Source: Porpolomopsis calyptriformis
Lineage: Eukaryota > Basidiomycota > Agaricomycetes > Agaricales > Hygrophoraceae
Direction: 5' to 3'
DNA: 64,000 bases
Assembly (NCBI GenBank): GCA_951640195.1
Contig: OX621167.1
Span: forward strand, 682,001 to 746,000
In this document: piece after piece, positions 1 to 64,000 of the stretch
How positions within the stretch are numbered: position 1 is the stretch's first letter
Layout: each line of letters starts with the position of its first letter
Notes under the pieces: model-generated
Seen by the model: the letters and a program-made list of their open reading frames with translations, nothing else
Database searches by the model: none
What the model was told of the DNA's origin: nothing
Position numbers and translations under genes: made by a program

Positions 1-282
1 TTGGCTACGGTGGTCGCTACTAGCCGTGGCAAAGCGGATCGTGCGGCCAGTGGGGCTTGTGCTCCCGGAGTACCGTTCGCTGGGATGATGGGAGTGATGG
101 TCGCGGCTCTGGTTATGTCGTTAATTCCTGTTCTTTGGTAATGGACTTTATGAACGATGTTCTCTGTATTCCTTGCATATTTTGTCGATCAATAGAACCT
201 AGCTGTGCTTGCTGTCATTCAAGTACAGGATGGTCAAAGTCAATTGAAAATATACATAATATTACACGGGTATGTCAGTTAT

Positions 283-869
283 CTATGAACGTTCGCCTCT
301 CAGTCGACGAGCTAAAGCAAGGTCTTTGGGTTGGATTGTGACACGCTTGGCATGGATGGCAGCGAGATTGGTATCTTCGAATAGGGAGACAAGGTATGCC
401 TCGGCAGCTTCTTGGAGAGCCATGACGGCGGATGATTGGAAGCGGAGGTCGGTCTATGGGTGGCTGATCAGCGAGGAAATAGGGAATTACAGGGAGGAAG
501 GCTTACTTTGAAATCTTGTGCGATTTCGCGGACAAGACGCTGGAAGGGGAGCTTGCGGATGAGGAGCTCGGTTGATTTCTGGTACCGTCTGATTTCGCGG
601 AGGGCGACGGTGCCGGGACGGAACCGATGCGGTTTCTTGACGCCACCGGTAGTTGCGCTCTGCGTGGGTCGGTCGGGGGGTCCAGAGGGAATGAGGAAGG
701 GGAGAGGGGTACTTACGATGGATGTCTTGCGGCCGGCGGAGGACTTGGCTGCGAGTTGCTTGCGAGGGGCTTTGCCTGTGGTGGCCTGGTGAGAGGGTGG
801 AGGGTTTGATGAGGGACGAGGTGACTTACCACCGGTAGACTTGCGGGCGGTTTGTTTGGTACGAGCCAT
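283..869 (-). CDS. Histone H3, copy 1 (four exons, 140 aa)
   Basis: Core histone of the nucleosome. Exons read by eye on the minus strand are 830-869, 717-775, 507-659 and 283-453, joined at GT/AG borders with an intact frame. The protein begins [20 protein letters not shown], contains the [19 protein letters not shown] core block and ends RRLRGERS. Intron 1 falls after the first base of the Gly13 codon, exactly as in the second H3 gene at 9266-9857, so the two are paralogues with shared intron positions. The odd feature is the segment between the K27-equivalent lysine and GGVKK, read as [14 protein letters not shown] across intron 2. That is two residues longer than in copy 2 and the canonical spacing. 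No alternative splice site near this junction restores the usual length. It could be a true H3 variant or a diverging copy. Identity is certain; variant status is open. Confidence 0.95.
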
Positions 870-1583
870 TGAGGTAGTGGTAGTGGATAGGAAAGATGAG
901 TGACAGATCGTGTTGTGTTGGGCTATTTATCAGGACACGATCGCGTTGTTGCACGTGACAATCAACAAGAGGTTTTGGCAGCTGAGTTTGCGGAGAATTT
1001 CGGAGTTGAATATTAAAGTTAAACGACGCGACAAAGGAACCCTCCCGCTGATGTGGGTCGCAAACTATGTTTTTCCGGGTTCCTCCTATCCATCTTTACC
1101 CCTTCAATCATGTCCCTGGGATGGGGCCATGATCGTACCAGGGGTTGGGAAATAGGCCTATCCCAATGGAATTGTCGTTCCCGAACATACATGTGACCAT
1201 GGGCGCTTCACCAGCATCAAAACCGTGTTCTTATCTTGCTCGATGCGCCTTGATCAGCAAATAAACGCGTTCGGGAGACGTTTCTTTACAGAACAACCCG
1301 TTTCGTGTCACGGCATCCCTGCAGCCTACTCAATTGCATGCGCCCACACGGATCATCTGTTAGGTAACTTTGTATTAGCAAAAATCTTTCGTTGAGGATA
1401 TATCGAGTACATTAGAGTTAGTCTGATAGAAAATGGCGTTCTACACGATGACCGACGAGACGCCCGGTGGATCTCACGAAGAAACTGCCGGTAGAATATC
1501 TGTAACGTTACCAGTCTGCGTCCTCTCAGCGTATCGTCAAATGCTGTTTGGAATCCAGCGAACATTCGAGCTATATACAGCAG
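870..1583. other. Intergenic region between divergent H3 copy 1 and NUP85
   Basis: No convincing gene. It must contain both promoters. A TATA-like CTATTTAT at about 930-938 (ATAAATAG on the minus strand) lies 60-70 bp upstream of the H3 start, and a CACGTG E-box core lies near 953. Short open frames in the stretch lack any recognisable domain. Confidence 0.5.
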
Positions 1584-4406
1584 ATGAGCTTATATAATCC
1601 GCTTTTAAGAATGCTGTCTTCAACAAAACACTTGAACCTCGTCCCGTCCTTGGTAGAACCGGGGAAAATAGACCAGTTCATCCGGTCTGGACGAACACTT
1701 TCGACGACGTTGTCTCCGCGCGATAACTCTCTCGCCGTTTTCGTCACCAACTCCGTTCGTCTTTCCCAGGGCACTTTGCTCAGTTGACTAAATCGGTCGC
1801 AGACAACCCCACAAATAAATCAACCCTCAACGTATTCAAAGGAGCAACCTGTCTATTTCGCAACAACAGATGTCCATCCCTCTTCCGAAAGGCGCTTGGT
1901 CAGTCGCACCTCATGACATTACCCCTTCCGCCGATTCTCAACTTTTCCCGCTTTGCAGTTCATCACCGATACTTTGATCATATTTGCCGCCTTCAGAAAT
2001 TTGATCAAGAATGCTCAAATTCGAGATCCCGAATGGTGCATTTAGTTCCTTTCCTTGCCTCGTGTTTCATTAACGCTCCGCACACAGGCTGCAAGGAGAC
2101 CAATGCCAAACAAAGATTCGCAAATTAGCCATTGATTATGTTAATTTCATCAAAGAATGTTGGGTCCATGCTTCCGTACGTCCCTCCCCCATCATTTTTG
2201 TGGCGTTGCCACTTATCTGGCCTATTACAGCAACCCATTTCCCGTCCGGAAGGCCCGCTTCAGTTTAGCAGCGACCACTATCGATCTCTCTACACATCTT
2301 TTTCGTTATTTGTCACTTTGTATTTGCCAGAAAGTGGCCAGGAAGCCGTGCCTGTCGGAGAAGAACTGATGGAATGGCTCAATACCCATTTCATAGAACC
2401 TTCGACGGAGGAAGGTGACCATTTAAGTGCGCTATCCCAACCATGGGAAGACCCGTCATTTTGGCCATATCTGACAAGGTTTTTTCCGTGACCCATTCCC
2501 TTTTTGTGCCATTCGCTCATGCACTCCCAGAACTACCGTCCGAGGTCTTTCAAAGGCTTCAGTCTTCTTCTTAGGTGTCTTGTCTAGCCATCCTTCTGAA
2601 GTTCTCCAGGAGCTTTCTCAACGCTTACTCCCTCTGATCGACAACCACCCCCGCCTCCAGAATTTCTCCGTTGAACGTGACTTTGTATTTTCAACCCGAC
2701 GTTGGAAAGACAAGGTCAAAAGTTTACGCGTCGACATGGACCGTGTCCCAGAAGACAGCCGCCACGATGGGTTCGAAAACTGGTGGGATCGGCTCAGTGA
2801 TATCGTCAGCATTTTAGAGGGCCGTGCTGAAGCCATCCAACGGATATGCGCCGAGCTGGGGGCCGATTGGAAGGAAGTCTCCGCCGCATGGGGAATCTTC
2901 GTAGACATTGGTTTGCGAAGACATGATATCCCGTGAGCCCCTCGTTGTGGCTCCTGGTAATGACACTGACCCTTCGTAAGAGAGGTCGTGGACCAAGTGG
3001 TGGAACATATGCCGCCCGACCCCACCAACATCGAGGACATGATTCACCTTGCTTTGCTGTCCGGGCAACCAGCAAAGGCACTATTGCATGCTTCACAACT
3101 TGATTCCTGGTTGGCGGCCCACCTAGCCGACATCATGGAGCCGCTTTCTTTAATTCCAGAGGAAATGGACGAGGAGTGCGTAAAATCAACCTAGTCCCGT
3201 TTTCAATACCAACTCCTCGTATCCTTCACAGTTCTGAGCTTTCCGTCCGTGATCAATACATCCTTGCCTACGCCGAATATCTGCACTCTGATCCTGCTCT
3301 TTGGCAAATTACCATCGATTACATGTATTCTTGCGGGGATGTAGGTAAACAGCGAGCGGATGAAGGTGCGGTTTTACTTTCTCTCTTCCCCTTCCTTTCA
3401 GCTCAACGGGCACCTTCGTAGTCCTCGTTCGGGTCCCTTTGTGTTTGACAAAGCAAGAAAAAAATGATCATGATGGCGAGGAACAACAAACAGCTGAGAA
3501 AATCAGATCGGGAGACGTTGTAGGCGTACTGCAAAAGGTTAATCAGGCCTGTTTCGAGTATGAACGGGAATCCGTCAGACGGACGGTCTGCAAAGTCAGG
3601 TCTTATTTCCCCTCCATCTCCATACAAGAGATGCTTACTTCTCACAGATGGCAGCGCAGACACTCGCATATGAAAAAGATTACGGTCTTGCAATTTCCTA
3701 CTTTGCGTCTGCGGAAGATTGGCGAGGACTTGGACATGTTGTCGACCAGGTTTTGGATGTGTATATAACCAGCGGTTCGTTTGCCTCTCATGCTCTCGTT
3801 CTGTGCTAACAGTAGTCTAGGACCTGCTACGTTTGCTCGCTACGCGGCAGACATTGCATCCTCCCTGCAGCAGCTACAAGCTCAAGCTGACTGCCGTGCC
3901 ATCTATATCCATCGTTTAACGTTTGCCGTGCGATACGCACAGTTTCATCACTTGCGGATGAACGGTGAACTTGAAGATGCTGCTTTAGATCTCGTGGGTA
4001 TGTTCCACGATGACATCCCCCCAAAGTGCTGGTGGGGCGTTCTTCTCTGCGATGCGGGCGAGCTTTTACAGTCCAGTAAGTTGTTTCCGCTCATACGAAC
4101 AAGACTGGCCGGTCGCTGAATTATTTCTCGGCCGTATCACGCTCAGATTCGGCATTGTTATTTTCGACCACCGGAGCATGCGAACTACTCCGAAAATTGG
4201 AAGAAATTTCCATCAGAACTGCCCAAGGGTCCGGGGATGACTATTTAAGCGTACTTCAAAGAACTATCAAGGGCTGTGGAGAAAAAGAAGCATTGGAACG
4301 TCTCAGGATGGTACGCATGGCACTGGCGCGCTACTTTGCAAGATGCACTGTAATAGGCGTAGGAGGAAAGCACGCTGTAGATCACCGACCTAACCATGTA
4401 TCATGA
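1584..4406 (+). CDS. NUP85: Nucleoporin Nup85 (Nup84/Y-complex subunit)
   Basis: Scaffold subunit of the nuclear pore Y-complex, acting in the nuclear envelope. The first exons are 1584-1754, 1803-1898, 1959-2035 and 2088-2175, with the next exon from 2264. Their joins restore one frame giving AVFVTNS, PVYFATTDVHPSSERRL, FITDTLIIFAAFRNLI and LAIDYVNFIKECWVHAS, typical of Nup85 N-termini. Later exons carry FWPYLTR...VRGLSKASVFFLGVLSSHPSE, NHPRLQNF, LLSGQPAKALLHASQLDSWL, SVRDQYILAYAEYLHSDPALWQ and the helical C-terminal block ending LRMVRMALARYFARC, which matches the end of animal and fungal Nup85. Start chosen at the first ATG of the first exon. At least ten introns of about 50 bp are needed. 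The protein would be near 700 residues, a normal length. No frameshifts were seen that introns do not explain. Assignment rests on motif memory, not a search. Confidence 0.85.
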
Positions 4407-5050
4407 TGCCATCCGAATCGGGTTTAACATTGTTCAGTTATGGTCTTCCTGGTTATCTGATACCACTTTGATTTTGTTTTTTGTAGCTCCTTACCCCACT
4501 AGGTCTGGCTGGTTTGGTCTTTACGCTCGACCGATTGCTGAAAGTAGCGAGCACCGCAAAAGCACTGGCGGCTTCCGTCTGGCACTACAGTTCCTTCCCA
4601 TGATCTACAAGGATGTTTTCACACCAGGAGCTCGGAGCTGATCGAATGGATTTGTCGATCACCTAAACGACCGGCCGGCGAGCTTGGTCGGTCTGTTTGT
4701 GGTATCCGGGCGCTTGGAGTGCGAGTCGCGAGATTTTAATTATCCTGATCCGAGCTTATCGCAACCTGATCCACTATTTTTCCGCAACGAGTGCGGCGGT
4801 AACTTTCTCAGAAGAACCCAGTTCTTGTCCCCGGATCTTGGAAAAATGTATGGGTACGCTTCTAGTCCGCCCACGATGTGTGCCACCATCGTCCAAAGTG
4901 GATAACACCCTTGCCCTGTTTTTTTGTTTGTTTTTTTGTTTTTTTTTTAGCGGTGGAGCATCTATAAAAATCGGGTGGCATTGTAGGATTGTGTCCGAGC
5001 TTCCCCCCAACCCCAGCAGTTTTATCTCATTGCTCAAATTTTACTCGACA
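4407..5050. other. Spacer downstream of NUP85
   Basis: No supported gene. An open stretch at about 4485-4601 follows a T-rich TAG acceptor and encodes a hydrophobic helix-like peptide (LLTPLGLAGLVFTLDRLLK), but no partner exon was found. A T-rich tract lies at 4918-4950. Part of this must be the NUP85 3' UTR and the promoter of the next gene. Confidence 0.4.
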
Positions 5051-5458
5051 ATGTGTCTCATCATGAAATCCGTTGTGGAATATTCCTGCGGCCATCGGGT
5101 CGTCATTAAGAGACAAAGGGTGCGTGTGTCCAATCCACGGATGACTTGGCACTCCACGCTGACGCGAATGCCTCAGACGGATTGCAACAGCCCAAATTGC
5201 GAGCTCAGCCAGAATCACAGGAGTGATGAACATGATTGTACACAGTGCAACCATGTGTATGATGAATGCTTTCTACTCGACGAAATTTTGCCAACTGAAT
5301 GTCCTCCAGAATGCTGGCAGAGCAAGAATATCTCACAGAAAAGTTGGACAGGCGCTGCGACGTATGCCGCGCGGGTGGTCAGTGATTCTGATCGTCGGTG
5401 GTGCTTGAATTGGTTCTGTAAAAGTGTTTTCCGAAATGATTGTACAATACGAGAATGA
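5051..5458 (+). CDS. Small cysteine-rich hypothetical protein (135 aa)
   Basis: Single open frame starting MCLIMKSVVEYSCGHRVVIK, with twelve cysteines and several histidines in 135 residues, including YSCGH, DCNSPNC, DCTQC, ECPPEC and WCLNWFC. The N-terminal V-x-Y-S-C-G-H pattern is familiar from small uncharacterised basidiomycete proteins that may bind metal through Cys/His clusters; this is a family impression and no function is assigned. There is no signal peptide, so a secreted effector is not supported. The 3' end may be altered by an unrecognised intron, because the last 30 residues lack the spacing regularity of the rest. Confidence 0.55.
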   Translation: MCLIMKSVVEYSCGHRVVIKRQRVRVSNPRMTWHSTLTRMPQTDCNSPNCELSQNHRSDEHDCTQCNHVYDECFLLDEILPTECPPECWQSKNISQKSWTGAATYAARVVSDSDRRWCLNWFCKSVFRNDCTIRE

Positions 5459-5596
5459 TTTTGATTTGTGAAATTAAAAAATAATCTCGGTGGCGTTCAT
5501 TATTACATAATACCAGCCACTTCGTCGACCAATTACAGAAATAGACTGTCACAGCCTGTTGGTTACAGGTCAACCAAAGAAGTCGCAAACGCGCCC

Positions 5597-8251
5597 ATGA
5601 GCGTAACCATCGCCGACGACGGGTATTCTTCACCCGCTTGGGACACTACAGATCACTCAACCTCTGGCTACAGCATGTACGGGACAGTCGGCGATCCTCC
5701 CCATGATCCAGTATCAGCTCACCTTTACGCGAAACCTAGTTCTCCCCAGCCTCGCTCGAGCGCAGATTCGGCCGGTGGACCGTCAGTCTCGAAGTGGGGC
5801 GATAGCGTGTCTACGGTCGAGCGTCGGGGTGCATTGTCGTCCATTCCTGCCGATGCCGCCAGTCTCGTTGATACGACGTTTGACGAGAATATACTCAGAG
5901 CGTTATGTGATTTAGACGTAAGTTCGAGGCGAACCCTGACTTACCTCATCTTATCTTGATCATATATGTTCTAGTGTGGTGTGCCATTGTTACTCGATCG
6001 GATTAAGCAGAGTATGGTGTCATGCAGGGTGCGTTTGTGAACCCTGCCACGTTTTGCTATCTCATGTATGACGGTGTTTTTATCAGGAAGCGTCGATATT
6101 CTTCAAGAAACGAGCGTCGTTGGAGGAAGAATATGGGAAGGGATTGCAGAAGCTGTCTCGGGCCACTGCGGACATGTACTCGTTGAGCGAGGGCAAGGCT
6201 GGGTACGTTTCTCTTGCAGGTTGCCACACACATAATCTGACCCCGATAACCACTTCAGGACATTTGTTAATGCATGGCAGTCGGCTATGAAGATCCACGA
6301 GGTAATGGCCGAGAACCGACTGCGTTTCGCGCAGCGAATGAACGAGATGAGCGATGAGCTGGCCACGCTTTGTAAGGAGGTAGACAAAAATCGGAAACAA
6401 GTGCGTCGTCTCCTCGGACTTTTTTGTTCTTCGCTCAACTCCTTGCCAGACCAAAGAACTTGCAAGCCGCTACGAGCGTGCCTTGCAGGAATCAGAAATG
6501 TCAACAGAAAAAAGTAAGAATCGGCTTGATGTGACGTCGGAAGAATTGGAACGTGTATTACTTCAAAAAGAAGGCGAATCTTTCAAAGAAAACGCCGTTC
6601 AAGGAAGGTCCCCCGGTGGGAAACGGGCAATCGGAAAGGCGGTTGCAAAAGGAGGCCTGCTCTTGAAGGGAAAGAACCCCGGAAACGTATACCTCTCCGC
6701 TATGGGCACACTTCTGCATATTCACTCAACCTTGTACCACAGATCCAGAGGCAAGAAGATGATGTCAGAGCAAGAATGTCGACCGCTTCAGACTCCTTTC
6801 GAAAAGCTATGATCGATACGCAAGCAATACGGCAGGAGTATTTCAACTTTCAATTACCCCGGATATTACGAGTAAGCGGGTGGCCATGTTGCCTGTCTCT
6901 TACATCCTTGACCATTTACTGTTCGAACAGGCTCTGAAAGAGTGTGCGGACGAAATTGACCTGGGTACCCAATACCATCTCACCCGATATGCCTTTCTGT
7001 TTGAGAGCATAGTGATGAGTGATGGGTCGACACTGGTGCCTCCTGGTGAAGATGGTGAGTGTCCATGTCGGCCTCCATCCTCACCTTTATCTTCTGAGCG
7101 TCGTTTTCAGCACATAATGGTCTCAAGGGCATGATTGAGCTGATCGACAATCGGGCGGACTTCAAAGTATTCATGCAGAACTACTCCTTTGCTTACAACC
7201 ACAGTGCATTACCTCGGGGACCACGGCGAGACGGTCCACGAGAGGAAGGCTTTGTGAGTGGACCTCTTGTTTGTGCAAAGATCTCAACCGATGAATTCGA
7301 CTTGTTTCAGTTGCCACCAGTCTCCGCGCACAGCGATCGGGCTTACGGCAACTCCAACATACACCATCCTGCCAAGCCTCAAGTTCCGGAGAAAGGACAA
7401 CCTACGTTTGGCGTTGACCTTGCCGAGCAAATGTTAAGGGATAATTGCGATGTCCCGCCGATCATGCGTAAATGCTGTCTGGCTATTGAAACTCACGGGC
7501 TGAAATCGCAAGGGATCTACCGGCTAAGTGGAACAACAAGCAAAGTAGCCAAACTAAAGGAACGCTTAGACAAAGGTTTGTGCGCCCCCCCTTGTTCTCT
7601 TGCGGTTGGCTCACGTCTGCTTGCAGACCTAGATTCAGTCAACTTGGATGGCGATGAATGGACGAACGATATTAATAACGTCGCTAGCCTTATGAAGCTG
7701 TGGCTCCGAGAACTGCCAGATCCCTTGTTGACGTTCGCGCTGCATCAGGGGTTTATTGACGCGGCTAGTGGGTCACCGTTTCCTTCCGATCCGTCTCGCT
7801 GACTAAAGCCACGGCACTGATAGGAATTGAAAATGAACGGCTAAGACATATCCGATTGCATGAGCGAGTGAACGACCTTCCCGACCCGAACTACGCCACG
7901 CTCAAATTCTTTTTGGCTCATTTGAATAAGTGGGTGTCTGACCGTGATAAATCCGAGTTTTTGTGTTCCCTGACACGTTTCGATATTAGGATCCAGCAAC
8001 ATGAAGCGGACAATTCGATGTCCATACAGAATCTGGCGATCGTGTTTGGACCGACACTTTTCGGCCAGATGATGCCTAGTCATGGCATCATCAACGGGCA
8101 GATGAATGGTATGGCGGATGCTGCGCTTCAGAATAAGGTGAGTCATGTGGCCGCTCGGTTTACGTTGGATGACTCAGGACTCGGATGGGAACAGGCGATT
8201 GAAACGATTCTCGAGCATTATACCGACATTTTCGTTGACGAAGGCGAGTAG
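5597..8251 (+). CDS. F-BAR and RhoGAP domain protein, Rgd1-like
   Basis: Predicted GTPase-activating protein for Rho-type GTPases at the plasma membrane; yeast Rgd1 acts on Rho3/Rho4 in polarity and wall signalling. The start ATG gives MSVTIADDGYSSPAW. A disordered N-terminus precedes an F-BAR domain: FDENILRALCDLD, CGVPLLLDRIKQS, EASIFFKKRASLEEEYGKGL, TFVNAWQSAMKIHEVMAENR, ending near LKECADEIDLGTQYHLTRYA. The C-terminal RhoGAP domain shows GIYRLSGTTSKV with the arginine finger, LMKLWLRELPDPLL and NLAIVFGPTLF. Around ten short introns interrupt it; the last exon ends IFVDEGE then TAG at 8251. Expected protein about 680-700 residues, like fungal Rgd1 proteins. It converges on the H4 gene, leaving about 270 bp between the stop codons. 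Confidence 0.88.
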
Positions 8252-8520
8252 ATCTTGTCTCTCATCTGGATGAGAAATTCCCCCATCTGTTCGTGTTCGT
8301 ATATACCCTCTCTTGTTTATTTACACCACTCAGTAGCGCTAGTCGAGTGTATCTCACATCCTGTATGCGGTCTCGAAGCAAGTTATTATTATGGTCTTCA
8401 CTATGACTCCCCTCGTCTGAGTGTTCTTCCAGACTTGCGAAGTGAGTCTTCGCAAATGACGCTCGGAGCAATACCGTAGTATTACAGTAAAAGTACAATA
8501 GAACAAAGGTATAAATAAAT

Positions 8521-8992
<472 letters not shown>

Positions 8993-9265
8993 GTTTGAGC
9001 TAGGTTTGAGTGATGAGAGTGTTGATGGTTGTGTACGTCGAAGTGATGAATTGAGCAAAGTCCGACGGACTGAGCCTTATATAGTGTCGGTCTGTGGCTG
9101 TGCTAAATTTCTGTTTGTTGATTCAAGTCGCGAGTGATCACGTGATATAAACCGACTTTTGTATATATAAACAGACCATCTTCGGACTTGGTCAACCCTC
9201 ACTTCTTGCTTTAGTACCACCACTCGTCCACGCAAAAAACACACACTTGACTAGATTCGCACCAA
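8993..9265. promoter_or_regulatory. Shared H4/H3 bidirectional promoter
   Basis: 273 bp between the divergent H4 and H3 starts. A TATATAAG box for H4 (minus strand, about 9076-9083) and a TATATAAA box for H3 (about 9162-9171) can be seen. A perfect palindrome ATCACGTGAT containing an E-box lies between them at 9137-9146. Co-regulation of the two histones is inferred from this layout. Confidence 0.7.
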
Positions 9266-9857
<592 letters not shown>

Positions 9858-10052
9858 ACGATCCACGACTACGACACTGTCTATCTTTGGTTTTGTATTT
9901 GTACTTAGTGTATCCTTTTAGTATTTAATTGCTGGTGCTCTCACCGGGCTGTAGGGATATACAGTACACGTTAGGCCCAAGTTCTTGCCTGGTACATTGG
10001 GCGAGGATCGTGCTATAATACAGATGCCTTTCGAGCGCCGCTTACACTCATC

Positions 10053-12796
10053 ATGACAACCTTCAACTTGGTCGGACGCGATCAAATCAACTACAATTTT
10101 CTAGCGCCAGGTCAGTACTCATCTGATTCGGCGCGTGCTACACTTGTGCCACGGGTGCCAAGTCACCCTTCCGTTCCCTATATAATCTGACTTCCGTCCT
10201 TAGGCCTAGACAATGCCAACTGCCACCAACCACATTCACTACAACGCGTCAACGATGCCCCACTCGACCTTCTCTCCATTCATTTCACCGGAAGGGAAAA
10301 AGAATTGGTCTTTATAAAAGAAGCGATGCGCAAACACTGGGGCGATTTGCCAAGCCGTTGTGCTGTCTACGGGATGCCAGGGATCGGGAAAACCCAGTTG
10401 TTGTTGCAGTTTGTAAAAGTATCGTTCGGTCAGCGTCAGTACTCGCACGTCTTTTGGATGTCGTCTACCACGGTCGACAAGCTCCACCAAGGATTCGCTA
10501 AATTGCTCGATCTCGTCGGACATCCTGATCGCGACCGGCAGGAGCAGAGTGCAAAGCTGACCGCCGCAAGACGTTGGTTGGAAGGCTCTCATGGAGAGGA
10601 TGACGGCATCCGTTGGCTCCTTGTCCTCGATAACGTCCACAACGACACACTCCACTTCCTTCGCTCTCATCTGCCTAACAGCCATTCCCGGGGGAACATT
10701 CTGTTCTCCACGAGAACGGCCGAGGTTGCCGAGGTGTTGGTGAACGCGGCGGGAGAACAATATTCGATACTTGGACTTCAGACCCTAGATCTACCGGACT
10801 CGGCCGATCTTCTCCTCAGAGATGCAGGCATAGACGTGGCAACTGTAACGCCCTCGTTCCTGCACCAGGCTGAAAAGTTGGTGGGATGCGTCGGCCGTCT
10901 GCCCCTGGCCATTGTTCACGCAGCATCGTTCATGAAGCAGACTGGTACAACTCTTGATGCTATGCTCGAGCTGTATATGACCAAGTGGAAAATAGAGGTA
11001 GATTCATATCTTTACCCCTTACATCAAATCTGAATGTTCACTCATATGGATAGGCGATTCGATGGGAGAATAGTCTAACACCTTACGAGGAGCAATCAGT
11101 AGCGGCTACGTTTACTAACCAGATCAACCAACTGGATCCAGAATCTCGCGATATCAAGAATCTTCTCACAGTGCTGTCGTTCCTTGACCCGGAAAAAATA
11201 CCCGTGGAGATGATCGTTGAAGGGGCCAAGGATTTGTTGCGATCCCGGGAGCAACCATTGCAGCCCCCACTTCCACCCAACTCCGTCCTGTCATATGCTC
11301 CCGAGAACCGGAGTCAACGAGGCATGAAAATCCAAACCGACGGCAGTAGCCCGGCCTCATCCGAATCCCAATCATTGATCTCTCTGATCCTCACACCATT
11401 CGCGTTTCAGAAAGCAATCCAAAAACTCAGCGACCTCTCGCTAGTTGAACGTCGGTCCAGTATTGGAGATGCTTCGTTGTGGATGCACGATTTGATCCAG
11501 TTCATAGTGCAGGAGTCCGCGAGGACAGAAGAAACTCACCAAGAGTGGCTCCAGTTGTGTGTCTCGCTTGTCTATTCAACGTTCCAGCATATCAAGGACT
11601 ACGAATCCCCACGTTCCTGGGCTGATTGCGAGAAATTCATCCCCCACCTACGTTCCTTAAACCAAGCATGGAGTGACGTGTATGGCATGAACAGCGAGCT
11701 GACCGAGGCCAAGGCCAGGATGACAATATATCTGCGGAGCCGTGGACGATATGGCGAGGCTGAGGAGTGGTGCAAGCAGGCGCTTGAAGTGAGACAGAAG
11801 CACCTAGGGGCCCACCACCCAGACACGCTCTTGTTAGTCAACATTCTCACTTTGGTGCACGAATCGCAAGGACGGCACTACGAGGCCGGGGCGTTGCAGC
11901 AGAGGGCGTTAGCTGCCCAGGAAGAGCGTCTGGGGGCCAACCACCCGAATACATTCTTCCCAATGAACAACCTCGCGTTCGTGTACCAGTCGCAAGGGCT
12001 GTACGATCAGGCGGAAGAGCTACAAAAGTGTGTGTCGGCCGGGTGGGAGAACTATCTAGGGGGCGATCACCCCAACACGCTGACGTCAATGAACAACCTC
12101 GCGTCCGTGTATCGGTCGCAAGGACGGTACGACGAAGCAGAGGATCTACAGAAGCGTGTGTTAGCCGGCTGGGGCAAGGATTTGGGTTTTGCCGACCACC
12201 CAGACGTGATGTTCTCGATGGGCAACCTTGCAGAAATCTATCAGTCGCAAGGACGGTACGGTGAGGCGGAGGCTTTACAGAATCGTGTGTCGACAAGCTG
12301 GGAGAGACATCTAGGAACTGATCATCCAAACACGCTGATGTCGATGAGCAACCTTGCGGGAATGTATCTCTCGCAAGGGCGGCATGACGAGGCCGAGGTC
12401 CTGCTCAAGTCTGTATTAGCCAGCTGGGAGAGACATCTAGGGGCTGATCATCCAAACACTCTGATGACAAAAAGCAACCTCGGGGAAGTGTATCAACTGC
12501 AGGCACAGTACGGCGAGGCAGAGATGCTACATCAACAGGCGTTGACTGGCTGGGCGAAACATTTCGGGACCGATCACCCAAACGCGCTGACGTCGATGGA
12601 CAACCTTGCTTTGGTGTATCAGTCGCAGGGAAGGTTTGACGAAGCAGAGGCAGCTCTGAATCAGGTGCTGGCTAGCCGGGAGAGGTGTCTTGGGCACGGT
12701 CACTCAGAAACACGTACGACAAGAGACAATCTTGACCACCTCCGTCGATTGCGGGATGGATCAGTAACGCAAGCGGAGTCTACGCAACCTTTATAA
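10053..12796 (+). CDS. STAND NTPase (NB-ARC/NACHT-like) with C-terminal TPR array, fungal NLR-like
   Basis: Probable cytosolic signal-transduction ATPase of the fungal NLR-like class, implicated generally in non-self recognition and heterokaryon incompatibility. Exons 10053-10110, 10204-10997 and 11054-12796 give 864 residues. Starts MTTFNLVGRDQINYNF; this GRDQI-type lead-in is common before fungal NB-ARC domains. Walker A is GMPGIGKTQ (about residues 76-84), Walker B RWLLVLDN (about 156-163), and the GLPLA-like element is GRLPLAIVHAASF. Residues about 514-853 hold eight 42-residue TPRs of the kinesin-light-chain type, pattern GRYDEAE...L...HPNTL.SMNNLA.VYQSQ. No separate N-terminal effector domain is visible. 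The repeats resemble one another closely at DNA level (GTCGCAAGGACGGTACG recurs), as expected where repeat units exchange. Binding partner unknown. Confidence 0.88.
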
Positions 12797-13043
12797 CTGA
12801 CGAGCCAGGGATTAAACCGTCGTTCGACGTTCGGGTTTGCATTCTGATACAAGAACCTCAGTAAAACATGCTTGAATTATTCCCAAATTGAAGAATGTTC
12901 CCTCGACGGCGCATCCGCACGATACTTGATAATATCGACATTTTTGTATTAGGATTCCAATTCTATATCTGAATTCGGATGGATATAATCACACTCCACC
13001 AACTAAGTATTGCCAACCGACGCAGCAAAAACCAATCTGATGA

Positions 13044-15768
13044 TCACTTGAAGCGTGCCTTCTTGAACTCGCGTCCATAGACAACGTCGACAGCCGAGCT
13101 CCCAGAGGAGGACGTAGTGAGCGCACTACCATCTACAGGCGCCGGCGAACCTGCGCTCGATGAGGATGCCTTCTCTATATCTTGCACCCATTTACCGCCC
13201 TCCGCACCTTCGAACAACCAGACGTGGCTTGAAGCCGTGCATCAAAACCAAGCCAAGTGATGTTCAATAGGAGAAATATTACCTATCGCCCACTCGCTGG
13301 GGTTCTTGGGGTTTGACAACATCCGATGACGGTCTCTTCTTGAGCTTACCTCGGGGGAGCTGGGGCCGAGTCGTATTCGTATTCGAGACGGTCGGAGGAG
13401 GCGGTGGGGGCAATTCCCAATCCATTTCGCGACAGAGGTATTGGACGATGTCATCTGCGTTCCCAAGCAGGACGATCTGTGGTACTATCGTGTTAGATGT
13501 CTCATAGCGAGCGGCGGCAAGAAGACCGAAATGGGACAGACATCTGGGTTTATATGTTTGATCGGGGTTTTGTTGATGAGGATCTGCAGAGGGTAGCCAT
13601 CCGAGGGTCAGCGATACCGATGATGAGGCGCTGAGTCTTGATGCATACCTGCGGTACAGAATGGGGTATATAAGCTATCGGCCAGTCGAAAGGACGAGTT
13701 GTTCAGATTGAGATGGTACGGGCACATAAACGGGATACTCACATAAGATATCTGAAACAGGTGCAACCTTGAGGGAGGTCCCAATAACTAAGAGCAAGTC
13801 GACTTGCTTTCGGTCGTCCTCCCACAATTCCTCGAGTTGGTTCGTTAGTTTTTCGCCGAAGAAGGTGATGTCAGGCTAACACGTCATCATCAAGAAATAG
13901 ATAAGTAGGATGGACTCGGAAAGTCGTGCCTCGGTCGAACAAACGGGAGGAATAACCAGCACAAAGAAATCACCTTCATGATTCCCGGAGGAAAATCCGG
14001 CCCGTCACTCTCATCCTCTTCATCGCTGTCCCAAACGTCTGCGGCTTTCTTGCGGCTTTTCCGCTTCCCCCTCTTCGGCTTCTTTGAGGAAATGGGGTCA
14101 ATGAAGTTGCACACTGTACACAGCGGAACTTTCTGTCTGCGGATATCATATTCGATCTCCTGTCCACAGACGCGCCGTCGACATTGAAGGCATGACGCTG
14201 TAGCGAACGAGCCATGACATTGGAGAACACGTTTTACCCCAGCCACGGTCTCAAGGGTGTCTATGTTTTGTGTGTAATTCTGCAAGGATAAATGTTATAT
14301 TCGTGACGTGGGAAAGAAGGTAAGTGCATCTTGTAGTCGAAGCTGACTTACACGTAGTAACTAAAAATAATGTGTGCTTTCAGAATTCCAAAGTCACCAT
14401 GGGGCAAACTCACCTTTCCTTTGTCTTCAATGAGCTTGATGAAAAGATGACATGGGGATGGCGTAAAATTTGTAGGGTATATGTGGCTATAATGGATGTG
14501 AAGACTGTGTCGCTTTCTGACGAATAAAAGTACCAACCTTGCAAAAGAACTTTGAACCGGAAAGATGTTTGATCAGAGTCATCGCGCGATACTTGATCCC
14601 CACCACTTACTAGAACACTAACCAATCTGTTCAATAAAGTCCCATACCAGGTTAATTGCATACAACGTACCAGAAGGATTTGTTCGGAAATAATTGATAT
14701 CAAACCTAGCGAGCGAGGAAATACGACTGTGAGTTTCAAAGACACATATGGTTTCAGGTGGACGGACATTTGCTGCGGATCATCCAATTGATATTCGCTG
14801 TTCTGTAACGTGGCATATATCCCGTCCCGGGAGCGGAAGTCTGGGATTCCGCATGATACGCCTACCGAAACGCAGATAAGTACACCCAGAGTGAGAAAGT
14901 TACAAGAGGAAATGCATAATAAAAGGGCTAAAACTAGAGGAAGAATGACTTAACTGATTCCAGCACCCGTTAGGATGAGAATGGATCTGGCATTCCGGAT
15001 GAGGTTTACCGCATCCCGGATGGTATTATATTCAGGTAATTTTTCTCGCAAGCTCAATCTAGAATGATTCAATCACTGAGTCCTTCATCAAAAGAGCCTG
15101 GTCAAGGTCACTTACTCCCGAGACATCGCGACTCTTAGGAAGTATAACAAGGTCTTTGGCTGTTTCTGCTGCAACTCTTTACACTATAGCACCACAGATA
15201 ATAAGCCCAGCTTCCTGCGATCACAACATGAAGTGTTCACCAGAGTTATGCCAAAAGCACGAAGGAGGTCTGGAATGGGTAATTTTCGGTTCTCCACATA
15301 TTCTTGAACCCACGAACTCATCCCTTTAAGAGAAGACAATACGTCAGCCAAACCTTGCTGATAAAATATGTAATCGAATTCCAGGTGTTTACCTCTTTCT
15401 TTCAAGTGATTCATCATTTGTTTAACCTCTCGCTTTGTCCATGGTGGTGGCCCTGTCATATAAAGTTGGAAAAGGTGGTTGCATGGAATGGGACACAAGG
15501 CAGGCTTACCATCCTGGTCTGCCATGTATAGCGCGGATAGATCTAAGTCGCTGATCTCTTCCACGTCTTCCACATCTTCCACATCTTCCACTTGTTCCCC
15601 ATCGACCTCTTCGTTCCGTGTGTTATTGATAATGTCCCCTTCGCCACATTCACTGCCCAAGCCTTCTAGTATGTCATCTAACGTATCTTCGTCGAGATCT
15701 ACGGCGATTGACGCATCGAGAAATGCGCCGACTTGAAGGCTATGAAGAGTGAGGTTACTTGGATGCAT
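13044..15768 (-). CDS. Sirtuin, class I NAD-dependent protein deacetylase (Sir2/Hst type)
   Basis: NAD-dependent lysine deacetylase, probably nuclear and acting on histones. Minus strand, about ten exons. N-terminus from ATG at 15768 (MHPSNLTLHSLQVGAFLDAS) carries an acidic tract with an EDV triplet repeat (VEDVEDVEDVEE). The catalytic core shows ILILTGAGI split by an intron from SCGIPDFRSRDGIYATL, then NYTQNIDTLE, LQCHGSFATASC with the catalytic His, a zinc site C-x2-C-x20-C-x2-C (CLQC...CTVC), PDITFFGEKLT, and VIGTSLKVAPVSDIL. Within the zinc region lies a basic insert KKPKRGKRKSRKKAAD resembling a nuclear localisation signal. The C-terminus ends VVYGREFKKARFK. A longer start at about 15870 is possible but less likely. 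Exon borders were not all fixed. Confidence 0.88.
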
Positions 15769-16131
15769 AGTCTTCGATTTTAACCTAACACAGAGATTGG
15801 TCGTATATGTATTGTGTTGAGACAATGGAGACGGTGAAAGGAGGGTGGTACTAGTCGAATGTCGAGCCACAAGGACAAAGCTACGGCCCTCAAAGCGACG
15901 TGAAAGTGGAGTATTGATCTGGGATACCTTATCCAGACCAAGACAAACAGTGATAAATATACGTGCGCTTCACATATTCTGGACTCTCAGGTCTGCAATA
16001 TCAACTCCAGCTAGGTATGCCAGTTTCTCCCCCTTTTCCTGATGCTATGTTATTTTGTGAGTGTTTGATGATGAATGTGTCTGTAACCAGACACATTTTG
16101 ATGAACCCACTCCCACTCTGCACAGACTAAA
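15769..16131. other. Upstream region of SIR2, flank of the retroelement nest
   Basis: Contains the presumed SIR2 promoter. No gene or repeat recognised. The right edge is the target-site copy GATGC at 16132-16136. Confidence 0.4.
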
Positions 16132-16136
16132 GATGC

Positions 16137-16339
16137 TGTCAGACTTGCACTGGGAACGTGCGCCTCCAATGGAACGACTCAGACCACTGAGTCAAAACGC
16201 CATAGTACTGAGCTTACTCAGTACTGTTGTTCCCAGTATATATACCACATTACACGTGACTGGCTAGAATCTGCTCGACGTTCATGAGAGACGGCCTAAG
16301 CGCGCTCGATCTCATGTCTCGAATTTCAGATTCGTGACA
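16137..16339 (+). repeat. 5' LTR of the small non-autonomous element
   Basis: 203 bp, TGTCAGACTTGC ... ATTCGTGACA; near-identical to 24093-24295 and to the inverted solo copy at 16624-16735/23631-23721. Confidence 0.9.
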
Positions 16340-16735
16340 TTCACCTCCACTTTATGAATGTCCGTCCCGGACATTGCCAGGTACCACCAATCCAGTAGTG
16401 CACAGGACCAGAACTGGTCCACTGATATACATAAGGCGCCTGTTAGAGGCTAAGGGAACAGCAACACTGGTGGCCCAGTAGTCTACTGCCATCTCGGCAT
16501 GACACTTTGGATTCTAATCCATCAGCCTTCACATAATCCATGATTCGGGACAGGTCCATCTTGGACGGTCAGTGCCCTATACAGGGATAACCATCTTAGG
16601 ATCAGCCCCAGCTACTGTATTCATGTCACGAATCTGAAATTCGAGACATGAGATCGAGCGCGCTTAGGCCGTCTCTCATGAACGTTGAGCAGATTCTAGC
16701 CAGTCACGTGTAATGTGGTATATATACTGGGAACA

Positions 16736-17135
16736 TGTCACGGTCATAATTTTCCTTCTTTTTCTTTATCTTATTGTATGCAAACCTATCTCTTATCTTG
16801 GGATTCCCCCCATCTGTTATCGGGATTCCCCATTACCTTCCCCAGGGATTCCCCTTTACTTTACCTATATGCGGACACACTTCATTTCTGTTATGTTTCA
16901 ACCCCTTTATGATTCGTCATCGATCACGATGACTCATCCTTATCTCTACCGCATGTTATGTCGCACTGACTCACACAGATAAGTAGTCAGTATATAAAGA
17001 GTACTTCTATACGTATCAGACCTTAAGTCTGATTCCTCGTTAGCCTACTCATAACAAGGACTTGGAACCATCTCTTATATCTCTTGGGACAGAACACCCG
17101 AAGTAAAACGCGTTCCGAACGACCGGTTTATAACA
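16736..17135 (+). repeat. 5' LTR of gypsy A1
   Basis: 400 bp, TGTCACGG ... TATAACA. TGACTCA motifs at 16930-16936 and 16967-16973 precede a TATATAAAG box at 16991. Predicted RNA start about 17025. Confidence 0.93.
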
Positions 17136-17147
17136 AGAATCAGACTT
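17136..17147 (+). promoter_or_regulatory. Primer-binding site of A1, self-priming type
   Basis: GAATCAGACTT at 17137-17147, one base after the LTR, is the exact reverse complement of AAGTCTGATTC at 17025-17035, which lies about 34 bp after the TATA box, where the RNA should begin. This is the Tf1-type arrangement in which the first 11 nt of the transcript prime minus-strand synthesis. No tRNA-end sequence was recognised here. Confidence 0.75.
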
Positions 17148-17577
17148 CCTTCTGGTTCTCTCCCACCTGCTTATCCAAACACCCCCATCGCTGTGATCAT
17201 CGACATCACCTCTTTGCCCCTTACCAACTTCCATCCTGGCTTCTACCGACAACTCAGACGTTGAAGAACATTACGAAGACCCCCTTTCAAGATCGACTTT
17301 CTCAGCTACAGTTCGAGATCAAGAACCATCCTTTTCTTCAGTCCTTGAAGAAACGATAGCTACCCCTACCCCTGCTCCTGCCTCTCTAGGACCACGGACT
17401 CGATCAAGAACAAGAGGACTCTTCACTTCGTCTTCAGTACCAACAACTAGACCAGTCCATCAACGGACTGCTACTCCACCAGGACGATATGGTTCCCTTT
17501 ACTCCCAACTTTCTTCTGCGACACCCACACCAACACCAACAGCTCCAGCAACTCCACAACAACTGACATCTACCAAC

Positions 17578-18738
17578 ATGTCAGGAACGTCCACTAACGC
17601 CCCCACCAATCCCCCTACCATTGATATTGCGACCTTGGTGGCCACTGTTCGCCAACTCGAACAAACCATCACCCAACAACAACAACTGATCGCCCAGCTC
17701 CAGCAACAACAACAACCCCAACCTCCTCCACAACCCCAGCAACCCCAACAACCTCTTCTGCCTCAACAACCTGCTCCCCCCTCCATCAAAATCGCCAAAC
17801 CCGATGAATACAACGGGTCTGCTGCCAAATGCCTTAACTTTATCCAAGCTTGTCGTCTAGTCCTTGACGACAGCCAATGGTCCGACAGACAGAAGATCAC
17901 TTATGTCTTGTCGTTTATGAAGATTGGTGTCGCCCAATCATGGGCCCGACAACAGACCCAAGAGTTCAAGCGTGCTCAGTGGATCGGAGCCGATTACGAA
18001 GATTTCATGGAAGAGCTTGAGGAGTGTTTTGGAGACATTGATGCGAGAGCAACAGCGCAAGTCAAAATTCAAAAGGTAACCCAAGGACTTTCTACTGTGG
18101 ACAATTATAATGTACGATTCGGAGCTCTCGCAGACGAAACAGGATTCAACGATGATGCCCTTAAAGTTTTCTACCGGAACGGCCTCAACCCCGGAATTCT
18201 TGAAAAGATCTACGCCCTTGATCCCATCCCCGCCACCCTCAACGCTTGGAAGCGAAAAGCTTCCATCTTCGACCGACAACGTCTCGAGCTTGCACTTGAA
18301 CATTGTGCTGCTCCCCGGAGCAACTACTACGCTCCCAGGGAGACCGTGGCTCGAACGGCGACCCGAACTCCCTCCTCTGCTCCTATCAAACAGGAGACAC
18401 CTTCCTCATCATCAATATCGCGCGTTCCGCGAGGCAACTGCTATCGCTGCGGAGAATCAGGTCATTGGGCGAACAAGTGTCCAAATTCCCCTCTCACCTC
18501 TTCTTCGGCAGCGCGTCCATCGAGTAGTGCCCCTGCCGGACAACGATGAGGAAGACCAACCACAGGGCGAGGTCGAGGACGAAATATTCGAGGAATCGAG
18601 ATGGAACGTGCCGACGAGGTGGTTTCCCCGGCTACTCCGGAGGAAACTATTCGAGTGGTGGACAACTGCGGGATCGATTGCTGGCCGAAGGAAAGAAAAG
18701 CTCAGCTCGTCAAGGAACTGAAAGAACAGGGTTTTTAA
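17578..18738 (+). pseudogene. gag: gypsy A1 gag, one premature stop
   Basis: Capsid/nucleocapsid precursor. Starts MSGTSTNAPTNPP; N-terminal Gln/Pro-rich coil (TQQQQLIAQLQQQQQ), then capsid-like region with IKIAKPDEYNGSAAKCLNFI, FYRNGLNP and LNAWKRKA, and a zinc knuckle CYRCGESGHWANKC (C-x2-C-x4-H-x4-C). An in-frame TGA at 18547-18549 lies where the sister copy A2 reads Gly. The frame then continues through an Arg/Gly-rich tail to the natural stop TAA at 18736-18738. Followed by pol in the -1 frame. Confidence 0.85.
18729..18738 (+). promoter_or_regulatory. Programmed -1 frameshift site, A1 gag/pol
   Basis: Gag ends CAG GGT TTT TAA. GGGTTTT at 18729-18735 fits the X-XXY-YYZ slippery heptamer, and a P-site slip on T-TTT at the stop would also enter the -1 frame, which is the pol frame (GFLKSPNASPT). 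The same layout occurs in A2 and, as GAT TTT TAA, in gypsy B. Confidence 0.65.
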
Positions 18739-21700
18739 AGAGTCCGAACGCTTCACCTACCATTACGGACGTATCTACTCAAGAATGTACCACCACTCCA
18801 TGCAATCTATTTCGAATTCTTGGTACTCTTGAAGAAGGCAATCTTGGACTCATTTTGGACGTTTGGATTGAAGCTACCGACACTGGTCGACGTGTCCCGG
18901 CCACTGCTCTGGTTGATAGTGGAGCCTCTGGAAATTTCGTGGACGAATCCTTCGCAACTTGCCACAATTTTACTCTAACACGATTGGAAACCCCAATCCC
19001 CGTACGGAATGCCGATGGATCTGAAAACCGAGGTGGACCCATCGAGAACGATATTGATATTTGGTTAGAGGCTCCTGGAGGACACAATGAACGGATCCGA
19101 TTGGAAGTGACCGATCTCGGATCTAAGACAGATATTATCCTCGGCTTCCCGTGGCTCAAAAAGCACAACCCCAACATCGATTGGAAAGAGGCAACACTGG
19201 CTCTGGATAGCAAAGATTTCCCTCTACCACGATGGATAGTGAAAGATGCGGAGTCACTGGGAATGGAATCGGTCACGCTGGCCATGAATCGACACGTATC
19301 GAAGTTGGATGAATCCCGAGCCAGCACAGTGGAAGAAGATATGCGAAAGTTTGTACCGGAGGTATACTGGAAAGACTACTCTAGTGTCTTTGCCAAAGAA
19401 TCCTTCGACCGCCTTCCACCGCATTCGGAATTCGACCATGCCATAGAACTGGATGAAACCTTCAGGCCAGTCAAAGGCGCGAAATACGCAATGTCCCCTC
19501 TTGAGATGGATCACTTACACAAATTCATCGACGAAAACCTGTCTACTGGACGAATACGAATTTCCAAATCGAAACAAGTCTCTCCATTCTTCTTTGGAAA
19601 GAAAGCTGAAGAAGTGAACGCTAAAGGTAAAAATGCTGGCTTACGCCCTATTGAGGATTATCGCTACCTCAACGAACACATGGTTCCTGATCATTATCCC
19701 CTTCCTCTTCTTCATCAAATACTCCAACAACCTAAACTTCTAACAGCTTCTCTATTCACGGTCATGGATATCCGATGGGGATTCAACAACGTCAGGATCA
19801 AGGAAGGCGACGAATGGAAAGCTGCTTTCATCACTGAAGCAGGCGCCTTCGAACCCACCGTCATGTTCTTTGGTTTGCGGAACTCACCAGCCACCTTTCA
19901 ACGGATGATCGACACAAGATTCAAAGAAGTCCTGGACTCTGGAAACGTTTTCATCTATATCGATGACGTGCTTGTTTGTGGAGACAATTTACAAGAATTG
20001 CGACGCTGGACCTTCAAGACTCTAGATATCATGAAGAAACACGGACTTTCATGTAAACCCGTCAAATGCCAGTTCGAGAAGGAAGAAGTCATTTATCTCG
20101 GAGTCGTCTTATCCAAAGGATGAATCACCACCAACCCGAAGAAAGTTGACGCTATCATGTCTTGGCCTATTCCAGAAATGGTGAAACAACTCCAATCCTT
20201 CTTGGGCAGTGCGAACTTTTGGCGGAGATATATCAAGGATTTCTCCAGAATCGCTACCCCTCTCTATGAACTCTTGCACAATGAAACTGTGTGGGAATGG
20301 ACTCCTCGGAGACAAGAAGCCTTCGACAACATCAAATCCCTTTTAACGAACGCGCCCGTCCTTCATATTCCTGATCGCGATCTCCCTTATTGCTTAGAAA
20401 CCAATGCCTCTATCATTGGAATCGCGGGAATACTCTCTCAGCTTCATGACGGACATTGGAAACCTGTCAGTTATCACTCAAGATCTACCTCTCCTGCCGA
20501 AAAGAACTACCCTACCCACGATCTGGAACTCCTGGCGATCATTGATTCCTTTAAGCAATGGCGCCATCTCCTCGAAGGAGCGAGGCACGATATTCTTATC
20601 AGAACGGACAGTTTGGCCTTACGATATTTTTCAAAGAATCTTCGCCTGTCAAATCGCCAAACTCGTTGGTCTGAGTATCTGTCCAGATTCGGGTTCAAGA
20701 TTGAATACGTTCCAGGGAGGAAGAACAAGGCTGACGGCCTGTCCAGACGCCCAGATTACTTGCCTGGCATCGAAGCCGACGTGGAGAACGAAGTTCTGAT
20801 AGCGCGCGACCGATGGATAAATTCAATTGTCAAGTTGTCGAATTCAAGCTTTCTTTCTAGATTACGCTTCAAAATCCCACTCCCACAGAAGATCCAAGAT
20901 AAACTCGAGGATGCCTCACTTGCTTGGACCCAAGCTGATGGGCTTGTATGCGATGTTGAAGGTCAGATAGTAGTGCCGGAGGAAGTATCTTTGCGCACAG
21001 ATATTATATGACTGTCCCACGCCTACCCCCACGCTGGCCACCCTGGCATTGAGAAGACAAAGGAACTCGTCCTTCGTAACTTTATTTGGGATGGTGCCTT
21101 ACAAGACATCACCAACTACGTTCGATCCTGCCCCGCTTGTCAGCAAAACAAGAACTTCCCCTCGAAGCTGTCAGGACTACTCCAACCCATACCCCCCTCT
21201 ACGGAACCATGGAAGGAAATTACCGTCGATCTTATCGTCGAACTCCCCAAGTCACAAGGCTACGATGCTGTAATGGTTGTTGTCGATCGTTTCACTAAAC
21301 GTGCTCATTTCATTCCGACAACTTCTAATCTTTCATCAGAAGGTGCCGCGAGACTCTTTCGGAATCATATCTGGAAACATCACGGATGGCCCCAAAAGGT
21401 TATATCCGATCGTGGAGTGCAATTTGCGTCCAAATTCACAGAAGCCCTCAATAGCTCTTTAGGAATCATCTCCGGTCTCTCCACTGCGTATCACCCTCAA
21501 ACAGATGGTCAAACGGAACGCACCAATCAAGAACTCGAAGTTTACTTGCGTTTCTATACCAACTTCATGCAGGACGACTGGTCGGAATGGCTTGCTTCTG
21601 CGGAATTTGCCTACAATAATCGGCAACACTCTGCCACTTCACAATCACCATTCTATATGGAATACGGACGTCATCCTCACCTTCCCACAATCATTCTGGA

Positions 21701-22280
21701 TCAAAGCAACGTGCCCGCAGCAAATACCTTCCATGAACGTCTTACACGTGCACAGCAAAACGCCGAACGATCCTTATCGAAGACAACGGAGTCAATGAAG
21801 AAATACGCCGATCGTAAACGGAAACCTTCATCCTCCTATGAAAAAGGAGATCTGGTCTGGTTGGACACCAAGAACATCAAGACGACACGACCCTCGAAGA
21901 AGCTCGACAACCGACGGACCGGACCATTCAAGATCCTGAAAAAGATATCGGATCTTGCTTATCTGATCGACATTCCTGGAACATGGAGACTACACCCAGT
22001 CTTTCACGTTTCACTCCTGAGACCAAACATCGGAAATGAATCACTCCACCCTGATGTCATCGACACATCACGACCTCCCCCTGATCTGATCGAAAACGAA
22101 GAAGAATACGAGGTCGAATCCATACTACAACATTCCGGAGCTAAACGACGCCGAAAATATTTGGTCAAATGGAAGGGCTATCCGATCGAAGAAGCCACTT
22201 GGGAAGATCGATCGAACATTTTACGACACGCCAAGGAAATTGTGAAGACGTACGAAGACTCAATTCAAACGGCGACTTGA
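18739..22280 (+). pseudogene. pol: gypsy A1 pol: PR-RT-RH-IN-chromodomain, two premature TGA codons
   Basis: Polyprotein for reverse transcription and integration. Aspartic protease ATALVDSGASGNFVDE; RT with FTVMDIRWGFNNVRI and VFIYIDDVLVCG; RNase H YCLETNASIIGIAGILSQ (the usual Asp of TDAS is Asn here, while A2 has TDAS); integrase zinc region around HAGHPGIE...CPACQQNK; core DLIVELPKS...VVVDRFTKRAHF, SDRGVQFASKF, YHPQTDGQTERTNQE; C-terminal chromodomain EEYEVESILQHSG...YLVKWKGYPIEEATWED with all three aromatic cage positions. TGA at 20121-20123 and 21009-21011 correspond to CGA in A2, so this copy is probably inactive. Ends TGA at 22280. Confidence 0.92.
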
Positions 22281-22449
22281 TTCTATTCATTCGTTTGTCA
22301 TTATCTCGTCTGCCAAGAATTGACCTCTATTTTTAGAACCACTCCTTATAAACTGCCGGACGTCTCCACTTCCCTTCAAGATTCAAATTACACGCCCCTC
22401 AACAACGACTCAAGACCACTAAGCCAAAACATCGCATAACAACTCTACC

Positions 22450-23190
22450 ATGCCCGCTACACGGTCTACATGATCCCCCTCCCCTCAAGTCGCCATCAGA
22501 CGTTCTGGACAGATCCCCTCGTCCGCCATTCGCTCCCCCACTCCTGGCCCCTCCACCTCTGCTTCCTCTGTTCGACAGTTACGTCGACAAACTCGCGCAC
22601 GCGCGGAAGATTTCTTCACCGTTCAGACTCCTCCCCCCGAAGACCCCGCCGTCACCATCTCCCGCCTCACGGTTCACAGTAACAGCGTCAGTAACTGGAA
22701 CCGCGAACTTCGTCAAGAACGCGAAGTTCTACAGGCCGAGCTCAAAGCGTTGGAGAAAAGCGCATTATTTTGGAAGAATCATTGGGACCAAAGTGAGTTG
22801 AAGGTTTGGGAGCTCCAATGTCAGAAGAAATGAACATGGGTCGACTGCTATGACGTCACCACCTGCGCCATCATTGTCAAGCTCGTAGAGGAAAGTCGTC
22901 GGAGCGAACGTCTTTCTAGAGACGACTTTCTCCGAGCCCAGCGCGATCTTGCAACGACGGAGACATTAATCGAGTACAGAAAAACGGTCGAATACCCCAT
23001 CAACGTCGACCTCGAGTACCCGATTGACGACGACGATGATGTCGCGACAGTCCGAGCCCCCTCCCCCGTTGAAGCGACTCCGGAAGCCGAACACGCCGCT
23101 TCCCCCTCGGTGGCCGTCGAGGCCCCCGCCACCGAGGAAATCCCGACTCAGGCCTCGGAAGATGAAACGGCCGACACCACCCAAGTTTGA
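22450..23190 (+). pseudogene. gypsy A1 accessory frame (ORF3), two premature TGA
   Basis: One continuous 247-codon frame between pol and the 3' LTR, beginning MPATRST then TGA, and broken again by TGA in QCQKK-stop-TWVDCYDV; A2 has CGA at that second site. Ser/Pro-rich N-terminus, a central amphipathic coil (NWNRELRQEREVLQAEL, ALFWKNHWDQ), an ESRRSERLSRDDFLRAQRDL helix and an acidic Pro/Ala-rich tail ending ADTTQV. It resembles in layout the accessory proteins of gypsy B and element C, but lacks the histone H3-like N-terminus. Function unknown. Confidence 0.7.
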
Positions 23191-23207
23191 AATTCGGGAC
23201 GAATTTC
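23189..23207 (+). repeat. Hairpin before A1 3' LTR
   Basis: Perfect 8-bp stem GAAATTCG / CGAATTTC with loop GGA, 18 nt before the 3' LTR. Gypsy B has the same structure with changed, still paired stem bases (43772-43790). Confidence 0.75.
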
Positions 23208-23225
23208 CTTAAAAGCCGAGGTGTA

Positions 23226-23625
23226 TGTCACGGTCATAATTTTCCTTCTTTTTCTTTATCTTATCGTATGCAAACCTATCTCTTATCTTGGGATTCCCCC
23301 CATCTGTTATCGGGATTCCCCATTACCTTCCCCAGGGATTCCCCTTTACTTTACCTATATGCGGACACACTTCATTTCCATTATGTTTCAACCCCTTTAT
23401 GATTCGTCATCGATCACGATGACTCATCCTTATCTCTACCGCATGTTATGTCGCACTGACTCACACAGATAAGTAGTCAGTATATAAAGAGTACTTCTGT
23501 ACGTATCAGACCTTAAGTCTGATTCCTCGTTAGCCTACTCATAACAAGGACTTGGAACCATCTCTTATATCTCTTGGGACAGAACACCTGAAGTAAAACG
23601 CGTTCCGAATGACCGGTTTATAACA
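23226..23625 (+). repeat. 3' LTR of gypsy A1
   Basis: 400 bp direct copy of 16736-17135, ending TATAACA before the target duplication GAACA. Confidence 0.93.
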
Positions 23626-23748
23626 GAACAACAGTACTGAGTAAGCTCAGTACTATGGCGTTTTGACTCAGTGGTCTGAGTCGTTCCATTGGAGGCACAC
23701 GTTCCCAGTGCAAGTCTGACAATTCATAGCAAGACTCCATACGATGAC

Positions 23749-23862
23749 GGAGTGTGGCTTGTTTAACGTCGAGGTCCTCGACGGTCCACAACATCCTATA
23801 TTTAGGCTCCAGGACGATACTCCGAATTGGAGTGTGGCTTATTTATACTCGAGGTCCTCGAG
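23749..23862. repeat. Two related palindrome units in the small non-autonomous element
   Basis: GGAGTGTGGCTT at 23749-23760 and 23829-23840 is each followed 19 bp from its start by a 15-nt palindrome: GTCGAGGTCCTCGAC (23768-23782) and CTCGAGGTCCTCGAG (23848-23862). The outer pair G-C is replaced by C-G, keeping the pairing. Confidence 0.8.
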
Positions 23863-24092
23863 TCAGAGCTACAGTAATCAGAGGGACCATGCTCAACAGA
23901 GTTAGGGAGACCTTCAATACTCAGACACGTCTCGTTAGAGGCCAGTTAAGCTGTGCATGATAGCACCTGACCAATCGCATATGTCCTTTTGTAACACGTG
24001 TACAACCACGTGCTCATCAGAATTCATTTATAGGGACTTTAATTCTGATGAGTGTAGGATTCGAACTCTGGACCACATGTGAAGCTCAGTAC

Positions 24093-24295
24093 TGTCAGAC
24101 TTGCACTGGGAACGTGCGCCTCCAATGGAACGACTCAGACCACTGAGTCAAAACGCCATAGTACTGAGCTTACTCAGTACTGTTGTTCCCAGTATATATA
24201 CCACATTACACGTGACTGGCTAGAATCTGCTCGACGTTCATGAGAGATGGCCTAAGCGCGCTCGATCTCATGTCTCGAATTTCAGATTCGTGACA
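24093..24295 (+). repeat. 3' LTR of the small non-autonomous element
   Basis: 203 bp copy of 16137-16339 followed directly by the duplicated target GATGC. Confidence 0.9.
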
Positions 24296-24300
24296 GATGC

Positions 24301-24906
24301 CTCTTGAAACCATGCCTGATACTTTGGATGATGCCACCCATAACTGCATTGACCAGGCTGTGCTTGACAAAGAAGCCCATCATATGAGGGCCTGAATTGG
24401 ACAAAATTCAATTTTATATAAGAGTAAATGCAAACCTGTGTAAAAAATGCAAACTAACACTTTCTAATTTGATAACATTGGTTGCCCTTTCACCTGTATC
24501 ATTTCTGCTGTCTCTAAACAGTTTTTCTAACCTTCCTGGGTGATCCTTTAGATAACCTTTTGCATTGAATGCCTTGCTTAAAGCAGTAGCATCACGTGTC
24601 ACGTGTCACACGTCACATACGATTCCTGCCGATCGTGGCACCATTTTGGCAATGAGGGCGAATGTAAGTCGTGCAATAACTCGGCGTGAAAACGAGTAGC
24701 TGCTCAATTTCGGTGTCTTCGAATGCCCGAAATTTTTTGTCTAGAGGATATCATGTACTTTAGTAAAATGATTTACCGAGGCTGAACGTATTTTCGCGCG
24801 GTGTCAGGACTACCATTTCACCCTACTCCTCAAGGCGATGCCAATAATATAAATCACCCACTTTTAACCCGGGTAATCTCCCTTTGTCAAGCATACCTCG
24901 GGGAAG
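24301..24906. other. Spacer right of the first nest
   Basis: No convincing gene. A short open stretch from about 24299 reads MPLETMPDTLDDATHNC and then stops; it may be a remnant. The last 100 bp probably hold the promoter of the next gene. Confidence 0.35.
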
Positions 24907-25814
24907 ATGCCTACCGTTGATTCATATGATGCAAAGACCATCAGCGTTAGCGTACGTCCCCCCCCCCACTTTTTTCTCGAATTTCAGCATGTACGAGATG
25001 AATCCTTTGGTACAGTTTTCGTGGCCACCAGAAGTAACCGGAATCGAACGCATCATGCTTTCAGCTCAGGGTGACCTCCAGAGGCTGCTTAGGTTCGCTG
25101 TCCTGAGTTCTTCCGTGTGCTACCAACCATGCTTACTTCGCGGAATGTCCATCCAGCGCATTCTTTGCTCAACCTATAACCGTCGCCCTCCTATACTCCC
25201 AAACATCCTTACATCGATCCCCAGACCTTCCTCCCGTTCCCTTCGCGCTTCCGAACCCGTCCATCATCAACTCCGTTTCGCCCCAAAACCCCCTCACCCA
25301 AACTCGCCAGGTCAACCTTCTTTGTGCGGATCGAATCGTGTGCACCGCAACTTCTACTGTGCGCATCACCTGCCCAACGAGTGCACGCTTGTTCATCGGT
25401 GAAAAGTACGCGATCGGGCAGGTGTTTCGCGAATTGGGCAAAATACCACGATTCGAGCTCATCGCAGTAGGCATTGGCGGGACCATAGTCGGTGAGGAAG
25501 GAAAACTGGCCATGTTCGATGATATGAAGAAGCACGAGTTATGGAGGAAATACAAGATTGACTGCGAAGGTTTCGAATGCGACATTCTAGAGGTGTTTCC
25601 GACGAGAGATATGTTCCGCCACGGGAACAACTGGTTGATCGACCGGCCCTACGATAGAGCAGAATCGGAAGATCTATTTCAACTTCAGAAATTCCTCTCC
25701 TTCAGGGGGGCAGCTACCCGGCTTCGAAAATTGGTTTTCTGTCTGCTGGTTTTGGCAATGGGCTTTCTCGCCAACCACATTTTACACATAACTCATCCGG
25801 TTTCGAGATGTTAA
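24907..25814 (+). CDS. Hypothetical protein with C-terminal membrane anchor
   Basis: Starts MPTVDSYDAKTISVS (24907-24951) before a GTACGT donor; the next exon probably starts at 24988 (HVRDESFGTVFVATRS). The main downstream frame reads FFAQPITVALLYSQTS, then LLCADRIVCTATSTVRITC, GEKYAIGQVFRELGKIPRFE, LWRKYKIDCEGFECDILEVF and PTRDMFRHGNNWL. A hydrophobic helix LVFCLLVLAMGFLANHIL near the end suggests a tail anchor. I recall similar uncharacterised proteins in Rhizoctonia-like fungi but assign no function. The middle exon borders (about 25070-25170) are uncertain. Confidence 0.6.
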
Positions 25815-26761
25815 TTTTATACTTCTTTATTTCCAAAGTACTCCTTGTGCTTTTCCTGTTCAACGTAAATAGTAGACGTGTAGATCGCGGTACATAAAAT
25901 GGACCATGTTATGATCCTACCGCGACCCACTAGTCACGGACACATGTGATCGCCCAGGTTATCATTCGAGAAAGGGTGGACTTAACGGGCAGGATGGCCA
26001 ACCATCTTTGACTCTAACCTGGGTACGAAGCCCACTCCCAGAGTCTTCGATGCGGATCTCACCGGAGAATTCATGAAGCGTAGGAGCCCTCGTGGAAGAA
26101 TCGGTATTGGCAGGCCAATGGCCGAATATATGGCTAAAACTATTAGCTACCATCTGTATGGCATACCAATCGCCAAAGGTGTATTGCCTCCGAGATGATC
26201 ACAACATAGATTAACGAGCCGCCGCAAGACCAGGTCACAATAGCCGACGGTTGACAGTACCCGGCGGTCAAGTGTGAAACCTATAATGTCGAAAGGACTT
26301 GGGTCCGTGATGCTGTGTTGGGTTGACAGAACCGCACTTTGCACGAGGAACAGCCACGCCAGCCAAGTCGTGGAAAATCATCAAGAAAAAAATGTCATCG
26401 GGCTAAATGTCATTTCGACAACTGACCGCAGTCATATAAATGAGTTTTGATAGCTCGGAATCCGCGCCGTAACTCCCCAGTTGTTGGGAAGGGCTGGCGG
26501 AACAGCCTTCGGGGATCAATGGCACGGCGCAGGCCGGGGCACAACACGTATCGCGAAAAAGATATATGCACTCCCCTTGTTCGATGGTCTCGATCGAGAG
26601 GCTCTGTAGCAAGTCAGCGTTTCACTAAGACCACATATGAGAGCACCATTTACAACGTCCGATAGTCTCCCACCACGACGGCACGCAAGTTGCCCTATTG
26701 GACCTGCCAGTAAGCTGTACTTCCGTGATACGGATGGTGGTCGGTATAGATAGATTATATC
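25815..26761. other. Intergenic, no clear gene
   Basis: About 950 bp. Several 60-70 codon open stretches exist on the minus strand (for example near 26147-26344 and 26403-26612) but none shows a domain or a convincing splice partner. The first part is presumably 3' UTR of the preceding gene. Confidence 0.35.
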
Positions 26762-28055
26762 TTGGCCACGGAAACGGGGAAGAGTGTCTGGTCAATTATT
26801 AGATCACAAATAACACCGCTTGTCCTCACCCCCAAATGGTTTCTCTCGTTCGGCGCTCTAGTCTTGCTAATGATCCGAAAGAGTTTCACCGCACCCATGC
26901 TTACCGTATCGTTGGCCTCGCTTTCTCTTCTAGATCACCCGTGGTGGTCGGATCGACGAAAACCGATTTTTCCTGTATCGCATCGTTCTCGCTTGCCTCT
27001 TCCAGATTTAGGCGGATCGCCCTGGGTCGCTACTTCTCGTATTTTGCAGCTGTGGAGTAACTCTCATTGGGCTCAACTGTGGAGGCCACTCCATGCGCAG
27101 GGAAATGAAGCGTTTGCATGTGTCAAGTAAGTACCCATGGATTCAACCAATGAAAGTTGTTATAACACTCACCCGCATACCTTCAGAATACTTCAGGCTC
27201 GCGCAGAGATTCTAGCCTTGGCCCCTACCCGCTTGAATTCTTTGCCAAACCTCCAGGTGCTTTTCATCGATTTTTCTCTTGCCGGAGTCGCAACACAGAA
27301 ATCCCTCACCAAAGAAATATTCTCGCACATATCCCTCCAACTGTTTACGCCCACCTTACCTTTCCGTGCCAATCCCCTAACCCGTCGTTCCAGTCTCGAC
27401 CGTGGACCCGTCCGTCTGACATCATTAACCTCGACCGCTCTTCCTTACATTGATAAAGCACTTCTTGCTCAAATTGCCAACAATCTCCCAACACTCACCT
27501 GCCTTTATCTCAGTTGCACTGACCGATTAGACCATATCTGTTGCTGGACCTGCTTCCAAGACAGTGCTAGCTGCTCAATTGGAATGTTTCCCATTCCTGA
27601 CATGTTCTCCCATGTTGACCTTCTAGCCGTGAGTTACTCTCTTCGCATCGGTGTTTAAAGTATTCTATTCTGCCAAAACTGTCTCCCTTGACTTTCCTGC
27701 AGGCCACCTCTGCAAAGCCCTCAAACCACCAACACTGCTCACGCATCTCCATCTTGGTGTATTCCTTTGCGACGAGATGCTCTTCCACACCCATCTCCGC
27801 CATGCGGACGGCTTCGACTTTGACTTCATGGAGGGCAGTATCCCCTATGTTCCAGACGAACGTTTTATTTGCCTTAAGCATGCTTCCGTCGATGCCGTGC
27901 GCCAGCGCGAGCTAGAGGCGAGTAAAGTCATCGTGAAGCGACGCAAGCGTCTGCAGAGCATTGGCTGGAGCACGTTTTTCCAGCGAGCGAATGCACGCCC
28001 TATACCAGGCAATATGCACGACAAAATGGGTGACAGGGAGAGGTGTACGTCGTAA
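26762..28055 (+). CDS. F-box/LRR-like hypothetical protein, 5' end uncertain
   Basis: At least three exons. The first carries SLLDHPWWSDRRKPIFPVSH, LPLPDLGGSPWVATSRILQLW and AQLWRPLHAQGNEAFACVK. The next, from about 27187, carries RILQARAEILALAPTRLNSL and LPNLQVLFIDFSLAG with leucine-rich spacing, LPTLTCLYLSCTDRLDHIC and FPIPDMFSHVDLLA. The last, from about 27703, carries HLCKALKPPTLLTHLHLG and ends GDRERCTS at 28055. The repeated hydrophobic L-x-x-L-x-L pattern and calls such as LTCLYLSCTD suggest an LRR-type fold as in fungal F-box proteins, but no F-box is visible. The N-terminus has no good ATG upstream in frame, so the gene may be 5' truncated. Its 3' end overlaps an open frame on the other strand. 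Confidence 0.5.
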
Positions 28056-30479
28056 GGTGTGCCTACTGCCAATGGAACTCCTGTAAGTTACTAGTACCAT
28101 AAATCTGATGAAAATGAAATTTAGTTGCCTACTAAACTTCGGAATTGCCGTAGTGTAGACAACTAACGGGCAGGTGACTGGGCAGCTAGTTGCCCGTTGT
28201 GTAAAGGGGTACACTAAGAGGACTAAAGTTGGAATCGATAATTCGGTCAAAGAATACAAGTATTTCTCTGAAACACTCATCATTGGATCATCTTTTTCTA
28301 CCCACTGATTCTGACTATCGAGCTCCAAGTATCGCCCTTTGACATATGAACTGAGGTGAAAGCCAGCGATACCATATTCTCGAAGAGTGCGAATGTTCGG
28401 AAGACCTTCCGGGTTTCGATAGTTCTTCTCTTCGATCTGCTTGAGCGCCTTATTGGCATCCCTCTCCATGTCTCCCTGCTTGTCACTAGACTTGAGCTCA
28501 ATCAGGACAGCCATACGCTTCCTTCTATGGCGCAGACGAATGTCGATGTAGCCACCAGCAGCTCGAGGTTCAATGGAGACTTCCCAGCCTTTCACTCTGA
28601 GGGATTGCATGAGGCCCCAAAACAAAACATGGTAGATTCTCTCCGGAGTCTTGCGACTGACGGCACCTCGTGCCTTGCCGACTAGCTTTGGATCGAGTTG
28701 TTGCTGCATAAAATTTGGCCACTTCGTCGTAAAGTCGCTTACCGGACCCTCCACGCACGTCTTGAGAATATCGCCCCAGGATTCTACATCGCCAATGATC
28801 CATCTAGCCCAGTCCGTCATAACCTCCAGATTCGGTATTTTAAATCGATCATTGGCCTTGGCAGAGATCAGAACGGAAAGAACCATTGGATAGAAATAGC
28901 ATACTGTCATGGTCAGGTAGCCGGCATAGTACAACAAAGTCAACGTCGCATTTTTACTTAAAGTCAAGCTTAACCATTCCAACGTGAATACAGGACCACA
29001 GTGGACTAAGTTATAGAAGTGGGCGCACCTGCTATAGGTGACATCTTCCATAAGGTCAAACTCGATCTCTGCCCCAGTCAGAAGATCCTCAACGACATCG
29101 AGACCATCGTCTGGAAACTGTCTGTTTAATAGAGGGTATTCGCCTATACTGCTGCTAAGTTGATTAAACAAAACGATCGTGGTTGGCAAACCTGTTGCGA
29201 CCCAAAAGTTCTTGATTTTGGATTTCGAAAGTGCAGACATGACCGATACGGGATTGTATACACTGATCTGGCCGGCAGCAATGTAGGAGTTATACTGAGC
29301 TTTAAGGTCTGCGAGCTCCAGTTTACTCTACAAGGCGGGTGAAAATCATGTAATCCACACTGAGATGGTCAACTCACCTGGGCCAACGTCCTCAGTCGAA
29401 TGACTTCGGGTTCCGTGAACATCAACATGCCAGCAAAAGGGGAGTCACTTGTGTGTAGCGCATGCGTCTGAGTAATGATTAGGAGGCGCCACGCCTTGGC
29501 AGATCAAAGCGACGCACCTCAAGATTGTTCAAACCAGAATACCACCCAGATTTTGCTGTCGGGGTAACACCAACTAAAACCGCATATTGTAGGCATCGAT
29601 TCGACTAAATAAATTTATTATTACATGTTCCGCAATGGAATGTAATCATGATCACCTTCAAGAGAACAGGAAGTACACCGCGCCCGAAAAACTCATTGGC
29701 CTGGAATACTTGTCCTTAACCCCAACGGTCAGAGAGGGATATAGAGAACGCACTTCGTCGAAATAGCCATGATCATAAGCACTATTGTTTGGAGCCTCAT
29801 ATTCGTCAATCAGTACTATAACTCTCTGACGGAATTTCTCGGCGAGAAAGTAGGACAATTTGTACAAGCTCCTCGTCAAGTCAGCCTCCGTAGCTGTCTT
29901 GTTACGAATAGATTCAAAATAGGTCCTTTCCGGGAGCTTAAGAGACTGCATGAGGCAATCTTCCCACTCCGCGTAGAGGACGGAAACTAAGTCTCTGAAG
30001 TTCGAAAGCATTCCCTCCCAAGACTTGCCGGTGAGATCCTGCTACGCGTAAACGAGTTTTCTGAAAAGTTTGGAAGGAAGATACACGAACTTTGAAGTCA
30101 CAGAAAACAACTGGATACTTTCCCATGTGCTCCGTGCAGATATCCTGTCTGGACGCGATATCTAGGCCTGCGAAAAGCAGACGCGGTTCGGGATCACCAT
30201 TGCGAGGGATGGAGAAAAAAGAACTGGTCGAAAAGCTTTAGTACAGAGAGTGGATATAAGCCAACGTAATTACTTGAGCATTTGCAGCATGGTGGATTTC
30301 CCACAACGTCTGGGTCGAAGAACAAGATCAACATGGCGTGTCAGGCGGCGATGGACGACGATGTTTTCGATAAGCTTCGTTTTGTCAACGAGATAGGGAC
30401 CCAGTTCCCCTCGCAGCTCGGGGAAGAAGTTAGAACTCATAGTGTTCAGGACACCGGTGCTGTAATCCATGGGGAGCAT
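27912..30479 (-). CDS. AAA-ATPase-like plus PD-(D/E)XK nuclease domain protein
   Basis: Minus strand, several exons. N-terminus from 30479 carries FFPELRGELGPYLVDKTKLI, then the P-loop LRPRRCGKSTML (about residues 54-65), and later VIVLIDEYEAPNNSAYDHGY as Walker B. This matches the AAA-ATPase-like family (Pfam PF09820). The C-terminal half has VFWGLMQSLRVKGWEVSIEP, GGYIDIRL and MAVLIELKSS, giving the D...ExK signature of the linked PD-(D/E)XK family (PF08011), and YGIAGFHLSSYVKGRYLE. The family is widespread in bacteria and fungi with uncertain function; related NTPase-nuclease pairs appear among crinkler-type proteins. The open frame continues to 27912, running antisense through the last exon of the LRR-like gene; the true stop may be nearer 28230. 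Confidence 0.7.
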
Positions 30480-30693
30480 CGGAATGTCGGGGTTTGAAAT
30501 TGTGACAATGCTTGTGTCCGTGGCTGTGCACCCAAAACGCTCCGACCACAGTTAATATTCTATGTAATTCTGGATTCCGAGGGTAGGGAAGAATTTCGGA
30601 GGCCTCTGCACCTGCTTGTTTCCAGCCAATCAGCTTCACTGATTGGGAACATACATTTTATGGGACCCCTATGTTGCTGGGCATGGTGCTATT

Positions 30694-30799
30694 TGTCAGT
30701 GGATAACCCAGATATTACATAATTCGCATGTACATACCATATTCGTACTTGTGGTTACCTCAGTGCTTTTACTGCCTCAACACAAGGCATAAACTAACA
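30694..30799 (+). repeat. 5' LTR of copia E1
   Basis: 106 bp, TGTCAGTGGATAACC ... ACTAACA; followed by GGTTATGAGCCC, a candidate tRNA-type primer site, not assigned to a tRNA. Confidence 0.88.
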
Positions 30800-30863
30800 G
30801 GTTATGAGCCCTGAGCTCCAAACACTATAACCCACCAGTAACACAAGAACCCCACAATAAGCC

Positions 30864-31202
30864 ATGTCATCCCACAGCACCAGAATCGTCAACATCCACA
30901 TCACCCTTGATGGAACCAACTTCCATGCCTGGAAACTAAAAATTGAAGCGGCACTGCAAGCACGCCAATTATGGAATATAACCAAAGGTACCGAAAAGCT
31001 ACCAACAGATGCAACACAAGCTCAAGCCTGGCATGAGAAAAGCCAAGATGCACTAGCCCAAATCATCCTCAGCATGGCCAACACCCATGTCAACATAATC
31101 AGTTCAGCCACCACCGCGGCAGAGGCATGGACCATGATCCTGGACGAATTCCAACCCAAAAGCCTCGTAACATGAGCCATCACTCTCCAAGCCCTCTGGA
31201 GC
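30864..31202 (+). pseudogene. gag: copia E1 gag, 5' fragment
   Basis: Starts MSSHSTRIVNIHITLDG, contains FHAWKLKIEAALQARQLW and AEAWTMILDEFQPKSLVT, all typical of fungal copia Gag. TGA at 31173-31175 sits where Arg (VTRAITLQALW) is expected. The frame is lost after AITLQALWS because the following gag segment is inverted. Confidence 0.75.
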
Positions 31203-31257
31203 TAAAAGTACACAGTGAATGATAGTTTTTGTGGTTGAGTGAGCTGATTAGGGGTGT
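31203..31257 (-). pseudogene. Inverted segment of copia gag, left part
   Basis: Reads on the minus strand as part of gag (TPLISSLNHKNYHSLC). It joins across the later insertions with 31559-31593 (LLMCLIASLPAS) and 58335-58430 (HTHITRICELRDEAVATSAT), which are also in reverse. So about 200 bp of gag was flipped before the other elements arrived. Confidence 0.65.
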
Positions 31258-31558
31258 CCAGGTGTTAAGAATTGCACTGGGAACATGCGCATCTTGATGA
31301 CAGTCAAGACCACTTGACTAAAACGTCATAGAACTGGACTTACCCAGTTCGGTTGTTCCCAGTATATATACCAAATTACACGTGACTGGCTAGAATCTGC
31401 TCGACGTTCATGAGAGACAGCCTCAGCGCGCTTGATCTCATGTCTCGAATTTCAGATTTGTGACATTCACCTCCACTTTTATGAATGTCGGTCCCAGACA
31501 TTGCTAGGTACCACCAATCCAGTAGTCATGTCTCGAATTTCAGATTCGTGACACCAGG
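31258..31558 (+). mobile_element. Internally deleted copy of the small non-autonomous LTR element
   Basis: 291 bp (31263-31553) starting TGTTAAGAATTGCACTGGG and ending ATTCGTGACA, flanked by CCAGG on both sides (31258-31262 and 31554-31558). It holds a 5' LTR variant, about 60 bp of the internal region also seen at 16340-16400, and the last 28 bp of the 3' LTR. Confidence 0.8.
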
Positions 31559-31598
31559 AGGCTGGGAGGGATGCTATTAAGCACATTAGGAGGGTTTT

Positions 31599-31998
31599 TG
31601 TTATAAACTGGTAGTTCAGAACGCGTTTTACTTCAGGTGTTCTGTCCCAAGAGATATAGGGTATGGTTCCAAGTCCTTGTTATGAGTAGCTAACGAGGAA
31701 TCAGACTTAAGGTCTGATATGTACAAGAGGTACTCCTTATATACTGACTACTTATCTATGTGAGTCAGTGCGGCATAACATGAGGTAGAGATAAGAATGA
31801 GTCATTGTAATCGATGACGAATCATAAGGGGTTGAAACGTAACAGAAATGAAGGTATCTGCATATGGATAAAGTGATGGGGAATCCCGAAGAAAGGCAAT
31901 GGGGAATCCCAATGAAAGAATGTGGGGATTCCCAAGATAAGATACAGGTTTTGCATATGATAAGATAAAGGAAAGAAAAGAAAATTACGACTGTGACA
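31599..31998 (-). repeat. 3' LTR of gypsy A2
   Basis: 400 bp, same family as the A1 LTRs, on the minus strand (TGTTATAAAC ... TGTGACA on the plus strand). Confidence 0.9.
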
Positions 31999-32033
31999 TA
32001 CACCTCGGCTTCAAAGGAAATTCGTCCCAAATT

Positions 32034-33351
32034 TCAAACTTGGGCAGTGTCAGTCGTTTCATCTTCCAAGGCCTGAGTCAGGATTTCCTCAGTGGCGGGG
32101 GCCTCAATGGCCACTGAGGGGGAAGCAATAAGTTCAACTTCCGAAGTCGCTTTGACAGGGGAGGGGGCTCGGACTGTCGCGACGTCGTCGTTGTCATCGG
32201 GATACTCCAAGTCGAGATCAATGGGGTATTCAACCGATGCTCCGTACTTGATCAACGTTTCCATTGTTGTGAGGTCCCGTTGTGCCTGAAGGAAGTCTTC
32301 TCTGGTGAGCCGTTTGCTTCAACGACTCTCTTCTATGAGCTTGGCGATGATGGCGCAGGTAGTGACATCGTAGCAGTCAACCCACATTCGTCTCTTCTGT
32401 CACTGGAGCTCCCAAACTTTCAACTCGCTCTAATCCCAATGATTCTTCCAAAATAGAGTGCTTTTTTCTGACGCCTTGAGTTTGGCTTGTAGGACTTCGC
32501 GTTCTTGACAAAGTTCACAGTTCCAGTTGCTAACGCTGTTGCTGTGGACTGTGAGGTGGGAGATGGTGACAGCGGGATCTTTGGGGGGAGGAGTTCGAGT
32601 AGGACTGAAGAAATCTTCTGCACGTGCGCAAGCTTGTCGACATAATTGCCAAGTGGAGGAGGCAGAAGTGGAGGGACCGGGAGTGGGGGAGTGGATGGCG
32701 GACAAAGGAATTCATCCAGAACGCCGGATGGCGACTTGAGGGGAGGGGGATTGTGTGGATCGCTGATGCGATGGGGAGCTGTCTGAGCTCTGGGATCTGC
32801 CCCAAGAGATGGTGGGAGGCACAATAGAAAGGAGCTATCAAAGAAATCGTGCAAATCGAAGAAATAGAAGAAATCAGAAATTCGGAGCACTCTCTAGAGT
32901 GCTAGAGGCGGTCAAAGAGGCTCAAACATGAAGGACTAGACGTGGGACGATGGGATCTATCTTCCTTCTCTATGATACAAACATATCTACAAGTAAATAT
33001 ATCTGTGAAAACAAAGATCCCTTTATATGCTATATAGTAAAGGGATGAGACTTCTGAACGAAGCCACCAGTGAAAGGGTCAATGGGAACGATGAGGATCT
33101 ACACAATGGACGTCTGGCTATCAGATGCATCCTTTGATATGAGCTGCAATCACGAATAGAAGGATCAGAGAATTCGAAGAAATTCGCAGAAATCCGAAGT
33201 GTTTGGAGATAAATCGCTGGACAGGAAGCCGAATTGCGTAGTCGGGGACATCGTAGTAGTGTAGTAGACGTCTGGAGGATCACGTAGATATGTGGAACAT
33301 GTCCTCCGGACCTCAGGGGACCAAGGGGTCGTATCATCGCGTAGCAGGCAT
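32034..33351 (-). pseudogene. gypsy A2 accessory frame with extra segment
   Basis: The C-terminal half matches the A1 accessory protein (VDLEYPDDNDDVATVRAPSP and the acidic tail ending DTAQV), as does the coil RQEREVLQAKLKASEKS-like region near 32450-32530. The start MPATR at 33351 is separated from the conserved PSPQVAIRR block by about 570 bp absent from A1. The frame is broken. Confidence 0.6.
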
Positions 33352-33495
33352 GATGAAGTTGTTGCGGTGTTTTGGTTGCAACAAAGTTATTGAGTTGTGA
33401 AGGAAAGTGGAGATGTTTCGCAGTTTATAAGGAGTGGTTCTAAAAATAGAGGTCAATTCTTGGCAGACGGGATGATGACAAACGAATGAATAGAA

Positions 33496-36400
33496 TCAGG
33501 TTACCATTTGAATTGAGTCTTCGTACATCTTCACAATTTCCTTGGTGTGTCATAAAATGTTTGATCGATCTTCCCAAGTGGCTTCTTTGATTGGATAGCC
33601 TTTCCATTTGACCAAATATTTTTGGCGTTGTTTAACTCCGGAATGTTGTAATATGGATTCGACCTCGTATTCTTCTTCGTTTTCGATCAGATCAGGAGGA
33701 GGCCGTGATGTGTCGATGACATCAGGGTGGAGCAATTCATTTCTGACGTTGAGTCTCAGGAGTGAAACATGAAAGACTGGGTGTAGCCTCCATGTTCTGG
33801 GGATGTGGATCAGATAGGCAAGGTCTGATATCTTCTTCAAGACCTTGAATGGTCTGGTCTGTCGATTGTTGAGTTTCTTTGAGGGTCATGTCGTCTTGAT
33901 GTTTTTGGTGTCCAACCAGACTAGATCTCCTTCTTCATAGGAGGGTGAGGGTTTCTGTTTGCGATCAGCATATTTCTTCATCGATTCTATTGTCTTCGAT
34001 AAGGATCGTTCAGCATTTTGCTGTGCGCGCATGAGGCGTTCGTGAAAAGTATTGGCTGTGGGCACATTGCTTTGATCCGGAATAGTCGTGGGGAAATGGG
34101 GATGATGTCCATATTCCATATAGAATGGTGATTGTGAAGTCGCAGAGTGTTGTCAATTGTTGTAGGCAAATTCCGCAGAAGTGAGCCATTCCGACCAGTC
34201 GTCTTGCATGAAGTTGGTATAGAAACGTAAGTAAACCTCGAGTTCTTGATTGGTACGTTCCGTTTGACCATCTGTTTGGGGATGATACGCAGTGGAGAGA
34301 CTGGAGATGATTCCTAAGGAGTTATTGAGAGCTTCTGTGAATTTGGACGCAAATTGCACTCCACGATTGGATATAACCTTTTGGGGCCATCCATGATGTT
34401 TCCAGATGTGATTCCGAAAGAGTCTTGCAGCACCTTCTGATGAAAGATTGGAAGTTGTCAGAATGAAGTGAGCACGTTTAGTGAAGCGATCGACAATGAC
34501 CATCACAGCGTCATAGCCTTGTGACTTGGGGAGTTCGACGATGAGATTGATGGTGATTTCTTTCCATGGTTCTGTAGAAGGGGGTATGGGTTGGAGTAGT
34601 CCTGATGGCTTCAAGGGGAAGTTCTTGTTTTGTTGACAAGCTGGACAGGATTGAACGTAGTTGGTGATGTCTTGTGGTGCACCATCCCAAATAAAGTTAC
34701 GAAGTACGAGTTCCTTCATCTTCTCAATGCCAGGGTGGCCAGCGTGGGGGTAGGCGTGGGACAGTCGTATAATGTCTGTGCACAGAGATACTTCCTCTGG
34801 CACCACTATCTGACCTTCAACATCGTGTACAAGCCCATCAGCTTGGGTCCAAGTGAGTGAGGCATCCTTGAGTTTATCTTGGATCTTCTGTGGGAGTGGA
34901 ATTTTGAAGCGTAATCTGGAAAGAAGACTTGAATTTGACAACTTGACAATCGAATTTATCCATCAGTCGCGCGCTATTAGAACCTCATTCTCCACATTGG
35001 CTTTGACGCCGGGCAAGTAATCTGGGCATCTGGACAGGCTGTTGGCCTTGTTCTTCCTACCTGGAACGTATTCAACTTTGAACCCGAATCTGGACAGATA
35101 CTCAGACCAATGAGTCTGGCGATTCGACAAGCAAAGATTCTTGGAGAAATATCGTAAAGCCAAACTATCTGTTCTGATGAGAATGTCGTGTCTTGCTCCT
35201 TCAAGGAGGTGGCGCCATTGTTTGAAGGAGTCAATGATCGCCAGGAGTTCTAGATCATAGGTTGGGTAGTTCTTTTCGGCAGGAGAGGTAGATCTTGAGT
35301 GATAGCCAACAGGTTTCCAGTGTCCATCGTGAAGCTGGGAGAGTATTCCTGCAATTCCAATGATAGAGGCGTCAGTCTCCAGGCAATAAGGGAGATTGCG
35401 ATCAGGAATATGAAGGACCGGCGCATTTGTCAAGAGGGATTTGATGTTGTTGAAGGCTTCTTGTCTCTGGGGAGTCCATTCCTACACAGTTTCATTGTGC
35501 AAGAGTTTGTAGAGAGGGGTAGCAACCTTGGAGAAACCCTTGATATATCTTCGCCAAAAGTTCGCACTGCCTAAGAAGGATTGGAGTTGTTTCACCATTT
35601 CTGGAATAGGCCAAGACATAATAGCATTGACCTTCTTTGGATTGGTGGTGATTCGTCCTTTGGATAGGACGACTCTGAGATAAATGACTTCCTCCTTCTC
35701 GAATTGGCATTTGACAGGTTTACACGAAAGTCCGTGTTTCTTCATGATGTCCAGGGTTTTGAAGGTCCAGTATCGCAATTCATGTAAACCATCTCCACAA
35801 ACAAGCACGTCGTCAATATAAATGAAAACGTTTCCAGAGTCCAGGACTTCTTTGAATCTTGTGTCGATCATTCGTTGAAAGGTGGCTGGAGAGTTACACA
35901 AACCAAAGAACATAACGGTGGGTTCGAAGGAGCCTGCTTCAGTGATAAAAGCAGCTTTCCATTCGTCGCCTTCCTTGATCCTGACGTTGTTGAATCCCCA
36001 TCGGATATCCATGACCGTAAACAGAGATGCTGTCAAAAGCTTTGGTCGTTGGAGGATTTGGTGAAGTAGAGGGAGGGGATAATGGTCAGGGACCGTGTGT
36101 TCATTAAGGTAGCAGTAATCTTCAATAGGGCATAAGCCAGCGTTCTTACCTTTAGCATTCACTTCTTTGGCTTTCTTTCCAAAGAAGAATGGAGAGACTT
36201 GTTTCAACTTTGAAGTTCGTATTCATCCAGTGGATAAGTTTTCGTCAATGAACTTGTGTAAGTGATCCATCTCAAGAGGGGACATTGCGTATTTCGCGCC
36301 CTTGACTGGTCTGAAGGTTTTGTCCAGTTCTATGGCGTGGTTGAATTCCGAATGCGGTGGAAGGCGGTCAAAGGATTCTTTGGCAAAGATGCTAGAGTAG

Positions 36401-37040
36401 TCTTTCCAGTATACCTCTGGTACAAACTTTTGCATATCTTCTTCCACCGTGCTGGCTCGGGATTCATCCAACTTCGATATGCGTCAATTTATGGCCAGCG
36501 TGACTGATTCCATTCCCGGTGACTCCACATCGCCGACTATCCATCGTGGAAGAGGGAAATCTTTGCTATCCAGAGCCAGTGTTGCCTCTTTCCAATCGAT
36601 GTTGGGGTTGTGCTTTTTGAGCCATGGGAAGCCGAGGATAATATCCGTCTTAGATCCGAGATTGGTCACTTCCAATTGGATCCGTTCATTGTGTCCTCCA
36701 GGAGCCTCTAACCAAATATCAATATCATTCTCGATGGGTCCACCTTGGTTTTCAGATCCATCGGCATTCCGTACGGGGATTGGAGTTTCCAATCATGTTA
36801 GAGTAAAATTGTGGCGAGTTGCGAAGGATTCATCCATGAAATTTCCAGAGGCTCCACTATCAACTAGAGCAGTGGCCAGAACACGTCAACCAGTGCCAGT
36901 AGCTTCAATCCAAACATCCAAAATGAGTCTGAGATTGCCTTCTTCAAGAGTACCAAGAATTTGAAATAGATTGCATGGAGTGATGATACATTCTTGAGTA
37001 GATACGTCCGTAACAGTAGGTGAAATGTTCGGACTCCTTA
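33496..37040 (-). pseudogene. pol: gypsy A2 pol, degraded
   Basis: Minus strand. Recognisable protease region (PVRNADGSENQGGP), RT (FTVMDIRWGFNNVRIKEG, VFIYIDDVLVCG), RNase H (YCLETDASIIGIAGILSQ), integrase (CPACQQNKNF, VDRFTKRAHF, YHPQTDGQTERTNQE) and chromodomain (EEYEVESILQHSGVKQRQKY). Broken by several substitutions, for example TGA in KTT-stop-PSKK where A1 has CGA. Where A1 has TGA, A2 often still has CGA, so the copies decayed independently. Confidence 0.88.
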
Positions 37041-37499
37041 AAAACCCTGTTCTTTCAGTTCCTTGATGAGCTGAGCTTTCCTCTCTTTCGGCTAGCGATC
37101 GATCCCACAGTTGTCCACCACTCGGATAGCTTCTTCCATAGTAGTTGGGGAAACCACCTCGTCGACTCGTTCCGTCTCGACACCTTGTATGCTTCGTCCT
37201 CGACCTCGCCCTGTGTTTGGTCTTCCTCCTCGCCATCCGGCAGGGGCACTACTCAGTGGGCGCGCTGACGAACAAGAGGCGAAAGAGGTATTTGGACACT
37301 TGTTCACCCAATGACCTGGTTCTCCACAGTGATAGTAGTTGCCTCTCAGAACATGCGATATTGATGAAGAGGAAGTTGTCTCCTGTTTGATAGGAGCAGA
37401 GGAGGGAGTTTGGGTCGTCATTTGAGCCATGGTTTCCCTGGGAGTGTAGTAGTTACTCCGGGGAGCGGCACGATGCTCAAGTGCGAGTTCAAGACATTG
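37035..37499 (-). pseudogene. gag: gypsy A2 gag, C-terminal part
   Basis: Minus strand: LELALEHRAAPRSNYYTPRE, zinc knuckle with one altered position (NYYHCGEPGHWVNKC) and the Arg/Gly-rich tail. Cut at 37499 by gypsy B; continues at 44176. Confidence 0.8.
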
Positions 37500-37867
37500 T
37501 GTCACGGACATCTTTTTTCTTTTTATCTTAGTCATACTTGATTAGTCTCTATTCCGTCTATCCTTCCGTTTTACCATTCTATACATAGAGACTGATCACA
37601 TGTACCTTCCTTCCGACTCTTCACGAGTCACATTCCGTTTCCGACATTCTTCTCGTGACTCTTCACCAGTCACATTCCGGATTCCGCTTTGTAATCGTAC
37701 ATACGACTGACTCATGGCGACTCAGGTAGTTAGTATATAAAGCCTGATTTCTAGTCAGTAGGTTAAGTTCGATTCCTAGTTAGCTCCCCACTCTTTAGTC
37801 GAATTCCATTTCCTCATCAGCCCCTCCAACGCGAGAAGTAAAACCCTTCGACTACCGAATCATAACA
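37500..37867 (+). repeat. 5' LTR of gypsy B
   Basis: 368 bp, TGTCACGGACATC ... ATCATAACA. TGACTCA at 37708-37714 and TATATAAAG at about 37733; predicted RNA start about 37765. Confidence 0.95.
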
Positions 37868-37879
37868 AGAATCGAACTT
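37868..37879 (+). promoter_or_regulatory. Primer-binding site of gypsy B, self-priming type
   Basis: GAATCGAACTT at 37869-37879 is the exact reverse complement of AAGTTCGATTC at 37765-37775 in the LTR. Relative to family A two adjacent bases changed in both partners, preserving pairing. Confidence 0.75.
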
Positions 37880-38042
37880 CCTTCTTGCGCATCAAACCAC
37901 TTCCACTCTGGATCCTGCCGAAGACTTAACAAGGTCAATCTTCTCATCTGCAGATTCAGATACTCCCTTTCAACCAATAGTATTCCAAACCCCCGCACAA
38001 TCCATCATCCCCCTTTCCCTCTCATCATCATCACTGACATCA

Positions 38043-39464
38043 ATGTCTCAACAAGAGTACGAAGCCGATCAATCCGTTCCCGCACCAGGACCCAGTAACA
38101 TCCCCCCTACCATTCAAGAAGAAGAAGAAGACGTCGTCCCATTTAACATGGAACAAGAGCTCAGAGACTTAAGAGCACAAATCGACCAGTTCCGCGGTTG
38201 GTACTACAACGAAGTCGACGTCAATGATGAGCTCCGAAAGGAACTGAAAGCTCTCAAAGAAAGTTGACACGAAGAATCTGAACCAACCACCCCTCCCCCA
38301 CGACGACGCTCTGTACTTCGAGGACCTGGACTTTCTCCCTCGAATCCTTTCGTTTACCCCACAAGAAGAACCCAATCCGCCCAACTTGCACCCCAACCAA
38401 CCTTTCCCACTCAACTACCCACCCAGACGACTGCTCCCCCCACACTTCCAGCCCCCACCAAAATCAAAATCGCCGATCCAACCGAGTATGATGGAACCTC
38501 CGAGAAGCTTGAAGACTTCATTCATCAATGTCGACTCAACTTTGTGGTCAAAGACTACAACGATAAACAGAAGATCGTCTATATGCTCTCCTACCTCGGT
38601 GACGGCAATCCACGGGCCTGGGGACGACTGTTCACAGAAGGAGTTGACAGGACGAGGAATTTCGTATGGGACTACGCAACATTTTTGGACGATTTTAGGG
38701 AAGCTTTCGGAAGGATCAACCCCGCGGCGAAGGCGCGGATCGAGCTAGAGAAAGTGAAGATGACAGGAACGATAGAAGACTACAACCTTCGGTTCATGCA
38801 ACACGCAGCAAGAACTGAGTACAACGAGACCGCTCTACTTCGGTTTTACAAAGCCGGACTCCCCCAGCCGATCCGAACGCGGATCTACTCGATGGACAAT
38901 ATGCCGTCGACTTTGCTGGACTGGACGACGAAAGCGGCCCAGTTCGAAGAACAGTACCAGGAACAACGAGCCGAACAAGCATTGTGGTCAAGTCGAGATC
39001 AAAAAGGAAAGAAGTCTGAAACCAAATCGAGTCCACGAGGAAACCCTTCCCGCTCCACCACCACCACCACTTCATCCCCGATCAAACAAGAATCGAGAGA
39101 AGCCTCTCTCAAGACAGCGAAACGAGACAACTCCTCCATCACTTGCTACAATTGTGGCAAAAAGGGACATTATGCCAACGAATGTCGAAGCCCACGTGCT
39201 GAAGACGTTCCGGCACGTCAAGAATCCTCAAACTCTACTCGAGGAAAAGGAGGAAATCGCGGTCGAGGCAAAGGACGGAATGTCCGAACGATCAATCGGG
39301 TCGATACAGAAGAATCGGAAGCGCGGATAGAGGAAGTACCAGAGGACGACGAAAAGGAAAAAAGGATGGCAAAAGACGACTTGAAGGATATGGGAATCGC
39401 GAATTGGAACAAGGAGAGACGGGCTGCGCTAGCTCGAGCGTTAAAGGAGCAAAAGGATTTTTAA
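38043..39464 (+). pseudogene. gag: gypsy B gag, one in-frame TGA
   Basis: Starts MSQQEYEADQSVPAPGPSN; coil MEQELRDLRAQIDQFRGWYY; TGA at 38265-38267 after LKALKES; then the frame continues HEESEPTTPPP through the capsid-like region (IADPTEYDGTSEKLEDFIHQ, RFYKAGLPQPIRTRIYSM) to a zinc knuckle CYNCGKKGHYANEC and a Lys/Arg/Glu-rich tail ending KEQKDF at TAA 39462-39464. With otherwise intact coding regions, the single TGA suggests one recent C-to-T change at a CGA codon, or tolerance by readthrough; the first is more likely. Confidence 0.88.
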
Positions 39465-42400
39465 TCCGGCCAAGTGCTAAAAGCCCGAGCACTTTGGCTG
39501 TGTCCCATGTATGTGTACCACCATCTATGAAAAGTTTTCGTTTTCTTGGCACACTTGAACAGGGCAAAGGCGCTCTCGAATTCTATCTTTGGATCACGAG
39601 TGCCAACAATCTTCGACGAGTGGCTATCATAGCACTCATTGACTCTGGCGCCTCAGGGAATTTTATTGACGAAGCATTCGTTCGTCAAATGGAGATATCG
39701 ACCTATCCGTTGGATGAGGTTGTACCGGTACGAAACGCTGATGGTTCCGAGAACCGAGGAGGTCCCATCACGCACGATACAGACCTGTTTATCGAGGCAC
39801 CAGATTTATCCTTTCGAGAACGAATCCGGTTGGAGGTCACCAACTTAGGAAAAAAGCAACAGGTCATCCTCGGCTTCCCATGGCTCTTGCGACACAACCC
39901 CACCATCAATTGGACAAAAGGCACCTTAACCTTTGCGTCTGGTGACACGCTGTTCAGTAGTATGCGAGTCGGAGTGTTGCCCCCACAGGAAGAACTCTAC
40001 GTCTTCGATTCGAGTCTGAAACATGACTCCTTTATCCGTTTGGTCGGAGTTGACCACTCCCGACCAGTTTCCATCGAGGAGGATATCAAATCCTTTATTC
40101 CCAGTCGTTATCACAATTTCTGGCGTGTTTTTCATACCGCAGAATTCGACAAGCTTCCCCCTCGACGTCCCTTTGATCATGCGATCAACCTCTACCCGAA
40201 CACCAAGTTTCAAGTCGGAAAACTCTACCACCTTTCCCCCTACGAACAGGTAGAACTTAATAAGTTTATTGACGAAAATCTCAGAACAGGTCGGATACGT
40301 CCATCGAAATCACCACAAGCTGCCCCCTTCTTCTTTGCGAAAAAGGCTGAAGAGATCAATGCTAAAGGTCTCAGTGCTGGTCTACGTCCCATCCAGGACT
40401 ATCGCTACATCAACTCAAAAACCATTCCTGATCGTTACCCCCTTCCCCTTCTATCGGAAATCCTCCAAGTACCGAAGCTTGCTACTGCTTCACTCTTTAC
40501 AGTTATCGATATTCGATGGGGATTTAACAACATACGACTCAAGGAAGGTGACGAATGGAAAGCAGCTTTCATCACCAATCGAGGACTCTTCGAGCCGACC
40601 GTTATGTTCTTTGGACTACGGAACTCCCCAGCATCTTTCCAACGAATGATAGACGTTCTCTTTAAAACCGTTCTGGACTCTGGCTGTGTCCACATTTATA
40701 TTGACGACATTCTCATCATGGGCGACACCCCCGAAGAAATCCGCCACTGGACTGACGAAACCCTTAAACTCATGGAGAAGAATCAACTATCCGCCAAACC
40801 CGTCAAATGCCAAATGGAGAAGACCTCTGTTACATATCTTGGTACAATCATCAGTAAAGGTCAACTCGCTATCAATCCAAAAAAGGTAGACGCCATCATC
40901 AATTGGCCGACGCCCCAAAAGCTGCGAGACCTCCAATCCTTCCTTGGCACCACCAACTTCTGGCGTCGATACATCAAAAGTTTCTCCTCAGTCGTTCGTC
41001 CCCTCTGTGGCCTTTTGCGGAAAGACCAACCTTGGGATTGGTCTCCCTTGTGTCAAAAAGCCTTTGAGCAACTCAAACATCTCGTCACTACAGCCCCTGT
41101 CCTTCTTACCCCGCGGCCAGACCTTCCTTACCTCTTGGAGACTGATGCCTCAAATTTCGGTATTGGCGCAGTCTTATCTCAGAAACACGACAACGGTTGG
41201 CACCCCGTTGGCTTTTTCTCAAAATCTCTACTCCCTGCCGAGTACAACTATCCTACCCATGATCTGGAGATGCTTGCAATCATCACTTCCCTCAAATATT
41301 GGCGTTATCTTTTAGAGGGCGCAAGGGATACTGTGTTGATAAAGACGGACAATTTAGCGCTCAAGTATTTCATGCAGAACAGATCCCTCTCCAGACGACA
41401 AGCACGTTGGATGGAATTCTTAGGTAGATTCGACTTCAAGATCGAGTATTCCCCTGGAGTCAAAAACAAAGCCGATGGACTCTCCCGCCGACCCGACCAC
41501 CGTCGTACAGAAAAAGAAGAATTAGAAGGCCAAGCCCTCCTCCCCCCCGAACGTTTCATCAATGCTATCATTTCCATGTCCGAACCTTCCTTTATGTCAA
41601 AACTTCGCTTCCCCGACTTCAACGAAATCCCAGAGGACATTCGCATCAAATTATCCGATCCCTCTTCCGGCTACTCCTTCACTGACGGAATTGTGAGAGA
41701 TGCAGGAGATCGTATTGTCGTGCCAGCAGACGTATTGCTACGCACAGAGATAATTCGATTGACCCACTCCCTGCCCCATGGAGGCCATCCCGGAATCGAG
41801 AAGACACGTGAGCTTGTGTTGCGGAACTACACCTGGAGTAGTGCTGCCCCTGACATCCGTGTATTCGTATCATCCTGTCCGACCTGTCAACAAGTCAAGC
41901 TCTATCCTTCGAAGCCTGCAGGTCTCCTGGAACCTATTCCCCCTTCGTCTCGACCTTGGGAAGAAATCACCGCCGATCTAATCGTGGAACTCCCCCAATC
42001 ATCTGGCTACGATGCTGTCTTAGTCGTTGTCGACCGCTTTACCAAGCGCGCTCACTTTATTCCGACGACATCAAATATTTCTGCAGAAGGAGTCACAAAA
42101 CTCTTCAGGGACAATGTATGGAAACACCACGGCTGGCCAAAAAAGATCATAACCGATCGAGGAACTCAGTTCGCTTCCAAATTTGCGAAAGCTCTCAACA
42201 CTCATTTGGGAATCATCTCCGGTCTATCCACCGCTTATCATCCCCAAACTGATGGTCAAACGGAACGAACCAATCAAGAACTTGAACAATACCTTCATTT
42301 ATATGTAAACTTCATGCAAGATGATTGGTCCAACTGGCTATCCCCAGCTGAATTCGCTTACAATAACCGACAACACTCCTCGACGAAACACACTCCCTTT

Positions 42401-43024
42401 TACCTTGATACTGGCCAACATCCCTTTGTCCCATCTGTCCCTGCGGCCCCTACTTCCAACCCCGCAGCAGATACCTTCCACGATCATCTCACAGAAGCCC
42501 GTGAAGAAGCCACAAAAGCTCTAAAAACAGCGGCCGAAACCATGAAACGCTTCGCAGATCGTAAACGGAAAGATACCCAACTCCAAATAGGTCAATTTGT
42601 TTATCTTGATACTCGTAACTTAAAAACAGGTCGTCCAACCCTCAAACTTGATGTCCGACGCACTGGACCGTTCAAAGTTCTAGAAAGAATCGGAAAAGTC
42701 TCTTATCGCCTGGCCCTCCCCTTATCATGGAAAATACACGACGTCTTTCATGTTTCACTCCTGAGACCCGCTAACATTAACTCCGATCTCCACCCAGAGG
42801 AAGTAGATGATAATCTCCGTCCACCTCCGGATGTCATCCAAGAGAAAGAAGAATATGAGGTCGAACGAATTCTCCAACATCACGGGTCCACCCGACGTCG
42901 TACGTATTTGGTCAAATGGGTCGGCTATCCCATTGAAGAAGCAACCTGGGAACCGAAGAAGAACCTCCTCCATGCGAAAGAACGAATTCTAGAATACGAA
43001 CAATCAATTCAAACGGCGACTTGA
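39404..43024 (+). CDS. pol: gypsy B pol: protease, RT, RNase H, integrase, chromodomain (intact)
   Basis: 1206-codon open frame, -1 relative to gag; translated portion begins near 39460 after the frameshift. Protease AIIALIDSGASGNFIDE. RT FTVIDIRWGFNNIRLKEG, FFGLRNSPASFQRMI, VHIYIDDILIMG. RNase H LLETDASNFGIGAVLSQ, THDLEMLAI. Integrase zinc domain HSLPHGGHPGIE...CPTCQQVK; catalytic core ADLIVELPQS...VVVDRFTKRAHF, TDRGTQFASKF, YHPQTDGQTERTNQELEQ. The C-terminal chromodomain EEYEVERILQHHG...YLVKWVGYPIEEATWEPKKNL keeps Y, W and Y at the HP1 aromatic-cage positions, predicting binding of methylated H3K9 and targeting of insertion to heterochromatin, as in fungal and plant chromoviruses. Confidence 0.96.
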   Translation: MEQGETGCASSSVKGAKGFLIRPSAKSPSTLAVSHVCVPPSMKSFRFLGTLEQGKGALEFYLWITSANNLRRVAIIALIDSGASGNFIDEAFVRQMEISTYPLDEVVPVRNADGSENRGGPITHDTDLFIEAPDLSFRERIRLEVTNLGKKQQVILGFPWLLRHNPTINWTKGTLTFASGDTLFSSMRVGVLPPQEELYVFDSSLKHDSFIRLVGVDHSRPVSIEEDIKSFIPSRYHNFWRVFHTAEFDKLPPRRPFDHAINLYPNTKFQVGKLYHLSPYEQVELNKFIDENLRTGRIRPSKSPQAAPFFFAKKAEEINAKGLSAGLRPIQDYRYINSKTIPDRYPLPLLSEILQVPKLATASLFTVIDIRWGFNNIRLKEGDEWKAAFITNRGLFEPTVMFFGLRNSPASFQRMIDVLFKTVLDSGCVHIYIDDILIMGDTPEEIRHWTDETLKLMEKNQLSAKPVKCQMEKTSVTYLGTIISKGQLAINPKKVDAIINWPTPQKLRDLQSFLGTTNFWRRYIKSFSSVVRPLCGLLRKDQPWDWSPLCQKAFEQLKHLVTTAPVLLTPRPDLPYLLETDASNFGIGAVLSQKHDNGWHPVGFFSKSLLPAEYNYPTHDLEMLAIITSLKYWRYLLEGARDTVLIKTDNLALKYFMQNRSLSRRQARWMEFLGRFDFKIEYSPGVKNKADGLSRRPDHRRTEKEELEGQALLPPERFINAIISMSEPSFMSKLRFPDFNEIPEDIRIKLSDPSSGYSFTDGIVRDAGDRIVVPADVLLRTEIIRLTHSLPHGGHPGIEKTRELVLRNYTWSSAAPDIRVFVSSCPTCQQVKLYPSKPAGLLEPIPPSSRPWEEITADLIVELPQSSGYDAVLVVVDRFTKRAHFIPTTSNISAEGVTKLFRDNVWKHHGWPKKIITDRGTQFASKFAKALNTHLGIISGLSTAYHPQTDGQTERTNQELEQYLHLYVNFMQDDWSNWLSPAEFAYNNRQHSSTKHTPFYLDTGQHPFVPSVPAAPTSNPAADTFHDHLTEAREEATKALKTAAETMKRFADRKRKDTQLQIGQFVYLDTRNLKTGRPTLKLDVRRTGPFKVLERIGKVSYRLALPLSWKIHDVFHVSLLRPANINSDLHPEEVDDNLRPPPDVIQEKEEYEVERILQHHGSTRRRTYLVKWVGYPIEEATWEPKKNLLHAKERILEYEQSIQTAT
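39455..39464 (+). promoter_or_regulatory. Programmed -1 frameshift site, B gag/pol
   Basis: Gag ends AAG GAT TTT TAA. A five-T run abuts the stop codon; slipping back one base on T-TTT enters the pol frame (GFLIRPSAK). Pol is open in the -1 frame from upstream of this point. Confidence 0.6.
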
Positions 43025-43148
43025 TCACTCCTTCACGGTATCAACTCCCCTCGTTTATGTTTTCACTTTTGTCACCTTTTCCAAACTCCGACTCTTCCTT
43101 ATAATCTCTTTCGTCTCCGTCTTTCATTCTCAAGAAATCGATCTCGCT

Positions 43149-43727
43149 ATGCCCGCCGAACGCTCACATCAAACTGCCCGCAAATCTACTGGTGGTCGTC
43201 CACCCCGAACTCCTCACATGTCCACTGGAGGGCAACCCCCTCGTCGCGCCCCCCCTCCGCTCGCTTCCACCTCCTCCGCCTACGGTGAAGCCGAGCTCGC
43301 CGGACAACTCTGGCAGCACAACCGCCGCGCACGAAATCGAGACCTTCCCATATGGCCAAAGGAAATCGTCGCTCCACCTATCCCGCCCAAGCAGATCATT
43401 GAGTCGCTGCAGAAAGATATCGATTATTACAAGAACGAGATCGCAAGACTAAACGAAGAATTGTACAACCAAGGAATGAGTTTGGATGGAAAGAGAAGAG
43501 CGAGTGAGTACTGGCGGGAGCAGGCCAAATACTGGGAGACGAAGTACGAGGAAGTCACGAAGGTACTTCCCCATCTTGATTCTCCAGTTCCCCCTGTTTT
43601 CCCGGGTCCACTCACCGTCCCCCCCGGTTCGTCGTCGAACCCCATCACAATCCCCGATGACGACGATATTTCCCCGGTCGACATTATTTCCCTGTCGACC
43701 ATCGCCTCCAACAAGGACTCAACCTAG
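43149..43727 (+). CDS. gypsy B accessory protein with histone H3 tail mimic (192 aa)
   Basis: Intact frame between the chromodomain-integrase and the 3' LTR. N-terminus [20 protein letters not shown]: the nine residues QTARKSTGG equal histone H3 5-13, including the ARKS motif around K9, and R-P-P-R follows where H3 has K-A-P-R. A second STGGQPPRR lies at about residues 26-34. Then a Pro/Ser-rich linker, QLWQHNRRARNRD, a predicted coiled coil IIESLQKDIDYYKNEIARLN, the block EYWREQAKYWETKYEE, and a Pro/Ser/Asp-rich tail. No known domain recognised. A diverged copy at 50621-51202 conserves the mimic. Possible roles (inference): decoy or recruiter for H3K9 methyltransferases, HP1-type readers, or the element's own chromodomain. 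Confidence 0.9.
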   Translation: MPAERSHQTARKSTGGRPPRTPHMSTGGQPPRRAPPPLASTSSAYGEAELAGQLWQHNRRARNRDLPIWPKEIVAPPIPPKQIIESLQKDIDYYKNEIARLNEELYNQGMSLDGKRRASEYWREQAKYWETKYEEVTKVLPHLDSPVPPVFPGPLTVPPGSSSNPITIPDDDDISPVDIISLSTIASNKDST

Positions 43728-43771
43728 TCCTTTCCCTCCTCCACACCCATCGACACTTTCGAAGCCGCCTC

Positions 43772-43790
43772 GAATTTCGGGACGAAATTC
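43772..43790 (+). repeat. Hairpin before B 3' LTR
   Basis: GAATTTCG-GGA-CGAAATTC, perfect 8-bp stem, 17 nt before the 3' LTR, corresponding to 23189-23207 in A1. The GGACGAAATT core also recalls the box before the polypurine tract in plant chromoviruses (from memory). Confidence 0.75.
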
Positions 43791-43807
43791 CTTTTAGTGT
43801 GGGTGTA

Positions 43808-44175
43808 TGTCACGGACATCTTTTTTCTTTTTATCTTAGTCATACTTGATTAGTCTCTATTCCGTCTATCCTTCCGTTTTACCATTCTATACATAGAGAC
43901 TGATCACATGTACCTTCCTTCCGACTCTTCACGAGTCACATTCCGTTTCCGACATTCTTCTCGTGACTCTTCACCAGTCACATTCCGGATTCCGCTTTGT
44001 AATCGTACATACGACTGACTCATGGCGACTCAGGTAGTTAGTATATAAAGCCTGATTTCTAGTCAGTAGGTTAAGTTCGATTCCTAGTTAGCTCCCCACT
44101 CTTTAGTCGAATTCCATTTCCTCATCAGCCCCTCCAACGCGAGAAGTAAAACCCTTCGACTACCGAATCATAACA
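43808..44175 (+). repeat. 3' LTR of gypsy B
   Basis: 368-bp copy of 37500-37867, no differences seen by eye. Confidence 0.95.
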
Positions 44176-44180
44176 CATTG

Positions 44181-44746
44181 TCGATCGAAGATGGAAGCTT
44201 TTCATTTCCAAGCATTGAGGGTGGCTGGGATGGGATCAAGAGCGTAGATCCTTTCAAGGATCCAGGGATTGAGGCCATTCCGGTAAAAAGTTTTGAGTGC
44301 ATTGTTGTTAAATCCAGTTTCTTCCGCGAGAGCTCCAAATTGTACATTATAATTATCCACAGTGGAAGATCCTTGCGTTACCTTTTGTATTTTAACCTGT
44401 GCTGTTGCCTTAGCATCAACATCTCCGAAACATTCCTCGATTTCTTCCATAAAGTCCTCGTAGTCGGCTCCAACCTATTGGACATGATTGAACTCTCGGG
44501 TCTGCTGTCGAGCCCATGACTGGGTGACACCGATCTTCATGAACAACAAGACATAAGTAATCTTTTGTCTGTCGGACCACTGGCTGTCATCAAGGACTAG
44601 ATGACAAGCCTGGATAAAATTGAGACACTTGGCTGCAGACCCATCATATTCATTGGGTTTGGCTATCTTGATGGGGGGAGGAGTGGGTTGTTGAGGCAAG
44701 GGAGGTTGTATGGGCGGCTGAGCAGATTGTTGAGGTTGTTGCTGGA
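44181..44746 (-). pseudogene. gag: gypsy A2 gag, middle part
   Basis: Minus strand: IKIAKPNEYDGSAAKCLNFI, KITYVLLFMKIGVTQSWARQ, MEEIEECFGDVDAKATAQVK, FYRNGLNPWILERIYALDP. Bounded by the gypsy B insertion on the left and element D on the right. Confidence 0.8.
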
Positions 44747-46467
44747 GTTGGTGTCATGAAATTGGCGTTCACTCTCTTGAAATTCTTCTCTTTTCTTCGT
44801 TCTTTTCTTTTCTTTGCCTGTTCTCTTTGGAAAGGGGGCTGTCTTTATTGGCAGCGGAAACTATTTGTACAAAGAGGGGGAGTCCATGTCCGACTAACTA
44901 TCTAAACTAGTCCGTCTTGGCAATCTCTTGCACCATACTGTCCCTCAAGAACTCTATGAAACTCGAGACTACTTGACCATCTAATGCGGCCAACTTATTA
45001 CCCCAGTAAATTGCCCCATTGGTGTCACCACCGGAGGCCTGCAACTCGGCAGCCTTCCCTTCGACGAAACCCATCGCTATCTTTCTCGCTTCCTCACCCA
45101 ACCAATCGTTGGTGGGACTCCACAACAAACTGGGAGGAACTTCTTCCTCCTCGATCTTGACATTGACGTTAGTCAATGACAACGACAAATCTTTGACTAA
45201 AAAAGGCAAAGAAATCAGCAACTACGAAGAGACCGAGAGAGTTGAGAGCGTTACCACTAGACAAAACACTCAATGGACCAGGCGTCCAAGGACAGAAAGG
45301 GGGACTGGCAGCCCAGTCAACTGCCTCCTTCTTGACGGAAGGAAGAGAGTCAGCCCACTTGTCGGACCCCCAATTGACCTGCTCCTCCAAAGGGAGCTGG
45401 GAAGTAGGGGGAGAGGCGTCATCATCCCAAGCTAAAAAGGGAAAAAGCCTATTATCAGTAAACACGGACTAATAAAGACAAAACAAAATACATACCAAGC
45501 GGATCCTCCATTAAGCCACAAACATGCTGGATCGGCCAGCGAACATACGGACACTTTCTGACCTTATGCTTGCCACCGCAAGCAAAACAGGAGAAGGAAG
45601 ACCAGCAGAGGTCGGCGTCGGAAGGGATGCGCTGAAGGTAGTAATGAAATGAATCACAATCGAGGAAGACAGGAGCGGTGCAGTGCACCACTCCAGACTG
45701 CTTGAAGAATCGGACGTAGTGGCCTTGGTGGGAGGGAGTCATGATGAATTGACAAAGATTGAACTGAAGCATAGGGATACAACCCCACACCTTTTTATAT
45801 ACTCAGACACAAAGGGAAGACCAAAAGGAGGTTCCTCAGTCAAAGAAGAGAAACCCGATATGCTGGACAAGAGATAGAAATAGCGGCGATCTCATGACTA
45901 GAAGAACAATAGGAACCAGTCATGAGACAGCACAGCCTGATACTGCGGAAGGCTATGCCCAATAGAGTTGAGTCATCAAAACAACACAGCCTTCCACAGT
46001 ATAACTAAGAACAATGGCAAACCTTAAACCGGAGGCTGTGAACAATAGAAAATGGGGTGACTGTGGAAGCTGACTCATAGTGACTCCTATTTTAGAAATA
46101 CTATATAAACCCTGAGGGCGAAGCGGATCATCACTTCATCCTCCTGTGAGATTACTTGTAGTAGCACGAACGCAATCAGAATCATCAGACTTCTTTTCCA
46201 CCAGAACAAGAAAAGAGAAACATAAACCCATAACTACTGAGCCAATCGTTCATGCCCATATTCCCTAAACTCTCAGCAGAGGCACGCAACGGATTTAACT
46301 CGCAGAACAACTTCTTTGTAGAAGTAAAACTTAACTCAGAAGGAATCATCACCCTTTACGAGGACATCCCCGTTAGGACTTTCTTCTACATCCTACTAGA
46401 CTTATTAAGCTCCAAGGCCTGCCTTGTGATTGACGAAAAGACTTGCAACTACAGTTGTGACAGTTGG
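44747..46467 (+). mobile_element. Element D: 1.7-kb TG...CA unit, probable long solo LTR carrying a gene
   Basis: 44752-46462 starts TGTCATG, ends TGTGACA, and is flanked by GTTGG (44747-44751 and 46463-46467) inside A2 gag. I find no internal direct repeat of its ends, so it looks like a solo LTR rather than a whole element. It has an LTR-type promoter on the plus strand: TGACTCA at 46071-46077 and CTATATAAAC at 46101-46110. Its left half carries an intron-containing gene on the minus strand. Confidence 0.7.
44907..45742 (-). CDS. Zinc-knuckle-like protein gene inside element D (three exons)
   Basis: Start at 45742 gives MTPSHQGHYVRFFKQSGVVH; a TATA-like box TATATAAAAA lies about 50 bp upstream on the minus strand. 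Exon 1 carries SCFACGGKHKVRKCPY, a C-x2-C-x3-H-x4-C pattern close to a retroviral zinc knuckle. A GTATGT...TAG intron leads to AWDDDASPPTSQLPLEEQVN; a second intron ending TTTTTTAG precedes LSLSLTNVNVKIEEEEVPP, and the protein ends FLRDSMVQEIAKTD. About 240 residues. Spliceosomal introns inside an LTR-like unit, antisense to its promoter, suggest a captured or co-mobilised gene. Function unknown. Confidence 0.55.
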
Positions 46468-46488
46468 GCAATCAGCTGTTGTTGTTGA
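46252..46488 (+). CDS. Short open frame downstream of element D promoter
   Basis: MPIFPKLSAEARNGFNSQNN..., 78 codons, starts about 120 bp after the predicted transcription start of element D and runs past the element end into A2. It could be the truncated leader of a protein of the parent element, or chance. No domain recognised. Confidence 0.3.
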   Translation: MPIFPKLSAEARNGFNSQNNFFVEVKLNSEGIITLYEDIPVRTFFYILLDLLSSKACLVIDEKTCNYSCDSWAISCCC

Positions 46489-46579
46489 GTGATGGTTTGT
46501 TCAAGTTGGCAAATGGTGGCCATCAAGGTAGTAAGATCCATAGCGGGGTTGGCGGGGGCATTGGTGGACATTCCTGACA
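46468..46579 (-). pseudogene. gag: gypsy A2 gag, N-terminal part
   Basis: Minus strand start MSGMSTNAPANPAMDLTTL with ICQLEQTITQQQQLIAQL, homologous to the A1 gag start. The A2 5' leader continues to 47009. Confidence 0.75.
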
Positions 46580-47013
46580 TGTTGGTAGATGTCGGTTGTT
46601 GTGAAGTTGCTGGAGCTGTTGGTGTTGGTGTTGATGTCGCAGAGGAAAGTTGGGAGTAAAGGGAACCATATCATCCTGGTGGGGTAGCAGTCTGTTGATG
46701 AACTGGTCTTGTTGCTGGGGCTGAAGATGAAGAGAAGAGTCCTCTTGTTCTTGATTGAGTTTGCGGTCCTAGGGGAATAGGAGCGGGAGTTGGGGTTGGA
46801 CCAGCTAGAATTTCTTCAAGATCAGAGGAAAAGGAGGGTTCTTGATCTCGGATAGTAGCTGAGAAGGTTGATCTTGAAAGAGGGTCTTCGTATTGTTCAG
46901 CATCAGAGTTATCGGTAGAAGCCAGGATGAAGGTGGGTGAGAGACAAAGAGGTGATATTGATGATCACAGTGATGAGGGTGTTTGGATAAGCAAGTGGGA
47001 GAGAACCAGAAGG

Positions 47014-48046
47014 TATCAGGTGAAATATAAATACTTCACTTCTAGAACTACTGGAGTTGTACGTTAATCAAGTAAGTCCTAGTTGTTCGGGGGAGATGTG
47101 AATTGATTGAGTAATGGACACTTCCTCCTTTGATGGGGCTTAAGTAATCCTTGGCTAGGATGTACAGATGAGCAGGCTATCCAAACCTAATGGATAGTAT
47201 TGACTGGGAGAGCAAGAATGAAGTCAACGGCTGACTTAGAAGAATACGTATCACAGTGAGGTCTCTCTCCAATAAGGACTGAGACTTAGAGAATGTGATG
47301 AATAAGCAGGGGCTGAAGTAAGATAAGATAGTCCTCGGTGGCTATCTTCAACTTACAGAAATACGTCAAGGGGTGATTCCTAAGTTGGTTCTTAACGTAA
47401 GAAGGCTTAGGCGAAATCACACAGGGTATAAGCTTAATAGACTAGACTAGATTGGATGTATTGACTACAGACAAGTAGTATCAATAAGAGGTAGTACTAG
47501 GTACTGAGTACTAGGGGTGAGTTCAAGGGAAAGGGGAGAGTGGGGGAGGGGGGGGATAAAGTGGGGTAAAAGTGAACTGGAAGTGAACTTAACTCCTCAC
47601 TGGTGAAAAGGGGGCCCTTTATATATGTTTGAGAACAATGGGCAGTGAGAACAATAGGAAATAAGAACAATGGATAAAAGAACAATGAGGAGTTTGAATT
47701 GTGACTCACTATGAGTCAGACAATGAGGAGAACAATGGAGGAGATTAATATGAGTCATAGTGACTCAGAGAACAATGGAGTGATGACAGAACAATAGAAA
47801 AATGGGATATGAGTCATTCTGACTCAGAGAATAATGGGGAAGAATGCTATTGTCCATGATAAGATAGCATAAGTAAAGATAGTGGTGTATCTTATCTGAG
47901 ATAAGATAATGTGTGAGGGACAGTGATATCTTATCTAAGATAAGATAAGATAAGATAAGATAAAGGATATTTGAGCTATGGATGCTACTTGCTGAATGCA
48001 TGATCTTTGGTTAAGTTTGATACCAAATCAGTTTGGGATCATGACA
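47014..48046 (-). repeat. 3' LTR of element C
   Basis: 1033 bp. Plus-strand reading TATCAGGTG ... GATCATGACA. Contains six TGASTCA motifs (47702-47826), a GATAA tandem run near 47937-47963, repeated GAACAAT words and a TATA box on the minus strand near 47620. Confidence 0.9.
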
Positions 48047-48122
48047 TCTGCAGGGGACAAAGAAATCACAACTGTCCTCAGTTGATTCTTGTATATACAA
48101 TGTCTATCAACCTAGTAATCCT

Positions 48123-48773
48123 TTATACAGATGAGGTCTCATATTCGGTACAGCAAGGGAAGAACCTTCCCAACCATCCATTCCAGGGTTCCTTCTTTTC
48201 CATCCTAGCATCTTTCCGATCCACCACAAGCAAAATATCAATGTCTTCTCGCTCCAAACGTGCCTCCAACACCCAATACGATTTTGCGACGATCCAGACG
48301 CTAGTAATTATTGCTCGTCCTTGTCTTTGGACTTGGTTGCTTGGGTAGCGGAATTGAACAAGGGATCCCAGTTGAATAGGACCACCTTGAATACGGCTAA
48401 GACGGAAAACGAATCCATCCCAGTTGAGGGACTGAAAACCGCTTTGAAGTCGTTGAGCGGTGGCAAGTATAGTGGGGGTAGAGGTATTTTGAGGCGGGGG
48501 ATATGAGTGGTCTGGGAGGATTAGGCCAGTTCTTGGCCCAGGGATATATATGGGGGGTGGCTGTTCGATTTCGACCGAGGCGCGAAAAAGCCGAGATTCA
48601 CGAAGGAGGGTACGCGTGGATGAGTTGGCGGTGTCCTCATAGTTAGATTCAGGGATAGATGCGAGGGAAGTGGATGATTGCATTGTGACAAAAAGGGTAA
48701 AGGCTGAGGGCAGTGTTGGATAGCGGTGAGTGCGATATCGTGGCTTTGTGAACTGAACCCGGTTTATAGGCAC
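48123..48773 (-). CDS. Element C accessory frame 2 (216 aa), unknown
   Basis: Open frame just before the 3' LTR in element sense, with MPINRVQFTKPRYRTHRYPT, a Pro-rich middle (PPPIYIPGPRTGLILPDHSY) and a folded-looking C-terminal block LNWDGFVFRLSRIQGGPIQL, QVQRQGRAIITSVWIVAKSY, LEREDIDILLVVDRKDAR. No family recognised. A methionine at about residue 31 (MQSSTSLASIP) is an alternative start. Confidence 0.5.
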   Translation of the reverse strand: MPINRVQFTKPRYRTHRYPTLPSAFTLFVTMQSSTSLASIPESNYEDTANSSTRTLLRESRLFRASVEIEQPPPIYIPGPRTGLILPDHSYPPPQNTSTPTILATAQRLQSGFQSLNWDGFVFRLSRIQGGPIQLGSLVQFRYPSNQVQRQGRAIITSVWIVAKSYWVLEARLEREDIDILLVVDRKDARMEKKEPWNGWLGRFFPCCTEYETSSV

Positions 48774-48986
48774 GTGACTAGCCTGAGCTGAAATCTTAGT
48801 CGATCTTTTAATGATTCTGTCGCTTGTAGAGGGTTTACATATTTAATTATTTACCCAATGTCTCTCCTATTTACAGGGATTACTCCTAATAAGAGATTCT
48901 TTCTGTGACATTGTGGTAAAAAAGAGTAAAAAGGACTATACAAAAATAAAACAAAGAATTGGTGGCGCGTGTATGAGGAAGGACTA

Positions 48987-49508
48987 CTACTCCCTATCTA
49001 AGGGTTCTTCCTCCATGGGGCCATTGGCACCAATGAGAGATGAAGGAGGGATAATGACATTGGGGGGAAGGGGGGGAATAGATGGGATGAACGCGCTTTG
49101 CCCATATGCTGTTACATACCTAGACTCCCAGTATGTAGCTTGATCCATCCAATACTCAATCATTTCCGCCCTTGAACGTAGTGCTAGCTCCTGCCCTACA
49201 AGTTTGCCATTGAGCTCAAAGAGCTCGCTCTCAAGCTTCCGAAGGTACACGTCTTGCTGATGTCGATCCCTAAGTAGGGTCGCGATGATTTCGTCCTTTG
49301 ACGGATTAGCTGGTGCCTCATCCATTGCAGGCATGAGGGTATAAAGGGGTTGGTGGGGGTTATGGCAATCGTAGGCAGTGAGAGGTGGGGGCAGCAGTAC
49401 GTGTGTCGTAGGTGGGGGGAGGTTGCTGGACGTGGCTTGGTTGTTTGGGTTTGCCTGGTCCCAGTTGAACCATTGGCGTTGTGCTTCAGCGGAATAGGGT
49501 GTCGACAT
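48987..49508 (-). CDS. Element C accessory frame 1, coiled-coil protein (173 aa)
   Basis: MSTPYSAEAQRQWFNWDQAN, Pro-rich linker, then DEIIATLLRDRHQQDVYLRK, LESELFELNGKLVGQEL and EMIEYWMDQATYWESRYV, followed by a Pro-rich tail. The EYW-x2-QA-x-YWE-x-[KR]Y block matches EYWREQAKYWETKY of the gypsy B accessory protein, so the two are homologous over the coil. The histone-like N-terminus is absent here. Confidence 0.65.
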   Translation of the reverse strand: MSTPYSAEAQRQWFNWDQANPNNQATSSNLPPPTTHVLLPPPLTAYDCHNPHQPLYTLMPAMDEAPANPSKDEIIATLLRDRHQQDVYLRKLESELFELNGKLVGQELALRSRAEMIEYWMDQATYWESRYVTAYGQSAFIPSIPPLPPNVIIPPSSLIGANGPMEEEPLDRE

Positions 49509-49718
49509 GATGAGCGGTTTGATTTCGAGTGGAGGGGAGGGACTTTGCAGCAGGAGGTAGCTTGTCGTCGTCTAGATCGAAGGAAAGTAATAAGCGAGTG
49601 TGGGGGCATGCAGTTTACATCAGGTGGCTAGATCTGATCGACGATTAAGTCTTGATTAGGAAGTCTCATTACTTAAACTTCCCATTTCAATATCAGTGTC
49701 CAGATCGCTGGGTTCTGA

Positions 49719-50495
49719 TCAATGATCGGAGTCCTCGGGAGCTGTTTGCCCATCAGCAATCTCATCATCATGGGATAATCTATATAGGGTAGGGCTATCT
49801 CGATAGACGTAGGGGAGTAAGCGGAATGCAGCATAACGTTCCGCATGTTCGGCTCCATCCAGTTCCTGGAGGATGTAGGCTCCTCTTGTCGTTCTCTTGG
49901 CTACCTTATATGGGCCAAGGTACCTTGGTTCTGTCTTGAGCCTTCCTAAGGTAGATTCTAATCGGCTATTTCTGACAAGGACTAGTTCTCCTGGTCTATA
50001 ATATCTTCTGATGAGACGCTTCCTGAAACGGTGTTCAAACTGTTGCTTAGACTTGAAACGAGCTTTCTTTAGAGTTTCAGCAGCTTTGTCAATATCTTCT
50101 TGACGTCGTTCTAGCTGTCTAATCCTCAGGGCAAGGAGATCAGAGGTTGATAATCCTGATTGGAAACCCTCAACCATGAAGGTAGCTTCTGCAAGATCAA
50201 AGGGTAATAAGGGATGCATTCCATGAAGGAGATAATATGGGGAATATCCTGTAACACTACTGACTGTAACTCGGTCAGCAAAGGCTGCTATCTCCACCTG
50301 TTTGTGCCAGTTTCTGATCCTTCCAAATTTATCTTTGTCACTTGACTTGACAATAGCCTCTCGTAACGTGAAGTGACCATGTTCCACAACTCCATTAGCA
50401 TGCTTGTTATATGGGGAGATCCAAACTTGGGGTATATTCAGTCTCTGTATATACATTGGTAAAGTAGAAGGGTAAACGGATAAGAGACTAATCAT
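49719..50495 (-). pseudogene. Element C integrase, C-terminal half fused to gypsy-B LTR sequence
   Basis: From about 50440 downwards it reads PQVWISPYNKHANGVVEHGH, REAIVKSSDKDKFGRIRNWH, SVTGYSPYYLLHGMHPLLPF and RRYYRPGELVLVRNSRLES, typical of the C-terminal part of a gypsy integrase. The first 18 codons derive from a gypsy-B-type LTR read in frame. The catalytic D,D residues are missing; only the last part including the glutamate-region EHGHFTLREA is present. Confidence 0.75.
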
Positions 50496-51640
50496 GTCTG
50501 ACTAAAAAGAAAAAGAAAAATACATCCATGACATACACCCACACTAAAAGGAAATTTATCCTGAAATTCGAGATGGCATTTGAGAGAGTTGATAGGTGCA
50601 GAAGAGGGGAAGGACTAGGATTAGTCCTTGTTGGGAATAGTTGTTGACAGGGAAGTAATGTCAACTGGGGAAAGAAAGTCGTCATCGGGGATGGTGATGG
50701 GGTTCGACGATGAACCAGTAGGGACAATGAGTGGACCGGGGAAAATGGGTGGAGCAGGAGAATTGAGATGGGGAAGTACCTTTGCAACTTCCTTGTGTTT
50801 CGCCTCCCAATATTTGGCTTGTTCTCTCCAGTGTCGGCTCACTCTTCTCTCTTGGTCTAACTCTGACCACTGATTATACAACTCCTCATTCAACCTTACG
50901 ATCTCGGCCTTGTGATAGTCAACATCTTTCTTTAATGACTCGATGATTTGCTCGGGAGGGATAGGTGGTGCATTGATTTCTTCAGGCCAAACGGAGAGGG
51001 CCCGGTTTCGCGCGCGGCGGTTATGCTGCCAGAGTTGTCCGACAAGCTCGGCTTCACTGTAGGCTGATGAGGTGGAAGCCAGTGGTGGGGGAGCGTAATG
51101 AAGGGGCTGTCGTTCAGTGGACATGTGAGAAGTTCGTGGTGGGCGACCACCAGTGGACTTGCGAGCAGTTTGGGAGTGGTGTTGGATACGTTCTGCAGGC
51201 ATAGCAAATGGTTGATATTGAGGAGTAGAATGGAGATGGTGGCGATTATAAAGACTAGTCGGAGTTGGAAAAGGGGTGATAAAAGCGAAAAATGTAAACG
51301 AGGGGAGCTGATACCATGAAAGAGTGATTAAATTGCTGTTTGAATTAATTGTTTATATTCTAGAATTTGTTCTTTCATGTGAAGGAGGTTCTTCTTCAGT
51401 TCCCAGCTTGCTTCTTCGATGGGATAGCTGACCCATTTGACCAAATACATATAATGTTGAGTAAACCTGTGGTGCTGAAGAATTTGTTTGACCTTATATT
51501 CTTCTTTCTCTTGGAGGTGGGTGGAGATTATCATCCACTTCTTCTGGATGGAGATCAGTGTTAATATTAGTGGGTCTTAGGAGTGAAACATAAAAGGCAT
51601 CATGGATTTTCCAGGAGATAGGGAGGGCTAAGCATAAAGG
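50440..51640 (-). repeat. Gypsy-B-like fragment embedded in element C
   Basis: In element sense: integrase tail (LALPISWKIHDAFYVSLLRP), chromodomain remnant (EEYKVKQILQHHRFTQHYMY, LVKWVSYPIEEASWELKKNL), the intact accessory gene, a degraded hairpin, then about 95 bp of LTR beginning TGTCATGGATG. Both edges are abrupt with no target duplication seen, consistent with template switching during reverse transcription. Confidence 0.75.
50621..51202 (-). CDS. Second copy of the H3-mimic accessory protein (193 aa), inside element C
   Basis: Intact frame [20 protein letters not shown]..., homologous over its whole length to 43149-43727: shared QLWQHNRRARNR, APPIPPEQIIESLKKDVDYH, RLNEELYNQ, HWREQAKYWEAKHKEVAKVL, SSNPITIPDDD. 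The block [13 protein letters not shown] is unchanged although five of its codons differ at the third base. The second STGGQPPRR motif of the other copy is lost (STERQPLHY). The chromodomain next to it is damaged, so the accessory gene has outlived its neighbours. Confidence 0.88.
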   Translation of the reverse strand: MPAERIQHHSQTARKSTGGRPPRTSHMSTERQPLHYAPPPLASTSSAYSEAELVGQLWQHNRRARNRALSVWPEEINAPPIPPEQIIESLKKDVDYHKAEIVRLNEELYNQWSELDQERRVSRHWREQAKYWEAKHKEVAKVLPHLNSPAPPIFPGPLIVPTGSSSNPITIPDDDFLSPVDITSLSTTIPNKD

Positions 51641-51707
51641 TGGGTATCTTAGTGCAGGGGACAAAGTAAGTGGATTTTGCATATGGGAGAGGGAGTTAGC
51701 TGTAGGT

Positions 51708-54700
51708 TTAATCCTGAGGATAAACCTGAAGGTCTCTGGTGTTAAAGTAAGAACCAAAGTACCCTTCATTAAACAGATCTGAGATGAGGGAGGGGTTACG
51801 AAATTCCATGTTAAGAACTGCATTGATTGCATCAGCAAGAAGTAGTCTGTTTGCTGCTTGAAATACAGCAGCTGAATACAGAAAAAACTCTGCTTCCTCT
51901 TCTGAGAGCAATGGGTTACACCCAGCTCTCTCCTGCTCAACAGGAAAAACAAATGGACTAGGATGAGGGCACCAAGGCATCTGGTATGGGGTGCATGAGT
52001 CTTCTTTCCTCCAATGAGGGAACAGTTGGCTGTGGTATAGAAAGTAATGGTGGGCTGGGTTACTGACTGGCATGGTATGGACATAAGTCTTCCAGGCAGG
52101 GGTGTTGAGGATAGTGGCAGTATGCCCAATACATGTATGAAGGGCCTTGTGGATTCCAGCCAAGAAGGCTAGGTGGACCTTGGCACTGTCAATGAAATGG
52201 TCAGGCCCAATGAGGGACTGCATAGTGGGGTGTGTGGGTAAAGGCAAGCCTTCCCCCTTGGCTGTGATATTCAGGATGTAGATGGGCTCTGCTGAGCTGA
52301 GTACAGGCTCTGCCTGCAACTGGTTGAGCAGGTTCTGCTCTGGATAGTGGGTTGACTGAAGGGAAGTAAGGGTATTGGGGGTGTCTCTGAAGATCATAGG
52401 TTTCATAAGGGGGGGAGGACAGATATCAGTCTCTTGATTGTGACTTAGATCAGACATGTAAAGAGAAGATAATGTATTGGAGGGGTATACAAAAGATACA
52501 TCATCTTCCGAGGAAATATCAGAATCAGAGGAAGCATCTGATTCCGTGCGGACATCCCAATGGTGCCCGGCACCATTTACATACTCGTGATATCTATCAT
52601 ACGACGTATTTACGAAGGGGTCCCCGCGCTCGCGCAGGGACACACTGCTGTCGTACATTACGTCAGTGGGTGAGTACGGGGTATATGGGGGGGAATCGAG
52701 GGAAGGGCGCGACGGGCGGTAAACGCCGTCGTCGTCGGACACGGAAGTGGGCGGTGACGGGAGGAACAAGGGGGTGCGACGAGCGGTCGGGCGCTCGTCG
52801 CATGTGTCGATGGGGGGGGGTGGGGAATAGCGAAGTGCGGGGGCTGGTGGGCAGTCATATGCGCCGTGGTCCCACTCCGGGAAAGACTGAGCGCGGGGGC
52901 GCACGTAGGTGCGCCCATACGAATGAACTAACGACGTCGGGGTGTCGTTAGCGGGGTATCGGGTGGGGACGTGGACGGTTGTGGTTGCGGGGGCTGGGCC
53001 GACCGCGTTGAACGGGGAAGTTGGCGGTGGGGGCGGGGGCGACGCTGAGTCGCGGGTCCGGGCCCGCTGTGCGTCGAGTGACGACTGGGCGTCACTGAGG
53101 GGGCGTCGGAGCGGGAGAGGGTGACGAACAGGCGGGGGGGGTCGTGTGGACGTAGCGAGTAAAACCATGGGCGGGGGCGACGGGGGCACGCGCGGCTCCT
53201 GACCGTCGACCGGGTAATCGCCCCACCCGCGCTCTACCTCCATGGGCGATGACATCTCCGTGTTGGCGTCATCGCCCTCGTAGTCGTGGTCGACGGACGA
53301 GGGGGCCGGGACGTAGCGACTGGACCCGGGTGGGTCCGTTCGCGGGTCGCGAGTGGGGGGATGGAAAGCGTCGACGCACCGCGTCACTGGAGGTACGTCA
53401 GTTTCCATTTGATTTACTTCTTCCGGGTACTCACAAATTACTTCCGGGCCACTTCTCCAGGCTGGAGATGGCTTGGTGGGGACGCGAGAGCCTCCAGCAC
53501 CTGGGGAAGGAGGGGGCGCGGCTGGGGCTACTTCCCCGACTGCCAACGCGTTGGGGTAAAACTTGAAGTACAGTTGCCCCACCCTCACAGAGGGGGGGGC
53601 GTAGGGATTGTCGGAAGTGATGGCCGCGAGAGTAGCGTTGAGGAGGATCCCGTGTTCGAACGGGATCCCACGCTCGTCCAATTGTGGAGGGAACCGTTGG
53701 GCGTAAGGGGACACGACCATGAAGGTAGCGGAGGGAGCCGTGGGGTGGACTATCCGCTCAGCGATGGCTCGCGTCATCAGACTGAACATATCGGGGCCCT
53801 CATGAGGGAGGGGTCCCCAGTCGACGTGCACCGGGAGCGGGAGAATGTTGGGGGAAAAGGGGGGCGGTAAAAAAGGGGTCACATGGACGTAGGGAGCGCT
53901 TTGGGACGTAGTCTGGGCATGAGGCATCGTTTTTAGCGGTAACGATTGCCTCTTTGGAATAAATTTTGGACTTATATGCTTATTGGGAACAATGGTGGCG
54001 TCTTTAAAAATAGAATTCCCATTGTTAGTAACTAATTCAGTCAGATATGCGCTAAAAAACAATAAACCTCCATCTCGGAGTCCGTTTTTCGGAGGATTTG
54101 TAATACTCATAATAGGATATATCACGTCTGAGCTCGAATTCTTATTGTTCTCTGTCGGTCCCGAGGTTACGGTCGGTACCGACGCTTTTGGAAGTAAGTT
54201 CGAGCGGAGCTTAGAACTCGCAGGCCCATCGACGGCTGGGCTTGAACTACTTCCAGTGGCCGTATTGGTAAGTGCAGCACATACTGCTACCTCAGGCCTA
54301 ACAAGTGGGCTTGGATTAATGTGGTACCCTAAGGAGGGAACCTGAGGGGCTACAAATATCTCATATTTGGCCTCTGGATTCTTTGGGTGCTTGAACAAGA
54401 GGTAAGTTCCCTCTGTTCTTTCATCAATGGTAACTAGATTATCACGTAGCCATGGGCGTCCAAGTAATAAATCAAAGGGGACTGACTCCCCAATAAAGAG
54501 ATTGGCATAGGTAGTAATACCTCCACAGGTTAATGGGACATTAGATACCAATCCAGCAAGGGTTCCTACACCTCCATTAGCATCATTCATAACTAACGTC
54601 TTAGTTAGGTCCCTCGGTCTCTGAAGGATTAATTTCCATGCATCCTTACTAACCACATTCAATTGGGAACCTGTGTCAATGATAGCAGATACAGGGCGCT

Positions 54701-56768
54701 TATCACATTCAACCTGGAGCTTGATCAGTTCCTCTCTGTCTCTAGTGAGAAAGGAAGTAGCTAAAACAGCAGTCTTCACATTCTTCCTTTTGATCATTTC
54801 TGAGAGTTTATCAGATATTTCCTTGGATGATCCCAGGACTTCTCTGACTTTCAGGGTAACTGATGTATTAAGAATCTGATTAACTACCTGGTTGTTACCA
54901 ATTGTAGAGGATATTTCTGATTGACGTACTGGAGATTTAGTAGAGACTTGGGGTGCTAATTCTGTGGTATCTTGGGGTAGGGGTGCAGTCTGTTTAGCTC
55001 TGGATTTTCTAGTTATATCCTTCATGTCAATATCTTTATTAATTTCTGTGGGAGGAATTCGTTTAACTCTAGCATCAACAGGTGTAGGCAGTGCCTTAAT
55101 AAAGTCTTTGTTGTGATGAGGCTTCAGTACCTCATCTGGGAGATGAGTTTGGAATCGTAAGGGGGCAGCTTTAGGTGTAGTGCTTGGGAATGGGTGAGAA
55201 CCTTGGGTAGCAGCTGTGCTTTCTTTCCCTTTAGTTCTGGACTTCATAGGGGGATAGACTCCATCAAATACTTCCTTCCTAGCTGTAGTAATCTTGTGAG
55301 GGACTCTGTCTGCTACCATGACTTGTACATCCTCATCCTGGACTTCTGGCTCATACTCAGTGGCTGGGATTACATATACACCTGAATCATCTTTGTCAAA
55401 CTCAGGTTCTGACAGGTAGTAATCTGAGCAATCACTTTGCAGAGTAAGGAAATGAGTCTGGATGGGTTTAGTCTTGTCTTGAGTGAGTCTTGCTACAGCT
55501 TGGATAAAGGTCTCTTCAGGGAGTCGACGAATAAAAGCACCATTCTTGAATACTAGCTTCCTATTTGCATCACGTATAAGTGTGCCTGAAGCAATGAGTT
55601 CATCAATCTTGGGACAACTAGACATTCCATGTCCTTTACTTCCACAACCATAACAGGTGATTGTGTCTCCAGTACTCCTAGGACTAGTATTGGATATAGG
55701 GAATGTGTTTGAAGAGGGAAGCATAGAAGATCTTGGTGAAGATACTCGAAGAGTAGGTGGTTTGATACACCTAGCAATATCAGGATCAAGTTTGAGGGCT
55801 TTATAGTAGGCAAGTCCATAGCGTAAATCATCTAGGGAGAGTTTTCCCATCTCTTTGACAAGAGATTCTACTTCATCTTGGACTGGAGTAGTAGACTTGC
55901 TAGATGCCTTCTTACCCTTGTGATCTTCTTTCTTCTGACTGGTCTTCTTCAAGGGTTTCTTGAGATCTTCATCATCAGAATCCCATCTGCTCTTATGGGA
56001 CTTCTTACCATTATTCTTCTTCTTCCTTCTAGGTCTCCTTTCGACTTCACTTTCTTCGTCAGATGATGAAGAGTTATCACTAGATGTGTCTGACTCTGTT
56101 TCATCATCCCTTCCAGGAATATCTGAGTCAGAGTCAGCTAGGTTGATATCAAACCGATTACGTTCAAATAACACTTCAGCTACTTTGATTACTTTCTTCA
56201 TAGGGAATGGGGAAGTAACATCCAGAGGGGTGGTTCCAGAAGCATTAATAAGTCTGGCTTCAATCACCTGTCTGAGAGTCTTGTTAATTCCATTCCAGAA
56301 ATAAGCAGCTTGTTCGTCTTCTGAGATTCTCTGCTTGGCTTGTAGCCATCCTGCAATAGTGATGAATCTTCTTTCATACTTCTTCCAACGTGTTAATGAA
56401 TGGATTTGCCTAGTCTTCCACTTACGAGTGAAAGAGAGGAGGTCTTTGACAATGTATCGAGTTTCCTTTAAGGCAGCATCATAGTACCTATTGAGATCAG
56501 CTTCCAGCTTGGGCCAATCATTGGTCCTATAGCTTTCAAGGGCTTCAATTAACTGGACTACTTTACTAGAACAGTAGTCAATGAGGTGTTCACCCTTCTC
56601 CACATCAGGTACATTGTAAACTTTACATAACTGATTAAAGTGTCTGAGGAAGCGCTTGATCTGTTCATGGCTTCCACTGAACTTAGATGGAGCAGACTTC
56701 TGTCCCAGAAGGGGCATCATGTCTGGGGTGCGTGTAAACTGAGATTGGACTTGAGACTGTCCAGACAT
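51708..56768 (-). CDS. gag: Element C gag-protease with long Pro-rich extension (1686 aa)
   Basis: Starts MSGQSQVQSQFTRTPDMMPL. Capsid-like region about residues 25-215 (KFSGSHEQIKRFLRHFNQLC, YFWNGINKTLRQVIEARLI). Acidic then Lys-rich low complexity (about 215-300). Zinc knuckle CYGCGSKGHGMSSC. Aspartic protease VSAIIDTGSQLNVVSKDAW with PFDLLLGRPWL. Then about 450 residues rich in Pro, Ser and Arg, encoded by unusually GC-rich DNA (52640-53560), and a compact C-terminal block (HFIDSAKVHLAFLAGIHKAL, SEEEAEFFLYSAAVFQAANR, LFNEGYFGSYFNTRDLQVYP). The frame stops before any RT. Confidence 0.88.
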   Translation of the reverse strand: MSGQSQVQSQFTRTPDMMPLLGQKSAPSKFSGSHEQIKRFLRHFNQLCKVYNVPDVEKGEHLIDYCSSKVVQLIEALESYRTNDWPKLEADLNRYYDAALKETRYIVKDLLSFTRKWKTRQIHSLTRWKKYERRFITIAGWLQAKQRISEDEQAAYFWNGINKTLRQVIEARLINASGTTPLDVTSPFPMKKVIKVAEVLFERNRFDINLADSDSDIPGRDDETESDTSSDNSSSSDEESEVERRPRRKKKNNGKKSHKSRWDSDDEDLKKPLKKTSQKKEDHKGKKASSKSTTPVQDEVESLVKEMGKLSLDDLRYGLAYYKALKLDPDIARCIKPPTLRVSSPRSSMLPSSNTFPISNTSPRSTGDTITCYGCGSKGHGMSSCPKIDELIASGTLIRDANRKLVFKNGAFIRRLPEETFIQAVARLTQDKTKPIQTHFLTLQSDCSDYYLSEPEFDKDDSGVYVIPATEYEPEVQDEDVQVMVADRVPHKITTARKEVFDGVYPPMKSRTKGKESTAATQGSHPFPSTTPKAAPLRFQTHLPDEVLKPHHNKDFIKALPTPVDARVKRIPPTEINKDIDMKDITRKSRAKQTAPLPQDTTELAPQVSTKSPVRQSEISSTIGNNQVVNQILNTSVTLKVREVLGSSKEISDKLSEMIKRKNVKTAVLATSFLTRDREELIKLQVECDKRPVSAIIDTGSQLNVVSKDAWKLILQRPRDLTKTLVMNDANGGVGTLAGLVSNVPLTCGGITTYANLFIGESVPFDLLLGRPWLRDNLVTIDERTEGTYLLFKHPKNPEAKYEIFVAPQVPSLGYHINPSPLVRPEVAVCAALTNTATGSSSSPAVDGPASSKLRSNLLPKASVPTVTSGPTENNKNSSSDVIYPIMSITNPPKNGLRDGGLLFFSAYLTELVTNNGNSIFKDATIVPNKHISPKFIPKRQSLPLKTMPHAQTTSQSAPYVHVTPFLPPPFSPNILPLPVHVDWGPLPHEGPDMFSLMTRAIAERIVHPTAPSATFMVVSPYAQRFPPQLDERGIPFEHGILLNATLAAITSDNPYAPPSVRVGQLYFKFYPNALAVGEVAPAAPPPSPGAGGSRVPTKPSPAWRSGPEVICEYPEEVNQMETDVPPVTRCVDAFHPPTRDPRTDPPGSSRYVPAPSSVDHDYEGDDANTEMSSPMEVERGWGDYPVDGQEPRVPPSPPPMVLLATSTRPPPPVRHPLPLRRPLSDAQSSLDAQRARTRDSASPPPPPPTSPFNAVGPAPATTTVHVPTRYPANDTPTSLVHSYGRTYVRPRAQSFPEWDHGAYDCPPAPALRYSPPPPIDTCDERPTARRTPLFLPSPPTSVSDDDGVYRPSRPSLDSPPYTPYSPTDVMYDSSVSLRERGDPFVNTSYDRYHEYVNGAGHHWDVRTESDASSDSDISSEDDVSFVYPSNTLSSLYMSDLSHNQETDICPPPLMKPMIFRDTPNTLTSLQSTHYPEQNLLNQLQAEPVLSSAEPIYILNITAKGEGLPLPTHPTMQSLIGPDHFIDSAKVHLAFLAGIHKALHTCIGHTATILNTPAWKTYVHTMPVSNPAHHYFLYHSQLFPHWRKEDSCTPYQMPWCPHPSPFVFPVEQERAGCNPLLSEEEAEFFLYSAAVFQAANRLLLADAINAVLNMEFRNPSLISDLFNEGYFGSYFNTRDLQVYPQD

Positions 56769-56880
56769 AGTAAGTGTTGAATACTAAGTTGGGAGTTATA
56801 TTGATGAGTGGGGTCTGAATAAGTTGGGGAGTGAGATTACAATCAATCACAAGCATCCCCTCGCGGTGGGCTCCAAATTA

Positions 56881-57913
56881 TATCAGGTGAAATATAAATA
56901 CTTCACTTCTAGAACTACTGGAGTTGTACGTTAATCAAGTAAGTCCTAGTTGTTCGGGGGAGATGTGAATTGATTGAGTAATGGACACTTCCTCCTTTGA
57001 TGGGGCTTAAGTAATCCTTGGCTAGGATGTACAGATGAGCAGGCTATCCAAACCTAATGGATAGTATTGACTGGGAGAGCAAGAATGAAGTCAACGGCTG
57101 ACTTAGAAGAATACGTATCACAGTGAGGTCTCTCTCCAATAAGGACTGAGACTTAGAGAATGTGATGAATAAGCAGGGGCTGAAGTAAGATAAGATAGTC
57201 CTCGGTGGCTATCTTCAACTTACAGAAATACGTCAAGGGGTGATTCCTAAGTTGGTTCTTAACGTAAGAAGGCTTAGGCGAAATCACACAGGGTATAAGC
57301 TTAATAGACTAGACTAGATTGGATGTATTGACTACAGACAAGTAGTATCAATAAGAGGTAGTACTAGGTACTGAGTACTAGGGGTGAGTTCAAGGGAAAG
57401 GGGAGAGTGGGGGAGGGGGGGGATAAAGTGGGGTAAAAGTGAACTGGAAGTGAACTTAACTCCTCACTGGTGAAAAGGGGGCCCTTTATATATGTTTGAG
57501 AACAATGGGCAGTGAGAACAATAGGAAATAAGAACAATGGATAAAAGAACAATGAGGAGTTTGAATTGTGACTCACTATGAGTCAGACAATGAGGAGAAC
57601 AATGGAGGAGATTAATATGAGTCATAGTGACTCAGAGAACAATGGAGTGATGACAGAACAATAGAAAAATGGGATATGAGTCATTCTGACTCAGAGAATA
57701 ATGGGGAAGAATGCTATTGTCCATGATAAGATAGCATAAGTAAAGATAGTGGTGTATCTTATCTGAGATAAGATAATGTGTGAGGGACAGTGATATCTTA
57801 TCTAAGATAAGATAAGATAAGATAAGATAAAGGATATTTGAGCTATGGATGCTACTTGCTGAATGCATGATCTTTGGTTAAGTTTGATACCAAATCAGTT
57901 TGGGATCATGACA
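56881..57913 (-). repeat. 5' LTR of element C
   Basis: 1033 bp, no difference to 47014-48046 seen by eye. Three bases inside the element lies TTGGAGCCCACCGCGAGG (minus strand), a candidate tRNA-type primer site, unassigned. Confidence 0.9.
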
Positions 57914-57929
57914 AAGGAAGTCTGATTCT

Positions 57930-58329
57930 TGTTATAAACCGGTAGTTCGGAACACGTTTTACTTCGGGTGTTCTGTCCCAAGAGATATAGGGTATGGTTC
58001 CAAGTCCTTGTTATGAGTAGCTAACGAGGAATCAGACTTAAGGTCTGATATGTACAAGAGGTACTCCTTATATACTGACTACTTATCTATGTGAGTCAGT
58101 GTGGCATAACATGAGGTAGAGATAAGAATGAGTCATCGTGATCGATGACGAATCATAAGGGGTTGAAACGTAACGGAAATGAAGGTATCTGCATATGGAT
58201 AAAGTGATGGGGAATCCTGAAGAAAGGCAATGGGGAATCCCAATGAAAGAATGTGGGGATTCCCAAGATAAGATACAGGTTTTGCATATGATAAGATAAA
58301 GGAAAGAAAAGAAAATTACAACCGTGACA
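57930..58329 (-). repeat. 5' LTR of gypsy A2
   Basis: 400 bp family-A LTR on the minus strand. The self-priming site lies next to it at 57914-57929. Confidence 0.9.
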
Positions 58330-58334
58330 GTTTT

Positions 58335-61300
58335 ATCATCTATGGTTGCACTGGTGGCAACTGCTTCATCTCGGAGCTCGCATATACGTGTTATGTGGGT
58401 GTGCATGTCATTTTCATGCCTGCCACTCTACCCTAGGCACACCAAAGGAGGACACCAACAATGACATCAAACTACACACTGGAGGGAGACCCTGGAGAGG
58501 GAGAGGGAGAGGGAGAGGAGGTACAAGACCCCAAGAACCCTGAAACAAATGATCTACAACCAGCTCCGACACATGCTACAACTGTGGAAAAAGAGGACAC
58601 TATGCCGCTGAATGCAGACCAAGACCCCAACGCAACAAATATCATGCCAACCTAGCCAATGAGGAATCAGAATCAAGTATAACACTAATAGCAAACCATG
58701 AAGCACTCACCGGTACCAAAGACACTGATGGATGGGTCATCGACACTGGAGCAACAACCCATATGTCCCACGATGCCAAAGACTTCACCCAGTACTCCCC
58801 ATCCCCATCCACCATCAGCACCACCAAGCAAGGCAAGCAACTACAAGCCTCCAGACTTGGAACAATATCAATCCACTGCAAATACAGCAACACTACCATG
58901 AAATTATCCCTACAAGACTCACTACTCATGCCTGGCATATCCCACAACCTCCTTAGCATCTGAAAGTTTGATGAAGCCAGTGGAACCATAGTCTTTGGGA
59001 ATGGCCACATCACATTCTACCAAGACCTGCCAAAAGCAATAGTTGCCCTACTAGCAAAACCATTTGCAAGTGGAAAGCGAGAACGAAACCTGTACTGGCT
59101 AAACCTAGGACAAGCACCAAAACGATACTCACAAACTGCCGCCATCACCTATGAAACCCTCAACCACAAACTCTGGCACTACCAATATAGCCACCTACAT
59201 GAAGACGCAATCAACAAACTGATCACTGAAGAACTAGTTAGAGGACTCACCATTAACTCACCAGAACCACTACCTGCATGCGCCAACTGCCAGCATGGCA
59301 AACAAATGATCAAACCCTTCCCACAAAACTCCAAATAACAATTATTACAAATACTCAACCTCATCTATTCAGACCTCTGCAGCCCCTTCATGATCAAAGG
59401 CCTAAAAGGAGAAAGATTTTTCATATCATTCACTAACAACTACTCCCGATACACCTGGATCAGCTGCATAAAACTCAAGAGCAAAGTCCTGACTGAATTC
59501 AAACAGCTTAAGGCACTAGTCAAAAATGAGACAGGGAGGAAGATAAGAAGTATACGCACTGACAACAGGGGAGAATACATGAACAATGAAATGGAACGAT
59601 ACCTCCAAGACAATGGGATATGTCACCAAACCACAGCCCCATACTCACCAGCCCAAAACAGAGTAGCTGAACGTCTCAATTGCACACTCATTGAAGGCAC
59701 GCGCACAATCCTGCATGAAACCCAAATACCATGTCAACTATGGCTCGAACTCATAAAGATGATCACCCACCTCAAGAACCGAGCACCCATGAAAGCCTTA
59801 GAAGGCAAAACCCCTTATGAAGCATGGAGCAGCAGAAAACCAACAGTATTATACCTCAGAGTGATCAGATGTAGAGCACTCGCCCACATCCCTGAAGAAA
59901 AATGAGACAAACTCTAATCGAAATTGCTGGAATGCATAATGATCGGGTATAATGAGAACAGCAAGTCTTACCGACTGTACTGCCCCTCCTCATCCTGAAT
60001 AGTCAAGACCCAAAACATCGTATTCTTCAAGAACGACCTGCCACTAACCCAACCAACCACTGCAACCGACAAGGAAGAAGACAAACAACCAAATACACCT
60101 AGCGTGCACCAACCCATTGCCACCCAACCAGTACCACCACAGTCAACCCCAGAACCCAGGCCCACTATCCAACTCCCACCCAAACCACCAACTAAACCAC
60201 AACCACCTGAACCCCAAAGAAGCGAATGCCTGAGATCCCAGAACCTAACTCCCAGTGAAATCGAAAGGGAAATTGGCACCAACCCAGACCAAGCTCATCT
60301 CACCCTCTTTACCTGTAAGAGTTCTTGATCTTGCAGTGCTCACAACCAGCTGGATATAACCAATATCTATTGGATATGTCCCAAGCATTCCAAGATGCCA
60401 TAGAAGGGAAAGACGCTGAAGACTGGATCAAAGCCATGGAATATGAAATTGGGGTACTAGACAAAAACCAAACCTGGGAGCTAGCCGACCTCCCAGATGA
60501 TTGCCAACCAATAGGCTCCAAATGGACCTACCAACACAAATACAACAAAGACGGCAAAATCATGAACCACTGAGCCTGACTCATCACCCAGGGTTCTCCC
60601 AACAACCTGGCATTGACTTCAATGAAACCCACACACCTGTAGCAAGATTCAAGTTATTCCAAATTATCCTTGCACTTACTGCACATGAAGACTGGGACCT
60701 GGAACAGATGGACGTAAAGTCAGCATACCTGAATGGCCAACTCGAAGAAGAGATATACATGCGCCAACCCAAAGGATTCGAAATCCCAGGCAAAGAACAC
60801 ATGGTGCTCCGCCTCTGCAAGTCAATCTATGGACTCAAACAATCCGGACGAGTATGGAACAAGATCCTCAATCGCGAACTCATTGGACTTGAGTTCACCC
60901 CATGCAAGGCAGACCCCTGCATGTATGTACAGACTAACGGCAACAAGAAGTCTATCATCATTGTCCATGTAGATGATATACTCCTAGCATCAATGAAAGG
61001 GAATCAGATGAAATGAATGAAGGAAGACCTTCACTCACTACCTTTCAAGTTCTCGGAACTCGGCGAACCCAGCAACATGCTCAGTGTTACCATCTCCCGC
61101 AACTGACTAGCTCGAACCATCACCCTATTGCAAAATGTCTACCTAAACAAGGTCCTCGCATGCTTCAAAATGACTGATGCTAATCCCACTACAACCCCAC
61201 TCGACCCATCAGTCCAACTGATGAAGGAGCAATGTCTATCAACCCTGGAAGAGGAAAAGGAAATGGCAGACGTACTGTATGCTACCGCCATCGGAGCACT

Positions 61301-61973
61301 CATGTATGCAGCCCTCACAACCCAACCAGACCTCGCCTTCGCCGTCCAACACCTATCACAATTCTCTGTGAACCCAGGACCTGCCCACTGGACAGCAGTA
61401 AAACGTGTCTTCAGATACATCAAACACTCAAGCAACCTGGCCCTCACCTATCGAGGATCCAACAAACCAAGCCCCAAACTTGTCAGATACTCAGATGCTG
61501 ACTGAGGATCCAACACTGCTGACTGATGATCTACCTCTGGATTCATGTACACCCTTTCTAATGCAGCAGTAACTTGGAGTTTGAAAAAGCAGCCCACCGT
61601 GGCCTTATCCACCACAGAGGCCAAGTACATGGCCACTGCGCATGCAGCAAAAGAAGCCATTTGGCTTCAGTTACTACTTCTGGAACTCAGATACCCTATC
61701 GCGGAGTCAACACCTATCCACTGTGATAACCTCAGAACTGTCACACTCACCAAAGACCACACCTTCCATGCCCACTCGAAACACATTGACATCCAGCATC
61801 ACTTCGTCAGGGAAAGAGTTGAAACTGGGGAAATCACTATTCCCCACATCCCCACAAATGAAAACACAGCGGATGTCCTTATGAAAGGCCTCGCAAAGCT
61901 GAAACTCGACATCTTCATCCCTGTGCTCAGATTATATCCAGATTATGGGGGAGTGTCAGTGGATAACCCAGAT
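58335..61973 (+). pseudogene. pol: copia E1 gag end and pol, many stops
   Basis: 58335-58430 belongs to the inverted gag piece. Then a Gly/Arg-rich tract (GRGRGRG), zinc knuckle CYNCGKRGHYAAEC, protease DGWVIDTGATTHMS, integrase zinc region (HKLWHYQYSHLHEDAINKL, CANCQHGKQ), core IYSDLCSPF, TDNRGEYMNNEME, SPAQNRVAERLN, RT ITQGFSQQPGIDFNETHTPV, MDVKSAYLNGQLEEEIYMRQ, IIIVHVDDILLAS, and RNase H LSTTEAKYMATAHAAKEAIW. Stops interrupt it in at least ten places, for example TGA within DAD-stop-GSNTAD-stop-RSTSG where Trp and Arg are expected. Confidence 0.88.
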
Positions 61974-62059
61974 ATTACATAATTCGCATGTACATACTGT
62001 ATTCATACTTGTAGTTACCTCAGCGCTTTTACTGCCTCAACACAAGGTATAAACTAACA
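61954..62059 (+). repeat. 3' LTR of copia E1
   Basis: 106-bp direct copy of 30694-30799 with scattered substitutions, followed by the target duplication CTATT. Confidence 0.88.
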
Positions 62060-62064
62060 CTATT

Positions 62065-62401
62065 GACTCCCCAGCTGGGCTGGCTCCTTAAGCCCACTAA
62101 CATCATCAACCCCACAGCAATCCTATGTGAGTCCTTCACCACCACCCTTGGCATTATCATCTATACTGAAGACACACTATAGGCTGAAGGTAAAAGACAG
62201 GGGTAAAATAACACACAGGGTGATATCGGAGTCACCCTCAGGTTTTGTACATACATGTAACAGACATTACTGTTACAGTGTGTATATTAGGGATGTAGTC
62301 CTTATATATTGGTGTTTGTACCAGAGAGTAGTATATAGGCAGTATTTACCCTTATTTAGGTAGTTCTTTTTATATCTTGCCACCGCTCATACTAGGTTTA
62401 C
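62065..62401. other. Spacer right of copia E1
   Basis: No gene seen. AT-rich with TATATAT-like runs near 62305-62330. Probably older repeat-derived or intergenic DNA. Confidence 0.3.
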
Positions 62402-62466
62402 ACATATCCAATAGATATTGGTTGTATCCAGCTGGTTGTGAGCACTGCAAGATCAAGAACTCTTAC
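62402..62466 (-). repeat. Inverted 65-bp copia fragment
   Basis: Reverse complement of copia E1 60310-60372 (AAGAGTTCTTGATCTTGCAG and following), placed directly before the second copia remnant. Confidence 0.65.
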
Positions 62467-62650
62467 AACTTAGGAGATTGTCAACCTACCTCCTGTAATC
62501 CCATGTTCTGAAGTATTGAAGGAGAAACAGAATACAGATAATGTTGTGGATACACATCAGGTTCGCATAGTTGCTGGTGGACACTGCCAAACATATGGTG
62601 TGAATTACATGGAAACCTTCTTGTCAGCTGCAAAGATGCCATCTGTCCAA

Positions 62651-63451
62651 GTCATTGTTATAAACTGGTTGTTCAGAACACATTTTACTTTGGGTGTTCT
62701 GTCCCAAGAGGTAAGGTATGGTTCTAAGTCCTTGTTATGAGTAGCTAACAAGGAATCAGACTTAAGGTCTGATACATACAAGAGGTACTCTTTATATACT
62801 AACTACTTATCAGTGTGAGTCAGTGTGACATAACATGTGTTAGAGATAAGAATGAGTCATTGTGATCAATGATGATGTTAGGTGCGAAGCAGGACTCAGG
62901 TCTTCACTCTGGGAGGTCCAATGTGGGTCTTAGCTGATGCAAACAAGAAGTTGGCAAGTCCAAGTTGTGGTTCAACCTAGAGAAGTACAAGCAATTCTGA
63001 GCTGCCTATATTTACCCTAGCTGAGTCCGAAAATGTGATTATGTAATCAATCCATGGAACGATTGTGTAAGCAATGATTAAGTGTAAAAGATAAGATAAG
63101 AAAGATAAGAAGGAGTGACAAATGTCACACTTGTGACCGTGACTCGACCGGTCGGGTAACGGTCACGTTGTGACAGCGTGACAATCGCAGCATCGAAAAT
63201 GATAGTAAAGAGAACTGGCACATAGAAAGGAAATAATAACCAAAAAAGAGACTCATTGTAACAGACGAATTATAAGGGGATGAAATGAAGATGGAAATAA
63301 AGTAAGTCTGCATATGGTTAAAGTAATGGGGAATCCCAAAGAAAGGTTATGGGGAATCCCAAAGAGAAGTTGTGGGGAATCCCAAGATACAATAAAGGTT
63401 TACATGGAGGTAGCAAAAGAGAAAATGAAAAATTACATCCGTGACAGTCAT
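62651..63451 (-). mobile_element. Family-A solo LTR with a 0.38-kb extra segment
   Basis: 62656-63446, TGTTATAAAC ... CGTGACA on the plus strand, flanked by GTCAT (62651-62655 and 63447-63451) inside the copia RT. The family LTR is 400 bp; here about 380 bp of unrelated DNA sits between 62872 and about 63250. Confidence 0.75.
63133..63166. repeat. Nested palindrome
   Basis: GTGACCGT (63133-63140) pairs with ACGGTCAC (63159-63166) and encloses the 10-bp palindrome CGACCGGTCG (63145-63154). Lies in the extra segment of the solo LTR. Confidence 0.8.
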
Positions 63452-64000
63452 TCTCTCTTTAGCTGCTCAACTTGACTAGGAAATCCACCAGGTAGATATC
63501 AAGAGTGCTTACCTCAATGCCCCACTGAAGGAGGAGGTCTATATGTGGCCTCTGAAAGGAGTTCTGAAACCCAGAGAGGAAGGGAAGGTCTGCCATCTGC
63601 TGAAAGCAATGTATGGACTAAAATAGTATGAAACACTTTCTGCAGTATTCTACAAGCTTGGATACCAATGATCAAGCATGGACTACTCCATATTCTTCAA
63701 ATGCAATACCCACAAATCTGTTATTATTGCTGTAGCCACAGATGACATGGCTATTGCTGGGTCATCTATTCAAGCTGTAAATGGATTCAAATGAGGGCTT
63801 CAAACCCACTTCGAGATTGTGGATATGGGAGATATCCACTGGTTCCTAGGATTCAAGATAAGAAGGGACAGAGTGACAAGGACTATCTCTATCAACCAAC
63901 AAGCCTATATAGAGGCAATAGCAACAAGGCTCGGAGTATCGGATGCCAAACCTGTAAATCTCCCAGTGCAGCCTGGTCAGGTGCTATCTGGAGATCAATC

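Follow-up and report, generated by a model that had tools for sequence, protein, structure and literature searches.

A chromovirus accessory protein in the fungus Porpolomopsis calyptriformis begins with a conserved mimic of the histone H3K9 tail

Methylation of H3K9, a mark that the integrases of certain chromoviruses read, is a main route of transposon silencing in fungi. In a stretch of 64,000 nucleotides from Porpolomopsis calyptriformis (assembly GCA_951640195.1, contig OX621167.1, positions 682,001 to 746,000), referred to here as the window, an LTR retrotransposon encodes an accessory protein that starts with the part of the histone H3 tail in which K9 lies. This raises the question of whether the resemblance is a chance match, a leftover of a captured histone gene, or a peptide that is maintained for a use within the H3K9-methyl system.

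The element is a gypsy LTR element of the chromovirus type and spans positions 37500-44175 (+) of the window. This copy belongs to the group of copies designated family A. Its 5' LTR (37500-37867, +) and 3' LTR (43808-44175, +) are equal, with 0 mismatches over 368 bp, and the copy is flanked by the TSD CATTG (37495-37499 and 44176-44180). The gag ORF (38544-39464, +) contains a CCHC zinc knuckle (Pfam PF00098). The pol ORF (39404-43024, +) encodes 1206 aa, in which the Pfam domains of protease, RT, RNase H and integrase appear in order. A chromodomain with the cage aromatics Y, W and Y forms the integrase C-terminus (42854-43003, +; PF00385, 1.8e-13). The LTRs and TSD, the protease, RT, RNase H and integrase order and the C-terminal chromodomain of the group I type identify the element as a chromovirus (Ty3/gypsy). 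With chromoviruses such as MAGGY it shares Gag, the PR-RT-RH-IN order, the LTRs and a group I type chromodomain with three cage aromatics. Unlike these, the family A element has an additional ORF after the integrase, the product of which starts with an H3K9 tail mimic. This accessory ORF (43149-43727, +; 192 aa) is located between pol and the 3' LTR and starts 124 nt past the end of the pol ORF.

The translation of positions 43149-43210 (+) is exactly the N-terminal sequence of 20 residues reported in the first-pass annotation. The identity to H3 residues 5-13 that it described is also correct: QTARKSTGG is encoded at 43170-43196 (+), and Lys12 is the equivalent of K9. When the tail is compared to H3 peptides in the PDB, R2, Q5-G13, P16 and R17 are identical and K4 and K14 differ. 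Because K4 and K14 are replaced, the K9 equivalent is the sole lysine of the tail, and Lys12 is the only lysine within the first 70 residues of the protein. In the AlphaFold model, residues 1-42 are without secondary structure (mean pLDDT 53, low confidence). Helices are predicted at residues 43-64, 81-114 and 119-142, also with low confidence (mean pLDDT 53), and the C-terminus is acidic. The accessory proteins of family A and family B have no match in Pfam, histone fold included.

The distribution of the motif in the genome bears on whether the match could be chance. In the 33.5 Mb genome, a degenerate DNA pattern that encodes QTARK[S]TGG is matched 70 times and its reversed control 0 times. 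Copies of the accessory protein, located independently of the motif, adjoin 67 of these matches; true H3 genes account for the remaining 3. Relaxed to ARK[S]TGG, the pattern likewise has 70 matches genome-wide (2 in the reversed control). Since both patterns have 70 matches, they mark identical places. In this genome-wide pattern search, ARKSTGG is encoded only in families A and B and in H3. For the shorter ARKSTG, 122 coding places were counted, against 0 for the reversed pattern. Among the 100 of these 122 places that were listed, 56 belong to family A or B, 41 to another family, family E, and 3 to H3, with none elsewhere. Two H3 genes with introns are found in the window, at 283-869 (-) and 9266-9857 (+), and a third H3 gene is at C2:3412913. 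The same window is therefore occupied by two H3 genes and by mimic-bearing elements.

The first-pass annotation proposed a search of the protein family for conservation of the N-terminal motif. The genome was searched blind to the motif, with residues 43-192 of the accessory protein as the only query. This search gave 126 matches, about 100 of which are strong copies. The 80 best of the 126 matches were aligned, and 59 of these 80 have an intact ORF. The N-terminal motif is kept in these relatives from the same genome and is close to invariant in the 80 best copies. The counts for the motif columns, out of 80, are Q 80, T 80, A 79, R 67, K 80, S 80, T 80, G 78 and G 78. The H3 residues Q5, T6, K9, S10 and T11 are thus kept in all 80 copies. 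Every one of the 13 losses of the arginine (R8) is a CpG transition; with the window copy as reference, CpG transitions occur at 1.4-1.8 times the non-CpG C/G rate. Synonymous codon variation is present at most motif positions among the same copies. In 20 further copies, most of them decayed, the N-terminal region is absent in 3. Of the remaining 17, 16 keep the lysine (one has Glu) and 16 the glutamine; S-T is intact in all 17, the alanine is present in 13 and the arginine in 7. The copy at C2:2687022 and the fragments at C4:397110-397713 were left out of the conservation counts.

In the comparison of families A and B, the motif has a pN of 0.000 (12 pairs) or 0.009 (54 pairs) and a pS of 0.27-0.29. 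For the whole accessory protein, pN is 0.131-0.136 and pS is about 0.54. The flanks of the motif have a pN of 0.26-0.28 in the preceding seven residues and of 0.18-0.19 in residues 17-32. Over the 54 A-B pairs, one other of 183 nine-codon windows equals the low pN of the motif. Within family A alone, 11 of the 183 nine-codon windows, the motif among them, reach an equally low pN. As one family B sequence was used, the pN/pS test amounts to little more than a single evolutionary comparison. These values point to selective conservation of the motif, in a test limited by few independent lineages. The first-pass annotation stated that the match would be chance if homologues lacked the motif or varied freely there while the coiled coil was conserved. 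No such free variation is present within families A and B, and this part of the expectation favours the motif. The other part holds to some extent, as two more distant relatives, families C and D, described below, are without the mimic. Chance was rejected on the pattern counts with their controls, the conservation among copies and the pN/pS test.

The motif could also be a captured first exon of H3 that is kept by inertia and not for a function. The nine codons are identical to the two H3 genes of the window at 24 of 27 and 22 of 27 nucleotides, and exon 1 of both genes ends, by eye, in the second Gly codon of STGG. However, the differences from H3 within the nine codons are synonymous, as are most differences among the copies, and the flanks diverge. 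The similarity also continues past the end of the exon (RPPR versus KAPR), and the tail is common to families A and E, whose proteins are otherwise dissimilar. Persistence by inertia is therefore highly improbable. A separate candidate, that the accessory ORF is itself a copy of an H3 gene, was discarded, as the protein has no histone fold and the differences in the motif are synonymous.

With the integrase/chromodomain tail as query, other chromovirus families of 60-64% identity were found in the genome (150 of 823 candidates were scored). The accessory ORF of family E, at C5:406400-407250 in the one copy that was fully read, starts MPREVRYARKSTGRRPPRGNP, and the N-terminus in this single copy is MPREVRYARKSTGRRPPR. 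In BLASTP, the body of the family E protein has no significant similarity to the family A protein. From ARKST to RPPR, the DNA of the two families is identical at 28 of 33 positions, which suggests that the tails of families A and E share common descent. For the family E body, 126 genomic matches were found. Beyond the one copy, the family E tail is known from matches to a tolerant pattern, A-[R/C/H]-K-[S/L]-T-G-R, in which the lysine codon is built in. This pattern allows CpG-type changes at R and S and demands the lysine and T-G-R. It is found at 89 places (control 0), is exactly ARKSTG in 50 of the 89, and recovers all 41 of the listed family E ARKSTG places. Where family E body matches reach the start of the body, a place with the tolerant pattern is located upstream in 86 of 110 and in 24 of 110 there is none.

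The window contains another chromovirus, family D, in which pol ends at 22280 and the accessory ORF (22451-23190, +) is without the mimic. The accessory protein of family D, of which eight copies were read (150 copies were scored of 267 candidates), begins with MPATRSTRSPSPQVAIRRSGRIPSS or a closely similar sequence, and none of these eight N-termini has the mimic. In the window copy, an in-frame TGA near the start (22451-22474, +) breaks the accessory ORF; intact copies are present elsewhere in the genome. The family D chromodomain (PF00385, 4.4e-16) has the identical three cage aromatics. Because family D has a chromodomain and an accessory protein in the same position but no mimic, a chromovirus of this host can do without one. 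Its presence in families A/B and E and in a chimeric element, together with its absence in family D, makes it a property of two chromovirus families and one chimera.

The chimera is an LTR element of 10.9 kb (47014-57913, -) with identical 1033-bp LTRs (47014-48046 and 56881-57913). It carries the family B accessory ORF (50621-51202, -; 193 aa), which is 77% identical to family A and has the mimic at 51146-51172. This ORF adjoins a decayed, frameshifted remnant of a chromodomain. The element has gag/protease and an integrase tail, and its long ORF is without an RT domain in Pfam. No Pfam chromodomain was found in its own integrase tail. The 10.9-kb element has taken up a chromovirus pol tail together with the mimic ORF. 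The same element encodes the family C coiled-coil protein (48987-49508, -; 173 aa), which is 32-33% identical to the family A protein (E about 3e-6) and is a distant coiled-coil paralogue of the mimic protein. The mimic is absent from the family C protein in the window copy and in the fetched matches that have an N-terminal region. The family C sample consists of the window copy and 7 of 18 weak matches, one of the 7 being without the N-terminal region. Family B and family C matches are paired in the same way at four further places in the genome. Five chimeric family B copies look recent because they are nearly identical across the N-terminal part compared.

A candidate reader of such a peptide is encoded next to it in the mimic-bearing chromovirus. 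The PDB structures closest to the integrase chromodomain are chromodomains that read H3K9me, and the matches include Oxpecker, CDYL, SUV39H1, HP1 and MPP8. A chromodomain was found in 79 of the 80 best copies, with the cage residues Y in 78, W in 76 and Y in 79 of these 79. The three losses of the cage W are stops. The model of the chromodomain has a pLDDT of 57, which, like that of the accessory protein, is too low to base a fold search on. The definition of the three-aromatic cage and of group I retroelement chromodomains follows the excerpted text of PMC3350952, according to which group I chromodomains, such as that of MAGGY, bind H3K9me2/3.

In the host genome there is one Pre-SET match, in a gene whose Pre-SET is rich in Cys and whose SET part contains NHSCDPNC. 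By these features the gene reads like a SUV39/Clr4-type enzyme. A search for the chromo-shadow domain of HP1 (PF01393) gave no match in the host and none in the control genomes either. Targeting to heterochromatin was also judged from the spread of 82 A/B copies along the chromosomes, and clear clustering is absent. The median neighbour distance is 117 kb, compared with a simulated mean of 147 kb, and 13.6% of simulations were as small. As the copies are not clearly clustered, no targeting effect is claimed.

The footprint of the H3K9 writer lies around ARKS and that of the reader is about QTARKS. On balance, the selectively maintained and presumably flexible H3K9 mimic at the N-terminus of the coiled-coil accessory protein probably serves the H3K9-methyl system as a docking peptide. 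The first-pass annotation had suggested that the element may attract, saturate or evade the heterochromatin machinery or tether its own integrase; the conserved mimic, its presence in a second family and the neighbouring chromodomain support this in part. The host SUV39/Clr4-type enzyme would methylate Lys12 of the tail. Chromodomains, either those of host HP1-type proteins or that of the element's own integrase, would then bind the methylated Lys12, and the coiled coil would render the tail multivalent. Silencing factors could be drawn off the copies of the element, integration complexes could be held on heterochromatin readers, or both. For this model we infer expression of the protein, flexibility of the tail, methylation, binding and a benefit to the element.

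A different use of the same residues would be a nuclear localisation signal that is borrowed from H3 and recognised by karyopherins. According to the excerpted text of PMC5677370, Kap123 uses the H3 tail as an import signal, on which K14R has little effect; the mimic has Arg at this position. The same text names K14 and K23 as key residues, which does not agree with an import role. Basic residues also suffice for such a signal, but the exact Q-T-A and S-T-G-G are kept here. An import signal is thus quite unlikely. A docking peptide fits better because the writer and reader footprints are conserved and the other lysines in the first 17 residues of the tail are replaced.

If the tail is a docking peptide, its partner could be mainly the element's own integrase chromodomain. 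The coiled coil would then cap or bridge chromointegrases in the particle and release them once real H3K9me outcompetes the mimic. This would be congruent with the position of the mimic ORF, which in 79 of 80 copies comes after sequence that codes for a chromodomain, and with the extent of the conserved stretch, which covers the peptide stretch bound by chromodomains in HP1-H3 structures. It is also congruent with family C, where the homologous coiled-coil protein of a chromodomain-less element has no mimic. It is not congruent with family D, in which the chromodomain is present without a mimic. The chimeric family B retains the mimic beside a decayed chromodomain, which also counts against this partner, although the five copies look recent. 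The own integrase as the main ligand is, on this evidence, rather unlikely.

Outside this genome, when the single accessory sequence was compared to the protein database, nothing was found at E <= 1e-3. A search with the family alignment (E <= 1) returned three proteins only, with three, four and three tails; the match is confined to the motif and leaves out the body. As these matches reach the motif only, no true orthologue of the element protein was found in other species. A pattern scan of IMG/VR gave three contigs, and the translated matches resemble neither H3 nor the accessory protein. A profile from the three tail proteins matches 344 proteins at E <= 0.1, and many of the best 120 of these 344, which were listed, are true H3. 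Because the best 120 of the 344 were listed, more multi-tail proteins are possible. At least six named Agaricomycete proteins, from Daedalea quercina, three Armillaria species, Peniophora sp. and Heterobasidion irregulare, contain 3-4 copies of the H3 tail each. Examples are DAEQUDRAFT_482210 of Daedalea quercina, ARMOST_22343 of Armillaria ostoyae, PENSPDRAFT_749582 of Peniophora sp. CONT and HETIRDRAFT_318391 of Heterobasidion irregulare. The multi-tail Agaricomycete proteins are annotated as hypothetical or uncharacterised, and the taxonomy was confirmed for four multi-tail proteins.

In 38 tail copies from 11 of these proteins, counted with the ARK core required, K14 is kept in 4 (R in 22, H in 7), R2 in 35, K4 in 25, Q5 in 34 and T6 in 36. 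Besides the three tail proteins found with the alignment, eleven of the 120 listed proteins were read. A nematode record that repeats H3-like fragments (Pfam PAF) and two parts of true H3 were left out of the 11 compared. No Pfam domain was found at E <= 0.1 in the 11 compared proteins, and the multi-tail proteins are for this reason taken to be without a detected histone fold. In the three Armillaria homologues, the three QTARKSTGG cores are unchanged and the spacers are variable. The family A protein and the multi-tail Agaricomycete proteins have in common the H3-like tails, the loss of K14 in most cases and the lack of a detected histone fold. The multi-tail proteins, which were compared at the protein level, differ in that they contain three or four tails each and other spacer sequences and have no known link to a retrotransposon. 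The family A accessory protein contains a single full copy of the H3 tail, whereas three or more are typical of the multi-tail proteins. Downstream of the family A mimic, at 43218-43247 (+), comes a further, degenerate tail-like stretch, MSTGGQPPRR, in which STGG-x-PPR alone is kept. This stretch could perhaps be the remnant of a tandem tail that resembled the multi-tail proteins.

The multi-tail proteins are most relevant to a reading in which the accessory protein acts on the host only. It would titrate or inhibit the H3K9 methyltransferase or HP1 in trans and so delay silencing, and the element's own integrase would not be involved. Unrelated Agaricomycete and other proteins bear 3-4 tails with no integrase attached, family E carries the same tail on a different body, and the host has a SUV39-type gene, all of which agree with a decoy. 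One tail per protein is, however, a weak titrant compared to nucleosomal H3, even if valency could be gained through the coiled coil, and the abundant family D lives without the mimic. A purely host-directed decoy is possible but not probable. For the docking peptide, the choice of partner among the own integrase, host HP1 and the methyltransferase is favoured in two directions. The neighbouring chromodomain points to the integrase; family D and the multi-tail proteins point to a target in the host.

H3K9 mimics in host proteins are short similarities around ARK inside large proteins. The mimic described here has an ARK-centred, H3K9-like motif in common with those of G9a, WIZ, LIG1 and ATF7IP (PMC6172828, PMC10611923). 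In the excerpted texts of these papers, the ARK mimics in host proteins are methylated by H3K9 enzymes and read by chromodomains, and that of ATF7IP is read by MPP8. The mimic of the element differs from these in having nine contiguous residues as well as R2, P16 and R17, in its N-terminal position and in being part of a mobile element, and it is known here from sequence alone. With the additional ORFs of plant and rotifer LTR retrotransposons, the accessory ORF has in common that it is an extra gene beside gag and pol (PMC5408684, PMC7264820, in excerpt). A histone mimic is unmentioned in the openings of the abstracts of these two papers. In the best-ranked open-access literature in PMC, no LTR retrotransposon with a histone-tail mimic or with such an ORF after the integrase was found. 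Both chromoviruses and mimicry of histones have been described before; as far as open-access searches reach, what is new is that the accessory protein of a chromovirus bears a conserved H3K9 tail.

More tentatively, fungal chromoviruses may carry both halves of the H3K9 code, the reader and the peptide. Methylation by the host would then assemble or steer the integration complex or sequester silencers, and mimicry of the H3 tail would be a recurrent weapon in the Agaricomycetes. A conserved copy, in a transposon, of the peptide on which the mark is placed would link silencing and the parasite directly at the molecular level. The presence of multi-tail proteins in several Agaricomycetes suggests that histone-tail mimicry is wider than one element.
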